Positions 1 to 64,000 of a DNA stretch of 64,000 bases are shown in pieces. The translations under genes and the position numbers were made by a program. Numbering within the stretch: the stretch's first letter is position 1; each line of letters starts with the position of its first letter. This DNA is from Bryoerythrophyllum caledonicum (taxonomy: Eukaryota; Streptophyta; Bryopsida; Pottiales; Pottiaceae). Where the stretch lies: assembly GCA_963971425.1 (NCBI GenBank), contig OZ020519.1, positions 20,171,397 through 20,235,396 on the forward strand. Direction: 5' to 3'. The notes beneath the pieces are model-generated. The model made no database searches. It worked only from the letters and a program-made list of their open reading frames with translations, and was not told the origin of the DNA.

Positions 1-34
1 AGCGATCGAGGGGCCCTGGTCGAGTTTCTTATCA

Positions 35-2545
35 GTGGTGGTGTTTTTTGATACCTCGACGATCAAGAAACACTTCCCTGGTTTGAATGACAGCGGTCCA
101 ACGTTGGTAAATATTCCCCTTTTGGATCAGGAAACTCTTTTACACATTTTTGAGTCACCAGAGACTGCGAAGGTCGAGAAGAAAGATGCCAAACATGGTT
201 ACAATGTAGCCAAGGCCAAGGCACGCTAGAAAGGTTGGTTGAATTTCGTGAACCAACGACTTTTATTATGATTGCCGGGTCCTAACATTATTTCACTTGA
301 AGGATTGGCGGCAGCATATAGGGCGTGGCAGGGAGAACGCTTCAACTGGGTGAAGATTCTCTACACGCACATGAAGAAAGAGATGACAAGCAAGACAAAT
401 TGTCACACTAAGGCATATTTCTGTACCACCTATCTCTTTGAATTTTGTCCTGAATTAAGAAAATAGACTTTGTCTAAGGCAGCGGAAGAGACGAAGAAGG
501 CGACGAGCTCCAAGAAGAGACCTCGGTGCGATGAAGTGCCCTAGGAGGAACCTGAGGACGGAACCAAGAAAGTAGGAGAGGAAACGCCCTCGTGTGCATT
601 TACTCCAGAGCCTACTTCTACTCAGCTCGGTGGCGCCCCAGAGCCGCAGCCTCCAAGTGATGAACAGGTGACCCGACCAGCAGAGATTGTGAAGATTAAG
701 AAGAAGGCGAGGCGAAGATCAGCAATAGAAGATACTCCAGCGCCTCGGAACTTAGTACCTGAGTTGGAGACCCCTGATGGTGGAGCAGCCAAGAAGACAG
801 CAGCTCCAATGCCGGAGGACGTGATCAACCTTGAAGAAGATGGAGAGACAACCTCCAAAGCTGCAGAAGAGCCCTTACTATAGCTGGGAGCGCCGACCAC
901 GACGATCAAGGTGGAGGAACAAGCGACAACTTCCAAGATCTCAAAGGGTAAGAGGGTAGTAGTTGAAGAACCTCATTCATCTAAGAAGAAACCTCTAAAG
1001 AATGAAGCTATTCTACCACTGGGAAGAAAGGAACTGGAATTGTTAGTAGCTGAGAAGGATGATCTGATAAAGGAGTACCAGAGAACTAACGATGCTATAT
1101 TTCGTGCTACGGAAGATTTGGAGAGGGATTCTAACAAGGAGAAGGTGCGAGTTAACGAGGAGCTGCAGAATCTCCACAAAGAGGGGGACGAGTGGAAGCG
1201 GAAGTACAACAACGAGGAAGCTTTCTGAAAGGCCATGGCAGCACAACTGCACAAGGAGAAACGAGAGCTGTAGGAGGAGGTGGCCAGTCAGACCGCTAAT
1301 GTAACTCATTGGAAAGCTAAGTGTGCAGATCTACAGGTACAACTGAAGGAAGCCAAGGAAAAGAAGGACAAGGATCAAGTCCTCTTCAAACGGTGTGAAG
1401 AAGTTGTCGTAGGGATGCGTGAAGCGAAGGAGCTGTGTGATCAGGAGAAGAGCAACAAGGAGCAGTTGGCTCAAGAAATGGTCGTGATGAAAGAGCATCA
1501 CGAAAAAGAAGTAGCAGAGCTACGGAAGTGTCATGCCCAGGAGATAACCGTGTTGAAGGAGCAACATGCGGAGGTACTAGACAGAGTGAGGAAGCCACAG
1601 AGTAGGAGTACGAGCAGTCCTTTAAAAGAACAGACTCTCACACCCAAGTTGCACGGAGAAATCAAGGCTCTTGCCGAAGCGGCCGATAGACTACAGTTGC
1701 AGGTCTCCACTGAGTGCGAAGCCAAGAAAAAGATGCAACAGTGTTTGTGGGATAACGAGTTGCGAGCTCCTCCTCCTTTCTCGCTTTTCCGTGGTTATGA
1801 ACTCCAGAGGGACACTTTCTTTAGTATCACACAGATGGCTCTAGGAGCAACACTCCAAGATGAGGAGTTTGACACTTTATGGGCTAGTGCTGATCATTTT
1901 TCCAACATGCAGAATTTGATTTGTGAAATGTTGGCACGAGGTGCCTTACAACTTGCAAGTGCAAGTAAGTTGGTTAATCCAATACCTGATCTAGGTGCGA
2001 GAGTTCTACTCTATTACCTGACCCTGGAGCACCAGCTAGCATCCAGGGGAGCTTGGGATAGGCCAAACAAAGTTTTTAGACCAGTGAAGATCCTTGAGAT
2101 CAGGGTGTCTACAGTCAGCACTCCGGAGTCGAGACAGCGGGCTGAGCTTCTTTATCACGAGGTGCGTGATGAGAATGCTCTCACGGCCACTTTGGCTTTA
2201 GTGCAGAGCCGCGAGGCCATGGCTCAGAGAGGAGAGCTCACTAGTGGACATTATGTTTATGAGTATACACGAGTGTGTCACCGTTTGAAGATGGCGGTGG
2301 AGGGCCAGCAGCTAGCTCTCGACAACCTGGAGAATGCCTATCAGCAGGTGTTGTTTACTCCACCCCCTTGGGATTTCAAGTTGCCCTCAGGATTAAAGAT
2401 TTCTTTGCCAGTAGCCGGTTCTATTCTAAAACAACGGTACCTGGGAAAGTATGATTCTATGTTCGACGCAGCAAGTGAGCAGCCTATTGTGACGTGGGAT
2501 GCCATAACGTGGTTGTTGGAGGACTTTGGATTATCACCAACGTAG
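35..2545 (+). pseudogene. Decayed retroelement ORF (gag-like, coiled coil)
   Basis: One reading frame runs through the whole span and is interrupted only by stops: TAG at 227, TGA at 269, TAG at 464, TAG at 541, TAG at 881, TGA at 1226 and TAG at 1271. From 1274 to 2545 it is open (about 420 codons). The N-terminal part (GPTLVNIPLL; GLAAAYRAWQGERFNW) matches in layout and wording the minus-strand ORF at 8717-9448, so both belong to one repeat family. An acidic, Lys-rich linker follows, then a long Glu/Lys coiled coil (about 950-1760) and a C-terminal domain (about 1760-2540) that I do not recognise. The layout recalls the 'putative plant transposon protein' families carried by non-autonomous LTR elements; this is inference. 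No reverse transcriptase is present. The purine tract and LTR downstream agree with the retroelement reading. Confidence 0.6.
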
Positions 2546-2573
2546 TGGCGGCCTTGGAATGTGGTTTACCCGA

Positions 2574-2619
2574 TGTTGTCTGCCATGTTTAGGGTTTGAC
2601 TCAAACATGGCAGACAACA
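2574..2619. repeat. 17-bp perfect inverted repeat (hairpin)
   Basis: Arms 2574-2590 and 2603-2619 are exact reverse complements around a 12-base spacer. The left arm begins TGTTGTCTGCC. It lies just after the long ORF ends (TAG at 2543) and at the point where the next open frame starts. It could be an RNA hairpin in the element's transcript or the scar of a small inverted duplication. Confidence 0.75.
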
Positions 2620-3213
2620 GTTCCAACGGCGGTAGCGCTAGACGCTCATTTGTGTCCGCTACAGGGACAGAGGCGATATAAGTGGGCACCATGGGCCAAG
2701 ATCGACACCGTGCCATACAACTTGCTTATCATCCCTGGAGCATTCGACACACCGGAGGAGTGCCATTTATCATACAAGACGTTTTTCGAGGCGCACCGAC
2801 ATCATACTGATCCTATCTGTTTCTGAGCTGCAGTTTTTTGCAACTTCTTGTCTTATCTATGTACCTTTTTCCGCCTGGTTGTTAACGTGAATCGGTATGA
2901 TGAGACGAAGGTGGAATTTTTGATTTGGTTGAAATTGCAGCAGCGACCTGCGAGGTGGATGCGCATGCTGGAGTGTATGGTGATCACAGGATTTCTGCCA
3001 ACGTCTAGCTCGGCGTTTGTGCTAGAGTTTGACCAGAAGCGATACAAGGACATGGCCCTTTGGTTGACTTTTCAGCGGACTAAGAGGACGTATTTGATGA
3101 AGGACGAGGACTTATGTCGGAACTTGGAGGAGGTGGATCGCCAAATTTTCCTCACCGAATTAAAGACTACAGATGAGATGAAGCACAGGCGACTCCGACA
3201 TGACAAGCGCTGA
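2596..3213 (+). pseudogene. Decayed downstream ORF of the same retroelement
   Basis: Two open stretches, 2596-2826 and 2848-3213, lie in the same frame and are separated by a TGA at 2824. They differ in frame from the ORF ending at 2545. The second part is rich in Lys, Arg and aromatic residues (RRLRHDKR at the C-terminus). I do not recognise a domain. The position, straight after the gag-like ORF and before the purine-rich 3' region, suggests a second or frameshifted part of the same element protein. Confidence 0.4.
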
Positions 3214-4300
3214 GTTTATGTTTATAGTTTTTTATAGTTCAAGTTGGAGATGCTGCCTAGGAAGTTATGGACAGCTTATTGTGGATAGCCTAGTTAAAGA
3301 TACTTCAGATGATGGAGCTATGAACTTGGAACTTATGCTTGACATCGTATTTTTTAATATGGCAATGTTTGTTTTCAAGATTGTACGTGAAGCTTCATTC
3401 GTTGAAACAAGCCTAAAATTTTCTAAGTAGGGCTGAACTTCCGATTATTGACCTGTGCATGAATTGTGATATAAGTTGATAAGCTGTAAACATGTTTGAA
3501 AACATCTGGAAGAGTAGATATACACAGAGTTATTTTCGGAACGTTAACTACTTAAGATGTGAACGTTAGTTCAAGAATTTTTGAAGCATGGAATTGGTTC
3601 TGTAAGTTCGACTTGATCTCCAAACCTCAAATATGATAAAGAATGAAGTATGGAAAATTGAACTTTAAAAAAAAATAAAAAATTTGCTTCAACTGCAAAT
3701 CTATATCTACACCCGCACCTGTACTACACTACGTGGCGTGGTGGGGCGGGTGTCGTGTGGTTGAGTAGAGACCCGGCACTAGCACCCGGAGGTTGCCACG
3801 GCAGCGTCTACTCGCATCCAACGATCACCAGGCCACCAAGGCCGAACTGAAGGAGTGTGTGCCGAGAAGGCATTATATCCAAGCACGGAGGGGCAGAGCC
3901 AATCGATATGGGACAATGTGGCTCGCGCACAACCACGTGGGCACCCGTCATCGTGTAAGGTATCCTGCAGCCGTTGGACTGTGCGCTGATGAGAGTGTTT
4001 AGCGCTGATGATGCTTGGACGCAAGAGTTGCTTAGTAGATCAAGCAGGTGATGTGCGCGTGAACAATTATCTATAGGTGTATGCACATGCATGTGTAAGA
4101 AGGAGGCAAATAGAGTGAGTTAACCGCACCAAAGTAACTGAAGATTGACATGCTCCTCAGCAATGAGCTGCACGAGCTGGTGAAATACAAGTTGAGTGAG
4201 TTGACACAGAAGAAGCTGTGAAGGTATTAATGAAAGAGTAGACCAGACGAATTAAAAGCTGGACAAGTGATGCAATTTAGACGAGGAGATGGAGATCACG
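3214..4300. other. Non-coding stretch, retroelement 3' internal region
   Basis: No convincing gene. A GC-richer patch (about 3715-4100) gives short overlapping ORFs on both strands with no recognisable domain. Most likely untranslated internal sequence of the retroelement between its ORF and the polypurine region. Confidence 0.4.
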
Positions 4301-5749
4301 AAAAAAGTAATCCTCATCAACTTCGTGGAGAAGGAGGATCAATACAGTAAAAAAATAAAATAAAAAATGAAATGAAAAAATAAATAAAAATAAATTGATG
4401 AATGAAAGAAAGAAGATTAATATGTGAGTTGGAAAGAGAATCTTAGAAAAGGTCATCCAAGTTAGTATAAAAAGAACAACTAGGATAGTTCCTTAAGTTA
4501 TCTCAAAAGAGAGGAAATTAGAAAAACAAGAAATCAAATACAAAGTTAGTATTTTAAGAAAGAACAATTTGAATAGAACCTTGAGTCTAGGTAATGCATT
4601 GAGAGAATTCTCTAACAAAAGAACAATTTGACAAGAACATACCTATAATATCTCACGAGAGACTTAATAGGTGAGAAATGTTAAGACTAGATGTGGAAGT
4701 GAGAGATGAAACAAAACGGATGAGAAACATTTTAGTTTAGAATCTATTAACTCCAAAGAGAAGCCTGAGTGGATTTAATCAGGATATGATAGAGTTGAAA
4801 GTAAATCTCAAAAACTTTATGATTTAGCAAGTCAAGGTAATTAGAGTAGTACCTAAACTTCTAAGTCTAAAAATATGTTGAAAAAATAAAAAATAAAAAT
4901 GGACGAAATGGGAATATAGAAGAAAGGAAAAAATAAGAGAGAACATGATAAGATTAAGAGAAAATAGTTGAAAGGGAAAAATAAGAGAGAACATGATAAC
5001 ATAATGAGAGAATCTTATGTTAAGAGAGAGTAGGCTAGAATAGAAAAAGATAGTTAGCACAATTAGTAGTGAGGTGGTATACACACTATTTAAATTGTAT
5101 GTAGCATGATACTTCAACTGAAATTGAAGGTGAAATAGAAGAGAGAAAAGAAAGTAAGGAAATTAGCAATAATAGAATTAGTAATTAGTAGTGAAGACAC
5201 AAACTACTAACATACTAATTTACTGATGTGAGTACTAATGAGTGCTAATTTTCCAAAGAAAAAAAAAACAAAAAAAACAAAAAAATGAAATAAAAAAATG
5301 GAATGATGAAGAAGAATAGAAAGTAAAGAAGAAGGAATGAAAAAAAAAAAAAGGGATGGCAAGTGAAGCCAAAATGAAAGAATTAAAAGAAAAATTCAAA
5401 TGGAAGAAAAGTAGTTGAAGAACAATAAAAGTAAAAAAGAGAAGATCTAAAAGAGAATGGAAAATTTAAAGTTGAAAATGAAGAAATATTCATGTCTAAG
5501 TGAAAGACATAAACAAAAGAGTTAAGTTTAGAAGAATCTTAAAGACTTAAGTATGTAAAAGACAAACTTATTTAAGATAGAAAGAATGGAAAGCAAATAA
5601 AAATAATCCACAATCCTTAAGAAAATAAAAGGAAAAAGCTATATGGAAACTAAAGGAAATTAAAGTACGAGATGAAGAGCGAAAGATTAAGTTCAAGGAC
5701 AAAGGTCGTTGAAGTCGACGAGGACGTCTCCGAGCTAAGAAGGGGGCTA
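4300..5749 (+). other. Purine-rich internal region ending in polypurine tract
   Basis: Very A- and G-rich on the plus strand, with many GAAAGAAAGAA-like runs and no supported gene. It ends in AAGAAGGGGGCTA (about 5737-5749), directly followed by TGTAGAG. That is the usual arrangement of a plus-strand-priming polypurine tract abutting a 3' LTR, and it orients this retroelement left to right. Confidence 0.55.
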
Positions 5750-7737
5750 TGTAGAGCCTAAATCCTAAAAACAACTTTTTCCAGAAAATTAAATGTAAAA
5801 AGGGTTGTAGATATATGAAGAATTAAATAATTAATGATTAAGTTTATATTAAATACTTAATTAATTGAAAAGTACCGCTTCATATCTAAGATAGAAGGAT
5901 TAATGGGAAAAGGGTTGAACCCACACCCTTTGGGAAGGGTGTGCCTTTTCATATCTAGATATGAATAGATGTGAGGATTTAGTGAAATTAATCTCAATGG
6001 TTAATTATAGGCAAAACCGTTTTTCCAAGAGGTGTGCCTCTTGGATTTGAGTAGAATGACTAGCTTGAATTTTTAGCATTCTTGGCCATTACCATAGAAA
6101 TTCCTTGGAAGAAAGTTGGAGTGAGCCCTAGCTTAGGTGAAAAAGCTAGTAATTGAAGAAATCTCTTATGTTGTAAGAGTATTATGTGGTGTGTGAAATT
6201 ATTAATATATAATTATTATTGAATTTACATGTGTAGAGTCTTGTGTGTGTGACTTGAGTCATATGTATAATTACAATAATATTTGAACTTCATTGAATAA
6301 ATTTAATATTGTGTTTTGTAAATGCAATTATATGTATGAGGTATTAATTGTGAATAAATTCCTATGCATAAATGCATTAATTATTTATTTAGATCTTCAT
6401 TGTAAAAATTAGGATACTAACCTAATTAATTATGTGACATGAAATTGTGTGTGTTGATGAATTAAATTTAATGTATTACATATGAGTGAAAATATGAATA
6501 CTTAATATTGAAACTTCAAGAGATAAAGTTAGGGAAGATCCTAACTATGTCAAAGTGACATTGTAAATATTAATGTAATAAATCTAAGTGTATGTGAGGC
6601 ATTTAGAAATTAATTTGGAGTAAGAAACTTAATGCATTAATGTGAGGAATGCATAAGTAAATGATGTAAGACTTAAGTTCAAGTGTGAAAACTTAAGTAT
6701 TAAGACATAAGACGGGAGTCTTATGCATGTGTAAATAAGAAAACTTAAGACTAGAGTGAAAAAGGACTTAAGTATAAGTGACAGGACTTAAGTCCAAGTG
6801 ATAGAACTTAAGTCTACAGAGGAATAGAACTTAAGTCTAAGTGATAAAACTTAAGTCTAGTGTGAGAAAGAACTTAAGTATAAGTGACAGAACTTAAGTC
6901 TGAGTGTTAGAACTTAAGTATAAGTGACAGAATTTAAGTCTGAGTGTTATAACTTAAGTCTACTGTGGGATAGAACTTAAGTTAAAGTGATGAAACTTAA
7001 GTCCAGAGTGAGAAAGAACTTAAGTATAAACGACAAGGACTTAAGTCCAAGTGTCAAGACTTAAGTCTACAGTGAAGGAAGACTTAAGCCTGAGTGTTAG
7101 GACTTAAGTCTATAGTGAGGGGAAACTTAAGTTTGAGATACAAAACTTAAGTCATGCAAGTGTAAGAGTGAAGATACTCTTTTTTGCATTTAAGTGTTAA
7201 GGACTAATAGATAGGTTAAGACTTAAGTCCGGACTTAGAGTAGAAATATTTAGAGGCTTAATCTAACTTGTGTGTTATTCGAGATTAACACTTATGATAA
7301 GTACGCGAGTACGTGAATCGTGGGATGCACGTGAGAAGTGGAGCGAATTGCACGAGGTAAGTTCGTGAATTCTACATGGAATTAATTAAGGAATCAACCA
7401 TGAGTGCAATGGATAGTATCCAAGAGCCAAAGATGGCAAAAGTATAAGAAACTAACAAACGTGCATATTCATAGTTAACTCAAGAGCAAGGCTCTTTGGA
7501 GGAGCAAGGCTCTACCTAAGCACTTAAATCCTTGGGATTAATACCTTAAGAGTGGAATGTTAAGTTTGATGTATTTTAAGGCTTAATTCCCTAAAAACGA
7601 GTGCATAAACCTAAGTAATCCACTAAAAGATCACTTTTGACCTACAATTAAAGACAAACTACTTAACGGTTGACGCTAGACCATCCCGGGAAGAATTTAG
7701 AATCAAGGGTAGACTTGTGTGAGTCTTGGGTGTTTTG
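5750..7737 (+). repeat. 3' LTR (TGTAGAG... family), right end eroded
   Basis: Starts TGTAGAGCC after the polypurine tract. Its sequence is matched in inverted orientation by 42712-44517, for example the stretches around the Ala-Lys-like 'agcttaggtgaaaaagct' and the 'gtcttgtgtgtgtgacttg' segment near 6240. The other copy ends CTCTACA in its own sense direction, giving TGTAGAG/CTCTACA as short terminal inverted repeats. Here the last 25 or so bases are unrecognisable and sequence of a different family begins near 7738, so the 3' end is truncated or replaced. Confidence 0.6.
6660..7160 (+). repeat. Degenerate ACTTAAGT tandem array inside the LTR
   Basis: About 25 copies of (A)ACTTAAGT(C) spaced roughly 15-25 bases, linked by variable AAGTGACAG-like words. 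The core CTTAAG is palindromic. The inverted sister LTR (about 43180-43650) and the region 31780-32110 carry the same CTTAAG-rich texture. It may be a U3 enhancer-type array. Confidence 0.6.
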
Positions 7738-9448
7738 CAAAGGTGAATTTTCCAGTTTACATCTGTGTAGTCAACCGGACATTAGCCTCTGTGACATCAC
7801 GGACCTTCTCTTCCAACTATGGTACCTGTGAAGAGTCGGGCGTAGCTACGGTCGACGCTTCTCTGCTTGCCTGCATCTCCCTCTTCTGTTGCGCCAGGGA
7901 TGTCGCCAACTCCTTCGCTAAGTTCTTCTCGGTTTGATATTGCTCCTGTAACTGCTGGTGTTGAGTCTTAAGACTCTCAATCTCGAGCAGGTACTCTTCA
8001 ACGCGCCGCTCCTTCTCAATGTAGAGATCCTTCCAATGGAAAGTGCTCTCGGAAGCTTGTCAGAGCTCTTCTTGCAACGTGTGCCAATATCGCACTTGTG
8101 CTTCTTTATCTCCAGCTAGAGCCAAATTCTCCTTCTCCGACTCCATCTTAAGGCGATGGTACTCTTTCTCCATGTGGCTCAGCTTCTTCTGCAATTCATC
8201 GCATTGTTGTGCCTTCGTCGTCTGCTTCTGGCATAAGGTCTCCCAGCGCTTAACCTCTTCGGTGGTGTGAGCCAACTTCCCATGCAGCTCACCCCAATGT
8301 CTGTCCTGCAGCTCTCTAGCCCGCTCTACTTCCAACAGCGACTTCTCTAGCTGGAGCTTCTCGCGTTGGAAGTTCTTCTGCATATGATCCTTAGCCAACA
8401 AGATGTCCTTGTTAGTGGCTTGATACTGCGCCACGAGATCATCCTTCTGAAATACCAACAATTTGAGATTCTCCTTACTGAACTCCCGAACCTCAATCCG
8501 TTTGGTGTAGGTTGCTCCCTGCGATTTCTTCTCTGTTTGCTTGATAGGAGCTTCATCTTCAGGGTCCTCTACTGTGACAACCTCGGGAGCAGCGTACGGG
8601 ATGATTTACTTGGATGGTGTCTTAGGCGGCTTCACTGATACTGGTGGACGCGGTTCCTGCCCTGAGGTGATACTTAAGACACCTCTAGTGGTGATCGGAT
8701 GCTTCACCTTTTTCTTCTACACTTCCACCAGCGATCTCTTCCCCTTGTCTTTCACTAGTGCAAGGGCTTCGGGTGACCCTGGTGTCTCTTCTTCCGCATC
8801 CTCCCTTGCCAGACTTGGCGCATCTTCTTCTCTCACATCTTCTTCTGTCTCAAGAGCCTCCTCTAGTTCGTCTTCTTCCTCATGTTCTGCCACCATCATG
8901 CGCAATCTCTTTTTCTTGGTACTCCTCCCTGATTCCTCTTCCACCTCATGTACTCTTCCAATCAAGCTCTTCCTCACTGGGGGACAAATTGCTGAAAAAT
9001 AAGTGGTTCCATGAAAGAAGATATTATGGCGGGTATTCTTCCCTGCCAGCTCCAATCGGAGATGCGCGAACATGATCTTGGACCAATTGAGTCGCTCTCC
9101 ATTCCAGCTCTTGTAAGTTGCAGCCAATGCGCTGGGCGATAACACCTCCGTTCCTTCCAAAGCCATCAAGAGTCGAAGGTTGATGAACTTCAACCATTCC
9201 TTTGACGAAGCCTTGGTTTTCTTGATTGAATATCCCCTGTCCACCTTGGCGTCTTCTGGTTTCTCAAACACACGGCTGACCTCAACCTTGGTTAACAAAG
9301 GTAATCCTACCAAGGTAGGTCCCGTCTTTGGCAGGTGTGGGCCGCAAAAACGGCCCATGATGTCAAATGGACCACGCATCGTGTGCGTTAAGGTTAACAA
9401 ATAGTAGAAATGGGTTATCCCATTGGTTAGCTCATGGTTTTTGATCAA
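7738..9448 (-). pseudogene. Decayed retroelement ORF, relative of 35-2545
   Basis: A single minus-strand frame runs from 9448 to about 7740 with a few stops: a TAG just after the open part ends at 8717, a TAA near 8606 and a TGA near 8057. The open N-terminal 243 residues include PKTGPTLVGLPLL and ALAATYKSWNGERLNWSKI, parallel to the plus-strand ORF at the window start, followed by an acidic tail. The next part (8461-8060 and beyond) is a coiled coil beginning KDDLVAQYQATNKDI. The first 40 or so codons overlap the start of the R repeat, so the true N-terminus is uncertain. Probably the gag-like protein of a non-autonomous LTR element. Confidence 0.55.
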
Positions 9449-9702
9449 GATGGCTAAATAGCCTTTTCATGCGCTAATTCTTTAATTAGGAGCCACATTG
9501 TGGCAACCAAGGATTTTATGAAGTTAACCAAAAAATAAATAGAAAAGAAAAAAATAAAGAAAAGGATAGAAAAGACAAAAACAATAGAAAAGAATTAAAA
9601 TTAGAAGTGGTGGAGAAGAATTTACCTCCTACCGAGTCGAGGACCGCAATTGGCCACGGTGAGGAAATCACGGGGAAAAAAACTAGGAGAAGGAGAAGAA
9701 GG
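9336..9702 (+). repeat. R repeat copy 1, left fragment
   Basis: Begins TGTGGGCCGCAAAAACGGCC, which includes a short hairpin (GGGCCG/CGGCCC), and matches 36369 onward (TGTGAGCCGC...). Element A interrupts it at 9703 and it resumes at 28708. The shared text includes the 'aatttacctcctacc' segment and the Lys-coding purine runs. The TG start suggests an LTR-type end, but no matching target duplication is visible. Confidence 0.65.
9699..9702. repeat. Target-site duplication AAGG (left) of element A
   Basis: AAGG precedes the left terminal inverted repeat, and AAGG at 28708-28711 follows the right one. The unoccupied site in the second R repeat (about 36725-36735) reads ...GAAGAATGATGGTGAGG, the single-copy form of the joined flanks apart from small changes. 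This supports a 4-bp duplication. Confidence 0.8.
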
Positions 9703-9746
9703 ATGCCATATTTAACTATTTCTGGACTTTGCAAAGTCCAGAAATA
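9703..9746 (+). repeat. Left terminal inverted repeat plus 30-bp palindrome
   Basis: 9703-9728 is the 26-bp terminal repeat. Its inner part continues into a perfect 30-bp palindrome at 9717-9746 centred on TTTGCAAA (half-site TATTTCTGGAC...). The left end therefore carries the inner half of the terminal repeat twice in opposite directions and could extrude a cruciform. Element B has the same palindrome at 44532-44561. Confidence 0.85.
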
Positions 9747-9829
9747 AGGAAGAAGGATTTCAGTGTAGTAGAATTGTGGCACCCAATAGATTGAGAGGGA
9801 TACAAATCAAAATAAACTAAGTCATTCAG

Positions 9830-10041
9830 CCGGATATCTCCGGATGATTACAGTCAGACGATACGAATCGATTACAGTGATAGAACCTTGCTCAAGGCAA
9901 GGTACAATATTATCGACAGAAATTGTACTGACTCGATTTTCTTCCCATGGAGTACTTAGGGGAAGAATTTAGAGAAAATGAACATAGAGCAGAAGGCATT
10001 GACATTTCATGGATGCCGTTAAAAGAGCCGGAGATATCCGG
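9830..10041. repeat. Left subterminal motif pair with GATATC core variant
   Basis: CCGGATATCTCCGG at 9830-9843 and CCGGAGATATCCGG at 10028-10041. These are the same one-base variant of the internal 14-mer, in opposite orientations. The two motifs nearest the right end (28298 and 28470) also carry the ATATCC form, while the exact internal copies do not. Element B keeps the variant at 44644 and a decayed one at 44883. Confidence 0.75.
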
Positions 10042-10224
10042 TCGAAAGCAGGGAAAACAGAAAACAGTTGGTGAGCTTTGAAAAACAAAATTGCTTTTTC
10101 GGAAGGGAGTCCGTGTACAAGACCATCACATACTTGATCAACTCTACGAGATAGCAATGATTAGTCTCAGTGAAACTCCTGCATGAAAGAGCAAAACCTA
10201 TCCTGGCACTACCTCTGAAGACTT

Positions 10225-10662
10225 CTAAAGATCTTTCCAGTGCGCCGGCGCATACATGTCCGAATCAACATCAGACCCTGTGTCACAACCAGTTTGAAAT
10301 GGGCTGCAGCCGCCCTCCGAAGAAGATTCTTCCTCGTCAACATACCAGAGGTCGTCCTCCTCCTCATCTTCAACCAAACGACCTCCGAAGACCGACTCAT
10401 CTTCATCACAGTCGACCTCGTTCTCGTCCTTCGCTTCATAGTCGCTGCCGTCCTCCTCCTCTAGAACATACTTGCTCTGAGCGTCCTCCTCCAATTCGTC
10501 CCAAGCACGCCGAATAGAACCCATCGCCCCTGTGTACCCGACTTGAAAGCGTAGCAGTCGTCCCCTCTCCGAACCCTGAGCGTCGCTCACGATCCTTCGA
10601 GAAACTCTACGGTCTACCGAATCAGACTCTTCCCTCTCCCTCTTCCTACTTGCAAAAGCCAT
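10225..10662 (-). CDS. Small acidic protein of element A
   Basis: 145 codons, starting MAFASRKRERE and ending ...MYAPAHWKDL. A basic N-terminal patch (RKREREE, RRVSRR) precedes a long Asp/Glu-rich stretch (DEEEDDLWYVDEEESSSE) and a conserved tail GCDTGSDVDSDMYAPAHW. Element B encodes a 118-codon relative (45084-45440) with the same basic start, acidic middle and tail, and a stop at the same place, so the ORF end looks real. A TATA-like box lies upstream at about 10750-10755 in the gene's direction. I know no family. The acidic character could suit a protein that binds basic chromatin or DNA-binding partners, but that is a guess. The gene points away from the transposase gene toward the left end. 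Confidence 0.6.
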   Translation of the reverse strand: MAFASRKREREESDSVDRRVSRRIVSDAQGSERGRLLRFQVGYTGAMGSIRRAWDELEEDAQSKYVLEEEDGSDYEAKDENEVDCDEDESVFGGRLVEDEEEDDLWYVDEEESSSEGGCSPFQTGCDTGSDVDSDMYAPAHWKDL

Positions 10663-10749
10663 ATCCTCTCTCTCAACCCTGGCTATCGACTAACAGAACT
10701 AACAAGTTGAAAGACAAAACATGTGAATTGGTGAAGACCCGAACCCTTT

Positions 10750-10755
10750 CTTATA
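10750..10755 (-). promoter_or_regulatory. TATA-like box of the acidic-protein gene
   Basis: Reads TATAAG on the minus strand, about 90 bases upstream of the ATG at 10662. Element B has a stronger match, TATATAAG, at the matching place (45494-45501). Confidence 0.45.
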
Positions 10756-11250
10756 CTATCCTCCCTACCAACCCATTTATTACAGGTCTCGAGCGTAGGT
10801 AAAGGATGAGTCATTGATAGAAGTCGCCATAACACCGAGACTGATAAAAATAAAGGCAGCTTCCACAGACACGAATGACCAACATGGGACGCGACGCGTC
10901 AAGCGTGCTGTCGTAACGTGATGTGCGAAGTACAATCTCCGCCGCCAACCATTAGCATCACATGAATGATAAGAAGGTCCTCGTACAACTGGTATGAAGT
11001 GTGTAATTAACCGCGTATTATAATTTTACTTATGGCATGTCAAAAATCTAAGAAGGAAACAGCCACGGGAATAACCGAAAGGTCTCTGATACATTGTTGA
11101 AACATCCATCGTAAATTGAAATGCATTATCGAAGCCACAGAAGATCTCCGGATATGATTCAATACTATTAAGAACACCTAGGTAAGCTCAAAATTGGGAA
11201 GCTCAAAATTGGATCTCCATTAACGAGAATGGGGGATGTGAATCTCCTAT

Positions 11251-11555
11251 CCGGAGATCTCCGGCTAGATCTCACCGACTGAAACATGGCAATATACGAA
11301 CATCCTTAGGTCCACAAAATATTACTTCCACAGCCGGAGATCTCCGGTAAGCTTTCAGAAAGACGTGAGGGTCCAAAAATATACCGCTGGCAGAATTGAG
11401 TCAACAGTAACTCTGTCACTCCTCAATGTACCCAAATTTCATTGAATGGAAGAGTACAATTTCGGTCCTCTTCACGCTGACTGGCAAGAGCTAAAAGAAA
11501 GGATGCCGAACTCGGGCCCAGATAAATAAATTCGCCCACAACCGGAGATCTCCGG
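11251..11555. repeat. Palindrome cluster downstream of the transposase gene
   Basis: Exact CCGGAGATCTCCGG at 11251-11264, 11334-11347 and 11542-11555, and a decayed one near 11138. The last two correspond to 46155 and 46364 in element B, with spacing 208 versus 209. They lie in the 3' flank of the leftward gene that ends at 11648. Confidence 0.85.
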
Positions 11556-11647
11556 TGCTCTTCGGTGTGAACGTAGAAATTCTTCGAAATTTTAAATGAA
11601 GAGAATTTCACAGAATTGAATAATTGCTAGAGGGACTGATAAACGTA

Positions 11648-14600
11648 TCAAGGATCAGCGGCATTCGCTTTCTCTAAGTTCACAAGCGCTGCTTCTTTCA
11701 TTTTCCGTGGAATGGACCTCGTAAGTTGGTTAACTTTGCTTGACCAGGTCGCAAACAACACGGAACTCACATGACACCAAACAGGCTTCTCTTGGTCCGC
11801 AACCCAAGTGGCTTCCCAACAGTCCTGGTACTTCCTCTTCAGATTCTTCTGCTTGTTATCAGGCTCCCAATACTTAACGAGGAATTTCCCGTAGTTGACA
11901 TTACCATCTTCCCTGACGACCTCCGAAACTGCTCTTCCCTGCCAGACATGATAGATGTCAGGATCACTAGGTCTTACTAAAACCCAGGAGCCATGACGAA
12001 TGTCACGCCAAGGATTAAATGTAGACTTGGGGGCTTCATTAGCGGGTCCGCAGTAAGGCTCAAGAACCTCATCCTCGGGAGTGACATCCTCTGGTTGTGG
12101 AAGCAGTCCAAGAAGATTTTCACCTCCCTCATGAGGGCCTCTCCAATCATGGGTAGGCCTGAATCCCTCTTCGAGTTCGGAAGGCGTCTGGGGAAGTGGC
12201 TTGTCAAGCTCGTCGATGACATCCTTCCAGTACTGCAGGTATGGGCGAATGGAGTCCGCGTACCCTGCGCACTTAGTCATTCCGGACGCCCAGTAGTCAA
12301 CGTACTTCCGAAGCCCCGTCTTTATAAAGTTCTTGTTCTCCGTCGCTTTCCTGGCCTTGTCTCTGGCAACATCTTGGTTTCCAACAGGGCTCTGCTCCTC
12401 ATTACCCCATATGGGCTTGAATGGAACGGGCTTGGGAGATCCTGATGGAAGCATGGGACGTCCGAAGTCATCTACCTTCCAAAGTTTTATGGGCTCTCTG
12501 TTCATGGGTAACCACTCTGCATCAACGGCAGATTTCTTGAACTTCATGACCGGAACACCGTCATTGTCAACGAAGAACTTGAAAAGATGCATATCACTAA
12601 GTCCTACCAGACGTCCCGCCCCGCTGCATAGATAGCCATCGACATACGATTTGAAGTCGGCGACCTCTTGGATAACTTCCGGCATGAAGGCTAGTTTCTG
12701 TGACTTCATGTATGCCTTCATCAAATCCGCTAGAATATATGTACTGCTTTTCTTCAGTTCTTTCGAAAGATGACTAAAGTAAGCATCAATATCTTCATGC
12801 GTATGTCCGACGACCAAGAAGCCAACCTGTATCTCCTTGAAAACACCTCGAGCAGTTAGCAGTGATAAGAATGCCATCAAATATTGGTTCTTGTTATCCT
12901 TCGCGGAGTTGTCAAGCTGTAGGAACAATTTCGGTGGCAAAGGTTTCGGTCCCTTAAAAGCACTCGGCTCCACGGGCTCTAAAGCGTCCACGCACCTGCT
13001 CTTTCCCCTCATGAGCGCCGCAAACATCGAGTTTGGAGGTGGGTGCTCGAAGAGTGCGCGCGTCTCATGTAAAGGTGCTCCCTCAAGCCGCCGAAAAAGT
13101 TTTGCCAGGGAGGAGATGGTGGCGTTCGAATCTCCAGGCCATAAAGCAGGAGCATAGTGAGCATACACTCCGTCGACATGACCGTGAGCCACCATTCCAG
13201 TGACATTCATGGGAAGTTGTCCGAGACCAGATGTCGCCTTAGTGGTCCTCCACATGCGAGGAAGGGCAGTCTTCGCAGTGTCCATCTTGTCGTGAATGAC
13301 ACAAAGAAAGGTCAGCGGCTTCGCCTTCGACTCCTCTCTCCATGTCGCGTAGAGCTTCCGGCAAGATTGCTGGTGATTCAAGTGAGCCTGTCTATTGCTA
13401 TAGAATAGCTCGTAAGCGGGCGTTCCCTTTGGAGTCGTCAGTAAGAACTGATTGAATTCATCGCAAGTACTGCATTTTGCGAAGGTGCTTCCAGATGGCT
13501 TAATAGCAACATTCCCGAAGAATTCCTTTCTAACCCTATTAACTGTGGACTGACTTACAGGAGGAAGACCGTAGGAGTCGTTTGTCTGCAAGATGAAATA
13601 ATTACCAAGTGAGGACAGTATATCATAAGGATAATCCAGCAGACAGGGCGATGATCAGAGTATTGCAAAGAATGGAAATTTCAGTTCAACATTGACACAG
13701 CCGGAGATCTCCGGTTCACTAACTAGGACTTCGGTCGACTGAAGAAAGAGAGTTCAAATCCATATCACTGTGCAGGGACAAGTAACTTACAGCATTGACG
13801 CTTGCTCGAATTTGCTTCCAGTTGTTTCCCGCAGGAAGATACTTGAGAGTGTCAATCCGACCATTCCCTACACTACGCATTTGGTGAGGCATCTGATCCG
13901 CGTTGTCATTAATAATCGACGTCATTGACCCCATTGCTTGAATAGTGGCAAGCCGTGGGCGCTTGATGCCCTTGTTACCGTGAGTTGCATTGATGATTCC
14001 TCTACTGAAATGTGCGATATACGAGTGAAATGTGGACTTCCGAATTCCATGGATCGTGTACCATGCAACGGAGCAGACCTCCGTTCCTAATAGAGTGACG
14101 TACTTTCTCTTCCGGTCCCCGTCAATTGAGTGAAACTGGCCGCCTACCGAGATCGCATACTCCTTTCGGTCTTCAAAGGATCTGTCATAGAATTTCTGTC
14201 TAACAGAGAGAGTCTGGGATTGTTGAAAGTATTGGCAGCATCGTCTGGGACAGCACCTTTCAGAGCTGATTTTGCGAATTTCGTCATCCATAGTCCTCTT
14301 GGTGTACAAGGATTCTTTCTTGTTAAGGTCTTGCTGTCGGGAAATAAAGCGGTAAGGCTCCTTTGCACGACCCCCCAAATAAGCACCAGAATCAGGTTGT
14401 AATGGCAGGGATGCGAAATGATCTATTGTGCTTTTTAAAGACCTCCCGGAAGGAAAACAGCATTCAAGAATGGGCCACGATTCATGACTCATAATTCTCT
14501 CCGTGTCCCCCACAAAAACGTCGAGGACAGTTACACCAATGTTATCTTCTCCCAAGCATCCACTTCGGAAGTGATCCCCAGCTAACGACGCCATGATTCT

Positions 14601-15104
14601 ACCAGAGCAGAGTACTAACAGATTCCCGTCCAATCGCTGCACTTCAAGTCCAACCCATCTCTCACGTGGGACGAAAGGGGACTCGTCGGACCGGAGATCT
14701 CCGGTAGGAATCTTCACATCCGCCCTTCTCCACAGGACCGTCCGCCGAAGTGTTTGAACAAGTGAACAATATCCGCGTTGCAAGGGAATTAGTGGAAATT
14801 CTTCCGCCAAAGACGTTATGGCCGTTGGTCTGAGTAATACGAACTCACTGGAACCGACTGGTATGTCAACTCCAAGCCATTGACCAACTGGGTGGACCTC
14901 GACAATTGATGCTTCTCCAATTTCGCATGAGCCTGGCCTCAAGAGGTTCACGGACAATCCTGACCACAAAACCTCCGACCTTCCAGTAGACTCCTCGGAT
15001 GGATCATCTTCCTCCATAGAATCCGCTCGACAGAATTCGGGGCACTGAGCTGCGACCATGGCAAGATCGTCCGAGTCACTCTCCCACCAATCAGAGTCAG
15101 ACAT
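11648..15104 (-). CDS. DUF7869-like putative transposase (two exons)
   Basis: Exon 1 is 15104-13791 (438 codons) and exon 2 is 13585-11648. They are joined by a phase-0 intron (13790-13586, donor GTAAGT, acceptor TTGCAG), giving about 1,083 residues. Exon 1 has an acidic start (MSDSDWWESDSDDLAM), a Cys pair (CCPRRCCQYF) and an N-terminal helix-rich region ending HGIRKSTFHSYIAHFSRGII, typical of proteins annotated DUF7869. Exon 2 holds CSTC (about 476-479), IHDKMD (first Asp about 537), LQLDNSAKDNKNQY (Asp about 663) and VGHTHEDIDAYF (Glu/Asp about 702-705). The spacing is compatible with an RNase H-like Asp/Asp/Glu-Asp active site, my inference rather than an established fact. It is the best candidate for the mobilising enzyme. 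The 14-bp palindrome sits in the intron (13701) and once in frame in exon 1 (14691). Element B has a broken copy. Confidence 0.7.
13701..13714. repeat. 14-bp palindrome inside the transposase intron
   Basis: Exact CCGGAGATCTCCGG within the 205-base intron. Element B has a decayed form (CCGCAGATCTCCGG) at 48595. Confidence 0.85.
14691..14704. repeat. 14-bp palindrome inside transposase coding sequence
   Basis: Exact CCGGAGATCTCCGG. On the coding strand it reads as part of Thr-Gly-Asp-Leu-Arg-Ser. In element B the place (49585) is decayed to ...ACTAGAGATCTCCGG on the coding strand (Thr-Arg-Asp-Leu-Arg-Ser). Confidence 0.85.
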
Positions 15105-15218
15105 TCTTCCTGCCTCCGTCGGTCGATGTTCGGCTGCTGACCGATGGCTTTAGTACATGAATATATGGACGTGGATTAGAACTGAAAATCCATGGTCAAA
15201 ATCGTAGGGAGTGTCTAG

Positions 15219-15514
15219 CCGGAGATCTCCGGATGACTCGATATTGAACAGCAACGTCCATTCCTCGTGTAAGTGAGGATGTGAAGGGTGAAGCTAGAAG
15301 TTCTATTCGAATCTTACCGGAGATCTCCGGTTCATCCCAGCCACGCTGCCGTGATATCGTTCAATGATCATTTCGCCCATGAATAGCCGGAGATCTCCGG
15401 GAAAACTGGGCTCATAAATGGGACAGCCAGATGTTTTTTCGATAGTTACCGTGGCTTGCAAGTGAGCACGGCAGAATCCAGAATGTCACGGCTAGAACAG
15501 CCGGAGATCTCCGG
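15219..15514. repeat. Four-palindrome cluster upstream of the transposase gene
   Basis: Exact CCGGAGATCTCCGG at 15219, 15317, 15387 and 15501 (start positions). The intervals 98, 70 and 114 are reproduced exactly in element B (50113, 50211, 50281, 50395). The cluster begins 115 bases upstream of the ATG at 15104, in the promoter region of the leftward gene. Confidence 0.9.
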
Positions 15515-16359
15515 TTCGAATCAACGTCGATATCGAAACATTGACCGTACGGAACATTCGAGGCTGTGGCAGAAAGATTCAGTTGCCAATCCCTGAGAAC
15601 TGTTCGGATTCACACCCCGATCAGTGTGGTCATCCTACTTCTCGAGTCGAAATATATTAGGCGCTCCGGATCTATCTCTTAATTAGGAGACGATTTAGTA
15701 ACTAAATCACTACACGACAGCTTCCGGTCGACTTTGAGGGCGAAGAGAAACACAATCTATACCAATCCTATCAAATTGAATGCCGATTTGAAATTATACG
15801 AGGATACAATCCTAACACTCCTGGAAGACCTACTGTCAAATTGTTTCCCTGCAGAATTCCAGCACGATGTCGCGCACACAAACACTCTCACTAACTGGCT
15901 CAGCTCCCACAGTATCCCAAACCTCTAGAGCAAAAAAGGATGAGAGCTGAGTTGAAGGTTACTCTTATCAACCTCCTCATCACCTCCTGGTGGGAAAATT
16001 CAGGCGCTTAAATTTGAAACGAATCTTGGGCATGCATTCTCTATCATAGTAGCAGCTGTACACCATCATGATAGTGCGCATTCTTCAACGTGCCTACGAC
16101 CGAGGCCACATTCCACTCATGATAAGTGAATGGCTCGTACTCGTGGGATGACCGTATTGTAAGGAAACCATCTAGTCTACAGAGTGCTGCAAATTAGAAA
16201 ACGGAAGATGAAGTATGCCCCATGGTGTGTCTTTGTGATTACAAGGGCCGTATCAATACATGGACTAAGTATAATGTAATCGTATTATTCTTCTTGTACT
16301 CACCATTGTGAATGAAATTATACCCTACGCATGGATAACAGTCGGCCCACTGCTGCCCA
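15515..16359. other. Non-coding spacer of element A
   Basis: Recognisably conserved in element B (about 50409-51240), but the short ORFs here are not conserved as protein there. I see no gene. Ends where the CACTA-like element is inserted. Confidence 0.5.
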
Positions 16360-17423
16360 CTACACTAAAAGTTTCATTTAGTGTAATTGCACGAATAGTG
16401 TACTTACCTTTGTACATTAATTGCAAACAACTTGACAAATAGTGTACTAATTGCAAAGAAGTGTACATTCTAAATAGTTAATTCGATCAAAAATTACTTC
16501 ATCAATAATAACTTTATCGGAGTACACTCCATGGAAATTTATTTTTTATTAGCTTACTTTTACAAGATATTACTATTTCACGTTTTACTTCTTAAAAAGT
16601 TAACTTTTACAAAATTTACTTTTCCAAACATCAACTTTTTCAAAACTTTACTTCACCATACATTTACTTTTACCAAACATTTACTTTTTCAAATTTTTAC
16701 TTTACCATACAATTACTTTTACCAAACATTTACTTTTTCAAAACTTTACTTTACCATTCAATTACTTTTACCAAACATTTACTTTTTCAAAACCTTACTT
16801 TACCTTACAATTACTTTTCAAAAGTTCACTTTTTCAAAAGAAAATTATTTCAAAAGTTCACTTTTTCAGAAGTAAATTATTTCAAAAGTTCACTTTTTCA
16901 AACGTCTACGTTATCAAATCTTTACTTTTTCAAATGTTTACATTTGGGAAAGCTTATTTTTACAAAAGTTTACCTTTTCAAATGGTAAGTTGTCTTTTTT
17001 CCCCGAATTGATGTTTTTTCATAGTTCTTGTTTTTTTCAAAAATGTTGTTTCTTCCAAAATGTTTTTTCCTAATTGTTGTTTTTGCAAAAATGTTGTTTT
17101 TACCTATTTGTTGTTTTCCCAAATTGTTGTTTTTTCCTAATTATTATTTTTTCGCAATTGTTGTTTTTCCAATTTATTGTTTATGAGTTTTATTTTATCT
17201 CTTCTTCACCTTTGACAAAACATATTTCTCTTCTACTTTCAATACACTAAACGTGCACGAGTAAAATAGTTAATATTCCAATAGGGTTTACAAAAGTTCA
17301 CAAATAGTGTAGTAGTTCACATTTAGTGTACTATTTTGTCACTACAGTAATTGCATAGTTGACAATTAGTGTATGGGTTCGTATTTAGTGTGCACTACAC
17401 TAAATGAAACTTTTAGTGTAGTG
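16360..17423. mobile_element. CACTA-like non-autonomous element, 1,064 bp
   Basis: The ends 16360-16387 and 17396-17423 are perfect 28-bp inverted repeats starting CACTACACTAAAAGTTTC. Each repeat is partly self-complementary (TACACTAAA...TTTAGTGTA). Element B lacks this block at the matching place (about 51255), which proves insertion after the two copies parted. Sub-terminal words such as TTTAGTGTA and AATAGTGTA recur inside. The middle is a T-rich array of TTTACTTTTNCAAA-like units, then TTGTTTTTNC-like units. No coding capacity. The CACTA start favours the CACTA (EnSpm) superfamily, but a 3-bp target duplication is not visible (GCC left, TTG right). Confidence 0.75.
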
Positions 17424-17639
17424 TTGTTCAACTGACACTACAGGACACAAGTAGAACGTCGACATTCGTTTCCAATGTGAAATATCTCCAAAATTTCCTT
17501 GTTCGACAAAAGCTATTTGTCTACTTTTGTAGATACGTGTAGAAATATATAACTGAGTAGATGCTTTTAAAAGTACAGCAACCTGGTCCTATGAAAATGG
17601 GTACTGCTTCCGTGGTAAGGCAGGATTGTTCATCACGGT

Positions 17640-18003
17640 TTTAGGGTTTACGGGTTTTAGGGTCTAGGGTCTAGGGTGTAGTGTCTAGGGTCTAGGGTCT
17701 AGGGTCTAGGGTCTAGGTTTAGGGTCTAGGGTCTAGGTTTAGGGTCTAGGGTCTAGGGTCTAGGGTCTAGGGTCTAGGGTCTAGGGTCTAGGGTCTAGGG
17801 TCTACGGTCTAGGGTCTAGGGTCTACGGTCTAGGGTCTAGGGTCTAGGGTCTAGGGTCTAGGGTCTAGGGTCTACGGTATAGGGTCTAGGGTCTAGGGTC
17901 TAGGGTCTAGGGTCTACGGTATAGGGTCTAGGGTCTAGGTTTAGGGTTTACGGTTTAAAATTTCGGGTTCACTATTTACAGTTTAGGGTTTAGGGTTTAG
18001 GGT
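17640..18003. repeat. Telomere-like heptamer tract (TCTAGGG/TTTAGGG)
   Basis: About 40 tandem heptamers, mostly GGGTCTA (TCTAGGG) with TTTAGGG at the edges and some TACGGTC variants. Element B has a shorter TTTAGGG-type tract at the same place (51475-51560), so a short plant-telomere-type array was present before the copies split and expanded here as the TCTAGGG form. It is interstitial, flanked by element sequence on both sides. Confidence 0.9.
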
Positions 18004-18739
18004 TTCTACTTCACGGTTTGGGGTTGAAGGTTAAGGGTTCACGGTGTACGATTCACCGTGGAAGGTTCTGGGTTCATGAAGGTCGAGGGCTTATATCACC
18101 TTTAAATCTATAAATTAGAAATTTATTGATTCTATGGACTATAACCTTAAATTTATCAATAATAGTTATAACTTAAAAAAAAATTGGATTCAATAGCGTG
18201 TAAGAAAATTTAGCGATGATTGAATTTTAACTATTTAAGACTTTGATACATTATGATTTAGTTAGAGGGAGAATAAAGAAGAGAGGGAGGATAATGGATA
18301 TAACTTTAGAGTAGACTAGCTGTTGGTGCTTGCTTTGCAATGCATTAGCCCATTGTCATCATTTTTATGTATTTTTAATATTTAAAAATACGAAAAAATG
18401 AAAGGTGGAATGATTCACTGTACAGTTGACACCGCGGTTCAAGTAGAGTTTTTGTAGTTCACAGCATGGTTGACTACGCGATAGTTAACTTCGTGGTTTA
18501 TGGCGCAAATTATGATTTTAGTACTATGGCTAGGAGTTGGGGCTTGCTTTGCAACGCATTAGTTCAACCATTAATGTAGTTTTAATATCACAAAATAATT
18601 AAGAAGAAAGGTAACAACAAAGTATATACCTCTTTGAAACCTATGCATGATTTAATAATGCAATAGAATAGAATAGAAAAAATAAATTTACTATTTCAAT
18701 AGTACAATATTAATAACCAAGAACGGATATTGAGTAGGA

Positions 18740-19935
18740 GGGGTAATTAAAAGTAAAATAAATTAAAAACAAGGGAGAGGGAGAGTAAGGAAAGGACAGG
18801 AATTGAGAAGGAGAGTAAGAAAGTGACAGGAAGGGAGGGATTTATTTTAAAGTAGTTTATATTTTTAGAATATGGCACTACGGGAATTTAGGGAATAAAA
18901 AAAAAGTCAAAATTAGAAAAGAGATGGAAAGGGAGAGTAAGGAAGTGAGGGAGAATAAGGGGTAGGGAGGGAGAATAAGGGATAGGGAGGGAGAGTAAGC
19001 GAGGAAGAGTGCGGGATTGTTTTTGAGAGTAGTTATTTAATTTTAGAATGTGAATTTATTGAAAGAAGGAAAATCCAAAAAAGTAAACTTCAAAAGGAAA
19101 ATAGAGATGGAGATGGAGAAGGAGAGGAGAGTAAGAGTATAAAAATAAAAAACAAGTAGGAGGGAGAGTAAGCGAGGGAGAATAAGGCAGAGAGGGAGAG
19201 CAAGAGAGGGAGAGTAAGGGAGGGATTTATTTTAAAGTAATTTATATTTTTAGAATATTGCACTAGGGGAATTTAGGGAATAAAAAAACAAAGTCAAAAT
19301 TAGAAAAGAGATGGAGAGGGAGAGTAAGGAAGTGAGGGAGAATAAGGGGTAGGGAGGGAGAGTAAGGGAGGAGTAGTGCGGGATTGTATTTGAGAGTAGT
19401 TATTTAATTTTAGAATGTGAATTTATTGAAAGAAGGAAAATCCAAAAAAGTAAACTTCAAAAGGAAAATAGAGATGGAGATGGAGAAGGAGAGGAGAGTA
19501 AGAGTATAAAAATAAAAAACAAGTAGGAGGGAGAGTAAGCGAGGGAGAATAAGGCAGAGAGGGAGAGCAAGAGAGGGAGAGTAAGGGAGGGATTTATTTT
19601 AAAGTAATTTATATTTTTAGAATATTGCACTAGGGGAATTTAGGGAATAAAAAAAAAAGTCAAAATTAGAAAAGAGATGGAGAGGGAGAGTAAGGAAGTG
19701 AGGGAGAATAATGGATAGGGAGGGAGAGTAAGCAAGGAAGAGTGTGGGATTTATTTTTAGAGTAATAGGTTAATTTAAGAATTTATAATTATTGAAATCA
19801 GGGGGAGCCTAAAAACTACTAGAATCAAGATTAAAAATGAGATGGAGATGGAGAAGGAGGGGAGAGCATAATATAAATAAGAAAAACAAGTGAGGGAAAG
19901 AAGGGAGGGAGTGTAACGGAGAGGGAGATTAAGCT
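18740..19935 (+). repeat. Purine-rich GGGAGAGTAAGG repeats with 370-bp tandem duplication
   Basis: Built of GGGAGAGTAAG(C/G)GAGG words. Blocks starting near 18838, 19220 and 19590 (each beginning with the word GGGATTTATTTTAAAGTA) repeat with a period of about 370-380 bases, including AT-rich filler. Element B carries a less expanded equivalent (52310-53030). No gene. Confidence 0.75.
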
Positions 19936-19978
19936 TTTTCACTTATGACGTTTTAAATTCAAGTATGATGATTACTCT

Positions 19979-20042
19979 AATACCCGGTGAACCCGAGTAT
20001 CTACTGTAGCCATATGTAATACCCAGGAATCCGGGTATCAAT
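19979..20042. repeat. Conserved ATACCCGG/CCGGGTAT hairpin
   Basis: The words TACCCGG and CCGAGTAT, then ATACCC and CCGGGTATC, can fold into a nested hairpin. Element B keeps it (53076-53136) with changes mainly in the loop. Confidence 0.5.
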
Positions 20043-21025
20043 ACGTCTTGTCACGCATGCTCACGACATTGACAATTCATGATTGTGAAATGTACACGTT
20101 GAATATGTACGTGATTAGAGCTGATTTTAAAGTTCACCCACTGTCATCATGAGCCGTCACAGCCCTTGAGCCGTCCAGCTTGTCCCTATCGGGTTAGGGG
20201 AACTCCTAGCATCAAACCTTTTTTTTTTATGGGTGTTGTGTTTGTAATGTCGTAGGTAGTGAGCGGAAGTGGCGGGAGGGGTTTTTTTCGTGGTTTGCGC
20301 AGTAGGCGTCAACGCATTAGGTTAGGGCGGTGTGCGCTGTGAGAGGCTGTCGGTGTGCGAGGTGAGTGTTGATAAAAGTGAGGGACATTGAGCATATCGT
20401 CCAGAGGTTGTTTCTGGATATGGACTGAAGGTCGGAGAGCAGGACTGGAACAGAGATACTGAAATAGGATTTTAAATTTAGCGAGCGCCTCGGTTCACGA
20501 GCGAAGCTGAAACGACGTTGCGGTTGAGGGTGGCGTCTTCACGAACGACCACGAGGAACGGGTGCGCCGAATCGGTCAGTGAAGAGGTATGTATTGTCTC
20601 ACAGATTAAAATTCAGTGTCATCAAATATCGAAGTTTCCCAGGACTGCTTAGAATCGGAACTGGGGCAGGTGTAGGGTTCGGTAAGCGCCATTAGGGTTC
20701 AAGAGAGTCGAGTAATTCTGATGTTGTTAGACGTTGAAGCGGAATTGTAGGGCTTAGGGTATAGGGTTCTGGTATTCAGTGCATTCAGTATAGAAGGTCC
20801 GGAAATGAGCATGTTATGCATGTTATGCGTGTAAATGAGCATGTTATCCGTAAATGAGCAGTGTTGAAATTTATTTTGAGGAAATCTTGTCAATCAGATG
20901 TGGACCTGAAATTCTAGGGCATCTGAAAAATTGTAGAGTTTGTGAGGCTGAGTTGTTGAACGTTGATGTCATCCAGAGCTGTGAATTCGCTTCGATCCCG
21001 AGGAGTTCCTCGAGGAGGTTGGGAA
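20043..21025 (+). promoter_or_regulatory. Likely promoter and 5' leader of the rightward gene
   Basis: No ORF of note. A donor-like GAAGAG|GTATGT occurs at about 20588 and is kept in element B (60612), which suggests a non-coding first exon. Conservation with 56454-56737 and 60380-61010 of element B is continuous except for the insertion there. The first conserved ATG follows at 21026 in a good plant context (GAAATGG). Confidence 0.4.
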
Positions 21026-24000
21026 ATGGCGACTGGAGCTGGAACGTCGAGTGAGACATCATGGAAAGGAGACCGGTAAGTCCACAACATTGAACTGTTT
21101 TCACTGTGTCCGAGTGACTGTGTGTGGATTCTATATTTAACTGTGATTCAAGTTTGTTCATTTGATTCCTAGCGGGTGTATGGCAACAAAGTACACTTAA
21201 ATAATGAAGAGAAACCTCAGATGATGAGTACTAGAATTCAGATATCTGTTAGGCTATAGTCGATTATATTTTTGATGTCCCATGAACAGAAGTGTGTTTC
21301 GAATCATGAATTTGCGAGTGATGATGGTATTGCACGAACATCAGAATGTGCTTGTCCATTCTGAGTCCGTCGAGTCCGGTCCGATTTAATGACAAGAGTA
21401 ATCCATGTGCAAACCTCACATTTGGCGTTCCATCGAAACATTTGCAGATTCAATTTCCTGTGTGTAAGGTCGGTTATTGAAAGCATTGTGAGAGCATTTG
21501 ATTCGTCTCAGTGTGTTTTGTAACTTGAAACATGAATTTTGAGTATGTAAGACTTCCAGTGTAGTATGTCAAACTTCTCTGTGAATGAATGTGAATTTAC
21601 GCGTGATGGTAAGTTGCGATTAGTGCAATGTTAATCCGTACTTACATCAGCCGGAGATCTCCGGTTGCATCCCAAACGGAATACGGAGTTTCAATAATCA
21701 GCCGAAGATCTCCGGATATTGTCGAGGTAGGATAAATCATGATTTATTTTCCCACGATTTAGTATATCTCAGAAATATCCGAAGATCTCCGGACGTTACG
21801 AAGTAGTGCATATACGCGCGTAGGAAGATGTGAACATCGTGAAACTCGACATTCAGGTCATCATCCGGAGATCTCCGGTTCAGGACAGAAGTGGCTCCGG
21901 CTGATACGTACCGAATCGTTCCTGGACGGGTGCACACGACACCCGCAAATCAGCCGGAGATCTCCGGATATGTTCGCAATGGAATTATTCGAAAACGAAC
22001 GCCATTGCTGCTCACAATCCGACATAGAGCGATAGATTTCGGGACGTTTCAAGCATGTTTCGATACCCCCTCACGCCGGCTACAGATCGTTCCTGACGAA
22101 CCGGAGATCTCCGGCTGAGCTCATGCAAGATACTTCAAGCGATTTAAGATCAGTCAAGTATCTGTAGATCTGATGATTGTGCGAAGACCTCCCCTCGCTT
22201 GGGAAGTAATAAACTATTTTAGAAGTTCGATTTCTATCATACACCTCTAGGAATGCAACCGATTTTGAGTGACGGACTCTCCATAGGATACCGGTCAATT
22301 GCAGTGATTTCTAACTGCCTTTGTGCTCTCTCAAACTCATCTTGCAGGGATTCGTGGACAACCACACTTCCGACTGAAAGTCGTCCCGGGAAGCTTGGGG
22401 CGTTTGTAGAGTTCTGGCTCCCTGAGTTTGTCTACAGAGGAATTCACAATGTTGGCTACGTCTACAAATGCCGAGAGAGCATTACCCAGTGGGGAATGAA
22501 GCTCTTGAAAACCCCTGAAGAACCCTGGACATACGTCCCCCAACTTCGGATTGGAAAACGGGGACACCCCGACATTGGACTCGAGGTTCTAGAAATGCAG
22601 GGTCTTGACGACAATGTCTGCCTCCTTGTCGTCCAGGAGAACGTGGACTCATCCACCGAGCCTCTCATATACGGCTTGATTCTGGAGACATCTAAGATTT
22701 CGGATGAGATGGCGGAGACATGTCAGAATGAGAACTTCATATTCAGCCCTCCCACGAGTGATACATGGAGCCCGGCGTACGTTAATGAGCAGTGGAAGTG
22801 GATGGCAGAAGCACAAGAGAAGTCCCGAAAGCCCGTTCCAGACCCGACACCCATTCTGTCCCTGACACCAGAATCAACCCCGGGAAGAAAACGCAAGACA
22901 ACCGTGAAAACTTCGACCCCAGGTTCCTCGTCGCGGGCAGAGAAGGGAAAGAAAGCGAAGGCCGATGAGCCTGGCCTGGCGATCGAAAAGTGCCTAAACT
23001 TCACACAGGCTGACCTTGCCAAAATGAAGAGGACTGAAGTTGAAGCAATTGGCAAGGTTCTCGACGACGCGTTCAAGAACATATACATACTCAAGAATAA
23101 GCCTTTGACAGTAGAAGACCCTGTCACGAAGAAGGATGTCGTGAAGCTCGTTCATTTCAATAATCTACATAGGGCCCCCCCTGGAGGATTAGTGTACAGG
23201 GGCATCCAGAAAGAACGGCTCGAAGGAATCATCAACGCAGTTCGTGCGTCGTCGAAGGCCACGGCCCCAGAGATTCACATTCGAGTCTTGCCACTGAAGA
23301 ATAAACCTGACGGAACTAAGGTGGAGTTCTTCGCGACCAAACCGACGAAGGAGGACTGCCTTAGGGACACGACATACTTTTACATTATTGGTGGTCAGCA
23401 TACTGTGGAGGCGCACAAGATCTTGTCACACGAACTGCCATCAACGTGGACGCTCGAAGAAATATCGCACTTCTCTATCATCCCGGTTTGGACCAAACCA
23501 AACCCCAAAGACATGACCCTGCTGCAACTCTCGCGAGCTCTGAACCAGGATCCGACGGGTCTGCGGAAGGAGCAGAGTTTTACTCAGCAGCTGCAAACGT
23601 GCAGAGTGAAGTGGTTTGAGTTCGGGAAACCCGCCCCCCAACTCTATGGTCGTCCACAATCTGACAAATTCTCGGTAAGCTTACATCCTCCACCTGAATA
23701 TATTTCAATTTCATCAATGAGCTCATTCTTCAAGCAACAAATCCAATCTACCGGAGATCTCCAGGTGCTCACACACTGAGTTATATATTATTGCAGACGT
23801 TCCAACGGCAAGTGGTGCCGACGGTTTTCACTCACCTCGGCAAAACTGACCCAAAAGACGCGAAGGTCCCTCTTCTATTCGAGATGGACGACGCCGTGGT
23901 CCAGAAGTGGATCCAAATCGATAGGATGTTCGTCGCTGGACTCCTTCCAGACTCGAACGGGAAGACTGGCGACCCAGCTAAGCTGAAGCGGAAGCCTTTG

Positions 24001-27000
24001 GTGCAGAACGACTTCAAGCCACTCTATAAAATGCGCGCTGAAGACCTTGACTACCTCGCGGAGTTAGTGCTCGCGAAGAAGGTCTGTGTGAAGTCCTCCA
24101 AAGCGGCAAACCAAGGTACTATGAAAGGGCAGGCCGAGACACTCGAAAACGCGGCGAACAGGGAGAAGAGAATCCGGGCTATGAAGAATGAACTCATGTT
24201 AAATTACAAGTTGCACCTGCTTCCCTCGAAGGCTGCTGACTTTGTCCCTTACACGAAGGATCAGTGGGACACCTTTGCGGCAGAGTGGGATATTGGACGG
24301 GTTCAGCTCGAGTCATGGGTGGACGCCGCTAATCACTCTGCCAAGGGTAAAGCTTGGCTTGAGGGTCGACTAAAGGCGATCAACAAGGACATCGACCCCA
24401 CCCCTGAGGTCCTTGTGTCCATTTGGAGTCAACACATCGTTGAAGATGCTGCCGAGGCCACACCCATGGATGACATGTCCCTGTTCGATTTCAAATATAC
24501 CTGCAGGATTATGCCAGAGAGAGGGGGCGAGATCGCCGAAGTACTTATCATGCCGGACATTCAGGAGTGGCGTAACGTCAATGACCCTCACTTTTACTTC
24601 TTTTTCCTCTATCGCGTGAAAGACGACATATGCCGTGCACAGGTCCTGGATGCGTTGGACTTCAAAACCATTTTCGACCATCTGGAAGTGGACACGAAGG
24701 ACGGGAGGACGAGAGTCAGATCACCGTCCGTCCTTATCACCGATGTCGCGGGATTCGTTGAATTGAAGAGGTACATCAATCTTCGACAGAGAGAGTCCAG
24801 GGGCAAGGTGAAATTATGGGCGACGCATGTTGTCTACTACTTCCCCCACCCAGGTGATTGGTTTCCGACCCCAGTAATCGGGGTCGAGGAGGCAGTGTAT
24901 TGTGTATTCCTATATGAATACGACTCCAGCGAGACGCCAGCTCAGTCATTCAAGAGGCTCTACAAAGTCCACGCTGACAAAATGTAGGCCTTCTATTCAG
25001 CTGCTCAACATCTAGAAACCATCCAGCGTTGGAAGCAAACCGGTGTCCCACAGCTCAGGATCTCGGTCCTTGATTTGCTGTTCACGGGGTTCATTAGAGA
25101 GGATATGGTGGTCGTCAATGTCCATGGTGGACCACATTTCACATACCTCGGATTGGTAAGCAGAACATCCTTCCCAAGCACTTCAACGTCATAGATTTTT
25201 GGTCCGTCTTCTGGTATATGTTTTGGATGTTGCCTTACACAGGCTTTATCTTGGAGACTCACGACGCCCGGGTCCTCGAGATTGTGAGCAGCGAAGATGC
25301 CAAACTCAAGGCACAATCCTGCGCTGAAGAAATATTCAAGTACCACTTGAATCTCTTAGCCGACGTACCTGACGTACCCGACGCCGCTGCAGAGGAGTCA
25401 GAGGAGACTGCCATCACTGGGTCAACCCCAGACGCTGGTGTTCTAACACGGGCAATGTCGAGGATGAACTACAGCGGCGAGGTATAACAGCTAATAAAAC
25501 TACATGACCCGGAGATCTCCGGTTGTTCATACGTTTAGGATGCCTTGCATATATTAGGGCTCATATTTCTCATCGCCCTGCTCAGATATAGTTCACCCGG
25601 TACACATGGACCACTTTAAACCGGAGATCTCCGGGTGTATTATACCGTTCTCATTTCAATTGCATCCTAATGTTCTTCGCACTGACTTCGTCAATGTGAC
25701 GCAGACGCCTGATGCCACGATGATTGAAGTTGATGTGCGGTATCAACCGAGTTCATCAGCTGCACCCAACATTGGACTCCAGTCCTTGGCCATTGCCGCG
25801 CAGATCGTCGGAACGGGCACCCCATCCCCGCCCATACAGGTAGACGTTGATGAACCACCGTTTCCTATCAGGCAAGCCTCGCCTAGTTCGAGAAGCAACT
25901 CTACTCCGGCCGCTAGACTCGGTACTCCTGAAAACGAAACCAGTTGGCATTCCGGCATGCCACGTTCTCCTTCGCCTGGTCGGGACGATGACACGGCAAT
26001 GTCCGATCGCCTGGACTTTGACGATTTCCAAAGAGCACCCGGAGATATCCCGTTGGCCGACTTTTCGAGGACGCGTCCATTAGTGGAGGTTGTGTGCAAG
26101 AGTGCTCAAGACTTGACGTTGCGTGACACCGATCAAACGATGGATGAGGCGTCGGCGCAGTACACATTGCGTGAATTACATGCTATGAGCCCTCTACGCA
26201 GCCCTCCGCGGAGCCACAGGCAGCTGGCTCAAAAAGAGAAGAAAAAAGCAATCGCGAAGAATCCTACGGCGAAAGCTCCTCCACCTCCACCTACAATTCG
26301 GACAAGGGCCCAAAAAGATAAGGTGAATAGTTACTTGTCCATGAAACCTTCTTCATTGTTCTAAGGACAGTTCACTCGATGCTGACCTTATTCTTACCAC
26401 TTCGTTACTGGTATTCAGGGGTCCGCAGAATCAACACAGTCGAAGGATGTCAGTGACAGGAACCCCGCACAGACTGCTCAAGTTTCTGGTGTAGCTCAGA
26501 CTTCTAGGGATACTCCACCTACTGTCCCAGGTGCCTAATATGTACATTCATACTTATGTGCCATCATCTATATTGTGCTCATTTTTCCACCCAGCAATTC
26601 TGGATTGTGAGTGCAGAACACTTCTATATGTATAATTGAAATTTCACTTTGCTGAACAACTTCCCTATCTCAGTCTACGTACTCGTATTTTGGGTTCAGG
26701 TTCGACGAAGCCTACTACGATCGTCCGAGAGCCTCCAACCGAGAATCAGGTAACATCCAATCGGGTTTATCATGTCGTGTTTGACTTAAATGGAGTTATT
26801 GTGCACAGGGGGGAATTCAAACAGGGACAACCGAGAGACATCAAAGTAAGGCCTGGTTCCACTGAACTCCTGAACTTCGTGGGAAAGAAGGCTACTGTCT
26901 CATTCTGGAGCAGTGTGTTGGAAAAGAATATTGTGGATATTATCAAGGAGTTGCGCAAGAGAGGTGCTGTCATTCCGGAAGGCGTCACAATCCTGACGCA

Positions 27001-27373
27001 GGCCCATTGCACAAAAACATCATATACGCTCCCATCCTATCCATCGAAGCCAATTTTCCTTAAGGACCTGACAATTTATAACGCTAAGGCGTGCCCCAGG
27101 TCTCCCAAGGATGTCTTGCTTGTGGACGATACTCCACTAAAGAACGTCCTTAACGATTCATTCAGCGCAGTTCATCCGCCATCATGGACTGGGAATTCGA
27201 AAGATACCTGGGTGTCCACCATTTTTCTCCCATGGCTCTCCGGACTGCTAGCGTCGAATGAGGATGTTCCCGACTTTGTTAGACGTCATCCATTGATGTT
27301 TGCCAGTGATCCAGTAGACAAAAATTCCAAAGAGGCCCGGTCTGTGGTGAAGGGCATAATTTCGGCTCCTTAG
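21026..27373 (+). CDS. Seven-exon ParB-like / NIF-like fusion gene of element A
   Basis: Proposed exons: 21026-21075, 22348-23674, 23797-25155, 25243-25481, 25705-26322, 26419-26530 and 26700-27373. All introns are GT-AG and most junction phases agree (2, 0, 0, ?, 0, 0, 1). The product would be about 1,460 residues. Exon 1 (MATGAGTSSETSWKGD) is kept with the same 50-base length and donor in element B (61011-61060). Exon 2 has a Lys/Ser linker and a ParB-like segment YFYIIGGQHTVEAHKIL (about residues 360-376). Exon 3 is a long unrecognised domain ending VVNVHGGPHFTYLGL. The last exon is an NIF/FCP1-type HAD domain. Two defects: a TAG at 24985-24987 in exon 3, after which the frame stays open, and a one-base phase mismatch at the 25155/25243 junction. 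This copy is therefore probably inactive, or my model is slightly wrong. Confidence 0.55.
21651..22114. repeat. Six-palindrome cluster in the first large intron
   Basis: Exact CCGGAGATCTCCGG at 21651, 21865, 21954 and 22101. CCGAAGATCTCCGG at 21702 and 21779. All lie within the proposed intron 21076-22347. Confidence 0.85.
22348..23674 (+). other. Exon 2: ParB-like GGQH domain
   Basis: 442 codons starting (R)DSWTTTLPTESRPGKLG. First part: an unrecognised globular region with FWLPEFVYRGIHNVGYVYK and a domain resembling nothing I can name. Middle: a low-complexity, basic linker (GRKRKTTVKTSTPGSSSR, KGKKAKAD) that may be a nuclear localisation signal. Last part: LVYRGIQKERLEGIINAVR, then EIHIRVLP, and GGQHTVEAHK, the order seen in ParB/Srx-like proteins (a substrate-loop Gly-Gly-x-His in place of the usual GxRR or GNHR). 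ParB-like folds bind or cut DNA or use NTPs; which applies here is unknown. Confidence 0.5.
23675..23796. other. Intron 2 of the rightward gene with decayed palindrome
   Basis: 122 bases, donor GTAAGC, acceptor TTGCAG, phase 0. It contains CCGGAGATCTCCAG at 23751-23764, one base from the consensus. Confidence 0.6.
25482..25704. other. Intron with two exact palindromes
   Basis: Donor GTATAA, acceptor GCAG, phase 0. CCGGAGATCTCCGG at 25509-25522 and 25621-25634. As elsewhere in the element, the palindrome sits in non-coding sequence between coding exons. Confidence 0.6.
26700..27373 (+). other. Last exon: NIF/FCP1-like HAD domain with DLNG motif
   Basis: Frame continuity with 26419-26530 (phase 1, Gly split across the junction) supports fusion. 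HAD motif I is FDLNGVIV: the nucleophile Asp is present, but the usual second Asp of DxDx(T/V) is Asn. Motif II region is ATVSFWSS and motif III is VLLVDDTPLKN. In FCP1/SCP phosphatases the second Asp is the acid/base, so activity may be altered or lost. 'DLNGV' or 'DVNGL' variants occur in plant proteins annotated as FCP1-homology; that is from memory. The exon ends at TAG 27371-27373. Confidence 0.65.
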
Positions 27374-27621
27374 AACAATGAATTATATTGGTTATTTTAA
27401 ACTCTATGCTTTGTAAATGTTACGTCAAGGATGTCTGTGGGATTTCGACCATTCAATTTTGAAGATAAATGTTGTTGTCAGTAACGTTATTTGTTGAGGT
27501 CCTTCTTTTTATTTGTTATTGTTAGTGTCTCGCCCCCAAGCTTCACCTTCCAATATCTGTGATCACTTCTGAGTATTCTCCTCACCATTTCGTCTGCCGA
27601 ACGTTGGTCTGGGAGGGTCAC

Positions 27622-27635
27622 CCGGAGATCTCCGG
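27622..27635. repeat. 14-bp palindrome 3' of the NIF-like exon
   Basis: Exact CCGGAGATCTCCGG between the NIF-like exon and the small terminal ORF. Confidence 0.85.
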
Positions 27636-27704
27636 TCGAATTCGTGTCACTTGAACTCCTCCTACCATATTTTCTCCTCATTCCAGTGCTCTATTTCTAA
27701 TTCG

Positions 27705-28181
27705 ATGGTCTTGCCTTCTTATTTGCAGGTCATAATCATATCACTCCGCGGTCCTCTCTGCTCGGACGAGGTCCTTGACTCGGCCAAATCCCGCTCCACG
27801 CAGCTGCCTTCCTTTGATGACACGGCAGATGTTATTCGAATACTACTGCGGTATTTCAATGTCGGGATCTGGTCTCCTATGCGTCCAGATAGGCTCATGG
27901 AGGCGGCCCAATTGTTATTGCCCCCAGACATCTTATCAGATATTCTTTTTTGCTATGCCAGCAAACAGACTCGAAGGCCCACTTATGTTAGGTTTCTCCA
28001 CATCTTCAAGAAGGCTTCATTTAATCCTCGAACAAGGCATTATTTGTGGCCCAAATGTGTTGTTGTTGCAGATCTAGATCCATTCAAGAATCCTAGAAAG
28101 GCTATAGTTCATTATCTAACTTATGGGAGACACCATACTGGACGGGTAGAGGGCATCTATAAAGCACTTAAATTAGAATAG
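27705..28181 (+). CDS. Small terminal ORF of element A, unknown function
   Basis: 159 codons from ATG 27705. Alternatively an exon starting at 27730 after the acceptor-like TTATTTGCAG, which would make it the last exon of an upstream transcript. The text VLDSAKSRSTQLPSFDDTADVIRILLRYFNVGIW and the C-terminus RKAIVHYLTYGRHHTGRVEGIYKALKLE look like a folded helical domain, not random sequence. The start of this pattern (order, then 'DDTADVIRILL...Y') faintly resembles BTB-like helical repeats, but I would not assign it. It lies 525 bases inside the right end. Confidence 0.4.
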   Translation: MVLPSYLQVIIISLRGPLCSDEVLDSAKSRSTQLPSFDDTADVIRILLRYFNVGIWSPMRPDRLMEAAQLLLPPDILSDILFCYASKQTRRPTYVRFLHIFKKASFNPRTRHYLWPKCVVVADLDPFKNPRKAIVHYLTYGRHHTGRVEGIYKALKLE

Positions 28182-28297
28182 TTGAATCGATTTTCCATAG
28201 ATTACACGCGCCTCTTAGCAACGGCCACCCCTCATTTATTGTATGACACTTTTTTATAATGAAACAGTTTAGTATTGGACTCTTACTCTCATTTCAT

Positions 28298-28483
28298 CCG
28301 GAGATATCCGGTTGCATGTTCTATTAATTGCGAGTATTTTCTATCCATAGCTCTGTCCCAGTTTTCCCTACCACATTTTTCCTAACCACACATTTGTGAT
28401 GTACAGTATGTCCATCAATTTCTGTTCTCAGGACTCGGTTCTTCTTCTGAATTCCACCTTGATATTTACCCGGAGATATCCGG
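28298..28483. repeat. Right subterminal motif pair with GATATC core variant
   Basis: CCGGAGATATCCGG at 28298-28311 and 28470-28483, 224-410 bases from the right end. This is the same variant as at the left end. Confidence 0.75.
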
Positions 28484-28659
28484 CTGCATGCTGCAGACTC
28501 ACGTATTGTCTAGCCATTTCAAATTTGGTCGCTCTAGCCATTTCTTCCTTCATAAGTGTCATTGGTGATGCATTTAATGCTTGAATAGTACTCTAAACTC
28601 CTCGACTTTTATGCTTCACTATCTCTTATGAGGCACATCTCCGGATCTTTCTTTTAGTC

Positions 28660-28711
28660 CTTAGTCCAGAATTCACCTCATAGTCCAGAAATAGTTAAAT
28701 ATGGCATAAGG
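28660..28711 (-). repeat. Right terminal inverted repeat and AAGG duplication
   Basis: 28682-28707 is the exact reverse complement of 9703-9728, followed by AAGG (28708-28711). Just inside, AGTCCAGAA occurs once more (about 28662-28670), echoing the doubled half-site at the left end. Confidence 0.85.
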
Positions 28712-30389
28712 ATGGTGAGGAGAAAAGAAAAAGAATGAGGCCTAAAAAGCCATAAAAAAATAAGTAAAAAGGGTCCTAAAGAAGTGGGAAAAAACCCTCA
28801 CCATCACTTGGTAAATTAGTCCTAACCCCAAGCAAGGGAAATTCAATTTAGGTAGAGTAGTTAGATTTAACATCCTTGAGTTAGTGAAAATAGCTCACTT
28901 ATTGGTGATCATGCACATACCATGTGGCGTAAGTTAAAGTAGGAGATTTAGATATTCCTTGGTTAGTGGGACACCCACTTTTGTTAATGCAAGGGTGGCA
29001 CGGAGTTAAGTAGTCATAGATTAATGGGTTTTTTTATTGAAGAAGGTCATTAATGGAAGAAAGCAAAGGCGGCGGGGAACACCCTTGGGAACGCAAGGGG
29101 AGCAAAGGAGCTTGGAGGTTACCCCCTGAAGACTCTCATTCTTTCGTGTGTGACTGAAGGATAGCGAAAGAGTTTTTTGGGGGAGAAGGAGGAAAAACCG
29201 AGAGAATAGACTGCGGGACTAGAAGAGAGAGCCGGAAGCCCCGGCCACGAGAGGAGTGAATTAGGTCACAGAGCGAAGAAGAACACAAGCAACAGGAGCT
29301 CACGAGGGCGAAGAAGAACACAAGCAACAGGAGCTCACGAGGGCGAAGAAGAACATGATCAGCAGGAGCTCACGAGGGCGAAGAAGAACACGATCAGCAG
29401 GAGTCACGAGGGCGAAGAAGAATACGATCAGCAGGAGCTCACGAGGGCGAAGAAGAACACGATCAGCAGGAGTCACGAGGGCGAAGAAGAATACGATCAG
29501 TAGGAGCTCACGAGGGCGAAGAAGAACACGATCAACAAGAGCTCACGAGGGCGAAGAAGAACACGATCAGCAGGAGCTCACGAGGGCGAAGACGAACACG
29601 ATCAGCACGAGTCACGAGGGCAAAGAAGAACACGATTAGCATGAGCTCACGAGGGCGAAGAAGAACACGATCAGTAGGAGTCACGAGGGCGAAGAAGAAC
29701 AAGATCAGAAGCAACGCGACAAGGGCAGAGGGTGAATTGGAAGAATCAAGGAGCCTCTCTCCTTCCCTCAGATTAGCTTCTCATTTTTCGTGCGTGTAAT
29801 TGAAGGAACCCTAATTTCGTTATCTACAAGTGTCGCACGGAAGTGCTGCTTGATTTTCACTAGAATTAGGGTTTCAACATCAATCTAAGGAAGCAAACCG
29901 GTTTTTAAGGCCTACAAGAAGTTGACGCAGCTGTAAGTAAATATATGGTAAGGTGTTGTAGGAAATTTCTTGTGTGAAGGTGCATGGTGTGCATGTGATG
30001 TATGGTGCTTGGCTTGAATAAACGTATAAGTTGAATGATGCACTGCTGGTCGCTGGTGTGAGTCCAAGGGTAATTCAAAAGGGCAATTGAACATTGCCAT
30101 TGCGTTAAGCACAAGAAAATAATGATACAAGAAAACAACCATAAAAAACGGAATTATAACCAACGAGATAATAAGAATATAAATTTTGGATTGAACCAAG
30201 AAGCCTGTCTGTTGTCCGCTGCTGTCAGGGTCACGCCTAAACCTGGAATTGGTCATTAAGGGTCTATTCAAGTTTGTGAGGCTGAGTTGAACCCATATAA
30301 GCTTTAAAATGTTGGAAACGGGGTCCTAGGGAAAAACTTATGCTCGTTTGAAGGTTGGGTCCAAGTTAAGGCTGGATTCAATCACCACA
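28708..30389 (+). repeat. R repeat copy 1, right fragment
   Basis: Resumes the R repeat after element A. Matches 36733-38889 in order: the 'ccatcacttggtaaattagtcc' block, a tandem array, a 3' block containing 'ggaaccctaa' and 'gcggaagtgctgc', and a shared end near TCACCACA. It carries no supported gene. The repeat could be a solo LTR or a non-autonomous element. Confidence 0.65.
29282..29710 (+). repeat. Minisatellite, 34/35-bp unit (CACGAGGGCGAAGAAGAACA)
   Basis: About 12 units of roughly 34-35 bases, alternating between GAGCTCACGAGG and GAGTCACGAGG forms, with AACACGATCAGCAG linkers. All frames on both strands give only repetitive peptides. Confidence 0.9.
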
Positions 30390-30560
30390 TCACTAATCAG
30401 CAACAAAGAGCCCAAAGTAACCACAATATGGATCACCATGCTTGTATGGGGTATGTATGAATGGTTTGAATGATGTTTGCACAAGGGGTTGTATCCCACA
30501 TTAGGGTCTTGTGTTCAAGATAAGCCACCCATTAGGGGGCGGTTTATTTGGCTCACAGCA
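30390..30560. other. Short non-coding junction
   Basis: AT-rich joining sequence between the R repeat and the next retroelement fragment. Nothing recognised. Confidence 0.3.
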
Positions 30561-30576
30561 AGCTCGGACAATGCTG

Positions 30577-30830
30577 CTAGACGACCTCCACGTCAAAGTG
30601 AACCTCTTCACCATTGATTAAAAATTCGTCTTGTGCGCCTCGCTTGGAGCCCAACATGAAAGCCAGCACTCGCGGTAGATCCGCCTCCGGCCATTGTTGC
30701 TCAATGAATTGCAGGAGACCTGCCTTCTCCAAATTTTTGCGGTTGCCTTCATACACCTTCCTTGGCAACTCCCTGAGCGGAGAAGGTTCGATCTCGAAAT
30801 CCTTCTTTGTCTTCCGTTTCTAGCTCATCT
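30577..30830 (-). pseudogene. Retroelement N-terminal fragment
   Basis: The minus-strand frame reads from ATG 30828 with a TAG two codons later, then KRKTKKDFEIEPSPLRELPRK..., ending LINGEEVHFDVEVV at 30577. It looks like the start of a gag-like plant transposon protein, truncated by the R repeat side. No further domain. Confidence 0.35.
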
Positions 30831-32334
30831 TGACCTCTGTGTCTACTGTTCTCTTACAACCAACGCCACTCTGCGAATTCAGATTCACCATTTTGCACCT
30901 GTTTCCAACAACAAAGCAAAGTTCTTCTCCTTGCAGTGGCTACTTCGTTTTCGCAATCTTCTTCACGTAACAATCACTCTTAAGACATGCGCTATACTCT
31001 TAAATTTTTCCTTCATCTGTGCACACTTATGTCTTAAGATCAACATGCAAGGTGGTTACAACGGTTATGCCGTTTTTTGATTTTCCTTAACAAACTCTTC
31101 TGATTTTACTCTCATAGATAGTTATCTACTCTCAGTAAATTCTGTTTCTTTAATCTCACACCTTAGCAAGGAAGATCAGTTGAATTCTCTTGTCTTAAGC
31201 AACCTCATTCACAACGAAATGAGATAAAAAATTCTTTGTTCTTTGTGATCTTAACATTCAAAACAACTTGAACGATGGACTTACCACCAAAAAGTGTGAC
31301 GAATTCTTCCTTCGCTCTTCGTGACACCTTGCTTCCCGAATACAGAGTCTCACAAAACTCACGACTATGCAACAATTTTCCACAACACACTCCAACTCTC
31401 AACAATGCAAACTGACCTCTCTACAACCACTTCAGCGACTGAACAATGCACTTGTGAATTTCCTCTGATGAGCCATAGCCAAGTTTGGCAGCTCGTTTTC
31501 TTAACGGCTCATCAAGTTTGCCACTTGGTTTTAAGTCCCGCCCCCACTCGTCCTTATCATCACGTTTTTCAAGTCATTGTAATGATCTGTTTGACGTGAT
31601 TTGATAATTATTTTCTTCGAGTGAAGTGCCTACTTTTGTCCCTTCCATGTCACTTTAGCTGATCTTTTGACATGATGGGATTTTTCCACTTTATGACAAG
31701 GTCGCTTCTCACAGATTTCCTATCAACTCAATCATTATCTTTATTTTTTCAACAATTTCCATTTTTCATAATTTGCATCGGCTTACTTCTGACTTAAGGC
31801 ATCCCCTTCTTAAGTTTATTGTTGCCTCACAACTTTATTCCTTAAGATGAACTTCAGGGACAACCCCCTGACTTGCTGTCTTAAGGTCTCTACTCAAGTT
31901 CTTAAGACAACTAGAGTTCTGACGTCTCCTCAAGTGTTTTAAGACAACTTAAGTTCTTAAGACAATTGTGTCTTTAAGAGCACTTAAGTTCTTAAGACAA
32001 CTGTAATGACATCACACTGATGACTTTAATTCTATGACTTAACTTGAGATGACTTCTTAAGCACTGTTCCTTTATGCAAAAAATTGTTTTAGCTCTTAAG
32101 AATTTATTTATTTATTTATTTATTTATTTCAATGAATACCTTATGATAAGGTTTCTCTCAAGAAAGTTTTTATGAATGTTTTTGTGAATGATCATAAATT
32201 AACTATGACTTAAAACACAATATTTTTAACTTTCCCTTTGGTAGTTTATGGTCGTTCCGGACCACTCAAGAACTTTTTCTTAAGATTTTCCTTAAGTAGG
32301 GGTGTAGCCCCTCTCTTTAAAGTGTAACTTGCCC
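30831..32334. repeat. Possible 3' LTR / U3 of the gypsy element, CTTAAG-rich
   Basis: No gene. Follows pol on the minus strand: the pol stop at 32335 is succeeded (reading leftward) by a purine run GAGAGGGGC near 32310, usable as a polypurine tract. The rest is CTTAAG-rich, like the LTRs at 5750 and 42712, but I could not align it to them, so the 3' LTR assignment is tentative. A TTTA microsatellite lies at 32104-32130. Confidence 0.35.
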
Positions 32335-33468
32335 TCAAGTTACATACTTTTTGAGCCTGTAGCCATTATAGCGTGTTGCATGTATAATACCTACAAAATC
32401 TTGTAATTCCACAGAACCATTAGGATAAGATTTAAGTATTTTGTATGGTCCAAAGCATCTCATTTTAAATTTCCTTGGAAATTTCTGTCATAGAGTAAGA
32501 CTAAATCATTTTCTTTTAGAGTTTTTGGTTGTAATTTACTATTATAATAAGTTTTCCTTTGTTTTTCCATAGCTTCCATATTCATATAGGCTTGATCTCT
32601 AATTTCATCTAGGCGTTCTAGATTATCTAATCTTTCTCTTGAAGATTGTTCATCATCTAATCTTTCAGAAATTGCCACGCATAGAGAAGATAATGCCACT
32701 TCCGTCGGGAGCATAACTTCCAATCCATACACTAATTGGAAAGGGGTTGCTTTAGTTGTAGTTTCTATTGTACATCTATATGCCCATAATGCATTATTCA
32801 ACTCATAATCCCAATTAGATGCATTGCCTTGTAAAGTCATAGTGATGATCTTGCAAAGAATACCATTAGACTTCTCAGTTTGTCCATTAGCTCTAGGATG
32901 ATAGGGTGACGACTTGCGGTGCTTAATAAAATACTTTTGCAACATTTTTTCAATAGTGTCATTGATGAACATTGAAATGAGTCCCTCTATCACTTACAAT
33001 TTCTTTTAGACATCCAAATCTAGTGATGATATGTACATAGATGAATTTTGCATCATCATTTCTAGTGGCAAGGGCCTCTACCCGCTTAGTCACATATTCT
33101 GTTGCAACCAAGATATAACGTTTTTGACCCTCACGACTAGGTGGTTTAATGGGACCTACAAAGTCAATGCCCCATTTTTCAAAAGGAATTTGTGCTAAAA
33201 TTGGTGTTAATGGCATAGCCTTAGTGGCCGTCGGTTTACTGACTCGCTAACAAGGATCACATCTCTTAATATAATTAGTGGCATCGGCAAAAAGTGTGGG
33301 CCACCAATAGCCTGCTCGCAATGTTTTTTGAGCAGTAGCCCAACCCGCAAAATGCCCTCCACAGACATCATCACGACATCCTACTAAAATCATTGACACT
33401 TCGCTAGGGTTTACACATCGTTGAAGTACATCATCTTTACCTTGCTTATAGAGAACACCACTAATCAT
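32335..33468 (-). pseudogene. Ty3/gypsy integrase (decayed)
   Basis: Order on the minus strand: an H2C2-type zinc-binding part (GHFAGWATAQKTLRAGYWW ... CDPC), then a TAG where CDPCQR is usual (a Gln codon lost), KWGIDFVGP (first Asp), IVSDRGTHF (second Asp), SPYHPRANGQTEKSNG (Glu), and a C-terminal GPYKILKSYPNGSVELQD ... ATRYNGYRLKKYV tail ending in TGA 32335-32337. Frameshifts occur near 32970 and 32465. All three catalytic residues are still visible, but the frame is broken. Confidence 0.85.
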
Positions 33469-33583
33469 AGTGTATGATAAAGATTGATGGACTAGTTTAA
33501 TTTAATCTTTGCTAGTGTATTCAATAGGAAAAGTAGCCTTAGTTAAATAGTAGATGATGTCGGCATATTCTTTTGGAATTACA

Positions 33584-34174
33584 TCAAGTACCTCCACACC
33601 CTCCTTTAACAGAAAAGATGTGTGCATCTGGAAAGTTATCATCTATGGACTGTGGATTTATAGTCTCTCTTAGTCGTGATAAAAAATCTGCATTTTGATG
33701 TATTTTCCCTGGTCTGACATTAATGGTAAAATCAAACTCTTGTAATAGCAAAACCCACCTTGCAATTCGACCACTTAACTGAGGCTTATTGATCATATAA
33801 TTTAAGGCATCATGATCAATATGGAAAGTGAATTTATATCCCAATAAATATTGTCTATATTTTTGAACAGTGAAGATCATGCCAAGACCTTCTCATTCAG
33901 TTACAGAATAATTCCTCTCTTGGGCACTCAGCTGTCGACTTGCAAAGTAAATTTGTCTATCATGACCATTAGAATTTTTCTGACTTAAGACACTTCCAAT
34001 TGCCATATTAGAAGCATCAACGTTCACTTCAAAGGATTTTGTCCAATCTGGGGGAATTAGTACATGTGCTTTACTAAGGCGACGTTTTAATTTGTTAAAA
34101 GCTTTAGTGCAATACTCTGTCCATAACCCTGGTAGTAAAGTTTGTTTTGTTAAGACATTCAAAGGTGTTGCCAT
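33584..34174 (-). pseudogene. Ty3/gypsy RNase H (decayed)
   Basis: KSFEVNVDASNMAIGSVLSQ, then ASRQLSAQERNYSVTE followed by TGA exactly where TERE is usual (Arg CGA lost), then KYRQYLLGYKFTFHIDHDALNYM and NADFLSRL. This is the RT-connection/RNase H block of gypsy pol. Confidence 0.85.
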
Positions 34175-35034
34175 AAAGCAAACTTATAAATAAATCTTCT
34201 ATAATTACCTGTTGCACCTAGAAAGCCTTTTAGTCCCGTTAGATGTTTAGGTATTTCCATTTTAAGAATAATGTCTACTTTGTCCGGGTCTTCCAATATT
34301 CCCTCTTTTGAAACAACATGACCTAATAATTTGCCACATACAATGGCAAACTCAGATTTAGCGGCATTTATGGAGATGCCATACTCTCTACATTGATCAA
34401 AACATTTCTTTAAATTTTGTGCATGATCTTTCTTAGAACCAAACACACAAAAATCATCTAAAAAGATCTCCATAAATTTTCTAAGATAATTTGTAAAGGC
34501 TTGAGTCATAACTCTTTGGTAGGTTTCCGGAGCATTACACAATCCAAATGGCATGACATTATATGCAAAAGTCCCCCAGTCCGTAGTGAAAGTGGTCAAT
34601 GGTTTATCTTCTGGGGCAATCTGCACTTGATTATAACCCGAGAATCTATCTAGGAAAGAATAACACTCATAACCCGCTACACCATCTAGGACTGCATCAG
34701 AAAATGGTATAGGAAAGAAATCTTTCTTAGTGGCTTTGTTCAACTGTCTAAAATCCTGACAAATACGGATCTTACCATTCTTTTTAGGTACTATGACAAT
34801 AGGTGACACCCACTCACTAAATGGCACGAGATAAATGAAATTACACTCCAGTAATTTATCAATTTCCTCTTTGACCATTAAAAAATACTTTGAGTTCATC
34901 CTATATTGCCTTTGCCTAACAGGTTTAGCATCCGCTTCTAGGATAATTCGATGTTGACAAACATCAGGAGGTATGCCTTTCAAGTCTTTATAAGTCCAAG
35001 CAAAAGCATCTTTCTCCTTCTTAAAGAATTCCAA
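34159..35034 (-). pseudogene. Ty3/gypsy reverse transcriptase
   Basis: Open for 291 codons. QDFRQLNKATKKDFFPIPF, then GYECYSFLDRFSGYNQVQI, FTTDWGTFAYNVMPFGLCNAP, and the active-site FLDDF (YxDD variant), followed by the GHVVSKEGI and LKGFLGATGNYRRFI thumb motifs. Upstream it runs in the same frame into the protease ORF across one TGA (DK*LEFF, likely Trp). Confidence 0.9.
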
Positions 35035-35511
35035 TCATTTATCATATTCTTCAGAACTTAACTCATCATATATTTTAATAGGCTTAGGATCTTCCGTAGT
35101 GCCTAAATTTATTTCTATAGTATTTTTTACTAAAAGACAAACACTAGGTATTTTCTTATCACCTAGCAACTGATCCGAGTCTGACACATAAAGAAGTTCC
35201 TTATCTGACTCTCCCTTAGTAGGAATATTAAAAATATGAGCATTTTGCCATGCTTCAATAGCTCCATCCGAGTCATCCACATAACTGGGAGGGACAAAAT
35301 ACTCTCCAAGACGTAAGCCTTTTAACGTAGGCATGTCCTGGACAACATTAGTATCTTCAGGCTTAGATTCTAAATTTGTATCAGTAGTATCAACATTCAT
35401 AAGGTTGACACTACTCCCACTATCAATTTGGACTCCATCAATCAAAGTTCCATCTATAATTACGTTGACTGTAGGTGCACCTGGATCTAGAGAGATATCA
35501 TGAACGTTCAC
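35035..35511 (-). pseudogene. Ty3/gypsy aspartic protease region
   Basis: IIDGTLIDGVQIDSGSSVNLMNV contains the Asp-Ser-Gly active site of a retropepsin. The following region (DVVQDMPTLKGLRLGEYF...) links to RT. Confidence 0.75.
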
Positions 35512-35520
35512 AATTTCCGG

Positions 35521-36368
35521 TTAAGATTTACTTGTTTCCTTATTTATTTTTTGTTTAGTTTCTTTAACATTGCCTTCCTCTTGTATTTTTGCTCTCTTTC
35601 TTATTAGAGAAGATGTTAACTCATTTTTACAATAAGGTAACAATGCAAGTAATTGTCTCAAAGAAATTCGAGGTTGTAATCTATCTAAATCTGTGAGGAT
35701 ATCATATGGATGCATACCCACTGCTAGTCTTATAATTCTATTATGTTTTCTCTTTTTTAAAGACATAGATGATTCTTTTACTATCTTTTTTGAAGGCTTA
35801 TAAAAAGTAGGTTGTTCCAATGGTTTCATGGAAGTACTTGTTTTTTCCACATTTGGAATTATAGGTACAACTTTCTCTGGCAAAGTAGGTGTTATAGGTA
35901 CTTGAGTAGGATTTTCCCAAGAACCACTACTTGTCACCTCTATTATTTGTCGTGATGGTTTAAGAATTTCTGGTCTTTTTAGTATAGTTGGCATATCTCT
36001 AGCAAGGACAGGATTAAGTTTTACTTTACTATAATCACTTTCTGAACTGCTAAAGGGTTCTTTTTCAAGGGCCTTCTTGGCTTGTGATCTCGTGATAAAA
36101 ACATCTTCAGGTGTATCAATTGCCATATAGTTCACATTTCTAGTATTAGAAGACTCTACTTCTTGAATTTGAGCTTGTTTTCTAACATTAGGAAACTCAA
36201 TAATTATGGCTGTGGAAAAGGTAGAAACATGTCCCATTTGTCCACATCTCCCACACAAGGGATTAAAACCAACTTATTGACGTGCATTTGTGCATTCCCT
36301 AGAATAATGACCTGGTTCTCCACATCTATAACATACTACTTCTTTATTTCTATCTTGGTTAGGTCCTC
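35521..36368 (-). pseudogene. Gag 3' part with zinc knuckles, interrupted
   Basis: From the right: CYRCGEPGHYSREC (CX2CX4HX4C), a TAA, then CGRCGQMGHVSTF (a second knuckle with the last Cys lost), then a Lys/Ser/Pro-rich linker to the protease. The R repeat copy 2 is inserted immediately upstream (36369), splitting this part from the rest of gag at 38890. Confidence 0.7.
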
Positions 36369-38889
36369 TGTGAGCCGCAAAAACGGCCCACGGTGACGAA
36401 TGGACCACGCATCGTGTGCATTAAGGTTAACTAGTAGTAGAAATGGGTTATCCCGTGTGCTAGCTCATGGTTTGTAATCAAGATGGCTAAATAGCCCTTC
36501 CATGCGCTAATTCTTTAAATAGGAGCCACATTGTGGCAACCAAGGATTTTATGAAGTTAATCAAAAAAATAAATAGAAAGGAAAAAATAAGGAAAAGTTT
36601 AGGAAAGCGAAAAACAATAGAAAAGAATTAGAAATGGAAGTGGTGGGGAAGAATTTACCTCCTACCAAGTCGGGGACCGCAATTAGCCACGGTGAAGAAG
36701 CCACGGAAAAAATCAGAAGAAGAAGAAGAATGATGGTGAGGAGAAAGGAAAAAAATGAGGCTTTGAAAAGCCATGAAAAAATAAGTATTAAGGGTCCAAA
36801 AGAAGTGGAGAAACCCCCACCATCACTTGGTAAATTAGTCCTAGAACCTTAAGCAAGGGAAATTCAAGCGAGGTGGAGTAATAGATTTTTTGCATTCTTG
36901 AATTAGCTAAAATAGCTCACTTATTGGTGACCATGCACACACCATGTGGCATAAGTTAAAGTAGGAGATTTAGATATTCCTTGGTTAGTGGGACACCCAC
37001 TTTTGTTAATGCAAGGGTGGCACAGAGTTAAGTAGTCATAGGTTAATGGGTTTTTTAGAAAGGAGGTCATTAATGGAAGAAGGTAAAAGGCGGCAGGGAA
37101 CGAGCTTGGGAACGCAAGGGGAGCAAAGAACTTGGGGGTTACCCCGTGGAGAGAGTCTCATTCATACAAGGACTGTGTAGGAGAGGAGTGAGAGAATGTA
37201 GGAGCGTGGACTGGAGAAGAGCCGGAAGCCCCGGCCGTTGAATAGAATTTTGTTTAGGTAGACAATAGCAAATTCGAGAGAGATAGGGACAGCACAAGAG
37301 GAGGAAGACACAACCACGATCATAGCACAAGAGGAGGAAGACACGACCACAAACAACACAAGAGGATGAAGACACGAGTACAGCACAAGAGGAGGAAGAC
37401 ACGATCACAACATAAGAGGAGGAAGACGCAATCACAGCACAAGAGGAGGAAGACACGATCACGAGAACAACACAAGAGGAGGAAGACACAATCACAACAC
37501 AAGAGAAGGAGAACACGATCACGATCTCAACACAAGAGGAGGAAGACATGAACATGATCACGATCACAGTACAAGAGGAGGAAGACACGACCACAAACAA
37601 CACAAGAGGAGGAAGACACGATCACAGTACAAGAGGAGAAAGACACGATCACGAGAACAACACAAGAGGAGGAAGACACGATCACGATCACAGCACAAGA
37701 GGAGGAAGACACGATCACAAGAACAGCACAAGAGGAGGAAGACACGATCACAAGAACAACACAAGACGAGGAAGACACGATCACAAGAACAGCACAAGAG
37801 GACGAAGACACGATCACAAGAACAACACAAGACGAGGAAGACACGATCACAAGAACAGCACAAGAGGAGGAAGACACGATCACAAGAACAACACAAGAGG
37901 AGGACGACACGATCACAACACAAGAGGAGGAAGATACGATCACAACACAAGAGGAGGAAGACACGATCACGAGAACAGCACAAGAGGAGGACGACACGAT
38001 CACAACACAAGAGGAGGAAGACACCATCACAATCACAGCACAAGAGGAGGAAGACACCATCACAATCACAGCACAAGAGGAGGAAGACACAACCACGATC
38101 ACATCACAAGAGGAGGAAGACACGATCACAGCACAAGAGGAGGAAGACACGATCACAGCACAACACAAGAGGAGGAAGACACGATCAAGAGCAACAACCA
38201 AGGACGGACACGAACAAGGCAGAGGGTGAATTGAGCGGGATCAGGGAGCCTCCTTCCTCTCCGAATTGATTCATTATCCTCTTGATTGCATGTGGAGAAG
38301 GAACCCTAAATTTTCTAGTTACAACAATCGCGCGGAAGCGCTGCCCAATTTCCAATAGAATTAGGGTTTCCTATCAACATAACAACACAACCGGTTTTAA
38401 TATAAAACAGTAGGTAAACGCAGCTGGAGGTACATGTATGGTATGATGTTCGAGTAGGGCTCCTTGTGTGAATGTATGTGATATGCACGTGATGTATGGT
38501 ACATGGTTTTGAATAAATGTAAAAGTTGAGTCTTGCACTGCTGATTGCTGGGCTATGAGTGCAGGGTTAAGTTGGATAGGTAATTGAATGCTGCATTGCA
38601 TTAAGCACAAAAAAACACTAAGGATACAAAAAACAATCATGAAAAACAGAGTTATAACCAAAAAGATAATGAAAATATAAGTTCTGGATAAGAAAAGGAA
38701 GCCTGTCTGCTGTCCGTCGCTGTCAGGGTCGCACCTTGTTCTGGAATTGGTCTTTAAGGGTTGTACTGGGCCCATAAGGCCAAGCTAAACCCATCTAAGC
38801 TTTAAAATGTTGAAAACGGAGTTCTAGAGCAAAACTTACGTGAGCTTGAAGTTCGGAATCAACTTAAGGCTGAATCCAGTCATCACCAC
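36369..38889 (+). mobile_element. R repeat copy 2 inserted in gypsy gag (2,521 bp)
   Basis: Begins TGTGAGCCGC and ends near TCATCACCA. The gag zinc-knuckle coding sequence on the two sides (36362 and 38890) belongs together, so this is an insertion. It contains the unoccupied target site of element A (about 36725-36735). I could not find a clean target duplication. It carries a large minisatellite and no supported gene. It may be a solo LTR or a non-autonomous element of the family shared with 9336-30389. Confidence 0.65.
37280..38200 (+). repeat. Minisatellite, 24/33-bp unit (ACAAGAGGAGGAAGACACGA)
   Basis: About 30 units of ACAAGAGGAGGAAGACACGATCAC with or without a 9-base AAGAACAGC or AAGAACAAC extension. 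Located at the same place in the R repeat as the different array at 29282-29710. All six frames remain open over hundreds of bases because the unit length is a multiple of three; these are not genes. Confidence 0.9.
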
Positions 38890-38929
38890 CCATTGGCCCA
38901 CTAAATTCTATAAGGTTGTTTTTGGTTAT

Positions 38930-39929
38930 TATTTTGAGAAGGTTGCTCTTGTACTAAGGCCTTAACTTCCTTGATATTTCTACAAGTAGTTATATCATGG
39001 CCCTTTGCACTACAATAAGCACATTTAAGTTTAGGAATTTCTCCTATAGGATATCTACACTCGGTGGCCAAGTGTCCATGTCCCTTACAGTTACTACACC
39101 AAATATTAGTTCGTTGATTAGTAGCCTTAAGTCTCTTATTTCTACCTTCATTAATTTAGACTGACAATTCCCTAAATTGTTTTTGTAAGGCTTGGAGCTC
39201 ATTTTCCTAATGACTTGGAGGCATCAACGCAAGTTGTTGCTCTCTAGGATGAGGTGGTCTTTGTATAGTTAATTGGAGTTGATTGGATATTGACCTAGGA
39301 TAATAATCTCTTCCACTATTATCCATTCTATATTGAGTAGATACAGGTAAAAGATATGGATCCTGATATGGAGTCCTTTTTGTCTGTAACAACATACTAG
39401 ATCGCTGCATAGCAGCTTCCCAATTTCTAGCATCTTCATATGCTGCATTTAAATTTGCTGGGTTGGAAAGTTTAACTTGGTAGATACACATGGGATCTAA
39501 TAAACCTCTGGTGAAGGTATTAGTGATCCATACTTCTCGCATATTATGATCTCGCCATCTATTCAATAAGTTTCTAAGCCGAGTATAATATCCGGCTATA
39601 GTTTCAGTGGGATACATTTGAAAACTTTGCAACTGATCCTACAAAGTATTATGATAAGACTGGGGTCTAAACCTGGTCAAAAATGCATCTTTTAAAGCAT
39701 CCCAGTCTGCTGATCGAGGATTTAATGCTGCATACCACCGTTGAGCTTCCCCTACTAAATTACCAGGAAAACTAGTGATATACTTTTCAATTGCTAAATT
39801 TTTAGCTGTTGCTACTACTTGGAATCTTTCCAAGTAGGAATCTGAATCTTCTCCTAAATCACCATAGAATATGGGAAACAGAGCTATATTAAGCATCCTA
39901 TGATGCGCCATAGCAATGGCATGAACCAA
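38930..39929 (-). pseudogene. Ty3/gypsy gag core with two zinc knuckles
   Basis: The retrotransposon gag domain: PIFYGDLGEDSDSYLERFQVV, LVGEAQRWYAAL, WDALKDAFLTRF, then a TAG near 39636, then TETIAGYYTRLRNLLNRW and FTRGLLDP (39632-39207). Further on lie CSNCKGHGHLATEC and CAYCSAKGHDITTC, two CX2CX4HX4C knuckles, at about 39100-38985. With those at 36.2-36.35 kb the original gag had four knuckles. Confidence 0.8.
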
Positions 39930-40095
39930 AAGGTCGTCAGGAGTAGGAGGGGTTGAAGGTGGTGAGGATAGCGAGGACTTGCTAGATGTAGAATTAATAG
40001 AAGAAGAGTAAAAAGGAGAAGCCCTCCCAAAAGTACGTAAGGAATGTCCAGCTGAACTCTCTTCTCTTACAAGTGGTTTTGAGTGCTCTTCTTAT

Positions 40096-40620
40096 TTACT
40101 CACTGTTAAATATACTTTCACCTCCTTTAGGCTCACTTTGCCCACCTACGTTTAACTCTTCCTCTTTAATATAATTATACTTAAATTCCTCTTCTTCCAC
40201 ACTAGATTGGTCAATCTCTTCTTGTATGTCAAAGTTTATGGTGGTAGGTCTAAGAATTTGGCTAAAGGCTTCTAATAATTCCCTGTGAAACTCATGTTTT
40301 TCTTCTTCATTTTCCGATGGTCTATCATAAAGAAAATGGTCAATAGATTCTTTTGCTTCACTGTGAGTAAATATTGGTGTTTTTAATTTTGACTCAAATT
40401 TTTGGACAAAAGAACTTGGATAGGGGGTCTCAAAGTCTGTTTGGTTTGAGGAGTTATCTACTTCGTAGGTACGATTTATTGTTAAAGAATGGGGTATGGG
40501 GGTTCCAAACAATTGCTCTAACTCATCAAGTTGTTGAGCGTTAATGTTAAGTTTTTCATCTACTTCTCCCTCTTCTGACGATTCTTTCTTTTCTAAGCTT
40601 TCTCGCTTTGGGTCTCCCAA
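40096..40620 (-). pseudogene. Gag N-terminal acidic region
   Basis: 174 codons, Glu/Asp-rich (GEVDEKLNINAQQLDELEQLF), probably the leader part of the gypsy gag protein, in a frame different from the core that follows. No recognised domain. Confidence 0.4.
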
Positions 40621-40811
40621 TCTTCTTCTTTTGGACTACCTGAACAACAAGAGCGAGTGGTATATTTTTTATCTTTTCTTTTCCCTACATATTCCTTTCT
40701 ATGATTTTTTAAAGTTGAGAGTACTAATTCTTTTGGAGTAAACTGTGCTGTCTTTGTTTCTGAGTGAGGAAAATTTGGAGGATCGGGCAGTGTTTTATAT
40801 GTTTTCTCCCT

Positions 40812-41342
40812 TTAAGCTTGCCTCAATGCCTTTCCTAAGGCTTTTTCTATTTCAGCATCTAGTTTGAAGGGGGAAGGAGTTGTAGCAGTGTTAAAGATAG
40901 GATTATGTATTCCTAATATAGTGACTGGTTGTTTCCTCTCTGCCCTTTTTTTATAACGTTGAGCTCTCTCAGCTTTTTGTTTTCTCTTTTCTCTTTGTCT
41001 TTTCCTAACATTAGTAATCCCCATAGATTTCTTATTTTTATCCTTATTTTTAATTCTTTAATTTAAGCAAAGATAAATAGCTTCCTTTGTAAGATTCATT
41101 CCCTCAACTTCCCATGCAATGTTTCTAGGGTACTTATACATAATTAATAGGGCTCCCATTTCATTCTCTCCCAACCATTCACTGGCTATACCTATTAAAA
41201 GGTCTATCTCATTTTCGGCCATTTTCAAATACTCCCCATCATAAGGGCCTATACGGTGGTATGCACAAATTGAAGTGATTAATCTCCTAATTATTTTTCC
41301 ACCATTAACTGGGGTACACAGGGGATCACTCTCTTGGTTCAT
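40812..41342 (-). CDS. Two small leader ORFs of the gypsy element
   Basis: 41342-41058 (94 codons, MNQESDPLCTPVNGGKIIRR..., helical, unknown) and 41024-40812 (70 codons, MGITNVRKRQREKRKQKAER, strongly basic). The basic one could bind nucleic acid. Both lie between the PBS and gag. Confidence 0.35.
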
Positions 41343-41996
41343 TTTGTCATTGGGGTATTTGTTTGGTATTTCAAGAAACTGTAAGGAGTTTTAATTTGAG
41401 CAAAGGTAGAGTGCTTCCCTAGATAGGTTTAGTTCATTTTCTTTATTTATTTGGTAACCCAAATATGTCAACAATTCCCCTATCTCAAGTTCACTCAACT
41501 ATTCTTTTGCTTGTTCAATTAATTTATCTATTTCAGTTTCTACTATTTTTGAATATTTCCTATCATAACTAAAAAAAGTTTCATAGCAATTTATTCTTGC
41601 ATACAAGAATTTAAGGGATTTATTTCTTTCACTTTTAGAATCTAGGCGTTCAATTTTTCTCATTTGCTCTATTCAAGTAACAATAGTGACGCCAATCAGT
41701 CAATGTAAATTGTTCTATTCTAAATTCTTGTGACAATGGTTCTATTATTAATTCTCTTCGGTAATTGAATTTTTGTAAGAAAGTATTGATGTTTTTTTCC
41801 TATTAATGGAATGTTGGTTGTTTTCTATAATGCGTTCTATTTCTGTTCCCAAAAGTCTAAATAATTTACCTTCATTGAATTTTAGAATAAATTATTAATA
41901 ATCTTTTCAACCTTGTCCGTTGTTCCTTAAAAGTTTTGTTTGAGGAACTCATTTTTTAAATACATAATAAATCAAAGGCTACACTAACAAGAACTT
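41343..41996. other. AT-rich leader stretch without clear gene
   Basis: Minus-strand frames here contain scattered peptide fragments resembling the 94-codon ORF (for example QxxNFFNEGK- and MTK-type starts), broken by many stops. Probably a decayed duplicate of the leader ORFs. Confidence 0.3.
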
Positions 41997-42473
41997 CTAG
42001 ATCTTTAGATAAAAAGTCGGGAAAAATACTTTGCTCTCAAAGTTTTCTTTACTATAAACAAAAATATAAGTTTCCCGATTAAACTTGTATCTGTTCCAAG
42101 CCCCTATACCTCTAGAAATTAATGGTTGTGTTTGAAGTTTGAATCTACCATATTGGACAAAAAGGTAGTGTAGTTGATATTTTAAGTATAAAGTCTTTTT
42201 CTTGACAATTACTTCATCAAAACCCTCGCCCTTACTCCACACTTTGTTTAAAATTAATTGTTTAATTTCTAAGGGTAGTTGTTCAAATTTTTCATTAAAT
42301 GATTGATCAATTTTTGGGTGAGCCCCATAAAATTGGAATCCTTGTCCGTAATACGCACCTCGATAGACACGATAAAGGGCGCTAAACAAATATGGACCAC
42401 TGAAGAAGTCACTCAAAGCTTCTTCAGAAACCTCCCATGGAAAAGTAGACATGTTGTAACAACATGTCTTCAC
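41997..42473 (-). CDS. Leader ORF of the gypsy element, unknown
   Basis: 158 codons starting MKTCCYNMSTFPWEVSEEAL. Aromatic-rich (FFSGPYLFSALYRVYRGAYY) with a basic, Tyr-rich C-terminal half. Located directly downstream of the PBS, where plant gypsy elements sometimes carry an extra ORF. I do not recognise it. Confidence 0.4.
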   Translation of the reverse strand: MKTCCYNMSTFPWEVSEEALSDFFSGPYLFSALYRVYRGAYYGQGFQFYGAHPKIDQSFNEKFEQLPLEIKQLILNKVWSKGEGFDEVIVKKKTLYLKYQLHYLFVQYGRFKLQTQPLISRGIGAWNRYKFNRETYIFVYSKENFESKVFFPTFYLKI

Positions 42474-42679
42474 TCTTTACTAAAAGTTTTTTTTAATTTT
42501 TAATTTTTTTAATAATTTTAATAAAATTTAATAATAAAAGTTTCTAATAAAACTTTTAATAAACTTTTCAGTAATTCCAAAGTTTGTAAATTCACACAAA
42601 ACTAAATGCCATGATAGTTTTCTTAAGAAATTGACTTAAGTCTGACAACTTTCCTAAATTAAAAACTACTTAAAAGCTT

Positions 42680-42711
42680 GACGGTGCCATCCCCTGCATG
42701 GTCGCCAAAAA
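42680..42711 (-). promoter_or_regulatory. Primer binding site next to the 5' LTR
   Basis: Reading on the minus strand, LTR end CTCTACA is followed by TTTTTTTGGCGACCATGCAGG, a TGG-initial sequence like the TGGCGnC primer binding sites of plant gypsy elements. It fixes 42712-44517 as the 5' LTR of the minus-strand element. Confidence 0.6.
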
Positions 42712-44517
42712 AATGTAGAGTGATTTCTCACCACTCTAGGAAAACATCCAAGTGTACCCACACGTCATAGGGTTCGTTACGGGGATGATCATACGCCTAG
42801 TTTTAAGTAATTAAAGCTTAATTGTGTAGTTTAAAGCTATTTTCTTGGTTAATTCTTAAGGTTATCTATCTATCTTTAGGAAATTAGGGCTGTTAGCATC
42901 ACTCTTTTAAGGAATCCACAAACAAAATTTAATCCCAAAGGATCTCTTGTGCCTTAAGACGGAACATTAGTCCTTTTAAGATTGTGCTTATGCCACTAAT
43001 TCTTAAACACATGCCACACTGAGCTAATGGAAAATTCCATTAAGTCTCATGACATGGTGCCTTAATTACAACCTTTTAGAATTCAAAGTCTTACCTCATG
43101 CGAAATCGCTCCACTTTTCACGTCCGTCCACTCAATCCACGTGATCACGTTCTTAAGACAAGGGTTAGTCTCAAAAATCACATACATAAGTTAACTTAAG
43201 TCTTAAGGAGTTCACCTCTTAAGTCTCTACTTAAGTTCACTTATCCACAATTGACCCTTTTAAGACGACGGTGTTCTACACTTACTCCTACCATTTAGTC
43301 TTTAAGATCTCTGACTAGTTCTTAAGACTTCATTCTCGGTCGACTCCATGTTCTTAAGAACACAGTCTCTGGCCCTTAGTACTTAAGCACTCACTTACTC
43401 ACTTAGGACTGATTCTTAAGAACCTGCACTGTCTAGACCAATTCAGCCTTACAGTGTTCTTAAGTTTCTGTCTTAAGACTACCAGAACAGGAAGTGCATC
43501 TCACTGAATGCAAATGATATTCCGTGTTCTCACCCATACACACCTTTAAGTCCAAGCCCTTAAACTTAAGAATCTCCTGGTACTTAAGGTCTCAACCTTC
43601 ATAAGCTTATGTATCCAAACTTGGACTTAAGATTCTTAAGTTTCTATGTTCTTTTCTTAAGTCTTTCTTTGGGATTTGTTCCTTATTTATTCTCTTATGG
43701 TAGATTCTTTAAATACTCACAATTTTGCCTACTTTAAATAATCCCTTCTTTTAAGGCTAGACTTAATGCTAATTTTTTGTATGCATAATATGACACTCTT
43801 GCCATGCATCAAGGTATGCCACTCTTGATGTTTATTGCATAAATTGCATTAACATGAATAGGAACTCCACTCTTATTCTTATGATACTCAAGTTATGCTC
43901 ACTTACACTTGGGATCTTATTAAGTACTTATGCACCACACACCTTATGCACTAAGTCACTTAATTTCACATTATCTCTATTAATCTTCACACTCATGATT
44001 AATGCTGCAACACACACAAGATCACGCACACGACCTTAGTAGTTAGGGTATTTCCCTAACTTATTCCATGAAGAATAAATATACAATGCATTCATGCATA
44101 GGAATTTTATCGACATTTAATACCTAACGCATGCAATTGCATTTATACAACACAATGTCAAATTTATGCAATGAAGTTTACATATTATTGCAATTATACA
44201 TATGACTCAAGTCACACACAAGACTCTACATATGTAAATTCAATAATAATTATACATTCATATATAAAATTAAATACTCTTACAACATTAAGAGTCATCA
44301 ACTAGCTTTTTCACCTAAAGCTAGGGCTGACTCCAATCTTCCTCCAAGGAATTTCTATGGTAATGGCAAAGAATGCTAAAAATTCAAGCTAGTCATTCTA
44401 CTCAACATCCAAGAGGTGCATCTCTTGGCAAGAGATTTTTCCTAGTATTAACCATTAAGATTAATTCCTCTAAATCTTTACATCTCTTCATATCTATTCA
44501 TGGAAAGGTACACCCTA
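42712..44517 (-). repeat. 5' LTR of the gypsy element, cut by element B
   Basis: Inverted match to the LTR at 5750-7737. The sequence at 44340-44510 matches 5940-6120. The U3 start (about the first 190 bases) is missing because element B begins at 44518, at the place equivalent to about 5940. Confidence 0.65.
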
Positions 44518-45083
44518 ATGCTGTATTTAACTATTTCTGGACTTTGCAAAGTCCAGAAATAAAGAAGAAGGATTTTAGTCTAATAAAATAGTGGCTCCAA
44601 GGAAATTGAAAGGGATACTGAGTTAACATACTTTGATCATTCAGCCGGATATCTCCAGATGATTTCAATGATATGATATGAATCGATTACAGTGATAGAA
44701 TAAGCCTGGAATTGTGATAGTTACGATCGAAAACTGATAACAACTTTCAAGCTAAAACGTTTATAAAACATATTACCATGTCATATGGTCAACTGTACAT
44801 TTATGAGGGAATACAGTGTAGAAGAAGAGTACAATGCACTATAGAGCTTTAAGCACTGACATGTAAAAATGTCGTTCAGCCATCCAGAGATATCTGGTCG
44901 ACAGGAAACTACTGATGAAAAAATGTATCGGTTGTTCAAAAATGACAATCCAACTTCGGAAGGGAGTCCAATCACAAAAGCGTCTAATACAAGAGAAAAT
45001 GTACGAAAAAGTTGTGCCTGGTCTCAGCTAAACTCTTGGATCTAAGGACAATTTTTATCCTCGCACTACCTCTCTGAAGAGCT

Positions 45084-45440
45084 CTAACGATCCCTCCAAT
45101 GTGCCGGTGCGTACATGTCCGAATCGACATCAAACCCTGTGTCACACCCTGTTTGAAATGGGGTGCAGCCGCCCTCCGAGTCAGATTCCTCCTCGTCTTC
45201 ATACCATGGGTCGTCCTCCTCCTCATCTTCAACCAAAGCATCTCCATCGAGGGTCTCATCCACTTTGGAGTCGATCTCCTTCTCGTCCTCCAAGTTGTAG
45301 TCGATGCCGTCGTCCTCCTGTTGAACGTACTCTCTCTCCATCTTTCGTGTAATTCTCCTCTCTAATGAATCCATATCTTCCTTCTCCCTCTTCCTACTTG
45401 CGGAAGCCATCACCTCTATCTCCACTCTGGCTATGGACAA
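45084..45440 (-). CDS. Small acidic protein of element B
   Basis: 118 codons. The start is either MSIARVEIEV at 45440 or MASASRKREKED at 45407; the latter matches element A's MAFASRKRERE and I prefer it. A basic patch is followed by a shorter acidic stretch and the shared tail GCDTGFDVDSDMYAPAHW. Still open, unlike the transposase gene beside it. Confidence 0.55.
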   Translation of the reverse strand: MSIARVEIEVMASASRKREKEDMDSLERRITRKMEREYVQQEDDGIDYNLEDEKEIDSKVDETLDGDALVEDEEEDDPWYEDEEESDSEGGCTPFQTGCDTGFDVDSDMYAPAHWRDR

Positions 45441-45493
45441 AGAAGACTTAACGTTGAATCACAAAACATATGAAATGCTGCACTGTTGAACCC

Positions 45494-45501
45494 TCTTATA
45501 T
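45494..45501 (-). promoter_or_regulatory. TATA box of the element B acidic-protein gene
   Basis: TATATAAG on the minus strand, about 90 bases upstream of the preferred ATG at 45407. Confidence 0.5.
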
Positions 45502-46154
45502 ACTAGCCTTCGTACCCACCCATTCATTACACTTATGGAGCGTTGGTAGCGGAAGCGCAATTGAGTTGAGACTGCCCTAACACCGAGACTGATGTAATTA
45601 AAGGTAGATTCCGTAGTAATGACTCAACAATATGGAAAATTAAGCATGGTAGGCCACGCGTCAAGCGACCTGTCGTAATGTGCTGTGGAAAGTACTATCT
45701 CTGCCGCCAACCATCAGCATCACTTGAATGATAAGAAGTACTCGGATGACTGATTTATACTGGGTCTTTGACCACCATATTTCGTATTAGCAGTGGCATG
45801 TTACAAAATCTAAGAAGGGACTAGTTAGAAGAGAGCCCTAGACGACTCTGTTTTTTTTGGAGAAGTTCCATCGTCAGATGAATTGCAGTATCGTAGTCAG
45901 AGAAGATCTCCGGATATTTTATAATACTCCTAAGAACACCAAGGTTCGCTCAAAATTTGATTCATGGACCTCGTTGTTGAGAATGGTTATTGTGAATCGC
46001 CTATCAGAAGATCTCTGACTAGATCTTCAACCGATAAACATGGCAATACATGAACATCCTTCCATCCACAGTTTTAAAAGATAATATCTGGCCAAATGAC
46101 AGCCATTGTCAGCTGTGGAAGTCGAGGAGAAGTGGTTCCTCTTCCGAATAAACA

Positions 46155-46377
46155 GCCGGAGATCTCCGGTGAGCTTTCGGAGGAAAGTGCACGCCTTATA
46201 ATATTCTAGTGGAATTAACCAAAAAATCGTGATATTGTGAGAACTCTAAGAATCCAAATTACGGTGACTAGAAAAGCACGGATCCGATAATCTTCAAGAT
46301 GACATAAATGCGTTGCTGGGTTGGATGTCGAAAATCAAGGCCGGATGATAATCGTTTCCACAGCCGGAGATCTCCGG
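46155..46377. repeat. Palindrome pair downstream of the B transposase pseudogene
   Basis: Exact CCGGAGATCTCCGG at 46155-46168 and 46364-46377. Decayed copies (AGAAGATCTCCGG and similar) near 45900 and 46008. Confidence 0.8.
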
Positions 46378-46544
46378 TTCAAATCCATAAGGATGTGGTG
46401 ACTCAGGGAGATTACTGTACTACACTACGGAATTGTATTTATTGGGACCGATCACCTGAAACCTAACTCACAAATTGGAAGATTCGCTTCTCACAATCAT
46501 ATTTCAAGATGAGCGTGAGAAACAACATAGACTAGTCAGCCCTC

Positions 46545-49500
46545 AGGGATCAGCGGCATTCGCTTTCTCTAAGTTCACAAGCGCTGCTTCCTTCATTTTA
46601 CGCGGAATGGACCTCGTCAATTGATTTACTTTGCTAGACCAAGTCGCAAACACCACAGAACTCACATGACACCATACAAGCTTCTCTTGGTCGAGAACCC
46701 ATGTGGCTTCCTAGTAGTCCAGGTACTTCTTCAAATTCTTCTGCTTATTATTAGACTTCCAATATTTAACGATGAAAATTCCGTGGTTGGCATTACCCTC
46801 ATCCTTGAGGATGTCTGAAACTGCTCTTCTCTGCCGAACATGATAGATGTCTAGATCACTAGGTCTTATTAGAACCCAAGACCCATGACGGATGTCTCGC
46901 CAAGGATTAAATCATGTGGACTTCGGGGCTTCATTAGCGGATCCGCAATAAGGCTCGAGAACCTCATCTTCGGGAGTGACATCCAATGGTTGTGGAAGCA
47001 ATCCTAGCGGATTTGCACCTTCCTCATGAGGGCCTCTCCAATCATGGGCAGGCCAAAATCCCTCTTCGAGCTCGGAGGGCGTTTGTGGAAGTGGCTTGTG
47101 AAGCTCGTCGATGACGTCCTTGCAGTACTGCAGGTATGGGCGGATGGAGTCTGCGTACCCTGCGCACTTTGATATTCCGGACGCCCAATAGTCCACGTAC
47201 TTCCGAAGCCCCGTCTCTATAAAGTTTTTGTTCTCCGTCATTTTTCTGGCCTTGTCTCTAGCAACATCTTGGTTTCCGACCGGGTTTTGCTCCTCATTAT
47301 CCCATATGGGCCTGAAAGGGACGGGCTTGGGAGAGCCTATTGGAAGCATGGGACGTCCGCTGTCATCTACCTTCCAGAGATTTATCGGCTCTCTGTTCAT
47401 GGGTAATCACTCTGCGTCAACGGCAGATTTCTTGAACTTCATGACTGGAACACCGTCATTGTCAACGTAGAACTTGAAAAGATGCATATTACTTAGTCCC
47501 ACCAAACATGCCGCCCCACTACATAGGTAGCCATCGACGTAAGATTTAAAATCGGCGACCTCTTGGATAACTTCCGGCATGAAGGCTAGTTTCTGTGACT
47601 TCATGAATGCCTTCATAAAATCCGCTAGAGAATATGTACTGCTTTTCTTCAGTTCTTTTGATAGATGACTAAAGTAAGCATCAATATCTTCATGCGTATG
47701 TCCGACCACCAAGAAGCCAACATGTATCTCCTTGAAAACACATCAAGCTGTTAGCAGTGATAAGAATGCCATCAAGTATTGGTTCTTGTTGTCCTTTGGT
47801 GAGTTGTCGAGCTGTAGAAACGATTTCGGTGGCAACGGTTTCAGTCCCTTAAAAGCACTAGGCTCCATGGGCTCTAAAGCGTCGACGCACCTGCTCTTTC
47901 CCTTCATGAGCGCCCCAAACATCGAGTTTGGAGGCGGGTGCTCGAAGAGCGCACGCGTCTCATGTAGAGGTGCTCCCTCAAGCCGCCGAAAAAGTTTTGC
48001 CAGAGAGGATATGGTGGCGTTCGAATCTCCAGGCCATAAAGCAGGAGCATAGTGAGCATATGCTCCGTCGATATAACCGTGTGCCACCATTCTGGTCACA
48101 TTCATAGGAAGCTGTCCGAGACCAGATGTCGCCTTAGTGGTCCTCCACATGCGTGGAAGGGCCGTCTTTGCAGTGTCCATCTTGTCGTGAATGACACAAA
48201 GAAAGGTCAGCCGCTTCGCCTTCGACTCCTCTCTCCATGTTGCGTAAAGCTTCCTGCATGATTGTTGGTGATTCAAGTGTGCCTGCCTGTTGCTATAGAA
48301 TAGCTTGTATGCGGACATTCCCTTTAGAGTCGTCAGTAAGAATTGATTGAACTCATCACAAGTACTGCATTTTGCAAAGGTGCTTCCAGATGGCTTAATA
48401 GCAACATTCCCGAAGAATTCCTTCCTTACCCTACTAATTGTGGACTAACTTACAAGAGGGAGACTGTAGGAGTCGTTTGTCTGCAAAATGAAATAATATC
48501 CCAGTGAGAGGAGAAATTCTGAAGAACAATCCAACAGACTGAGCGAAGTACAGAGATAATCAACTGAAGGTCAATGCATCTCAACGATGATCCAGCCGCA
48601 GATCTCCGGTTCAGAAACTAGGACTTCGGTCGACTGAGGAAGGAGAGTACGAATCCATAGCAATATGCACGGACTGATAATGTACATCATTGATGCTGGC
48701 TCGAATTTGCTTCCAGTTGTTTCCAGCAGGAAGATATTTTAGAGTGTTTATCCGACCGTTCCCGACGCTCCGCATTTGGTGAGGCATTTGATCCACGTCG
48801 TCATTAATAATGGACGTCATTGACTCCATCGCTTGTATCGTGGCAAGCCGTGGGCGCTTGATGCCCTTGTTACCGTGAGTTGCATTGATGATTCCTCTAC
48901 TGAAATGTCCGATGTACGTGTGAAACGTGGACTTCCGAATTCCATGGATCGTATACCATGCAACAGAGCAGACCTCCGTTCCTAAGAGCATGACGTACTT
49001 TCTCTTCCGGTCCCCATCAATGGAGTGGAGCTGCCCGCCTACCAAGATCGCATACTCCTTTCTGTCTTCAAAGGATTTGTCATAGAATTTCTGTCTAATA
49101 GAAAGAATTTGGGATTGTTGAAAATATTGGCAGCATCGTTGAGGACAACACCTTTCCGAGCTGACTTTGCAAATTTCGTCGTCCGTAGTCCTCTTGGTAT
49201 ACAAGGATTCCTTCTTGTTAAGGTCTTGCTGTCGGGAAATGAAGCAGTAAGGCTCCTTTACACAACCCCCCAAATGAGCACCAGAATCAGGTTGTAAAGG
49301 TAGGGAGGCAAAATTATCAATTGTGCTTTTCAAAGACCGCCTGGAAGGAAAACGACATTCAAGAATGGGCCACGATTCATGACTCATAATTCTCTCCGTG
49401 TCCCCCACAAAAACGTCAAGGACAGTTACACCAATATTATCTTCTCCCAAACATCCACTACGGAAATGATCCGATGGTAACGCGGCCATGATTCTCCCAG

Positions 49501-50014
49501 AGCAGTGCACCAACCCATTTCCGTCCAACCTCTGCACTTCAAGTCCAACCCATCGCTCTTGTGGTACAAATGGGGACTCGTCGGACCGGAGATCTCTAGT
49601 TGGAATCATGACATCCGCCCTTCTCCACAGGACGGTCCGTCAAAGTGTGTGAACAAGTGATTTGTATCCGCATTGCAAGGGAATAAGTGGTAATTCTTCC
49701 GCTGTGGACGTTATGGCCGTTGGTCTAAGTAATATGAACTCATTGGAACCGACTGGTATGTCAACTCCAAGCCATTGTCCCACGGGGTGAACCTCAACAA
49801 TGGACGCTTCTCCTATTTCGCCTGAACCTAGCCTCATAAGGTTCACAGACATTCTTAACCACAGAACCTCCGACCTTCCAGTAGACTCTTGGGATGGATC
49901 ATATTCTCTCGTGTTATTCACATGTCTAAGATTGGGGCACTGTACCGCGACCATGGCAACGTCTTCCGAGTCACTCTTCCACCAATCTGAGTCAGACATA
50001 CTCCCGTGCTGCAT
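46545..50014 (-). pseudogene. DUF7869-like putative transposase, broken (element B)
   Basis: Parallels 11648-15104 in order and wording. Exon 1 pieces are 50014-49640 and 49609-48611. Exon 2 pieces are 48318-47743, 47712-47407 and 47400-46912, then a further decayed tail. Stops relative to copy A: CGG to TGA near 49637, CAG to TAG near 48447, CGA to TGA near 47747 and TGG to TGA near 47408. A frameshift lies near 46910. The intron boundaries are still visible near 48690 and 48480. The catalytic-looking motifs IHDKMD, LQLDNSPKDNKNQY and VGHTHEDIDAYF survive in fragments. Confidence 0.85.
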
Positions 50015-50112
50015 CGGTGGATGTTCGGCTAGTGGCTGATGCCCTCAATGAGATAATGAGTACATGTAGAAACGAACTGGATGACCATTGTCAATATCTT
50101 CCGCTAGGCTAG

Positions 50113-50408
50113 CCGGAGATCTCCGGCTGAGTGGAGAATGATCAACAACGACGACTTCTTATTTAAGTAAGGATGAGAAGGGTCGAACTAAAAAATCCAT
50201 TCGTATCTAACTGGAGATCTCCGGTTAATCAACACTAGGCTGGCGAGGAAACTCTCTATGAACATTTCACACTAGAGTAGCTGGAGATCTCCGGGAATCT
50301 TGCGTTCAAAGAATATGACGGCCACTGGATTCAAGGGTAGCAACCCTGGTTTGCAAGTCAGCAAGGTAGAATCTAGACTAGTACGGCATGAACAGCCGGA
50401 GATCTCCG
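50113..50408. repeat. Four-palindrome cluster of element B
   Basis: 50113 (exact), 50211 (CTGG start), 50281 (CTGG start) and 50395 (exact). Intervals 98, 70 and 114, the same as in element A. Two have C to T changes in the first CC. Confidence 0.85.
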
Positions 50409-51470
50409 GTTGGATTTTGTTGCCTTGATCAAATCACCAGCCGTACGGAATATTCGCGGGTATGGCGGTGTGATACTATTGCAAAGCCCGGTTAACAGTA
50501 CGGATTCACACGCCAAGAAATTACGTCATATAAATTCTCGAGTCGAATTTAGTTACGGCTTCCGGGCTGTGGCTCTATCTCAGGAGACGAATTAGTTACA
50601 CAATCACTACACGACAGCTTCCCATCGACTCTAAGGGCAAAATACAACACAATCTTCACCAATCTTCACAAATAGATAGCGGATACGGAATTTTTTGAGG
50701 AAACATACTTAACATTCCTGGAATAATGTCAAATCGTTTCCTTACAGTTATCTAGCACGATGTCGCGCACGCGAACACTCTCACTGACTTGCTCAGCTCC
50801 CACAGTATCCCAAACCTCCAGAGCAAAAAAGGATGAGAGCTGAGTTGAAGGATACTCTTATCAACCTTTCCATCACCTCCTGGAGGGAAAATTCAGGCGC
50901 TCAAATTTGAAACGAATCTTGGGCATGCATGTTCCTTCAAACTAACTGCTGTATACCATCATGATAGTGCGCATTTTTTGACGTGCCCACGATCGAGGCC
51001 ACATTCCACTCATGATAATGAAAGGCTTGTACTCTAGGGATGACCGTATTGTAAGGATACCATCTAGTTCCCAGAGTGCTGCAAATTAGAAAACGGAAGA
51101 TGAAGTATGCCCTATGATGTATCTTTGTATATACTAGGGCCGTATCACGTCTTAGACTAAATCACAGTATAATGTAATCGTATTGGACTTCTCGTACTCA
51201 CCTTTGTGAATTAAATTATACCCTACCCAAGGAAAGGAGTCGGCCCTCTACTGACTTCTAGTATTGTTCATCTGGCATTACAAGACTCAAGTAGAACGTC
51301 GGCATTCGTTACCAATTAGAATAATCTCCAATATTTTCTAGTTCGACAGAAGTTATATCGATGCTTGAGAAGATACGTGCACAAATAACTGAGCAGATGC
51401 TCTTAAAAGTACAGCAACCCGACTCTATGAATTTGGGTACAACTTCCGTGTTCAGGCTGGATTGTGCATC
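50409..51470. other. Non-coding spacer of element B
   Basis: Homologous to 15515-16359 plus 17424-17640 of element A, with the CACTA-like element absent. It shows the ancestral joined sequence near 51255. No gene seen. Confidence 0.5.
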
Positions 51471-51474
51471 AGTG

Positions 51475-51560
51475 TTTAGGGCTTAGGATTTAGGGTTCTA
51501 GGGTTAGGGTTAGGGTTTAGGGTTTAGGGTTTAGGGTTCACGGTTCAAGGTTTAGGGTTT
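51475..51560. repeat. Telomere-like TTTAGGG tract of element B
   Basis: A handful of TTTAGGG and TTCAGGG-like heptamers, the plain plant telomere type, at the place where element A has the long TCTAGGG tract. Confidence 0.8.
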
Positions 51561-52309
51561 AGGGTTCAAGGTTCCTAGTTCACGGTTTGGGATTGAAGGT
51601 TAAGGGTTCACGGTTCACGGATCACCGTGGAAGGTTTTGGGTTCATGAAGGTCAAGGGCTTATATCACCTATAAATCTATAAATTAAAATTAATTTATAA
51701 CTATGAACTATAACCTTAAATTCATCGATAACTATAACTTTAAAAAAAAACTGGATACAATAGAGTGTAAGGAAATTTAGCGAGAATTGAACAATAACTA
51801 TTTATTTTGATATATTATAATTTAGTTAGAGGGAGAATAAGGAAGAGAGGGAGGGTAATGGGTTTAATTTTAGAGTAGACTAGCTGTTGGCGCTTGCTTT
51901 GCAATGCATTAGCCCAACTGTTTTTATGTATTTTTAAGATTTAAAAGTATTAAAAAATGAAAGGTGGAATGGTTCACTATGTTGTTGACAACGCGGTTGA
52001 ATGTAGCGTTTTTGTAGTTCAGTGCATGGTTGACTACCCGATAGTTCACTCTGTGGTTTACCAGCGCAAATTATGATTTTAGTAGTATGACTAGGAGTTG
52101 GCACTTGGTTTGCAACGCATTAGTTCAACCATTTTAATGTAGTTTTTATATCACAAAATATTTAAGGAAAAAGGTAACAACAATCTACATAAAATATAAA
52201 TATATCTTTGAAACCTATGCATTAATTTTAATAATGTAATGAAATAGAATAGAAAAAAAATACTATTAAAATAGTTCAATATTATTAACTAAGGATGGAG
52301 ATTGAGAAG

Positions 52310-53030
52310 GAAGGGAGAGTAAAACTAAAATAAGAAAGGGAGAGACTTGAGGGATTTATTTTTAGAGTAGTTTATATTTTTAGAATATATAATAAGGGGA
52401 ATCTAAAAAGAAAATCAAATATAAAAAAGAGATGGGGAGGGAGAGTAAGGAAGAGAGGGAGAGTAAGGGATAGGGAGAGTAAGCGAGGAAGAGTGCGGGA
52501 TTGCTTTTTAGAGTAGTTAATTATTTTGAGAATGTGAATTTATTGAAATATAAGGGGAAATCCAAAAAATTAAAATTAAAAAGTAAAATAGAGATGGAGA
52601 TGGAGATAGAGAAGGAGGGGAGAGTAAAACTAAAATAAGTAAAAAACAAGCAGGAGGGAGAGTAAAGGAGGGACATGGAGGAAGAGAGGGAGAGTAAGAG
52701 AGGGAGAGACTTGAGGGATTTATTTTTAGAGTAGTTTATATTTTTAGAATATGTAATAAGGGGAATCTAAAAAGAAAATCAAATGTAAAAAAGAGATGGG
52801 GAGGGAGAGTAAGGGAGAGGAAGAGTAAGAGAGGGAGAGTAAGGGATTTTTTTAGAGTAGTAAGTTAATTGAAGAATGTGTAATTATTGAAGTCACGGGG
52901 AGTCTAAAAAACATTAGAATCAAGATTAAAAAAGAGATGGAGATGGAGAAGGAGGGGAGAGTGAAACAAAGATAAGAAAAACAAGTGAGGGAAAGAAGGG
53001 AGGGAGAGTAACGGAAAGGGAGATTAAGCT
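52310..53030 (+). repeat. Purine-rich GGGAGAGTAAGG repeats of element B
   Basis: Same words as 18740-19935, with its own internal duplication (GAGGGATTTATTTTTAGAG at about 52350 and 52715). No gene. Confidence 0.7.
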
Positions 53031-53339
53031 TTTTCACTTATGTCGTTTTAAATTCAAGTATAATGATTACTTCAATACCCGGTGAACCCGAGTATCTATT
53101 ATAGTCATATCTAATACCCATAAAACCGGGTATCAATACGTCTTGTCACGCATGCTCACGACATTGACAATAGAGAAATCCGCTAAGTACGACGGACTGG
53201 GGACGAAAACACCCAGTTTTGGTCGGACTGGGGTCCAAACATCGAACTAGGCACCAACTTTTTACACTAGAATCGAACTGGGGACTAAAGTCAAAAATGC
53301 ACCGATTGTGATGGTTTTCCGAGTTTGGTCCCCACTTCA

Positions 53340-54070
53340 ACTTGGTGCCCAGTCCGCAGCGTAGCGAGAGTGAAGAGTTCGGAGCGGCAGCGCCGAGGTT
53401 GGCGAAGTGAAGCAGCCGGCGCAGGCGCATCTCCGCAGGCAGGCTCCGCTCCGTCTCCGGCTCCGCTCCGCAGGCAGGCTCCGCTCCGTCTCCGGCTCCG
53501 CTCCGCAGGCAGGCGCATCTCCGCTCCCTCAAGCGCCTCCACAGGCAGGCTCACGGTCCGCTCCGCTGCATCAACGTTCGCATTGACGGCAGGTTTAGTC
53601 ACATTCCTTGTTATCTCAATCCGTAATGTGCTTTTTCGATCACCAGCGAAGTTGAGGGTTTCAATTATTTGTACAGAGAGCAGTGAAATTGGAGTGTCGT
53701 TTTCGGAGCTCTAGTGTTGTTTTCAGCAAACTCCAGAGACATTTTCAGTGCAGGCTCCATTTTCGGTAGGCTCCATTTTCGGCAGGCTCCAATTTCACGG
53801 CGGCTGCGAGTTGATTCCTCTCCCTCTCTCAGGTCAGTTGGAGAACGATTGTTGAGAGGCAGGTTGGATGAATTGCTCATGTTTGCTTAAGGATTTGTTG
53901 AACTCGCTACTGAGATCAGGAGATTGTTTAGGGTTGTCGTGCTCCAACGTTTAGGGTGTGTTTTCGGAGCTCCAGTGTTGTTTTCGGCAGGCTCCAGAGA
54001 CATTTTTGGTGCAGGCTCTATTTTTGGCAGGCTCCATTTTTGGCAGGCTCCATTTTCGGCAGGCTCCAAT
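53340..54070. repeat. GC-rich minisatellite and duplicated leader in the Harbinger element
   Basis: CGCAGGCAGGCTCCGCTCC-type repeats (about 53415-53570). Then a leader block (about 53700-53800) with GGCAGGCTCCATTTTCGG words is repeated at about 53965-54070. It precedes the accessory ORF and probably contains its promoter. Confidence 0.6.
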
Positions 54071-54129
54071 TTTCAACATAGAGATGGTTTAGAACATTCT
54101 GAATATCTTTTTCTGTTTGGTCGACAGAA

Positions 54130-55047
54130 ATGGTGGACACTCGTTCGTCCCCCCCGAGTGCTTCTCAGGGAGAAGCAGGAGCATCTGATGTTCTATCTCC
54201 AACTCAACGCAGGGCCAAAGCCCCGCGAAGGGAGAAGGGGGTTCGTGCTATGGTCGAATCAACACATTTGAGTACCATGGTAGCGTCATACAATCAACAA
54301 TTTGGTGAATATAGCAAAACTAGGAAGCAGGTTACTCAATTGATTCCTTCAATTGTGTGGAAAGGAGTTTATGAGCATTACCTTCAAAGTTATCCTGAGT
54401 CTACGCTTGCAGAGGACACATTAAAAGACAGGCTGCGAGAAACTTTGAAAGATTTGAAGACTGGAACTTCAAACAATGATGGAGCAGAGACGGTGGTCCT
54501 ACAAAGTGAAGATGTTTTGATGCGATTGAAGTCTACTGATGGACACGCCACCAGGAATGTGCTGAAGGGAAGACAAAGCCTGATTGAAGGCATGGTAGTG
54601 TCATCCCCATCCTCTACACCACCGCACTCTACCTCTACACCGATGTCTACTTCGACGGCAGCGCCTGCACCCACTCCATCTCCCATTGCTGCAACTGCTA
54701 GTCGAACTCCTACATTGACACCAACTTCATCAGGAGGTATGACATCACATTCTATCCCATCAAGTTCTATGCCGTTGGAGAAGGAGAAAGAGAAGAGCAT
54801 GACAAAAGCTGAAATGTTGCATCAACAAACCTCCTCTATTGCTCTTCTAGCTAAACAATACCAAACTAACGTTGAGCACAAGGGAGCCTTGTCTATGCAT
54901 AAAGGTGAGCTAATAAAAGAGAAGCTGGAGATGATTCGAACTAAGAAAGACAAGGTGAAGATGGACATGCTCAAGCAAGCAAAAGAGTTGGGTGTAATTT
55001 CAGAGGAGGAGTTCAAGGCGAAGGTTAGAGAGGTTCTGGACCTGTAG
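54130..55047 (+). CDS. Harbinger accessory ORF (ORF1-like)
   Basis: 305 codons from ATG 54130 (MVDTRSSPPSASQGEAGASD). Residues about 40-115 form a helical region (RKQVTQLIPSIVWKGVYEHY ... LKDRLRETLKDL) in the place of the Myb/SANT-like domain of Harbinger ORF1 proteins, but without the usual Trp spacing. A Ser/Thr/Pro-rich linker follows (about 155-215). The C-terminal third is a charged coiled coil (LIKEKLEMIRTKKDKVKMD) ending EEEFKAKVREVLDL. In PIF/Harbinger elements ORF1 binds DNA and brings the transposase into the nucleus; by position this protein should do the same. The family assignment is uncertain. Confidence 0.65.
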   Translation: MVDTRSSPPSASQGEAGASDVLSPTQRRAKAPRREKGVRAMVESTHLSTMVASYNQQFGEYSKTRKQVTQLIPSIVWKGVYEHYLQSYPESTLAEDTLKDRLRETLKDLKTGTSNNDGAETVVLQSEDVLMRLKSTDGHATRNVLKGRQSLIEGMVVSSPSSTPPHSTSTPMSTSTAAPAPTPSPIAATASRTPTLTPTSSGGMTSHSIPSSSMPLEKEKEKSMTKAEMLHQQTSSIALLAKQYQTNVEHKGALSMHKGELIKEKLEMIRTKKDKVKMDMLKQAKELGVISEEEFKAKVREVLDL

Positions 55048-56262
55048 CTAGTAGTCTCCATCCCATCCATGCTCTGCAGGATTTTCATGTTGCTCTCCAA
55101 TGACTTGGAAGGTGAAGTCCATGCGCCTTCTATGTAGGAAGTTAGTTAAAATAGCTGCTGATTTGAAAAAGTAGCTGTACTTTGGCTTTGTTGAATCAAA
55201 CCTTTTCATGAGGCGCCTCCATTTTCGTTTCAGTCCACCTATTCCCCATTCCACTTGAACTCTGTACCCTGCATGCATTCTGTTGTAAGCTCTGATAGCA
55301 GGTGCATCTCCATCTCGAGCCAACTCCCGTCTTCCAAACCTTCGCATGATGTACATCTCTTCGCCCATGTAAGCTGGATCTCCTAACATGTACTCAAAAT
55401 ACTCCTCCTCGTGTGTAAAATACTCCCGCCAATTGCTATGGATCTCAGAGCGGCGCAGAAGAGTCACATCATGGAATGAACCAGGGTAGCCAGAGTCCAC
55501 ATAGATAAATAGACCATGGTGATCAACAATGACTATGTTGTTCATGCAATACATCTTCTTGCGCCCGTTGAACCATGTCTTGTGTTCTTCATTGTTCCAA
55601 GGCCTTCGAATCTCCACTAGAGTCCCATCAATAATCCCAATGCAACCTTGAAATTGAGCAATCTCCGTACCTAGTGTAACTCTCTCCTCCACTGTTGGCC
55701 ATCGTATCTCATTTGCAAGTGCATCATTGATGCAAGATGCAATAAAGAGAGTATCATCACATAAAGCACTCTTGGACCAGTTCCAAACGAACGCATCGTG
55801 CATGGTAGTATTATCATGTTTCATGAATAAAATGAAACTCAGAAGGCGTTGCTCAGGGCTCAACTTGTACAGTTTACCTGGAAGAATGGGAGCTTCACCA
55901 GTAGTTCTAGTTGAACTCCTGATGGTAGGCACAACAATGGATGCAAGCTCATCAAACTCAGCAAGAGTGAAATTCGTCAAAGTCTTGAAAAGCGCTGGAG
56001 TTGCCCTCATCGTAGCCAAAACATCACGAACGCCAACATTTGGATCCACTGATTGCCCCGCACCCGCCTCTACCTCACGTCCAAAGAAATGCTCGGTATT
56101 GTTTGCCACACCAAGTGTGCAAGCCACAATCATCATGTCGTCCATTTCATCGTCACTGCTAGAAGAAGACATAGAGTCCATAGAAGAGGTAGAAGAAGAG
56201 CTAGAATACTCATCATAGTTAGGAGGAGGCTCCATGCTTGTGACAACAAAAAAGACCTTCAA
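55048..56262 (-). CDS. PIF/Harbinger DDE transposase
   Basis: 404 codons. The acidic N-terminus (SSSSDDEMDDMM) is followed by a helix-turn-helix-like region and the DDE_Tnp_4 core: IGIIDGTLVEI (Asp about 212), IYVDSGYPGSFHDVTLLRRSE (Asp about 265), LGDPAYMG, and VEWGIGGLKRKWRRL (Glu about 338). All three acidic residues are present, and length and motif order fit HARBI1/PIF transposases. Alternative start MEPPPNYDEYSS at residue 10 is likely. The ORF shows no stops, unlike neighbouring elements. Confidence 0.93.
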   Translation of the reverse strand: MKVFFVVTSMEPPPNYDEYSSSSSTSSMDSMSSSSSDDEMDDMMIVACTLGVANNTEHFFGREVEAGAGQSVDPNVGVRDVLATMRATPALFKTLTNFTLAEFDELASIVVPTIRSSTRTTGEAPILPGKLYKLSPEQRLLSFILFMKHDNTTMHDAFVWNWSKSALCDDTLFIASCINDALANEIRWPTVEERVTLGTEIAQFQGCIGIIDGTLVEIRRPWNNEEHKTWFNGRKKMYCMNNIVIVDHHGLFIYVDSGYPGSFHDVTLLRRSEIHSNWREYFTHEEEYFEYMLGDPAYMGEEMYIMRRFGRRELARDGDAPAIRAYNRMHAGYRVQVEWGIGGLKRKWRRLMKRFDSTKPKYSYFFKSAAILTNFLHRRRMDFTFQVIGEQHENPAEHGWDGDY

Positions 56263-57096
56263 TTCTACAAGCTTCGGCCTCTTATAGAGTGATTTGGTCC
56301 CCAGTTTACATCTGGTCCCCAGTTTCGTGCATTTGGTCCCCAGTTTGCTCTACTTAGTGGATAACCGAGAACTGGGCACGAAACGACGGACTGGGGACCA
56401 ACTGGGGATGAACTAAGGTCCACACTAGGGACTACTTAGCGGATTTCTCTAATGTCATGATTGTGAAATGTACATGTTGTATATGTACGTGATTTTAACT
56501 GATTTTTACTTCACCCACTGTCATCATGAGCCGTTTCACCCTTGAGCCGTCCAGCTTGTCCTCTTTGGGTTTTGGGAACTCCAAACATCAACCATTTCTT
56601 GTTTTTTATGGGTTTTGTCTTCGTAATGTCGAAGGTAGTGAGCGGAAGTGGCGGGAGGGGTTTTCTTTCTTGGTTTGCGGAGTCGGCGTCGACGCATTAG
56701 GTTAGGTTGGTATGTGCTGTGAGAGGCCGTTGGTGTGTGTGGGAAGTCGTCCCACCGGTTTCCGGAAGTTAACCTTAAAATCCGGCTAAAATGAAAAAAA
56801 TTAATGGAAAAAGGTGCATAGAAGAAAGTTATGTAGTACAGAATCATAAATTAGGGAATAAGCTAAGGGCCGGACCAGTTAGGTCTTTAAAAGCTCTAAC
56901 AAACGTGCGTAATCCGGATGGACGGTCACGACTAGATCCGGTTATTATCTGAGCTACCCGGGAGAACCTAGAACCGGGAGAAGAAATCAGGACGTACCCG
57001 TTCAGAATCTGTCATAATGGCGATAGTGACGTCAGAGCCGTTAAACAACCTGATAGTGACGTCACTACCGTTGTAGAAATCCCGTACTTTGGAGCC

Positions 57097-57105
57097 GTTA
57101 TAAAA
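57097..57105 (+). promoter_or_regulatory. TATA box of the inserted element's ORF
   Basis: TTATAAAAAGG about 205 bases upstream of the ATG at 57311. Confidence 0.5.
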
Positions 57106-57310
57106 AGGCCAACCGACGGAGATTACCAAAACAGATTTCTTCTTCTCTCTCCATTTCCTCTTCTCTTCCTCCGGACTGTCCTCCAATCCCTCTTTCCTAG
57201 TTCTTACACGGGTTTCTAAGCCGGTTGCTTCTTGAGTATCCGGCAGTAGAAGAGAGTTCTTGTGAGGTCAGTGCATGCAGGTAGGACCGAAGGACTGACG
57301 GAAGAGCACC

Positions 57311-59283
57311 ATGGCCGGCGAGCGATCCGGGAAGCAGGAAAAAGTGAAGAGCGCTGCCACTGGGGGACCACCCATTGTGAGAGTGATACCGGAGTACCCG
57401 GTGGCAGACCGCGACATGCATACTTTGTTCCACTTCCTAGACATCATGGGGTGCTCCGGCCTGATAGCGGTGGCATGGGGAACTAAAGAAAAGAAGGTCG
57501 TGACGGAGCTCATAGGCGCACCCTACAACCAGTATGACGGAAGTTTACGCGCACACCCGGAGAAATGGACCCGGGCAGAGTGGAAGCGGACTTACGGCTT
57601 CACTGATGGGAACATCAAGGTGACGGAGCGGAAGGATGAGCTCACCGACGGCGAGTTCCGGGGACCGGCTGATCCGAAGGAGGGATACTCCATCGCAGAC
57701 CTAACTGACCCACAAGCGCAGATTGTAATAGGGTTTCTAAACCCTATTTTTCATCCGAAGAAACCCAAGCGCTTAGTATTGAAGTGGGCAACGATGTTTT
57801 TAGGAGCTATGCGTAAGAAGATCACCGTTGACTGGGGGTCCCTCATGCAGGATTTGGTGGAGCGACTGATCAAGAACCTACACCGCAACCGGAGGGCGGG
57901 GTCGCCGCTTCCGGCGTACGTGACCCACCTCTACCACCATCATGAGTGCTTAAATCGGAAGAATACGACGGATACGAAGCCTTACTGACCATCTAGAGGT
58001 ACGGAGGGGTAGAGGCTGATGAGTAGGGTGATGAAGACGAAGAAACGGAGACAACTCCGGCGCCAACACCCCAGACTCGGAAAAAGAGTTGCTCAGCCCA
58101 ACCGGAATCACCACCGGCGCGCTCTTCCCCGACCCACCTAGGCCCGGCTCCTGAAGGTGAAAATGGAGATGGAACGGGGCTGTCGAAACGGCCAGAGCGA
58201 TGCCCGACCCCGGACCTTCCGACACTTACCGGGAGGCACAAGGAGGACATCATGGAACTGCTCCAACATGTGGCGTGGAGGGCCACCCGGATCAATCAAC
58301 ACCTAAATGACAGCACCGCCTTGATATACGCCGTCATGGGGGAGCTCCGGGTGGAGAACTCGGAGGAGATCCTACCTCGATTGAAGACACTGGGGGAGAG
58401 CGATTTCCGGTTGGAACAGATGGAAGCCCAACACCGGATCCTTCTGCAAGCCCGGACGAAAATGCAACAGGACCTGGCGAAGGCAGATGCAACGCTCGAA
58501 GAAGCCGAAGTCTACCGGAAGGCGGCAGAGGCGAAGGCAGCCGCATCAGCCCAAGCCCTTGGTGAGGTACGGGAAGCGCTGAGTTTTCCGGTTGACACTA
58601 TCAATCGGAGCATTCTCTTCACGGAGTACCTGGAGAAGGGAGGTGAAGCAAACAGGGGACAGATCATCCGTTTTCTTCTGGACCACGCCCGGAAGATGGA
58701 AAAGACGTGGGGGTAGATGCAGTTATTGGCACATAACGCCGCCAGCACCGTTATCCCGGAGAAGCCGGCGGAGGCGACCCCCACCATCGATCTTACCTCG
58801 TCTCCGGAGGCAACCAGGCCTTCACAACATACACATGAGCCCTCCGGGAAGGGTAAGGGACTGATGGAGGAGACGGTAGTCACTCCGGACACGGCGCCAC
58901 CCGGACAGAGTGGCAGGGCGCCTCCCAACAGTCCGGAGACACTCAGGAAGACCTCCCTCCCTTCAGCACTATTTGAGGATTCTCCTTCCAGCTTCCGGAT
59001 CCCTCTTTCGCCACCGACCTCCGGTCGACGGAAGACGACCTCTCCCCTTTCTCGAGGACATCCGGGTACTGCCACCAGTCCCAAGGTAGCAGAGGGGACT
59101 TCCCCTGGCACAGCGGAGAAGGCGACGCATGTGGCAGCTGCAACCGATCAACCCGACTCTGAAGCTCCCGCCTCCGGAGGTGGACCAGTACCGGATCCCA
59201 TACCCAGGAAGGTAAGTGGCAGGAAGCAGCCCGTGGGAGCGTCACCAATGCGCCGGAGTGTACGGATTAAGAAGACCCCTTAG
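57311..59283 (+). pseudogene. Decayed gag-like ORF of the inserted element
   Basis: MAGERSGKQEKVKSAATGG... for 225 codons (GYSIADLTDPQAQIVIGFLNPIF, LKWATMFLGAMRKKITVDWG), then a frameshift near 57950. The frame 58252-59283 then continues with an acidic/Pro segment, a coiled coil (MEAQHRILLQARTKMQQDLA ... YRKAAEAKAAASAQALGEV) and a Pro/Thr-rich C-terminus ending MRRSVRIKKTP. In-frame TAGs lie near 57999, 58023 and at 58714. Same layout as the retroelement ORFs at 35-2545 and 7738-9448 (N-terminal domain, coiled coil, tail). No reverse transcriptase, so non-autonomous. Confidence 0.55.
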
Positions 59284-60379
59284 TGAGATTAGTAGTTTCA
59301 TTAGGAGGATTGTTAGTACCGGTTATCAGACTTACCGTAGCGATTAACGATGGGGCTCCAGATTGCACCTGGCTACCGAGCTGTCTGTAGAAAACCGGAA
59401 GCTTAGAATCATTGACAGGCGGAAATATCGGATCTGAGATCCAGAATTTTCGGATCTCAGGTTTGGGATCCTGGACCTTTAGGGATAAGATTTTTTAGGT
59501 TGGATTTTCCGGATTTCTCGCAGATAAGGTAGTGCGTTGATTTGGTTGATTTTCTAGTACTTAGGTTAATGAGTTTTCTTAAGCTAAGAAGTGAACCGGC
59601 TTAGACCTTCAGCAGGGGAATGTCCGGAATAACTGGAAGAGGTTGCAGAGGTGTTCCTGGTAATCTCTAGGGCACGGAATACTCCGTGTGAACCCGGATT
59701 CCGGTCCACAACCGGAATCTACCCCCACGATAGGAAAAACCTGCTATGTGCGTCTAGAAGGAGTCCTTCCCGGTGAAACTACCTCACTATCTTCGTGGGA
59801 CTACAAAAGTGCTATGGGAACGTTGTTGTAGTAGGGACGTACAGCTGTGTGACCGCATCCGGAAGGCCTTCCGAATGTTGTGAGAGTTACGGCTGGAAGC
59901 AACACCCTATCACCGGTTAGTAGATTAGGGGGAGAGTGATTGTCCGGTCACTATAAAATCCGGGGCAGTGGGGGTCTAGCCACTTTAAGTCACAAGGCAG
60001 TGGAGAATCCAGCCACTTACACAAAACAGGATCAGTGGCCTTCCGGTCACTCGTTTAAACCTTCCGGAAGCCGCTCTGAGGAGGAACAGAGGTAAATCAA
60101 ACTACCCTCCAGTTTCTGGAAACCACTTCCGGGAACAACGGTATGTATCTTCCGGAAACTAGTTCCGGAAAGTTTTACTTAGGTTTCGGAATCCGGAAGG
60201 ATCCGGAATTATTATTGACCAGATTAACTAACCTAGGTGATGACTAGACTAGTGGTTGTGGGATAATTTGAAAGGATAACTAGATCTCTGTGGGAACGAA
60301 ACCGGAGTGGTTCACTTTGGAAGCACTTAGTAACGATTGAGTGCATTCCCGAGGAATACTGACTCTACAAACTACGACA
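59284..60379. other. Non-coding right third of the inserted element
   Basis: No gene. TTCCGG and CCGGAA occur many times, for example CTTCCGGAAACTAGTTCCGG around 60150. The sequence ends ACTACGACA before GTGTG. Confidence 0.5.
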
Positions 60380-61010
60380 GTGTGCGAGGTGAGTGTTGAT
60401 TTAAGTGAGGGACATTAAGCGTATTGTGGAGAGGTTGTTTTCTGGATATAGACTGAAGGTCATAGAGCAGGACTGAAAGAGAGCAAATGAATTAGGAAGA
60501 AATTTGAAGAGCGCCTAGGTTTGAGCACCCAAGAGCAGACAACACTGTGGTTGAGGGTGGCATCGATACGAACGACCACGACGTACGGGTGCGCCGATTT
60601 GGCAAGTGAAGAGGTATGTAAAGTCTCAAAAATGGCTTTCAGTGTTATTGCAGTCAAATTTGCTCTGGACTGCTTAGAATCGTCAGTGGAGCAGGTGTAG
60701 GGTTCGGTAAGCTTCATTAGGGCTTGAGAGACTTGAATAGTACTGATGATGATAATTGTTTGAGCGTAATTGTAGGGTTTAGGATTTAGGGTTCTGGTGT
60801 TTTGTGCATTCAGTTTTGAAGGGCCGTAAATGAGCAATTTATGTAGTGTTGAAATTTATCCCGCCGAATTCTTGTCAATCAGAACTGGACCTTACATTCT
60901 AGGGCATTTGAGTAATTGTAGAGTTAGTCGTTCTGAGTTGTTGAATGTTGGTGTATTGTAGAGCTGTGTATACGCTTTAATCCAGAGCAGTTCCTGGAGG
61001 AGGTTGGAAA

Positions 61011-61060
61011 ATGGCAACTACAGCAGGGACGTCGAGTGAGACTTCGTGGCATGGAAACCG
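61011..61060 (+). CDS. First coding exon of the rightward gene, element B
   Basis: 50 bases, MATTAGTSSETSWHGN plus two bases, followed by GTAAGT. Same length, start context and donor as 21026-21075 in element A. The rest of the gene is cut off at 61427. Confidence 0.6.
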
Positions 61061-61426
61061 GTAAGTCCACATACTTGAACTGTTTATGCTCAGTCCGAGC
61101 GACCGGGTGGGGTTCCTTTTTTTGAGTGAGTTCCGAATTATTTCTATTTTTACCGAGCGGGCGAACACTTGAATGATGAAGAGAAACCTCAAAAATTTGC
61201 GTATTAGAATTCAGATGTCTGTTTGGTTATAGTCGATTGGTTTTTTGTTGTCCCGTGAACATAATTGTATATCTATTCATGTATATGCGTATGATTTTGG
61301 TATTCTATGAATGTTTGAATGTGTTTGTCCTCATTGAGTCTGTTGAGTCCGGTTCGATTCAATGTATCTAGTGTAATCCATGTAGAGTCGTCAAATTTGA
61401 CGTTCCATCGAAACATTTGCGAATTA

Positions 61427-62280
61427 TTCTTCTTGTATCCCAGAAGGTAATGGCGGAACTTCTTACAGGCGTACACCACTGCCAAAGCCTCCCGCTCGGT
61501 GGCAGTGTAGTTCCTCTCGGCTACGCTCATCTAAAGGCTTGCGTAGTAGATGGGCTTCTCTCCGCCACTTGGTCCCTCCTGCCACAATATTGCTCCTAGG
61601 CACTAGCTAGATGCATCAAGAGTAACGTGAAAATCCTAATCCCATTGCAGTGGGGAAAGGATGGGAGCCGACGACACTCGTACCTTCAATTCTTCAAAGG
61701 CCACTTGTCTTTGTTCTGTCTACACGAACTCCTTGTCTTTCTTGAGTAGTTCCGTGAGAGGTGCGGCTAATTGGGCGTACTTATTGATGAACCGTTGGTA
61801 GTAGCCTTCGCATCCTAGGAACCCTCTTATCTCGCGTACATTGGCCGGTGCCAGTAGCTGGAGTATGGCCTTCACCTTGTCGATGTCGACATGCAGTCCA
61901 TCCTTGCTGACAACATGTCTAAGAAGTACGCCGGAGAGCATCGCAGAGAAACACTTACCCGGGTGGAGTTTTAAGCTGGTTTCTTGGCACCTCTGGAACG
62001 TCTTCCGTAAGTACTCCAAATGGTTCGTGTGGATGCTGAACACCGCAAAGTCATCGATGAACACTTCCAGGAAATGTTTAAGGAAATCCTGGAAAATGTC
62101 CATCATGAGGCGCTGAAAAGTGCCGCGCGTGTTACATAGTCCAAAGGCCATGCGGTTGAACGCGTAGGTGCCCCATTCTGTAGTGAATGTCGTCTTCAGC
62201 TGGTCGGTTTGTCTAATGGATACCTGATTGTACCTGGAGAACCCGTCCATGAAGCTAAAACACTCGTGCCCTGCTACGTG
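61427..62280 (-). pseudogene. Truncated Ty3/gypsy reverse transcriptase/RNase H fragment
   Basis: GFSRYNQVSI, FTTEWGTYAFNRMAFGLCN, active-site FIDDF, IRGFLGCEGYYQRFI (62250-61720), then NYTATEREALAVVYACKKFRHYLLGYKK (61530-61428). The fragment stops at 61427, where element B intron sequence begins, and at about 62281 on the other side. A different gypsy lineage from the 32-44 kb element. The middle (61600-61720) has stops. Confidence 0.85.
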
Positions 62281-62284
62281 ATCT

Positions 62285-62630
62285 CACACAGGGTTGTCAT
62301 ATTGGACGGACGTCCGGTTTGCCCGTCCAATACAGTCAACACAGGGTTGACTTACCCACAAGGTAAAAAACAGGCGACGTGGCAGCCATGTTGGCACCAC
62401 ATCGCTGCCACGTAGGACAGGATCATGTTTGAGTAGTGGCGGGGACTAATGCCAAGAGGGAGGTGGGGCGGAGACGTCCCCGCCCCTGCCCGGGAAGAGC
62501 GGAGACGTCTCCGCCCCACCCGGGCAAGGTGGAGACGTCCCCGCTTCTGCCCATAAAGGCGCGGGGACGTCTCCGCCTCTACTAGTGCAGGGGCGGGGAC
62601 GTCCCCGCACTAGTAGAGTTAGATTATAGT
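62285..62630. repeat. GACGTC palindrome array, period about 31 bp
   Basis: GACGTC cores at 62473, 62504, 62534, 62566 and 62598, each inside a GC-rich palindrome of the CGGAGACGTCTCCG or GCGGGGACGTCCCCGC type. The last is framed by CTACTAGTGC/GCACTAGTAG arms. A further one, GGACGGACGTCCGG, lies at 62305, beside a CACAGGGTTG repeated at 62287 and 62340. Its class is unknown (perhaps a small foldback or MITE). Confidence 0.7.
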
Positions 62631-62639
62631 GTTTAAAGC

Positions 62640-63027
62640 TGCAGTATGTTGGTACATTAAAATTTATATTTAGTGTAGTATACATTAAATGTGAACCCAT
62701 ATACCAATTGCAAATGAGGCACTTAGTGAAGTGACATAACCGTACACTAAATGCCATTTAGTACACTATTTGTCAATTTTGGTAAAAATAATAAAATTAT
62801 TTATTTCACTTGTATCAATAATTATTTTAGTGTATCATAAGTGTATCAATAATTATTTGTGCTTGAACAAATGCAAATCTCGGACTGATAATTTAAGATT
62901 TAGACGTATCCAATATTGATTAAATGAGACGTATGGCAATTGCCAAGTACACATATTCTTCTACGAAGATGTCGTATTGCCTACTTAACCACCACATGCA
63001 AAACTAATGCAGTTAATTAACAAAAAA
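62640..63027. repeat. CACTA-like scrap and AT-rich sequence
   Basis: Words TTTAGTGTAG, TACACTAAATG and CATTTAGTACACTATTTG between 62640 and 62860 match the sub-terminal words of the element at 16360-17423, in decayed form. The rest is AT-rich without a gene. Confidence 0.45.
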
Positions 63028-64000
63028 CTATTGTCGGTAACAACATAGAGGCATAGTCCAGTTGTGGAGGGGTTTAGTTAATGTGTCTAAAACATCTGGC
63101 ACAAGAGACCGATCTTTGAGCAGTTCTTTTTGCAACGCTGTAAATTTTAGCTCCAGCTTTACATATTGCTCCGTGTTTTTGGTGGTGAAATATGAAGTGT
63201 CCCAATCTTCTTTTCAAATTTTTTCACAAATCCAACCCACCGCAAATGCATCCGCTGCCTTGGAATAGAGGTGTGACCGTTGCATGACTTCAAGCAAGTT
63301 GATGGAGTCCCGTGGCCCAAAAACATAGAACAGTTTTGGTGCTACAAATCGTCGCCGCTCTCTCTCTTGTTGAACCTCCTCCTTGAATTGATAACCATAC
63401 CTTGATGGCTCATTCTCCACAACCCGACTAGAAAGCCCCCAATCACAAATTCCGATGTACACCGTATCGGGTTTCCACTCATCAAAGTGGAGCAAAACAT
63501 TCGATGGAGAGATGTCATTGTGTATATAATTTGCGTCGTGGCATTTCCCCACAATGACAAGCAACGATAGTGCGAGGTTCACTCGATTTTGGCAGTAAGT
63601 TTTTACCCACCGAAGCTCTTGGATCGACAACCCGGTATTTGGATGCATCTCAATCCGTTCAAACGGCAATGCTTCGTCCACTTTCGAGTCAAACTTGGAC
63701 CAAAAACTCCCCAGAGATCCCCCATTCCACCAAAGCCTGTACCCTTCCATAGTTTTCGGGTGGATGTACTCAAGTCTAATGATCCGTGGATGCACCACCA
63801 GACACCCTCCAGCCTCGTTGATGATGTTTGGGCGCTTCTTCTTCTCGTTGGTGTTGATCAGAGTCTTTCCGGTGAAGTAAATCCAACTTGGAATGTTTTC
63901 CAATTTGGTTATCATCACCTTCCGTACAGCCCCATAGCCACCCACTGCATTCTGACCTGGCATTGGAATCACCTTAGCGCAACTTTCAAGCCACTTGAAA
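63028..64000 (-). pseudogene. Protein-kinase-like ORF, broken, partial at window edge
   Basis: The frame is open from the window edge to 63217: a Gly-rich loop (GQNAVGGYGAVRKV), then IHNDISPSNVLLHF in place of the HRD loop (HND), YIGICDWGLSSR in place of DFG (DWG), VAPK in place of APE, and AFAVGWI. A TGA at 63214-63216 interrupts it, but the frame stays open beyond (KEDWDTSYFTTKNTEQYV...) for about 62 codons to a TAG at 63028-63030, so the C-lobe once continued. The catalytic Asp of the HRD loop and the metal-binding Asp are kept. The upstream part lies beyond 64000. It resembles plant kinase-like proteins of repeat-rich regions; substrate unknown. Confidence 0.6.

Follow-up and report, generated by a model that had tools for sequence, protein, structure and literature searches.

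A 19-kb Sola-like transposon of the moss Bryoerythrophyllum caledonicum with dispersed palindromes and a putative ParB-like gene

The question raised by this locus is what kind of element fills positions 9703-28707 of the window, the 64,000-nucleotide stretch of moss DNA that we analyzed, and what its repeated sequence signals could be for. The element is a multi-gene DNA transposon of about 19 kb with exact ends. In this respect the original prediction, which described such a transposon with defined ends, further copies and varying duplications, was right; its view that the element belongs to no superfamily it knew was not supported.

Perfect 26-bp terminal inverted repeats (ATGCCATATTTAACTATTTCTGGACT) occupy 9703-9728 and 28682-28707, and each is flanked by a copy of the 4-bp duplication AAGG, as had been predicted. 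The unoccupied related site proposed at about 36.73 kb was confirmed because both flanks of the element match there and meet (9336-9705 against 36369-36735 at 88%, 28708-29141 against 36729-37163 at 87%); the four bases at that site are AATG. To find copies, the genome itself (437 Mb, 894 contigs) was searched with the first 101 bases of the element. Forty of the 324 first-look candidates were scored, all of them with 98-100% identity across the query. Homology running past 9703 or 28707 was looked for specifically. On the left the match ends at element base 1 in 8/8 left-end loci; the flank of one locus (L008) holds, in addition, a separate 410-bp segment that matches internal element sequence at 84% in reverse orientation. 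For the right ends, 10 kb were fetched around the expected end of 20 copies, and in 16 of these regions the match reaches base 19005 and then stops, while the remaining four have no match reaching the element end within the 10 kb examined. The expectation of many copies with paired ends about 19 kb apart and varying 4-bp duplications was borne out as well: paired ends lie 17.5-21.6 kb apart in 16 of the 20 copies examined, 13 of the 16 have exact 4-bp duplications, all different (GTAG for the copy at C1:53263249), and in the other three the duplications agree at 3 of 4 bases. We rejected mis-set ends, and likewise a chance repeat, on the strength of these stops and of the palindrome counts given below. 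A virus origin is unsupported, as no relative was found in three scans of viral contigs (one with the element end, two with protein profiles), which is weak evidence. The features of the element are collected in Table 1.

Table 1. Positions of the element's features in the window, with the evidence for each
Feature	Position	Strand	Evidence or remark
Left target-site duplication AAGG	9699..9702		differing 4-bp duplications in 13/16 other copies
Left 26-bp terminal inverted repeat	9703..9728	+	homology of 8/8 loci ends here
30-bp perfect palindrome TATTTCTGGACTTTGCAAAGTCCAGAAATA, left end	9717..9746		same in 25/28 left ends
Terminal-type site CCGGAGATATCCGG	9830..9843	-	exact in 23/28 left ends
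Terminal-type site CCGGAGATATCCGG	10028..10041	+	left ends: 20/28 exact, 1 one base off, 7 not found by pattern
Small acidic protein gene, about 145 aa	10225..10662	-	ORF
Three internal sites CCGGAGATCTCCGG (11251, 11334, 11542)	11251..11555		downstream of transposase gene
Transposase exon 2: DUF7869, predicted DDD RNase-H domain	11648..13585	-	Pfam, fold, splice
Transposase intron	13586..13791	-	GTAAGTTA..TTGCAG, predicted by frame; contains site 13701-13714
Transposase exon 1	13792..15104	-	predicted splice; one palindromic site (14691) inside
Four internal sites (15219, 15317, 15387, 15501)	15219..15514		upstream of transposase
Nested insertion, 28-bp inverted repeats	16358..17423		in AT-rich middle of element
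Six internal sites	21651..22114		upstream of ParB-like gene
ParB-like gene, exon 1	22349..23674	+	motifs; 5' end provisional
ParB-like gene, intron	23675..23796	+	GTAAGC..TTGCAG; contains site 23751-23764
ParB-like gene, exon 2	23797..25155	+	in-frame stop at 24985 in window copy
ParB-like gene, exon 3	25257..25487	+	acceptor inferred from frame and family B
Two internal sites (25509, 25621)	25509..25634		both identical in family B
Pro/Ser-rich coding stretch	25705..26364	+	ORF; one near-site at 26039
NIF/FCP1-like (HAD) phosphatase-like coding exon	26700..27373	+	Pfam; start approximate
Internal site	27622..27635		pattern search
3' ORF	27733..28181	+	ORF
Terminal-type site CCGGAGATATCCGG	28298..28311	+	right ends: 9/16 exact, 5 one base off, 2 unresolved
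Terminal-type site CCGGAGATATCCGG	28470..28483	+	exact in 15/16 right ends
Right 26-bp terminal inverted repeat	28682..28707	-	perfect match to left one
Right target-site duplication AAGG	28708..28711		sequence
Second, older copy, insertion-broken	44518..61420	+	element matches end at 61420; right end beyond window

The second insertion that had been said to start at 44518 turned out to be a collinear copy whose main blocks are 72-86% identical to the element and are interrupted by other insertions. Between these blocks lies a DDE_Tnp_4 (Harbinger-like) transposase frame at 55048-56349. The AT-rich middle of the element holds telomere-like arrays (about 42 copies of TAGGGTC, and TTTAGGG) at 17658-18005, which correspond to 51469-51620 in the second copy, and the nested insertion in the same region has perfect 28-bp inverted repeats (CACTACACTAAAAGTTTCATTTAGTGTA). 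Long tandem arrays of 33-69-bp units, at 29265-29708 and 37289-38182, lie in both of the related flanking repeats.

The transposase gene, when spliced at an intron predicted by frame, gives an open frame of 1083 aa, with a match to DUF7869 (Pfam E 1.1e-44), and a DDD RNase-H fold with invariant Asp residues is predicted for the protein, which thus looks like a DDD RNase-H transposase. Between the window copy and the second copy its dN/dS is 0.17 (ORF 11648-13651) and 0.21 (13719-15107); six codons at which one copy or the other has a stop were left out. Named protein relatives occur in Physcomitrium, Ceratodon and Riccia, and the closest matches (65%) are metagenome proteins. The left-end palindrome TATTTCTGGACTTTGCAAAGTCCAGAAATA consists of two inverted TTCTGGACT units, and these units at the element ends are perhaps the sites that the transposase uses.

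A DDD transposase together with 4-bp duplications fits Sola, and this is where the original prediction, which saw cargo outside every plant transposon superfamily known to it, was not supported. The Sola superfamily reportedly goes back to Bao et al. 2009. In the excerpted description, Sola elements have a DDD transposase, 4-bp duplications and terminal inverted repeats of 11-1124 bp, and some exceed 15 kb (PMC10741241); Sola1 is tabulated for Physcomitrella in the part of PMC9033089 consulted. Our element shares with these accounts the predicted DDD transposase, the 4-bp duplications, the giant size and the occurrence in a moss, and its perfect 26-bp repeats fall within the 11-1124 bp range; it differs in its dispersed palindromes, which are absent from the description as excerpted, the comparison being one of descriptions. 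We therefore read the element as Sola-like, and probably as a Sola1. The DUF7869 elements might instead form an unnamed superfamily that also makes 4-bp duplications, given that the likeness does not come from transposase sequences and that a full-text literature search for DUF7869 found no paper, but with DDD, duplication length, moss distribution and giant size all matching the published Sola description we think this unlikely. Features of two other superfamilies were looked for and not found. VANDAL elements are Mutator-like, and no Mutator family is listed by Pfam up to E 1 for the transposase ORF. The duplications of the element are 4 bp, where those of Mutator are 7-12 bp (PMC10741241, in part). 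The Ginger transposase is Gypsy-integrase-like (rve) according to the same excerpted source (PMC10741241), and none of the nine ORFs scanned matched rve at E values up to 1.

A large accessory gene runs in the opposite direction to the transposase gene. Its motifs LH.AP...YRG and IIGGQHTV are common to five proteins and make it a candidate ParB-like gene by motif, while none of the four proteins tested against profiles hit a ParB family at E values up to 5, and the ORF of a related family (family C, below) matched no Pfam family at E up to 10. Compared with families B, D and E, also introduced below, the gene of our element (family A) has a dN/dS of 0.15-0.21 in exon 1 and 0.13-0.16 in exon 2 (23797-24984, with the single stop codon excluded before counting). 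By these ratios, purifying selection acts on the ParB-like gene as strongly as on the transposase, and the low dN/dS between copies means that it is not idle cargo. The in-frame stop at 24985 of the window copy is missing from nine of the ten other readable copies.

The remaining cargo gave higher ratios. For the acidic protein, comparison with the second copy across 108 codons gives a dN/dS of 0.41; the Pro/Ser-rich stretch has one of 0.64 (one stop codon dropped). The NIF-like exon matches Pfam PF03031 (E 1.1e-13), and its frame at 26636-27370 has a dN/dS of 0.59 (two stop codons dropped). HAD motif I of this frame (26776-26804) reads FDLNGVIV, with Asn where a second Asp is usual, and phosphatase activity is therefore doubtful. 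The ParB-like and NIF-like parts had been taken for a fusion, but we rejected a fusion in one frame because of the stop at 25487; with a NIF domain from about 26770, they look like separate genes, although exon boundaries between 25487 and 28181 are provisional.

What we judge to be the most interesting part of the element was absent from the original prediction, namely a 14-bp palindrome, CCGGAGATCTCCGG, which together with its end variant gives 24 sites in the element at no more than one mismatch, 22 of them non-coding. The window as a whole has 30 such sites against 0.01 expected, and none was found in the AT-rich middle of the element. Inner sites, in spacers and introns, are of AGATCT type, and the four outermost are of the form CCGGAGATATCCGG, two per end.

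We compared the conservation of the sites with that of their surroundings, using the second copy and family B, and the sites are more alike in 4/4 comparisons. Random placements did as well in 162, 26, 4 and 59 of 5000 trials, which leaves the first comparison weak, and all of these figures should be read with the caveat that every palindromic site has two CpG. For the sites at 15219-15514, identity to the second copy is 0.964 inside and 0.709 around them; two of the three sites at 11251-11555 are unchanged in that copy, and five of the six at 21651-22114 are kept in family B at 12-14 of 14 bases. Against conservation stand one of the six sites in the first comparison, which is without a family B counterpart (counted as zero), and one of the three in the second, which matches at 10 of 14 bases.

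Subterminal repeats of CACTA and hAT elements aid end synapsis or length measuring, and the palindromes could likewise be accessory transposase-binding sites with no role against silencing. The special type of the four outermost sites suits this idea, as does the position next to the transposase gene of the dyads of two further families, F and G. However, most of the palindromes are placed in introns and spacers at distances above 1 kb from both ends, where subterminal repeats are not typically found, and the ends have another repeat, TTCTGGACT, suited to the transposase. On balance we regard an accessory transposase function as rather doubtful.

Related families in the same assembly help to interpret the palindromes. 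A search with a diverged protein (P0123), in which 92 of 1425 candidates were scored, set several families apart. Families B, D and E, of each of which one copy was examined, have the same palindrome as A, and D and E are 98% and 91% identical to B. Family C, likewise examined in one copy (L052), has 36% protein identity to A in the ParB-like region and a palindrome of its own, TCGTGAGATCTCACGA, with 12 matches at no more than three mismatches in 6 kb against 0.04 expected; an A-type site was looked for in this copy and none was found. Across the assembly the 16-mer TCGTGAGATCTCACGA occurs at 41 places, all on contigs C200-C836 and none on contigs C1-C15, and the reversed control occurs at 0. 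The six best P0123 matches are likewise on these short contigs, which could belong to a different organism present in the sample or represent a separate compartment. Families F and G, from a DUF7869 search with 4738 candidates of which 43 were scored, encode DUF7869 in single-exon frames that are 937 and 956 aa long; among those scored, many are stop-free. One 1151-bp stretch was read per family, and each has a dyad on the upstream side of its transposase gene, namely TTATCCTCGA-n-TCGAGGATAA with nine half sites against 0.08 expected in one, and ATTCAGCTCG-ggt-CGAGCTGAAT with 10 half sites against 0.03 expected, in one tandem array, in the other. The assembly thus holds four different dyad repeats, one for each of four groups of related elements, and that relatives have different palindromes suggests that each lineage's protein recognizes its own DNA.

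The same difference counts against reading the palindromes as promoter, splicing or enhancer sites for host factors. Such a role would explain the clusters directly upstream of the transposase (15219-15514) and of the ParB-like gene (21651-22114), but palindromes that differ between families within one assembly are not what one would expect of a host factor common to them all, and sites are also present in introns and past gene ends, which makes this reading improbable. A further alternative is that the ParB-like gene encodes, or once encoded, a ParB-methyltransferase fusion and that the palindrome, with its core GATC, is the methylated site. The gene is oriented to the transposase as in the excerpted account of a published 1104-aa algal protein, the exon 2 stretch IREDMVVVNVHGGPHFTYLGL resembles methyltransferase motif I by eye, and GAGATCTC is the core common to family A and C sites. 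Against this, exons 2-3 match nothing in Pfam at E values up to 10, a methyltransferase domain included, no DPPY motif is evident by eye, and a search for relatives of the 971-aa protein, with 7823 candidates scored, gave none at E 0.001; we consider such a fusion quite improbable.

The reading we favor, with a probability of about 0.6, is that of a Sola-like cut-and-paste transposon whose own ParB-like protein most likely coats the element by way of the palindromes and may thereby counter silencing. The 1083-aa DUF7869 DDD transposase would cut at the 26-bp ends and insert with a 4-bp stagger. We infer that the ParB-like protein is most likely the binder of the 14-bp palindromes in introns and spacers; once bound, it would coat the element along its length. 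The likeliest purpose of this coat may be to keep the copy expressed or recognizable despite host silencing, as VANC does for VANDAL. Only tentatively, and with the odds somewhat against us, would we extend this to a self-recognition code of DUF7869/Sola elements, in which each lineage's own ParB-like protein and palindrome co-evolve and coat and protect or mark the element against silencing; this would amount to a plant counterpart of VANC made from a module of prokaryotic type.

Comparison with known systems can help to place these findings. Bacterial ParB acts with repeated palindromic parS sites, and the ParB-like motif and repeated palindromic sites of our element resemble this arrangement; the difference is that its ParB-like protein was matched by no profile tried. 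To our knowledge only few element-encoded systems recognize their own transposon sequence along its length. In the excerpted account of the brown alga Ectocarpus, Sola1-1_Ec32 is a 21.5-kb Sola1 with an opposite-strand ParB-like/methyltransferase gene, and proteins of this kind are said possibly to bind the transposon that encodes them and to modify it, Iyer et al. 2011 being cited by that study (PMC12477816). The moss element is likewise giant with a large ParB-like gene, here by motif, opposite the transposase. However, a DNA methyltransferase domain is present in the algal protein and none was detected in ours, the moss element has a NIF-like gene, and the algal description, as excerpted, is without binding sites. 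The palindromes offer candidate target sites for ParB-like accessory proteins of the sort described from giant Sola elements. The closest functional parallel would be VANC of Arabidopsis, which in the part of the source consulted is anti-silencing and has motifs in non-coding DNA that differ among VANDAL families (PMC5735166). Both systems have short motifs in introns or other non-coding DNA that differ among related families, but the VANDAL motifs are, in that account, arrayed, non-palindromic and 8-9 bp long, whereas those of our element are palindromic and mostly dispersed, and it has another transposase and a ParB-like candidate binder. The dispersed family-specific palindromes look new, and here they occur together with a selected accessory gene in a high-copy moss transposon. 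With at least four dyad sequences in one assembly, specificity, anti-silencing and co-evolution are therefore directly testable.
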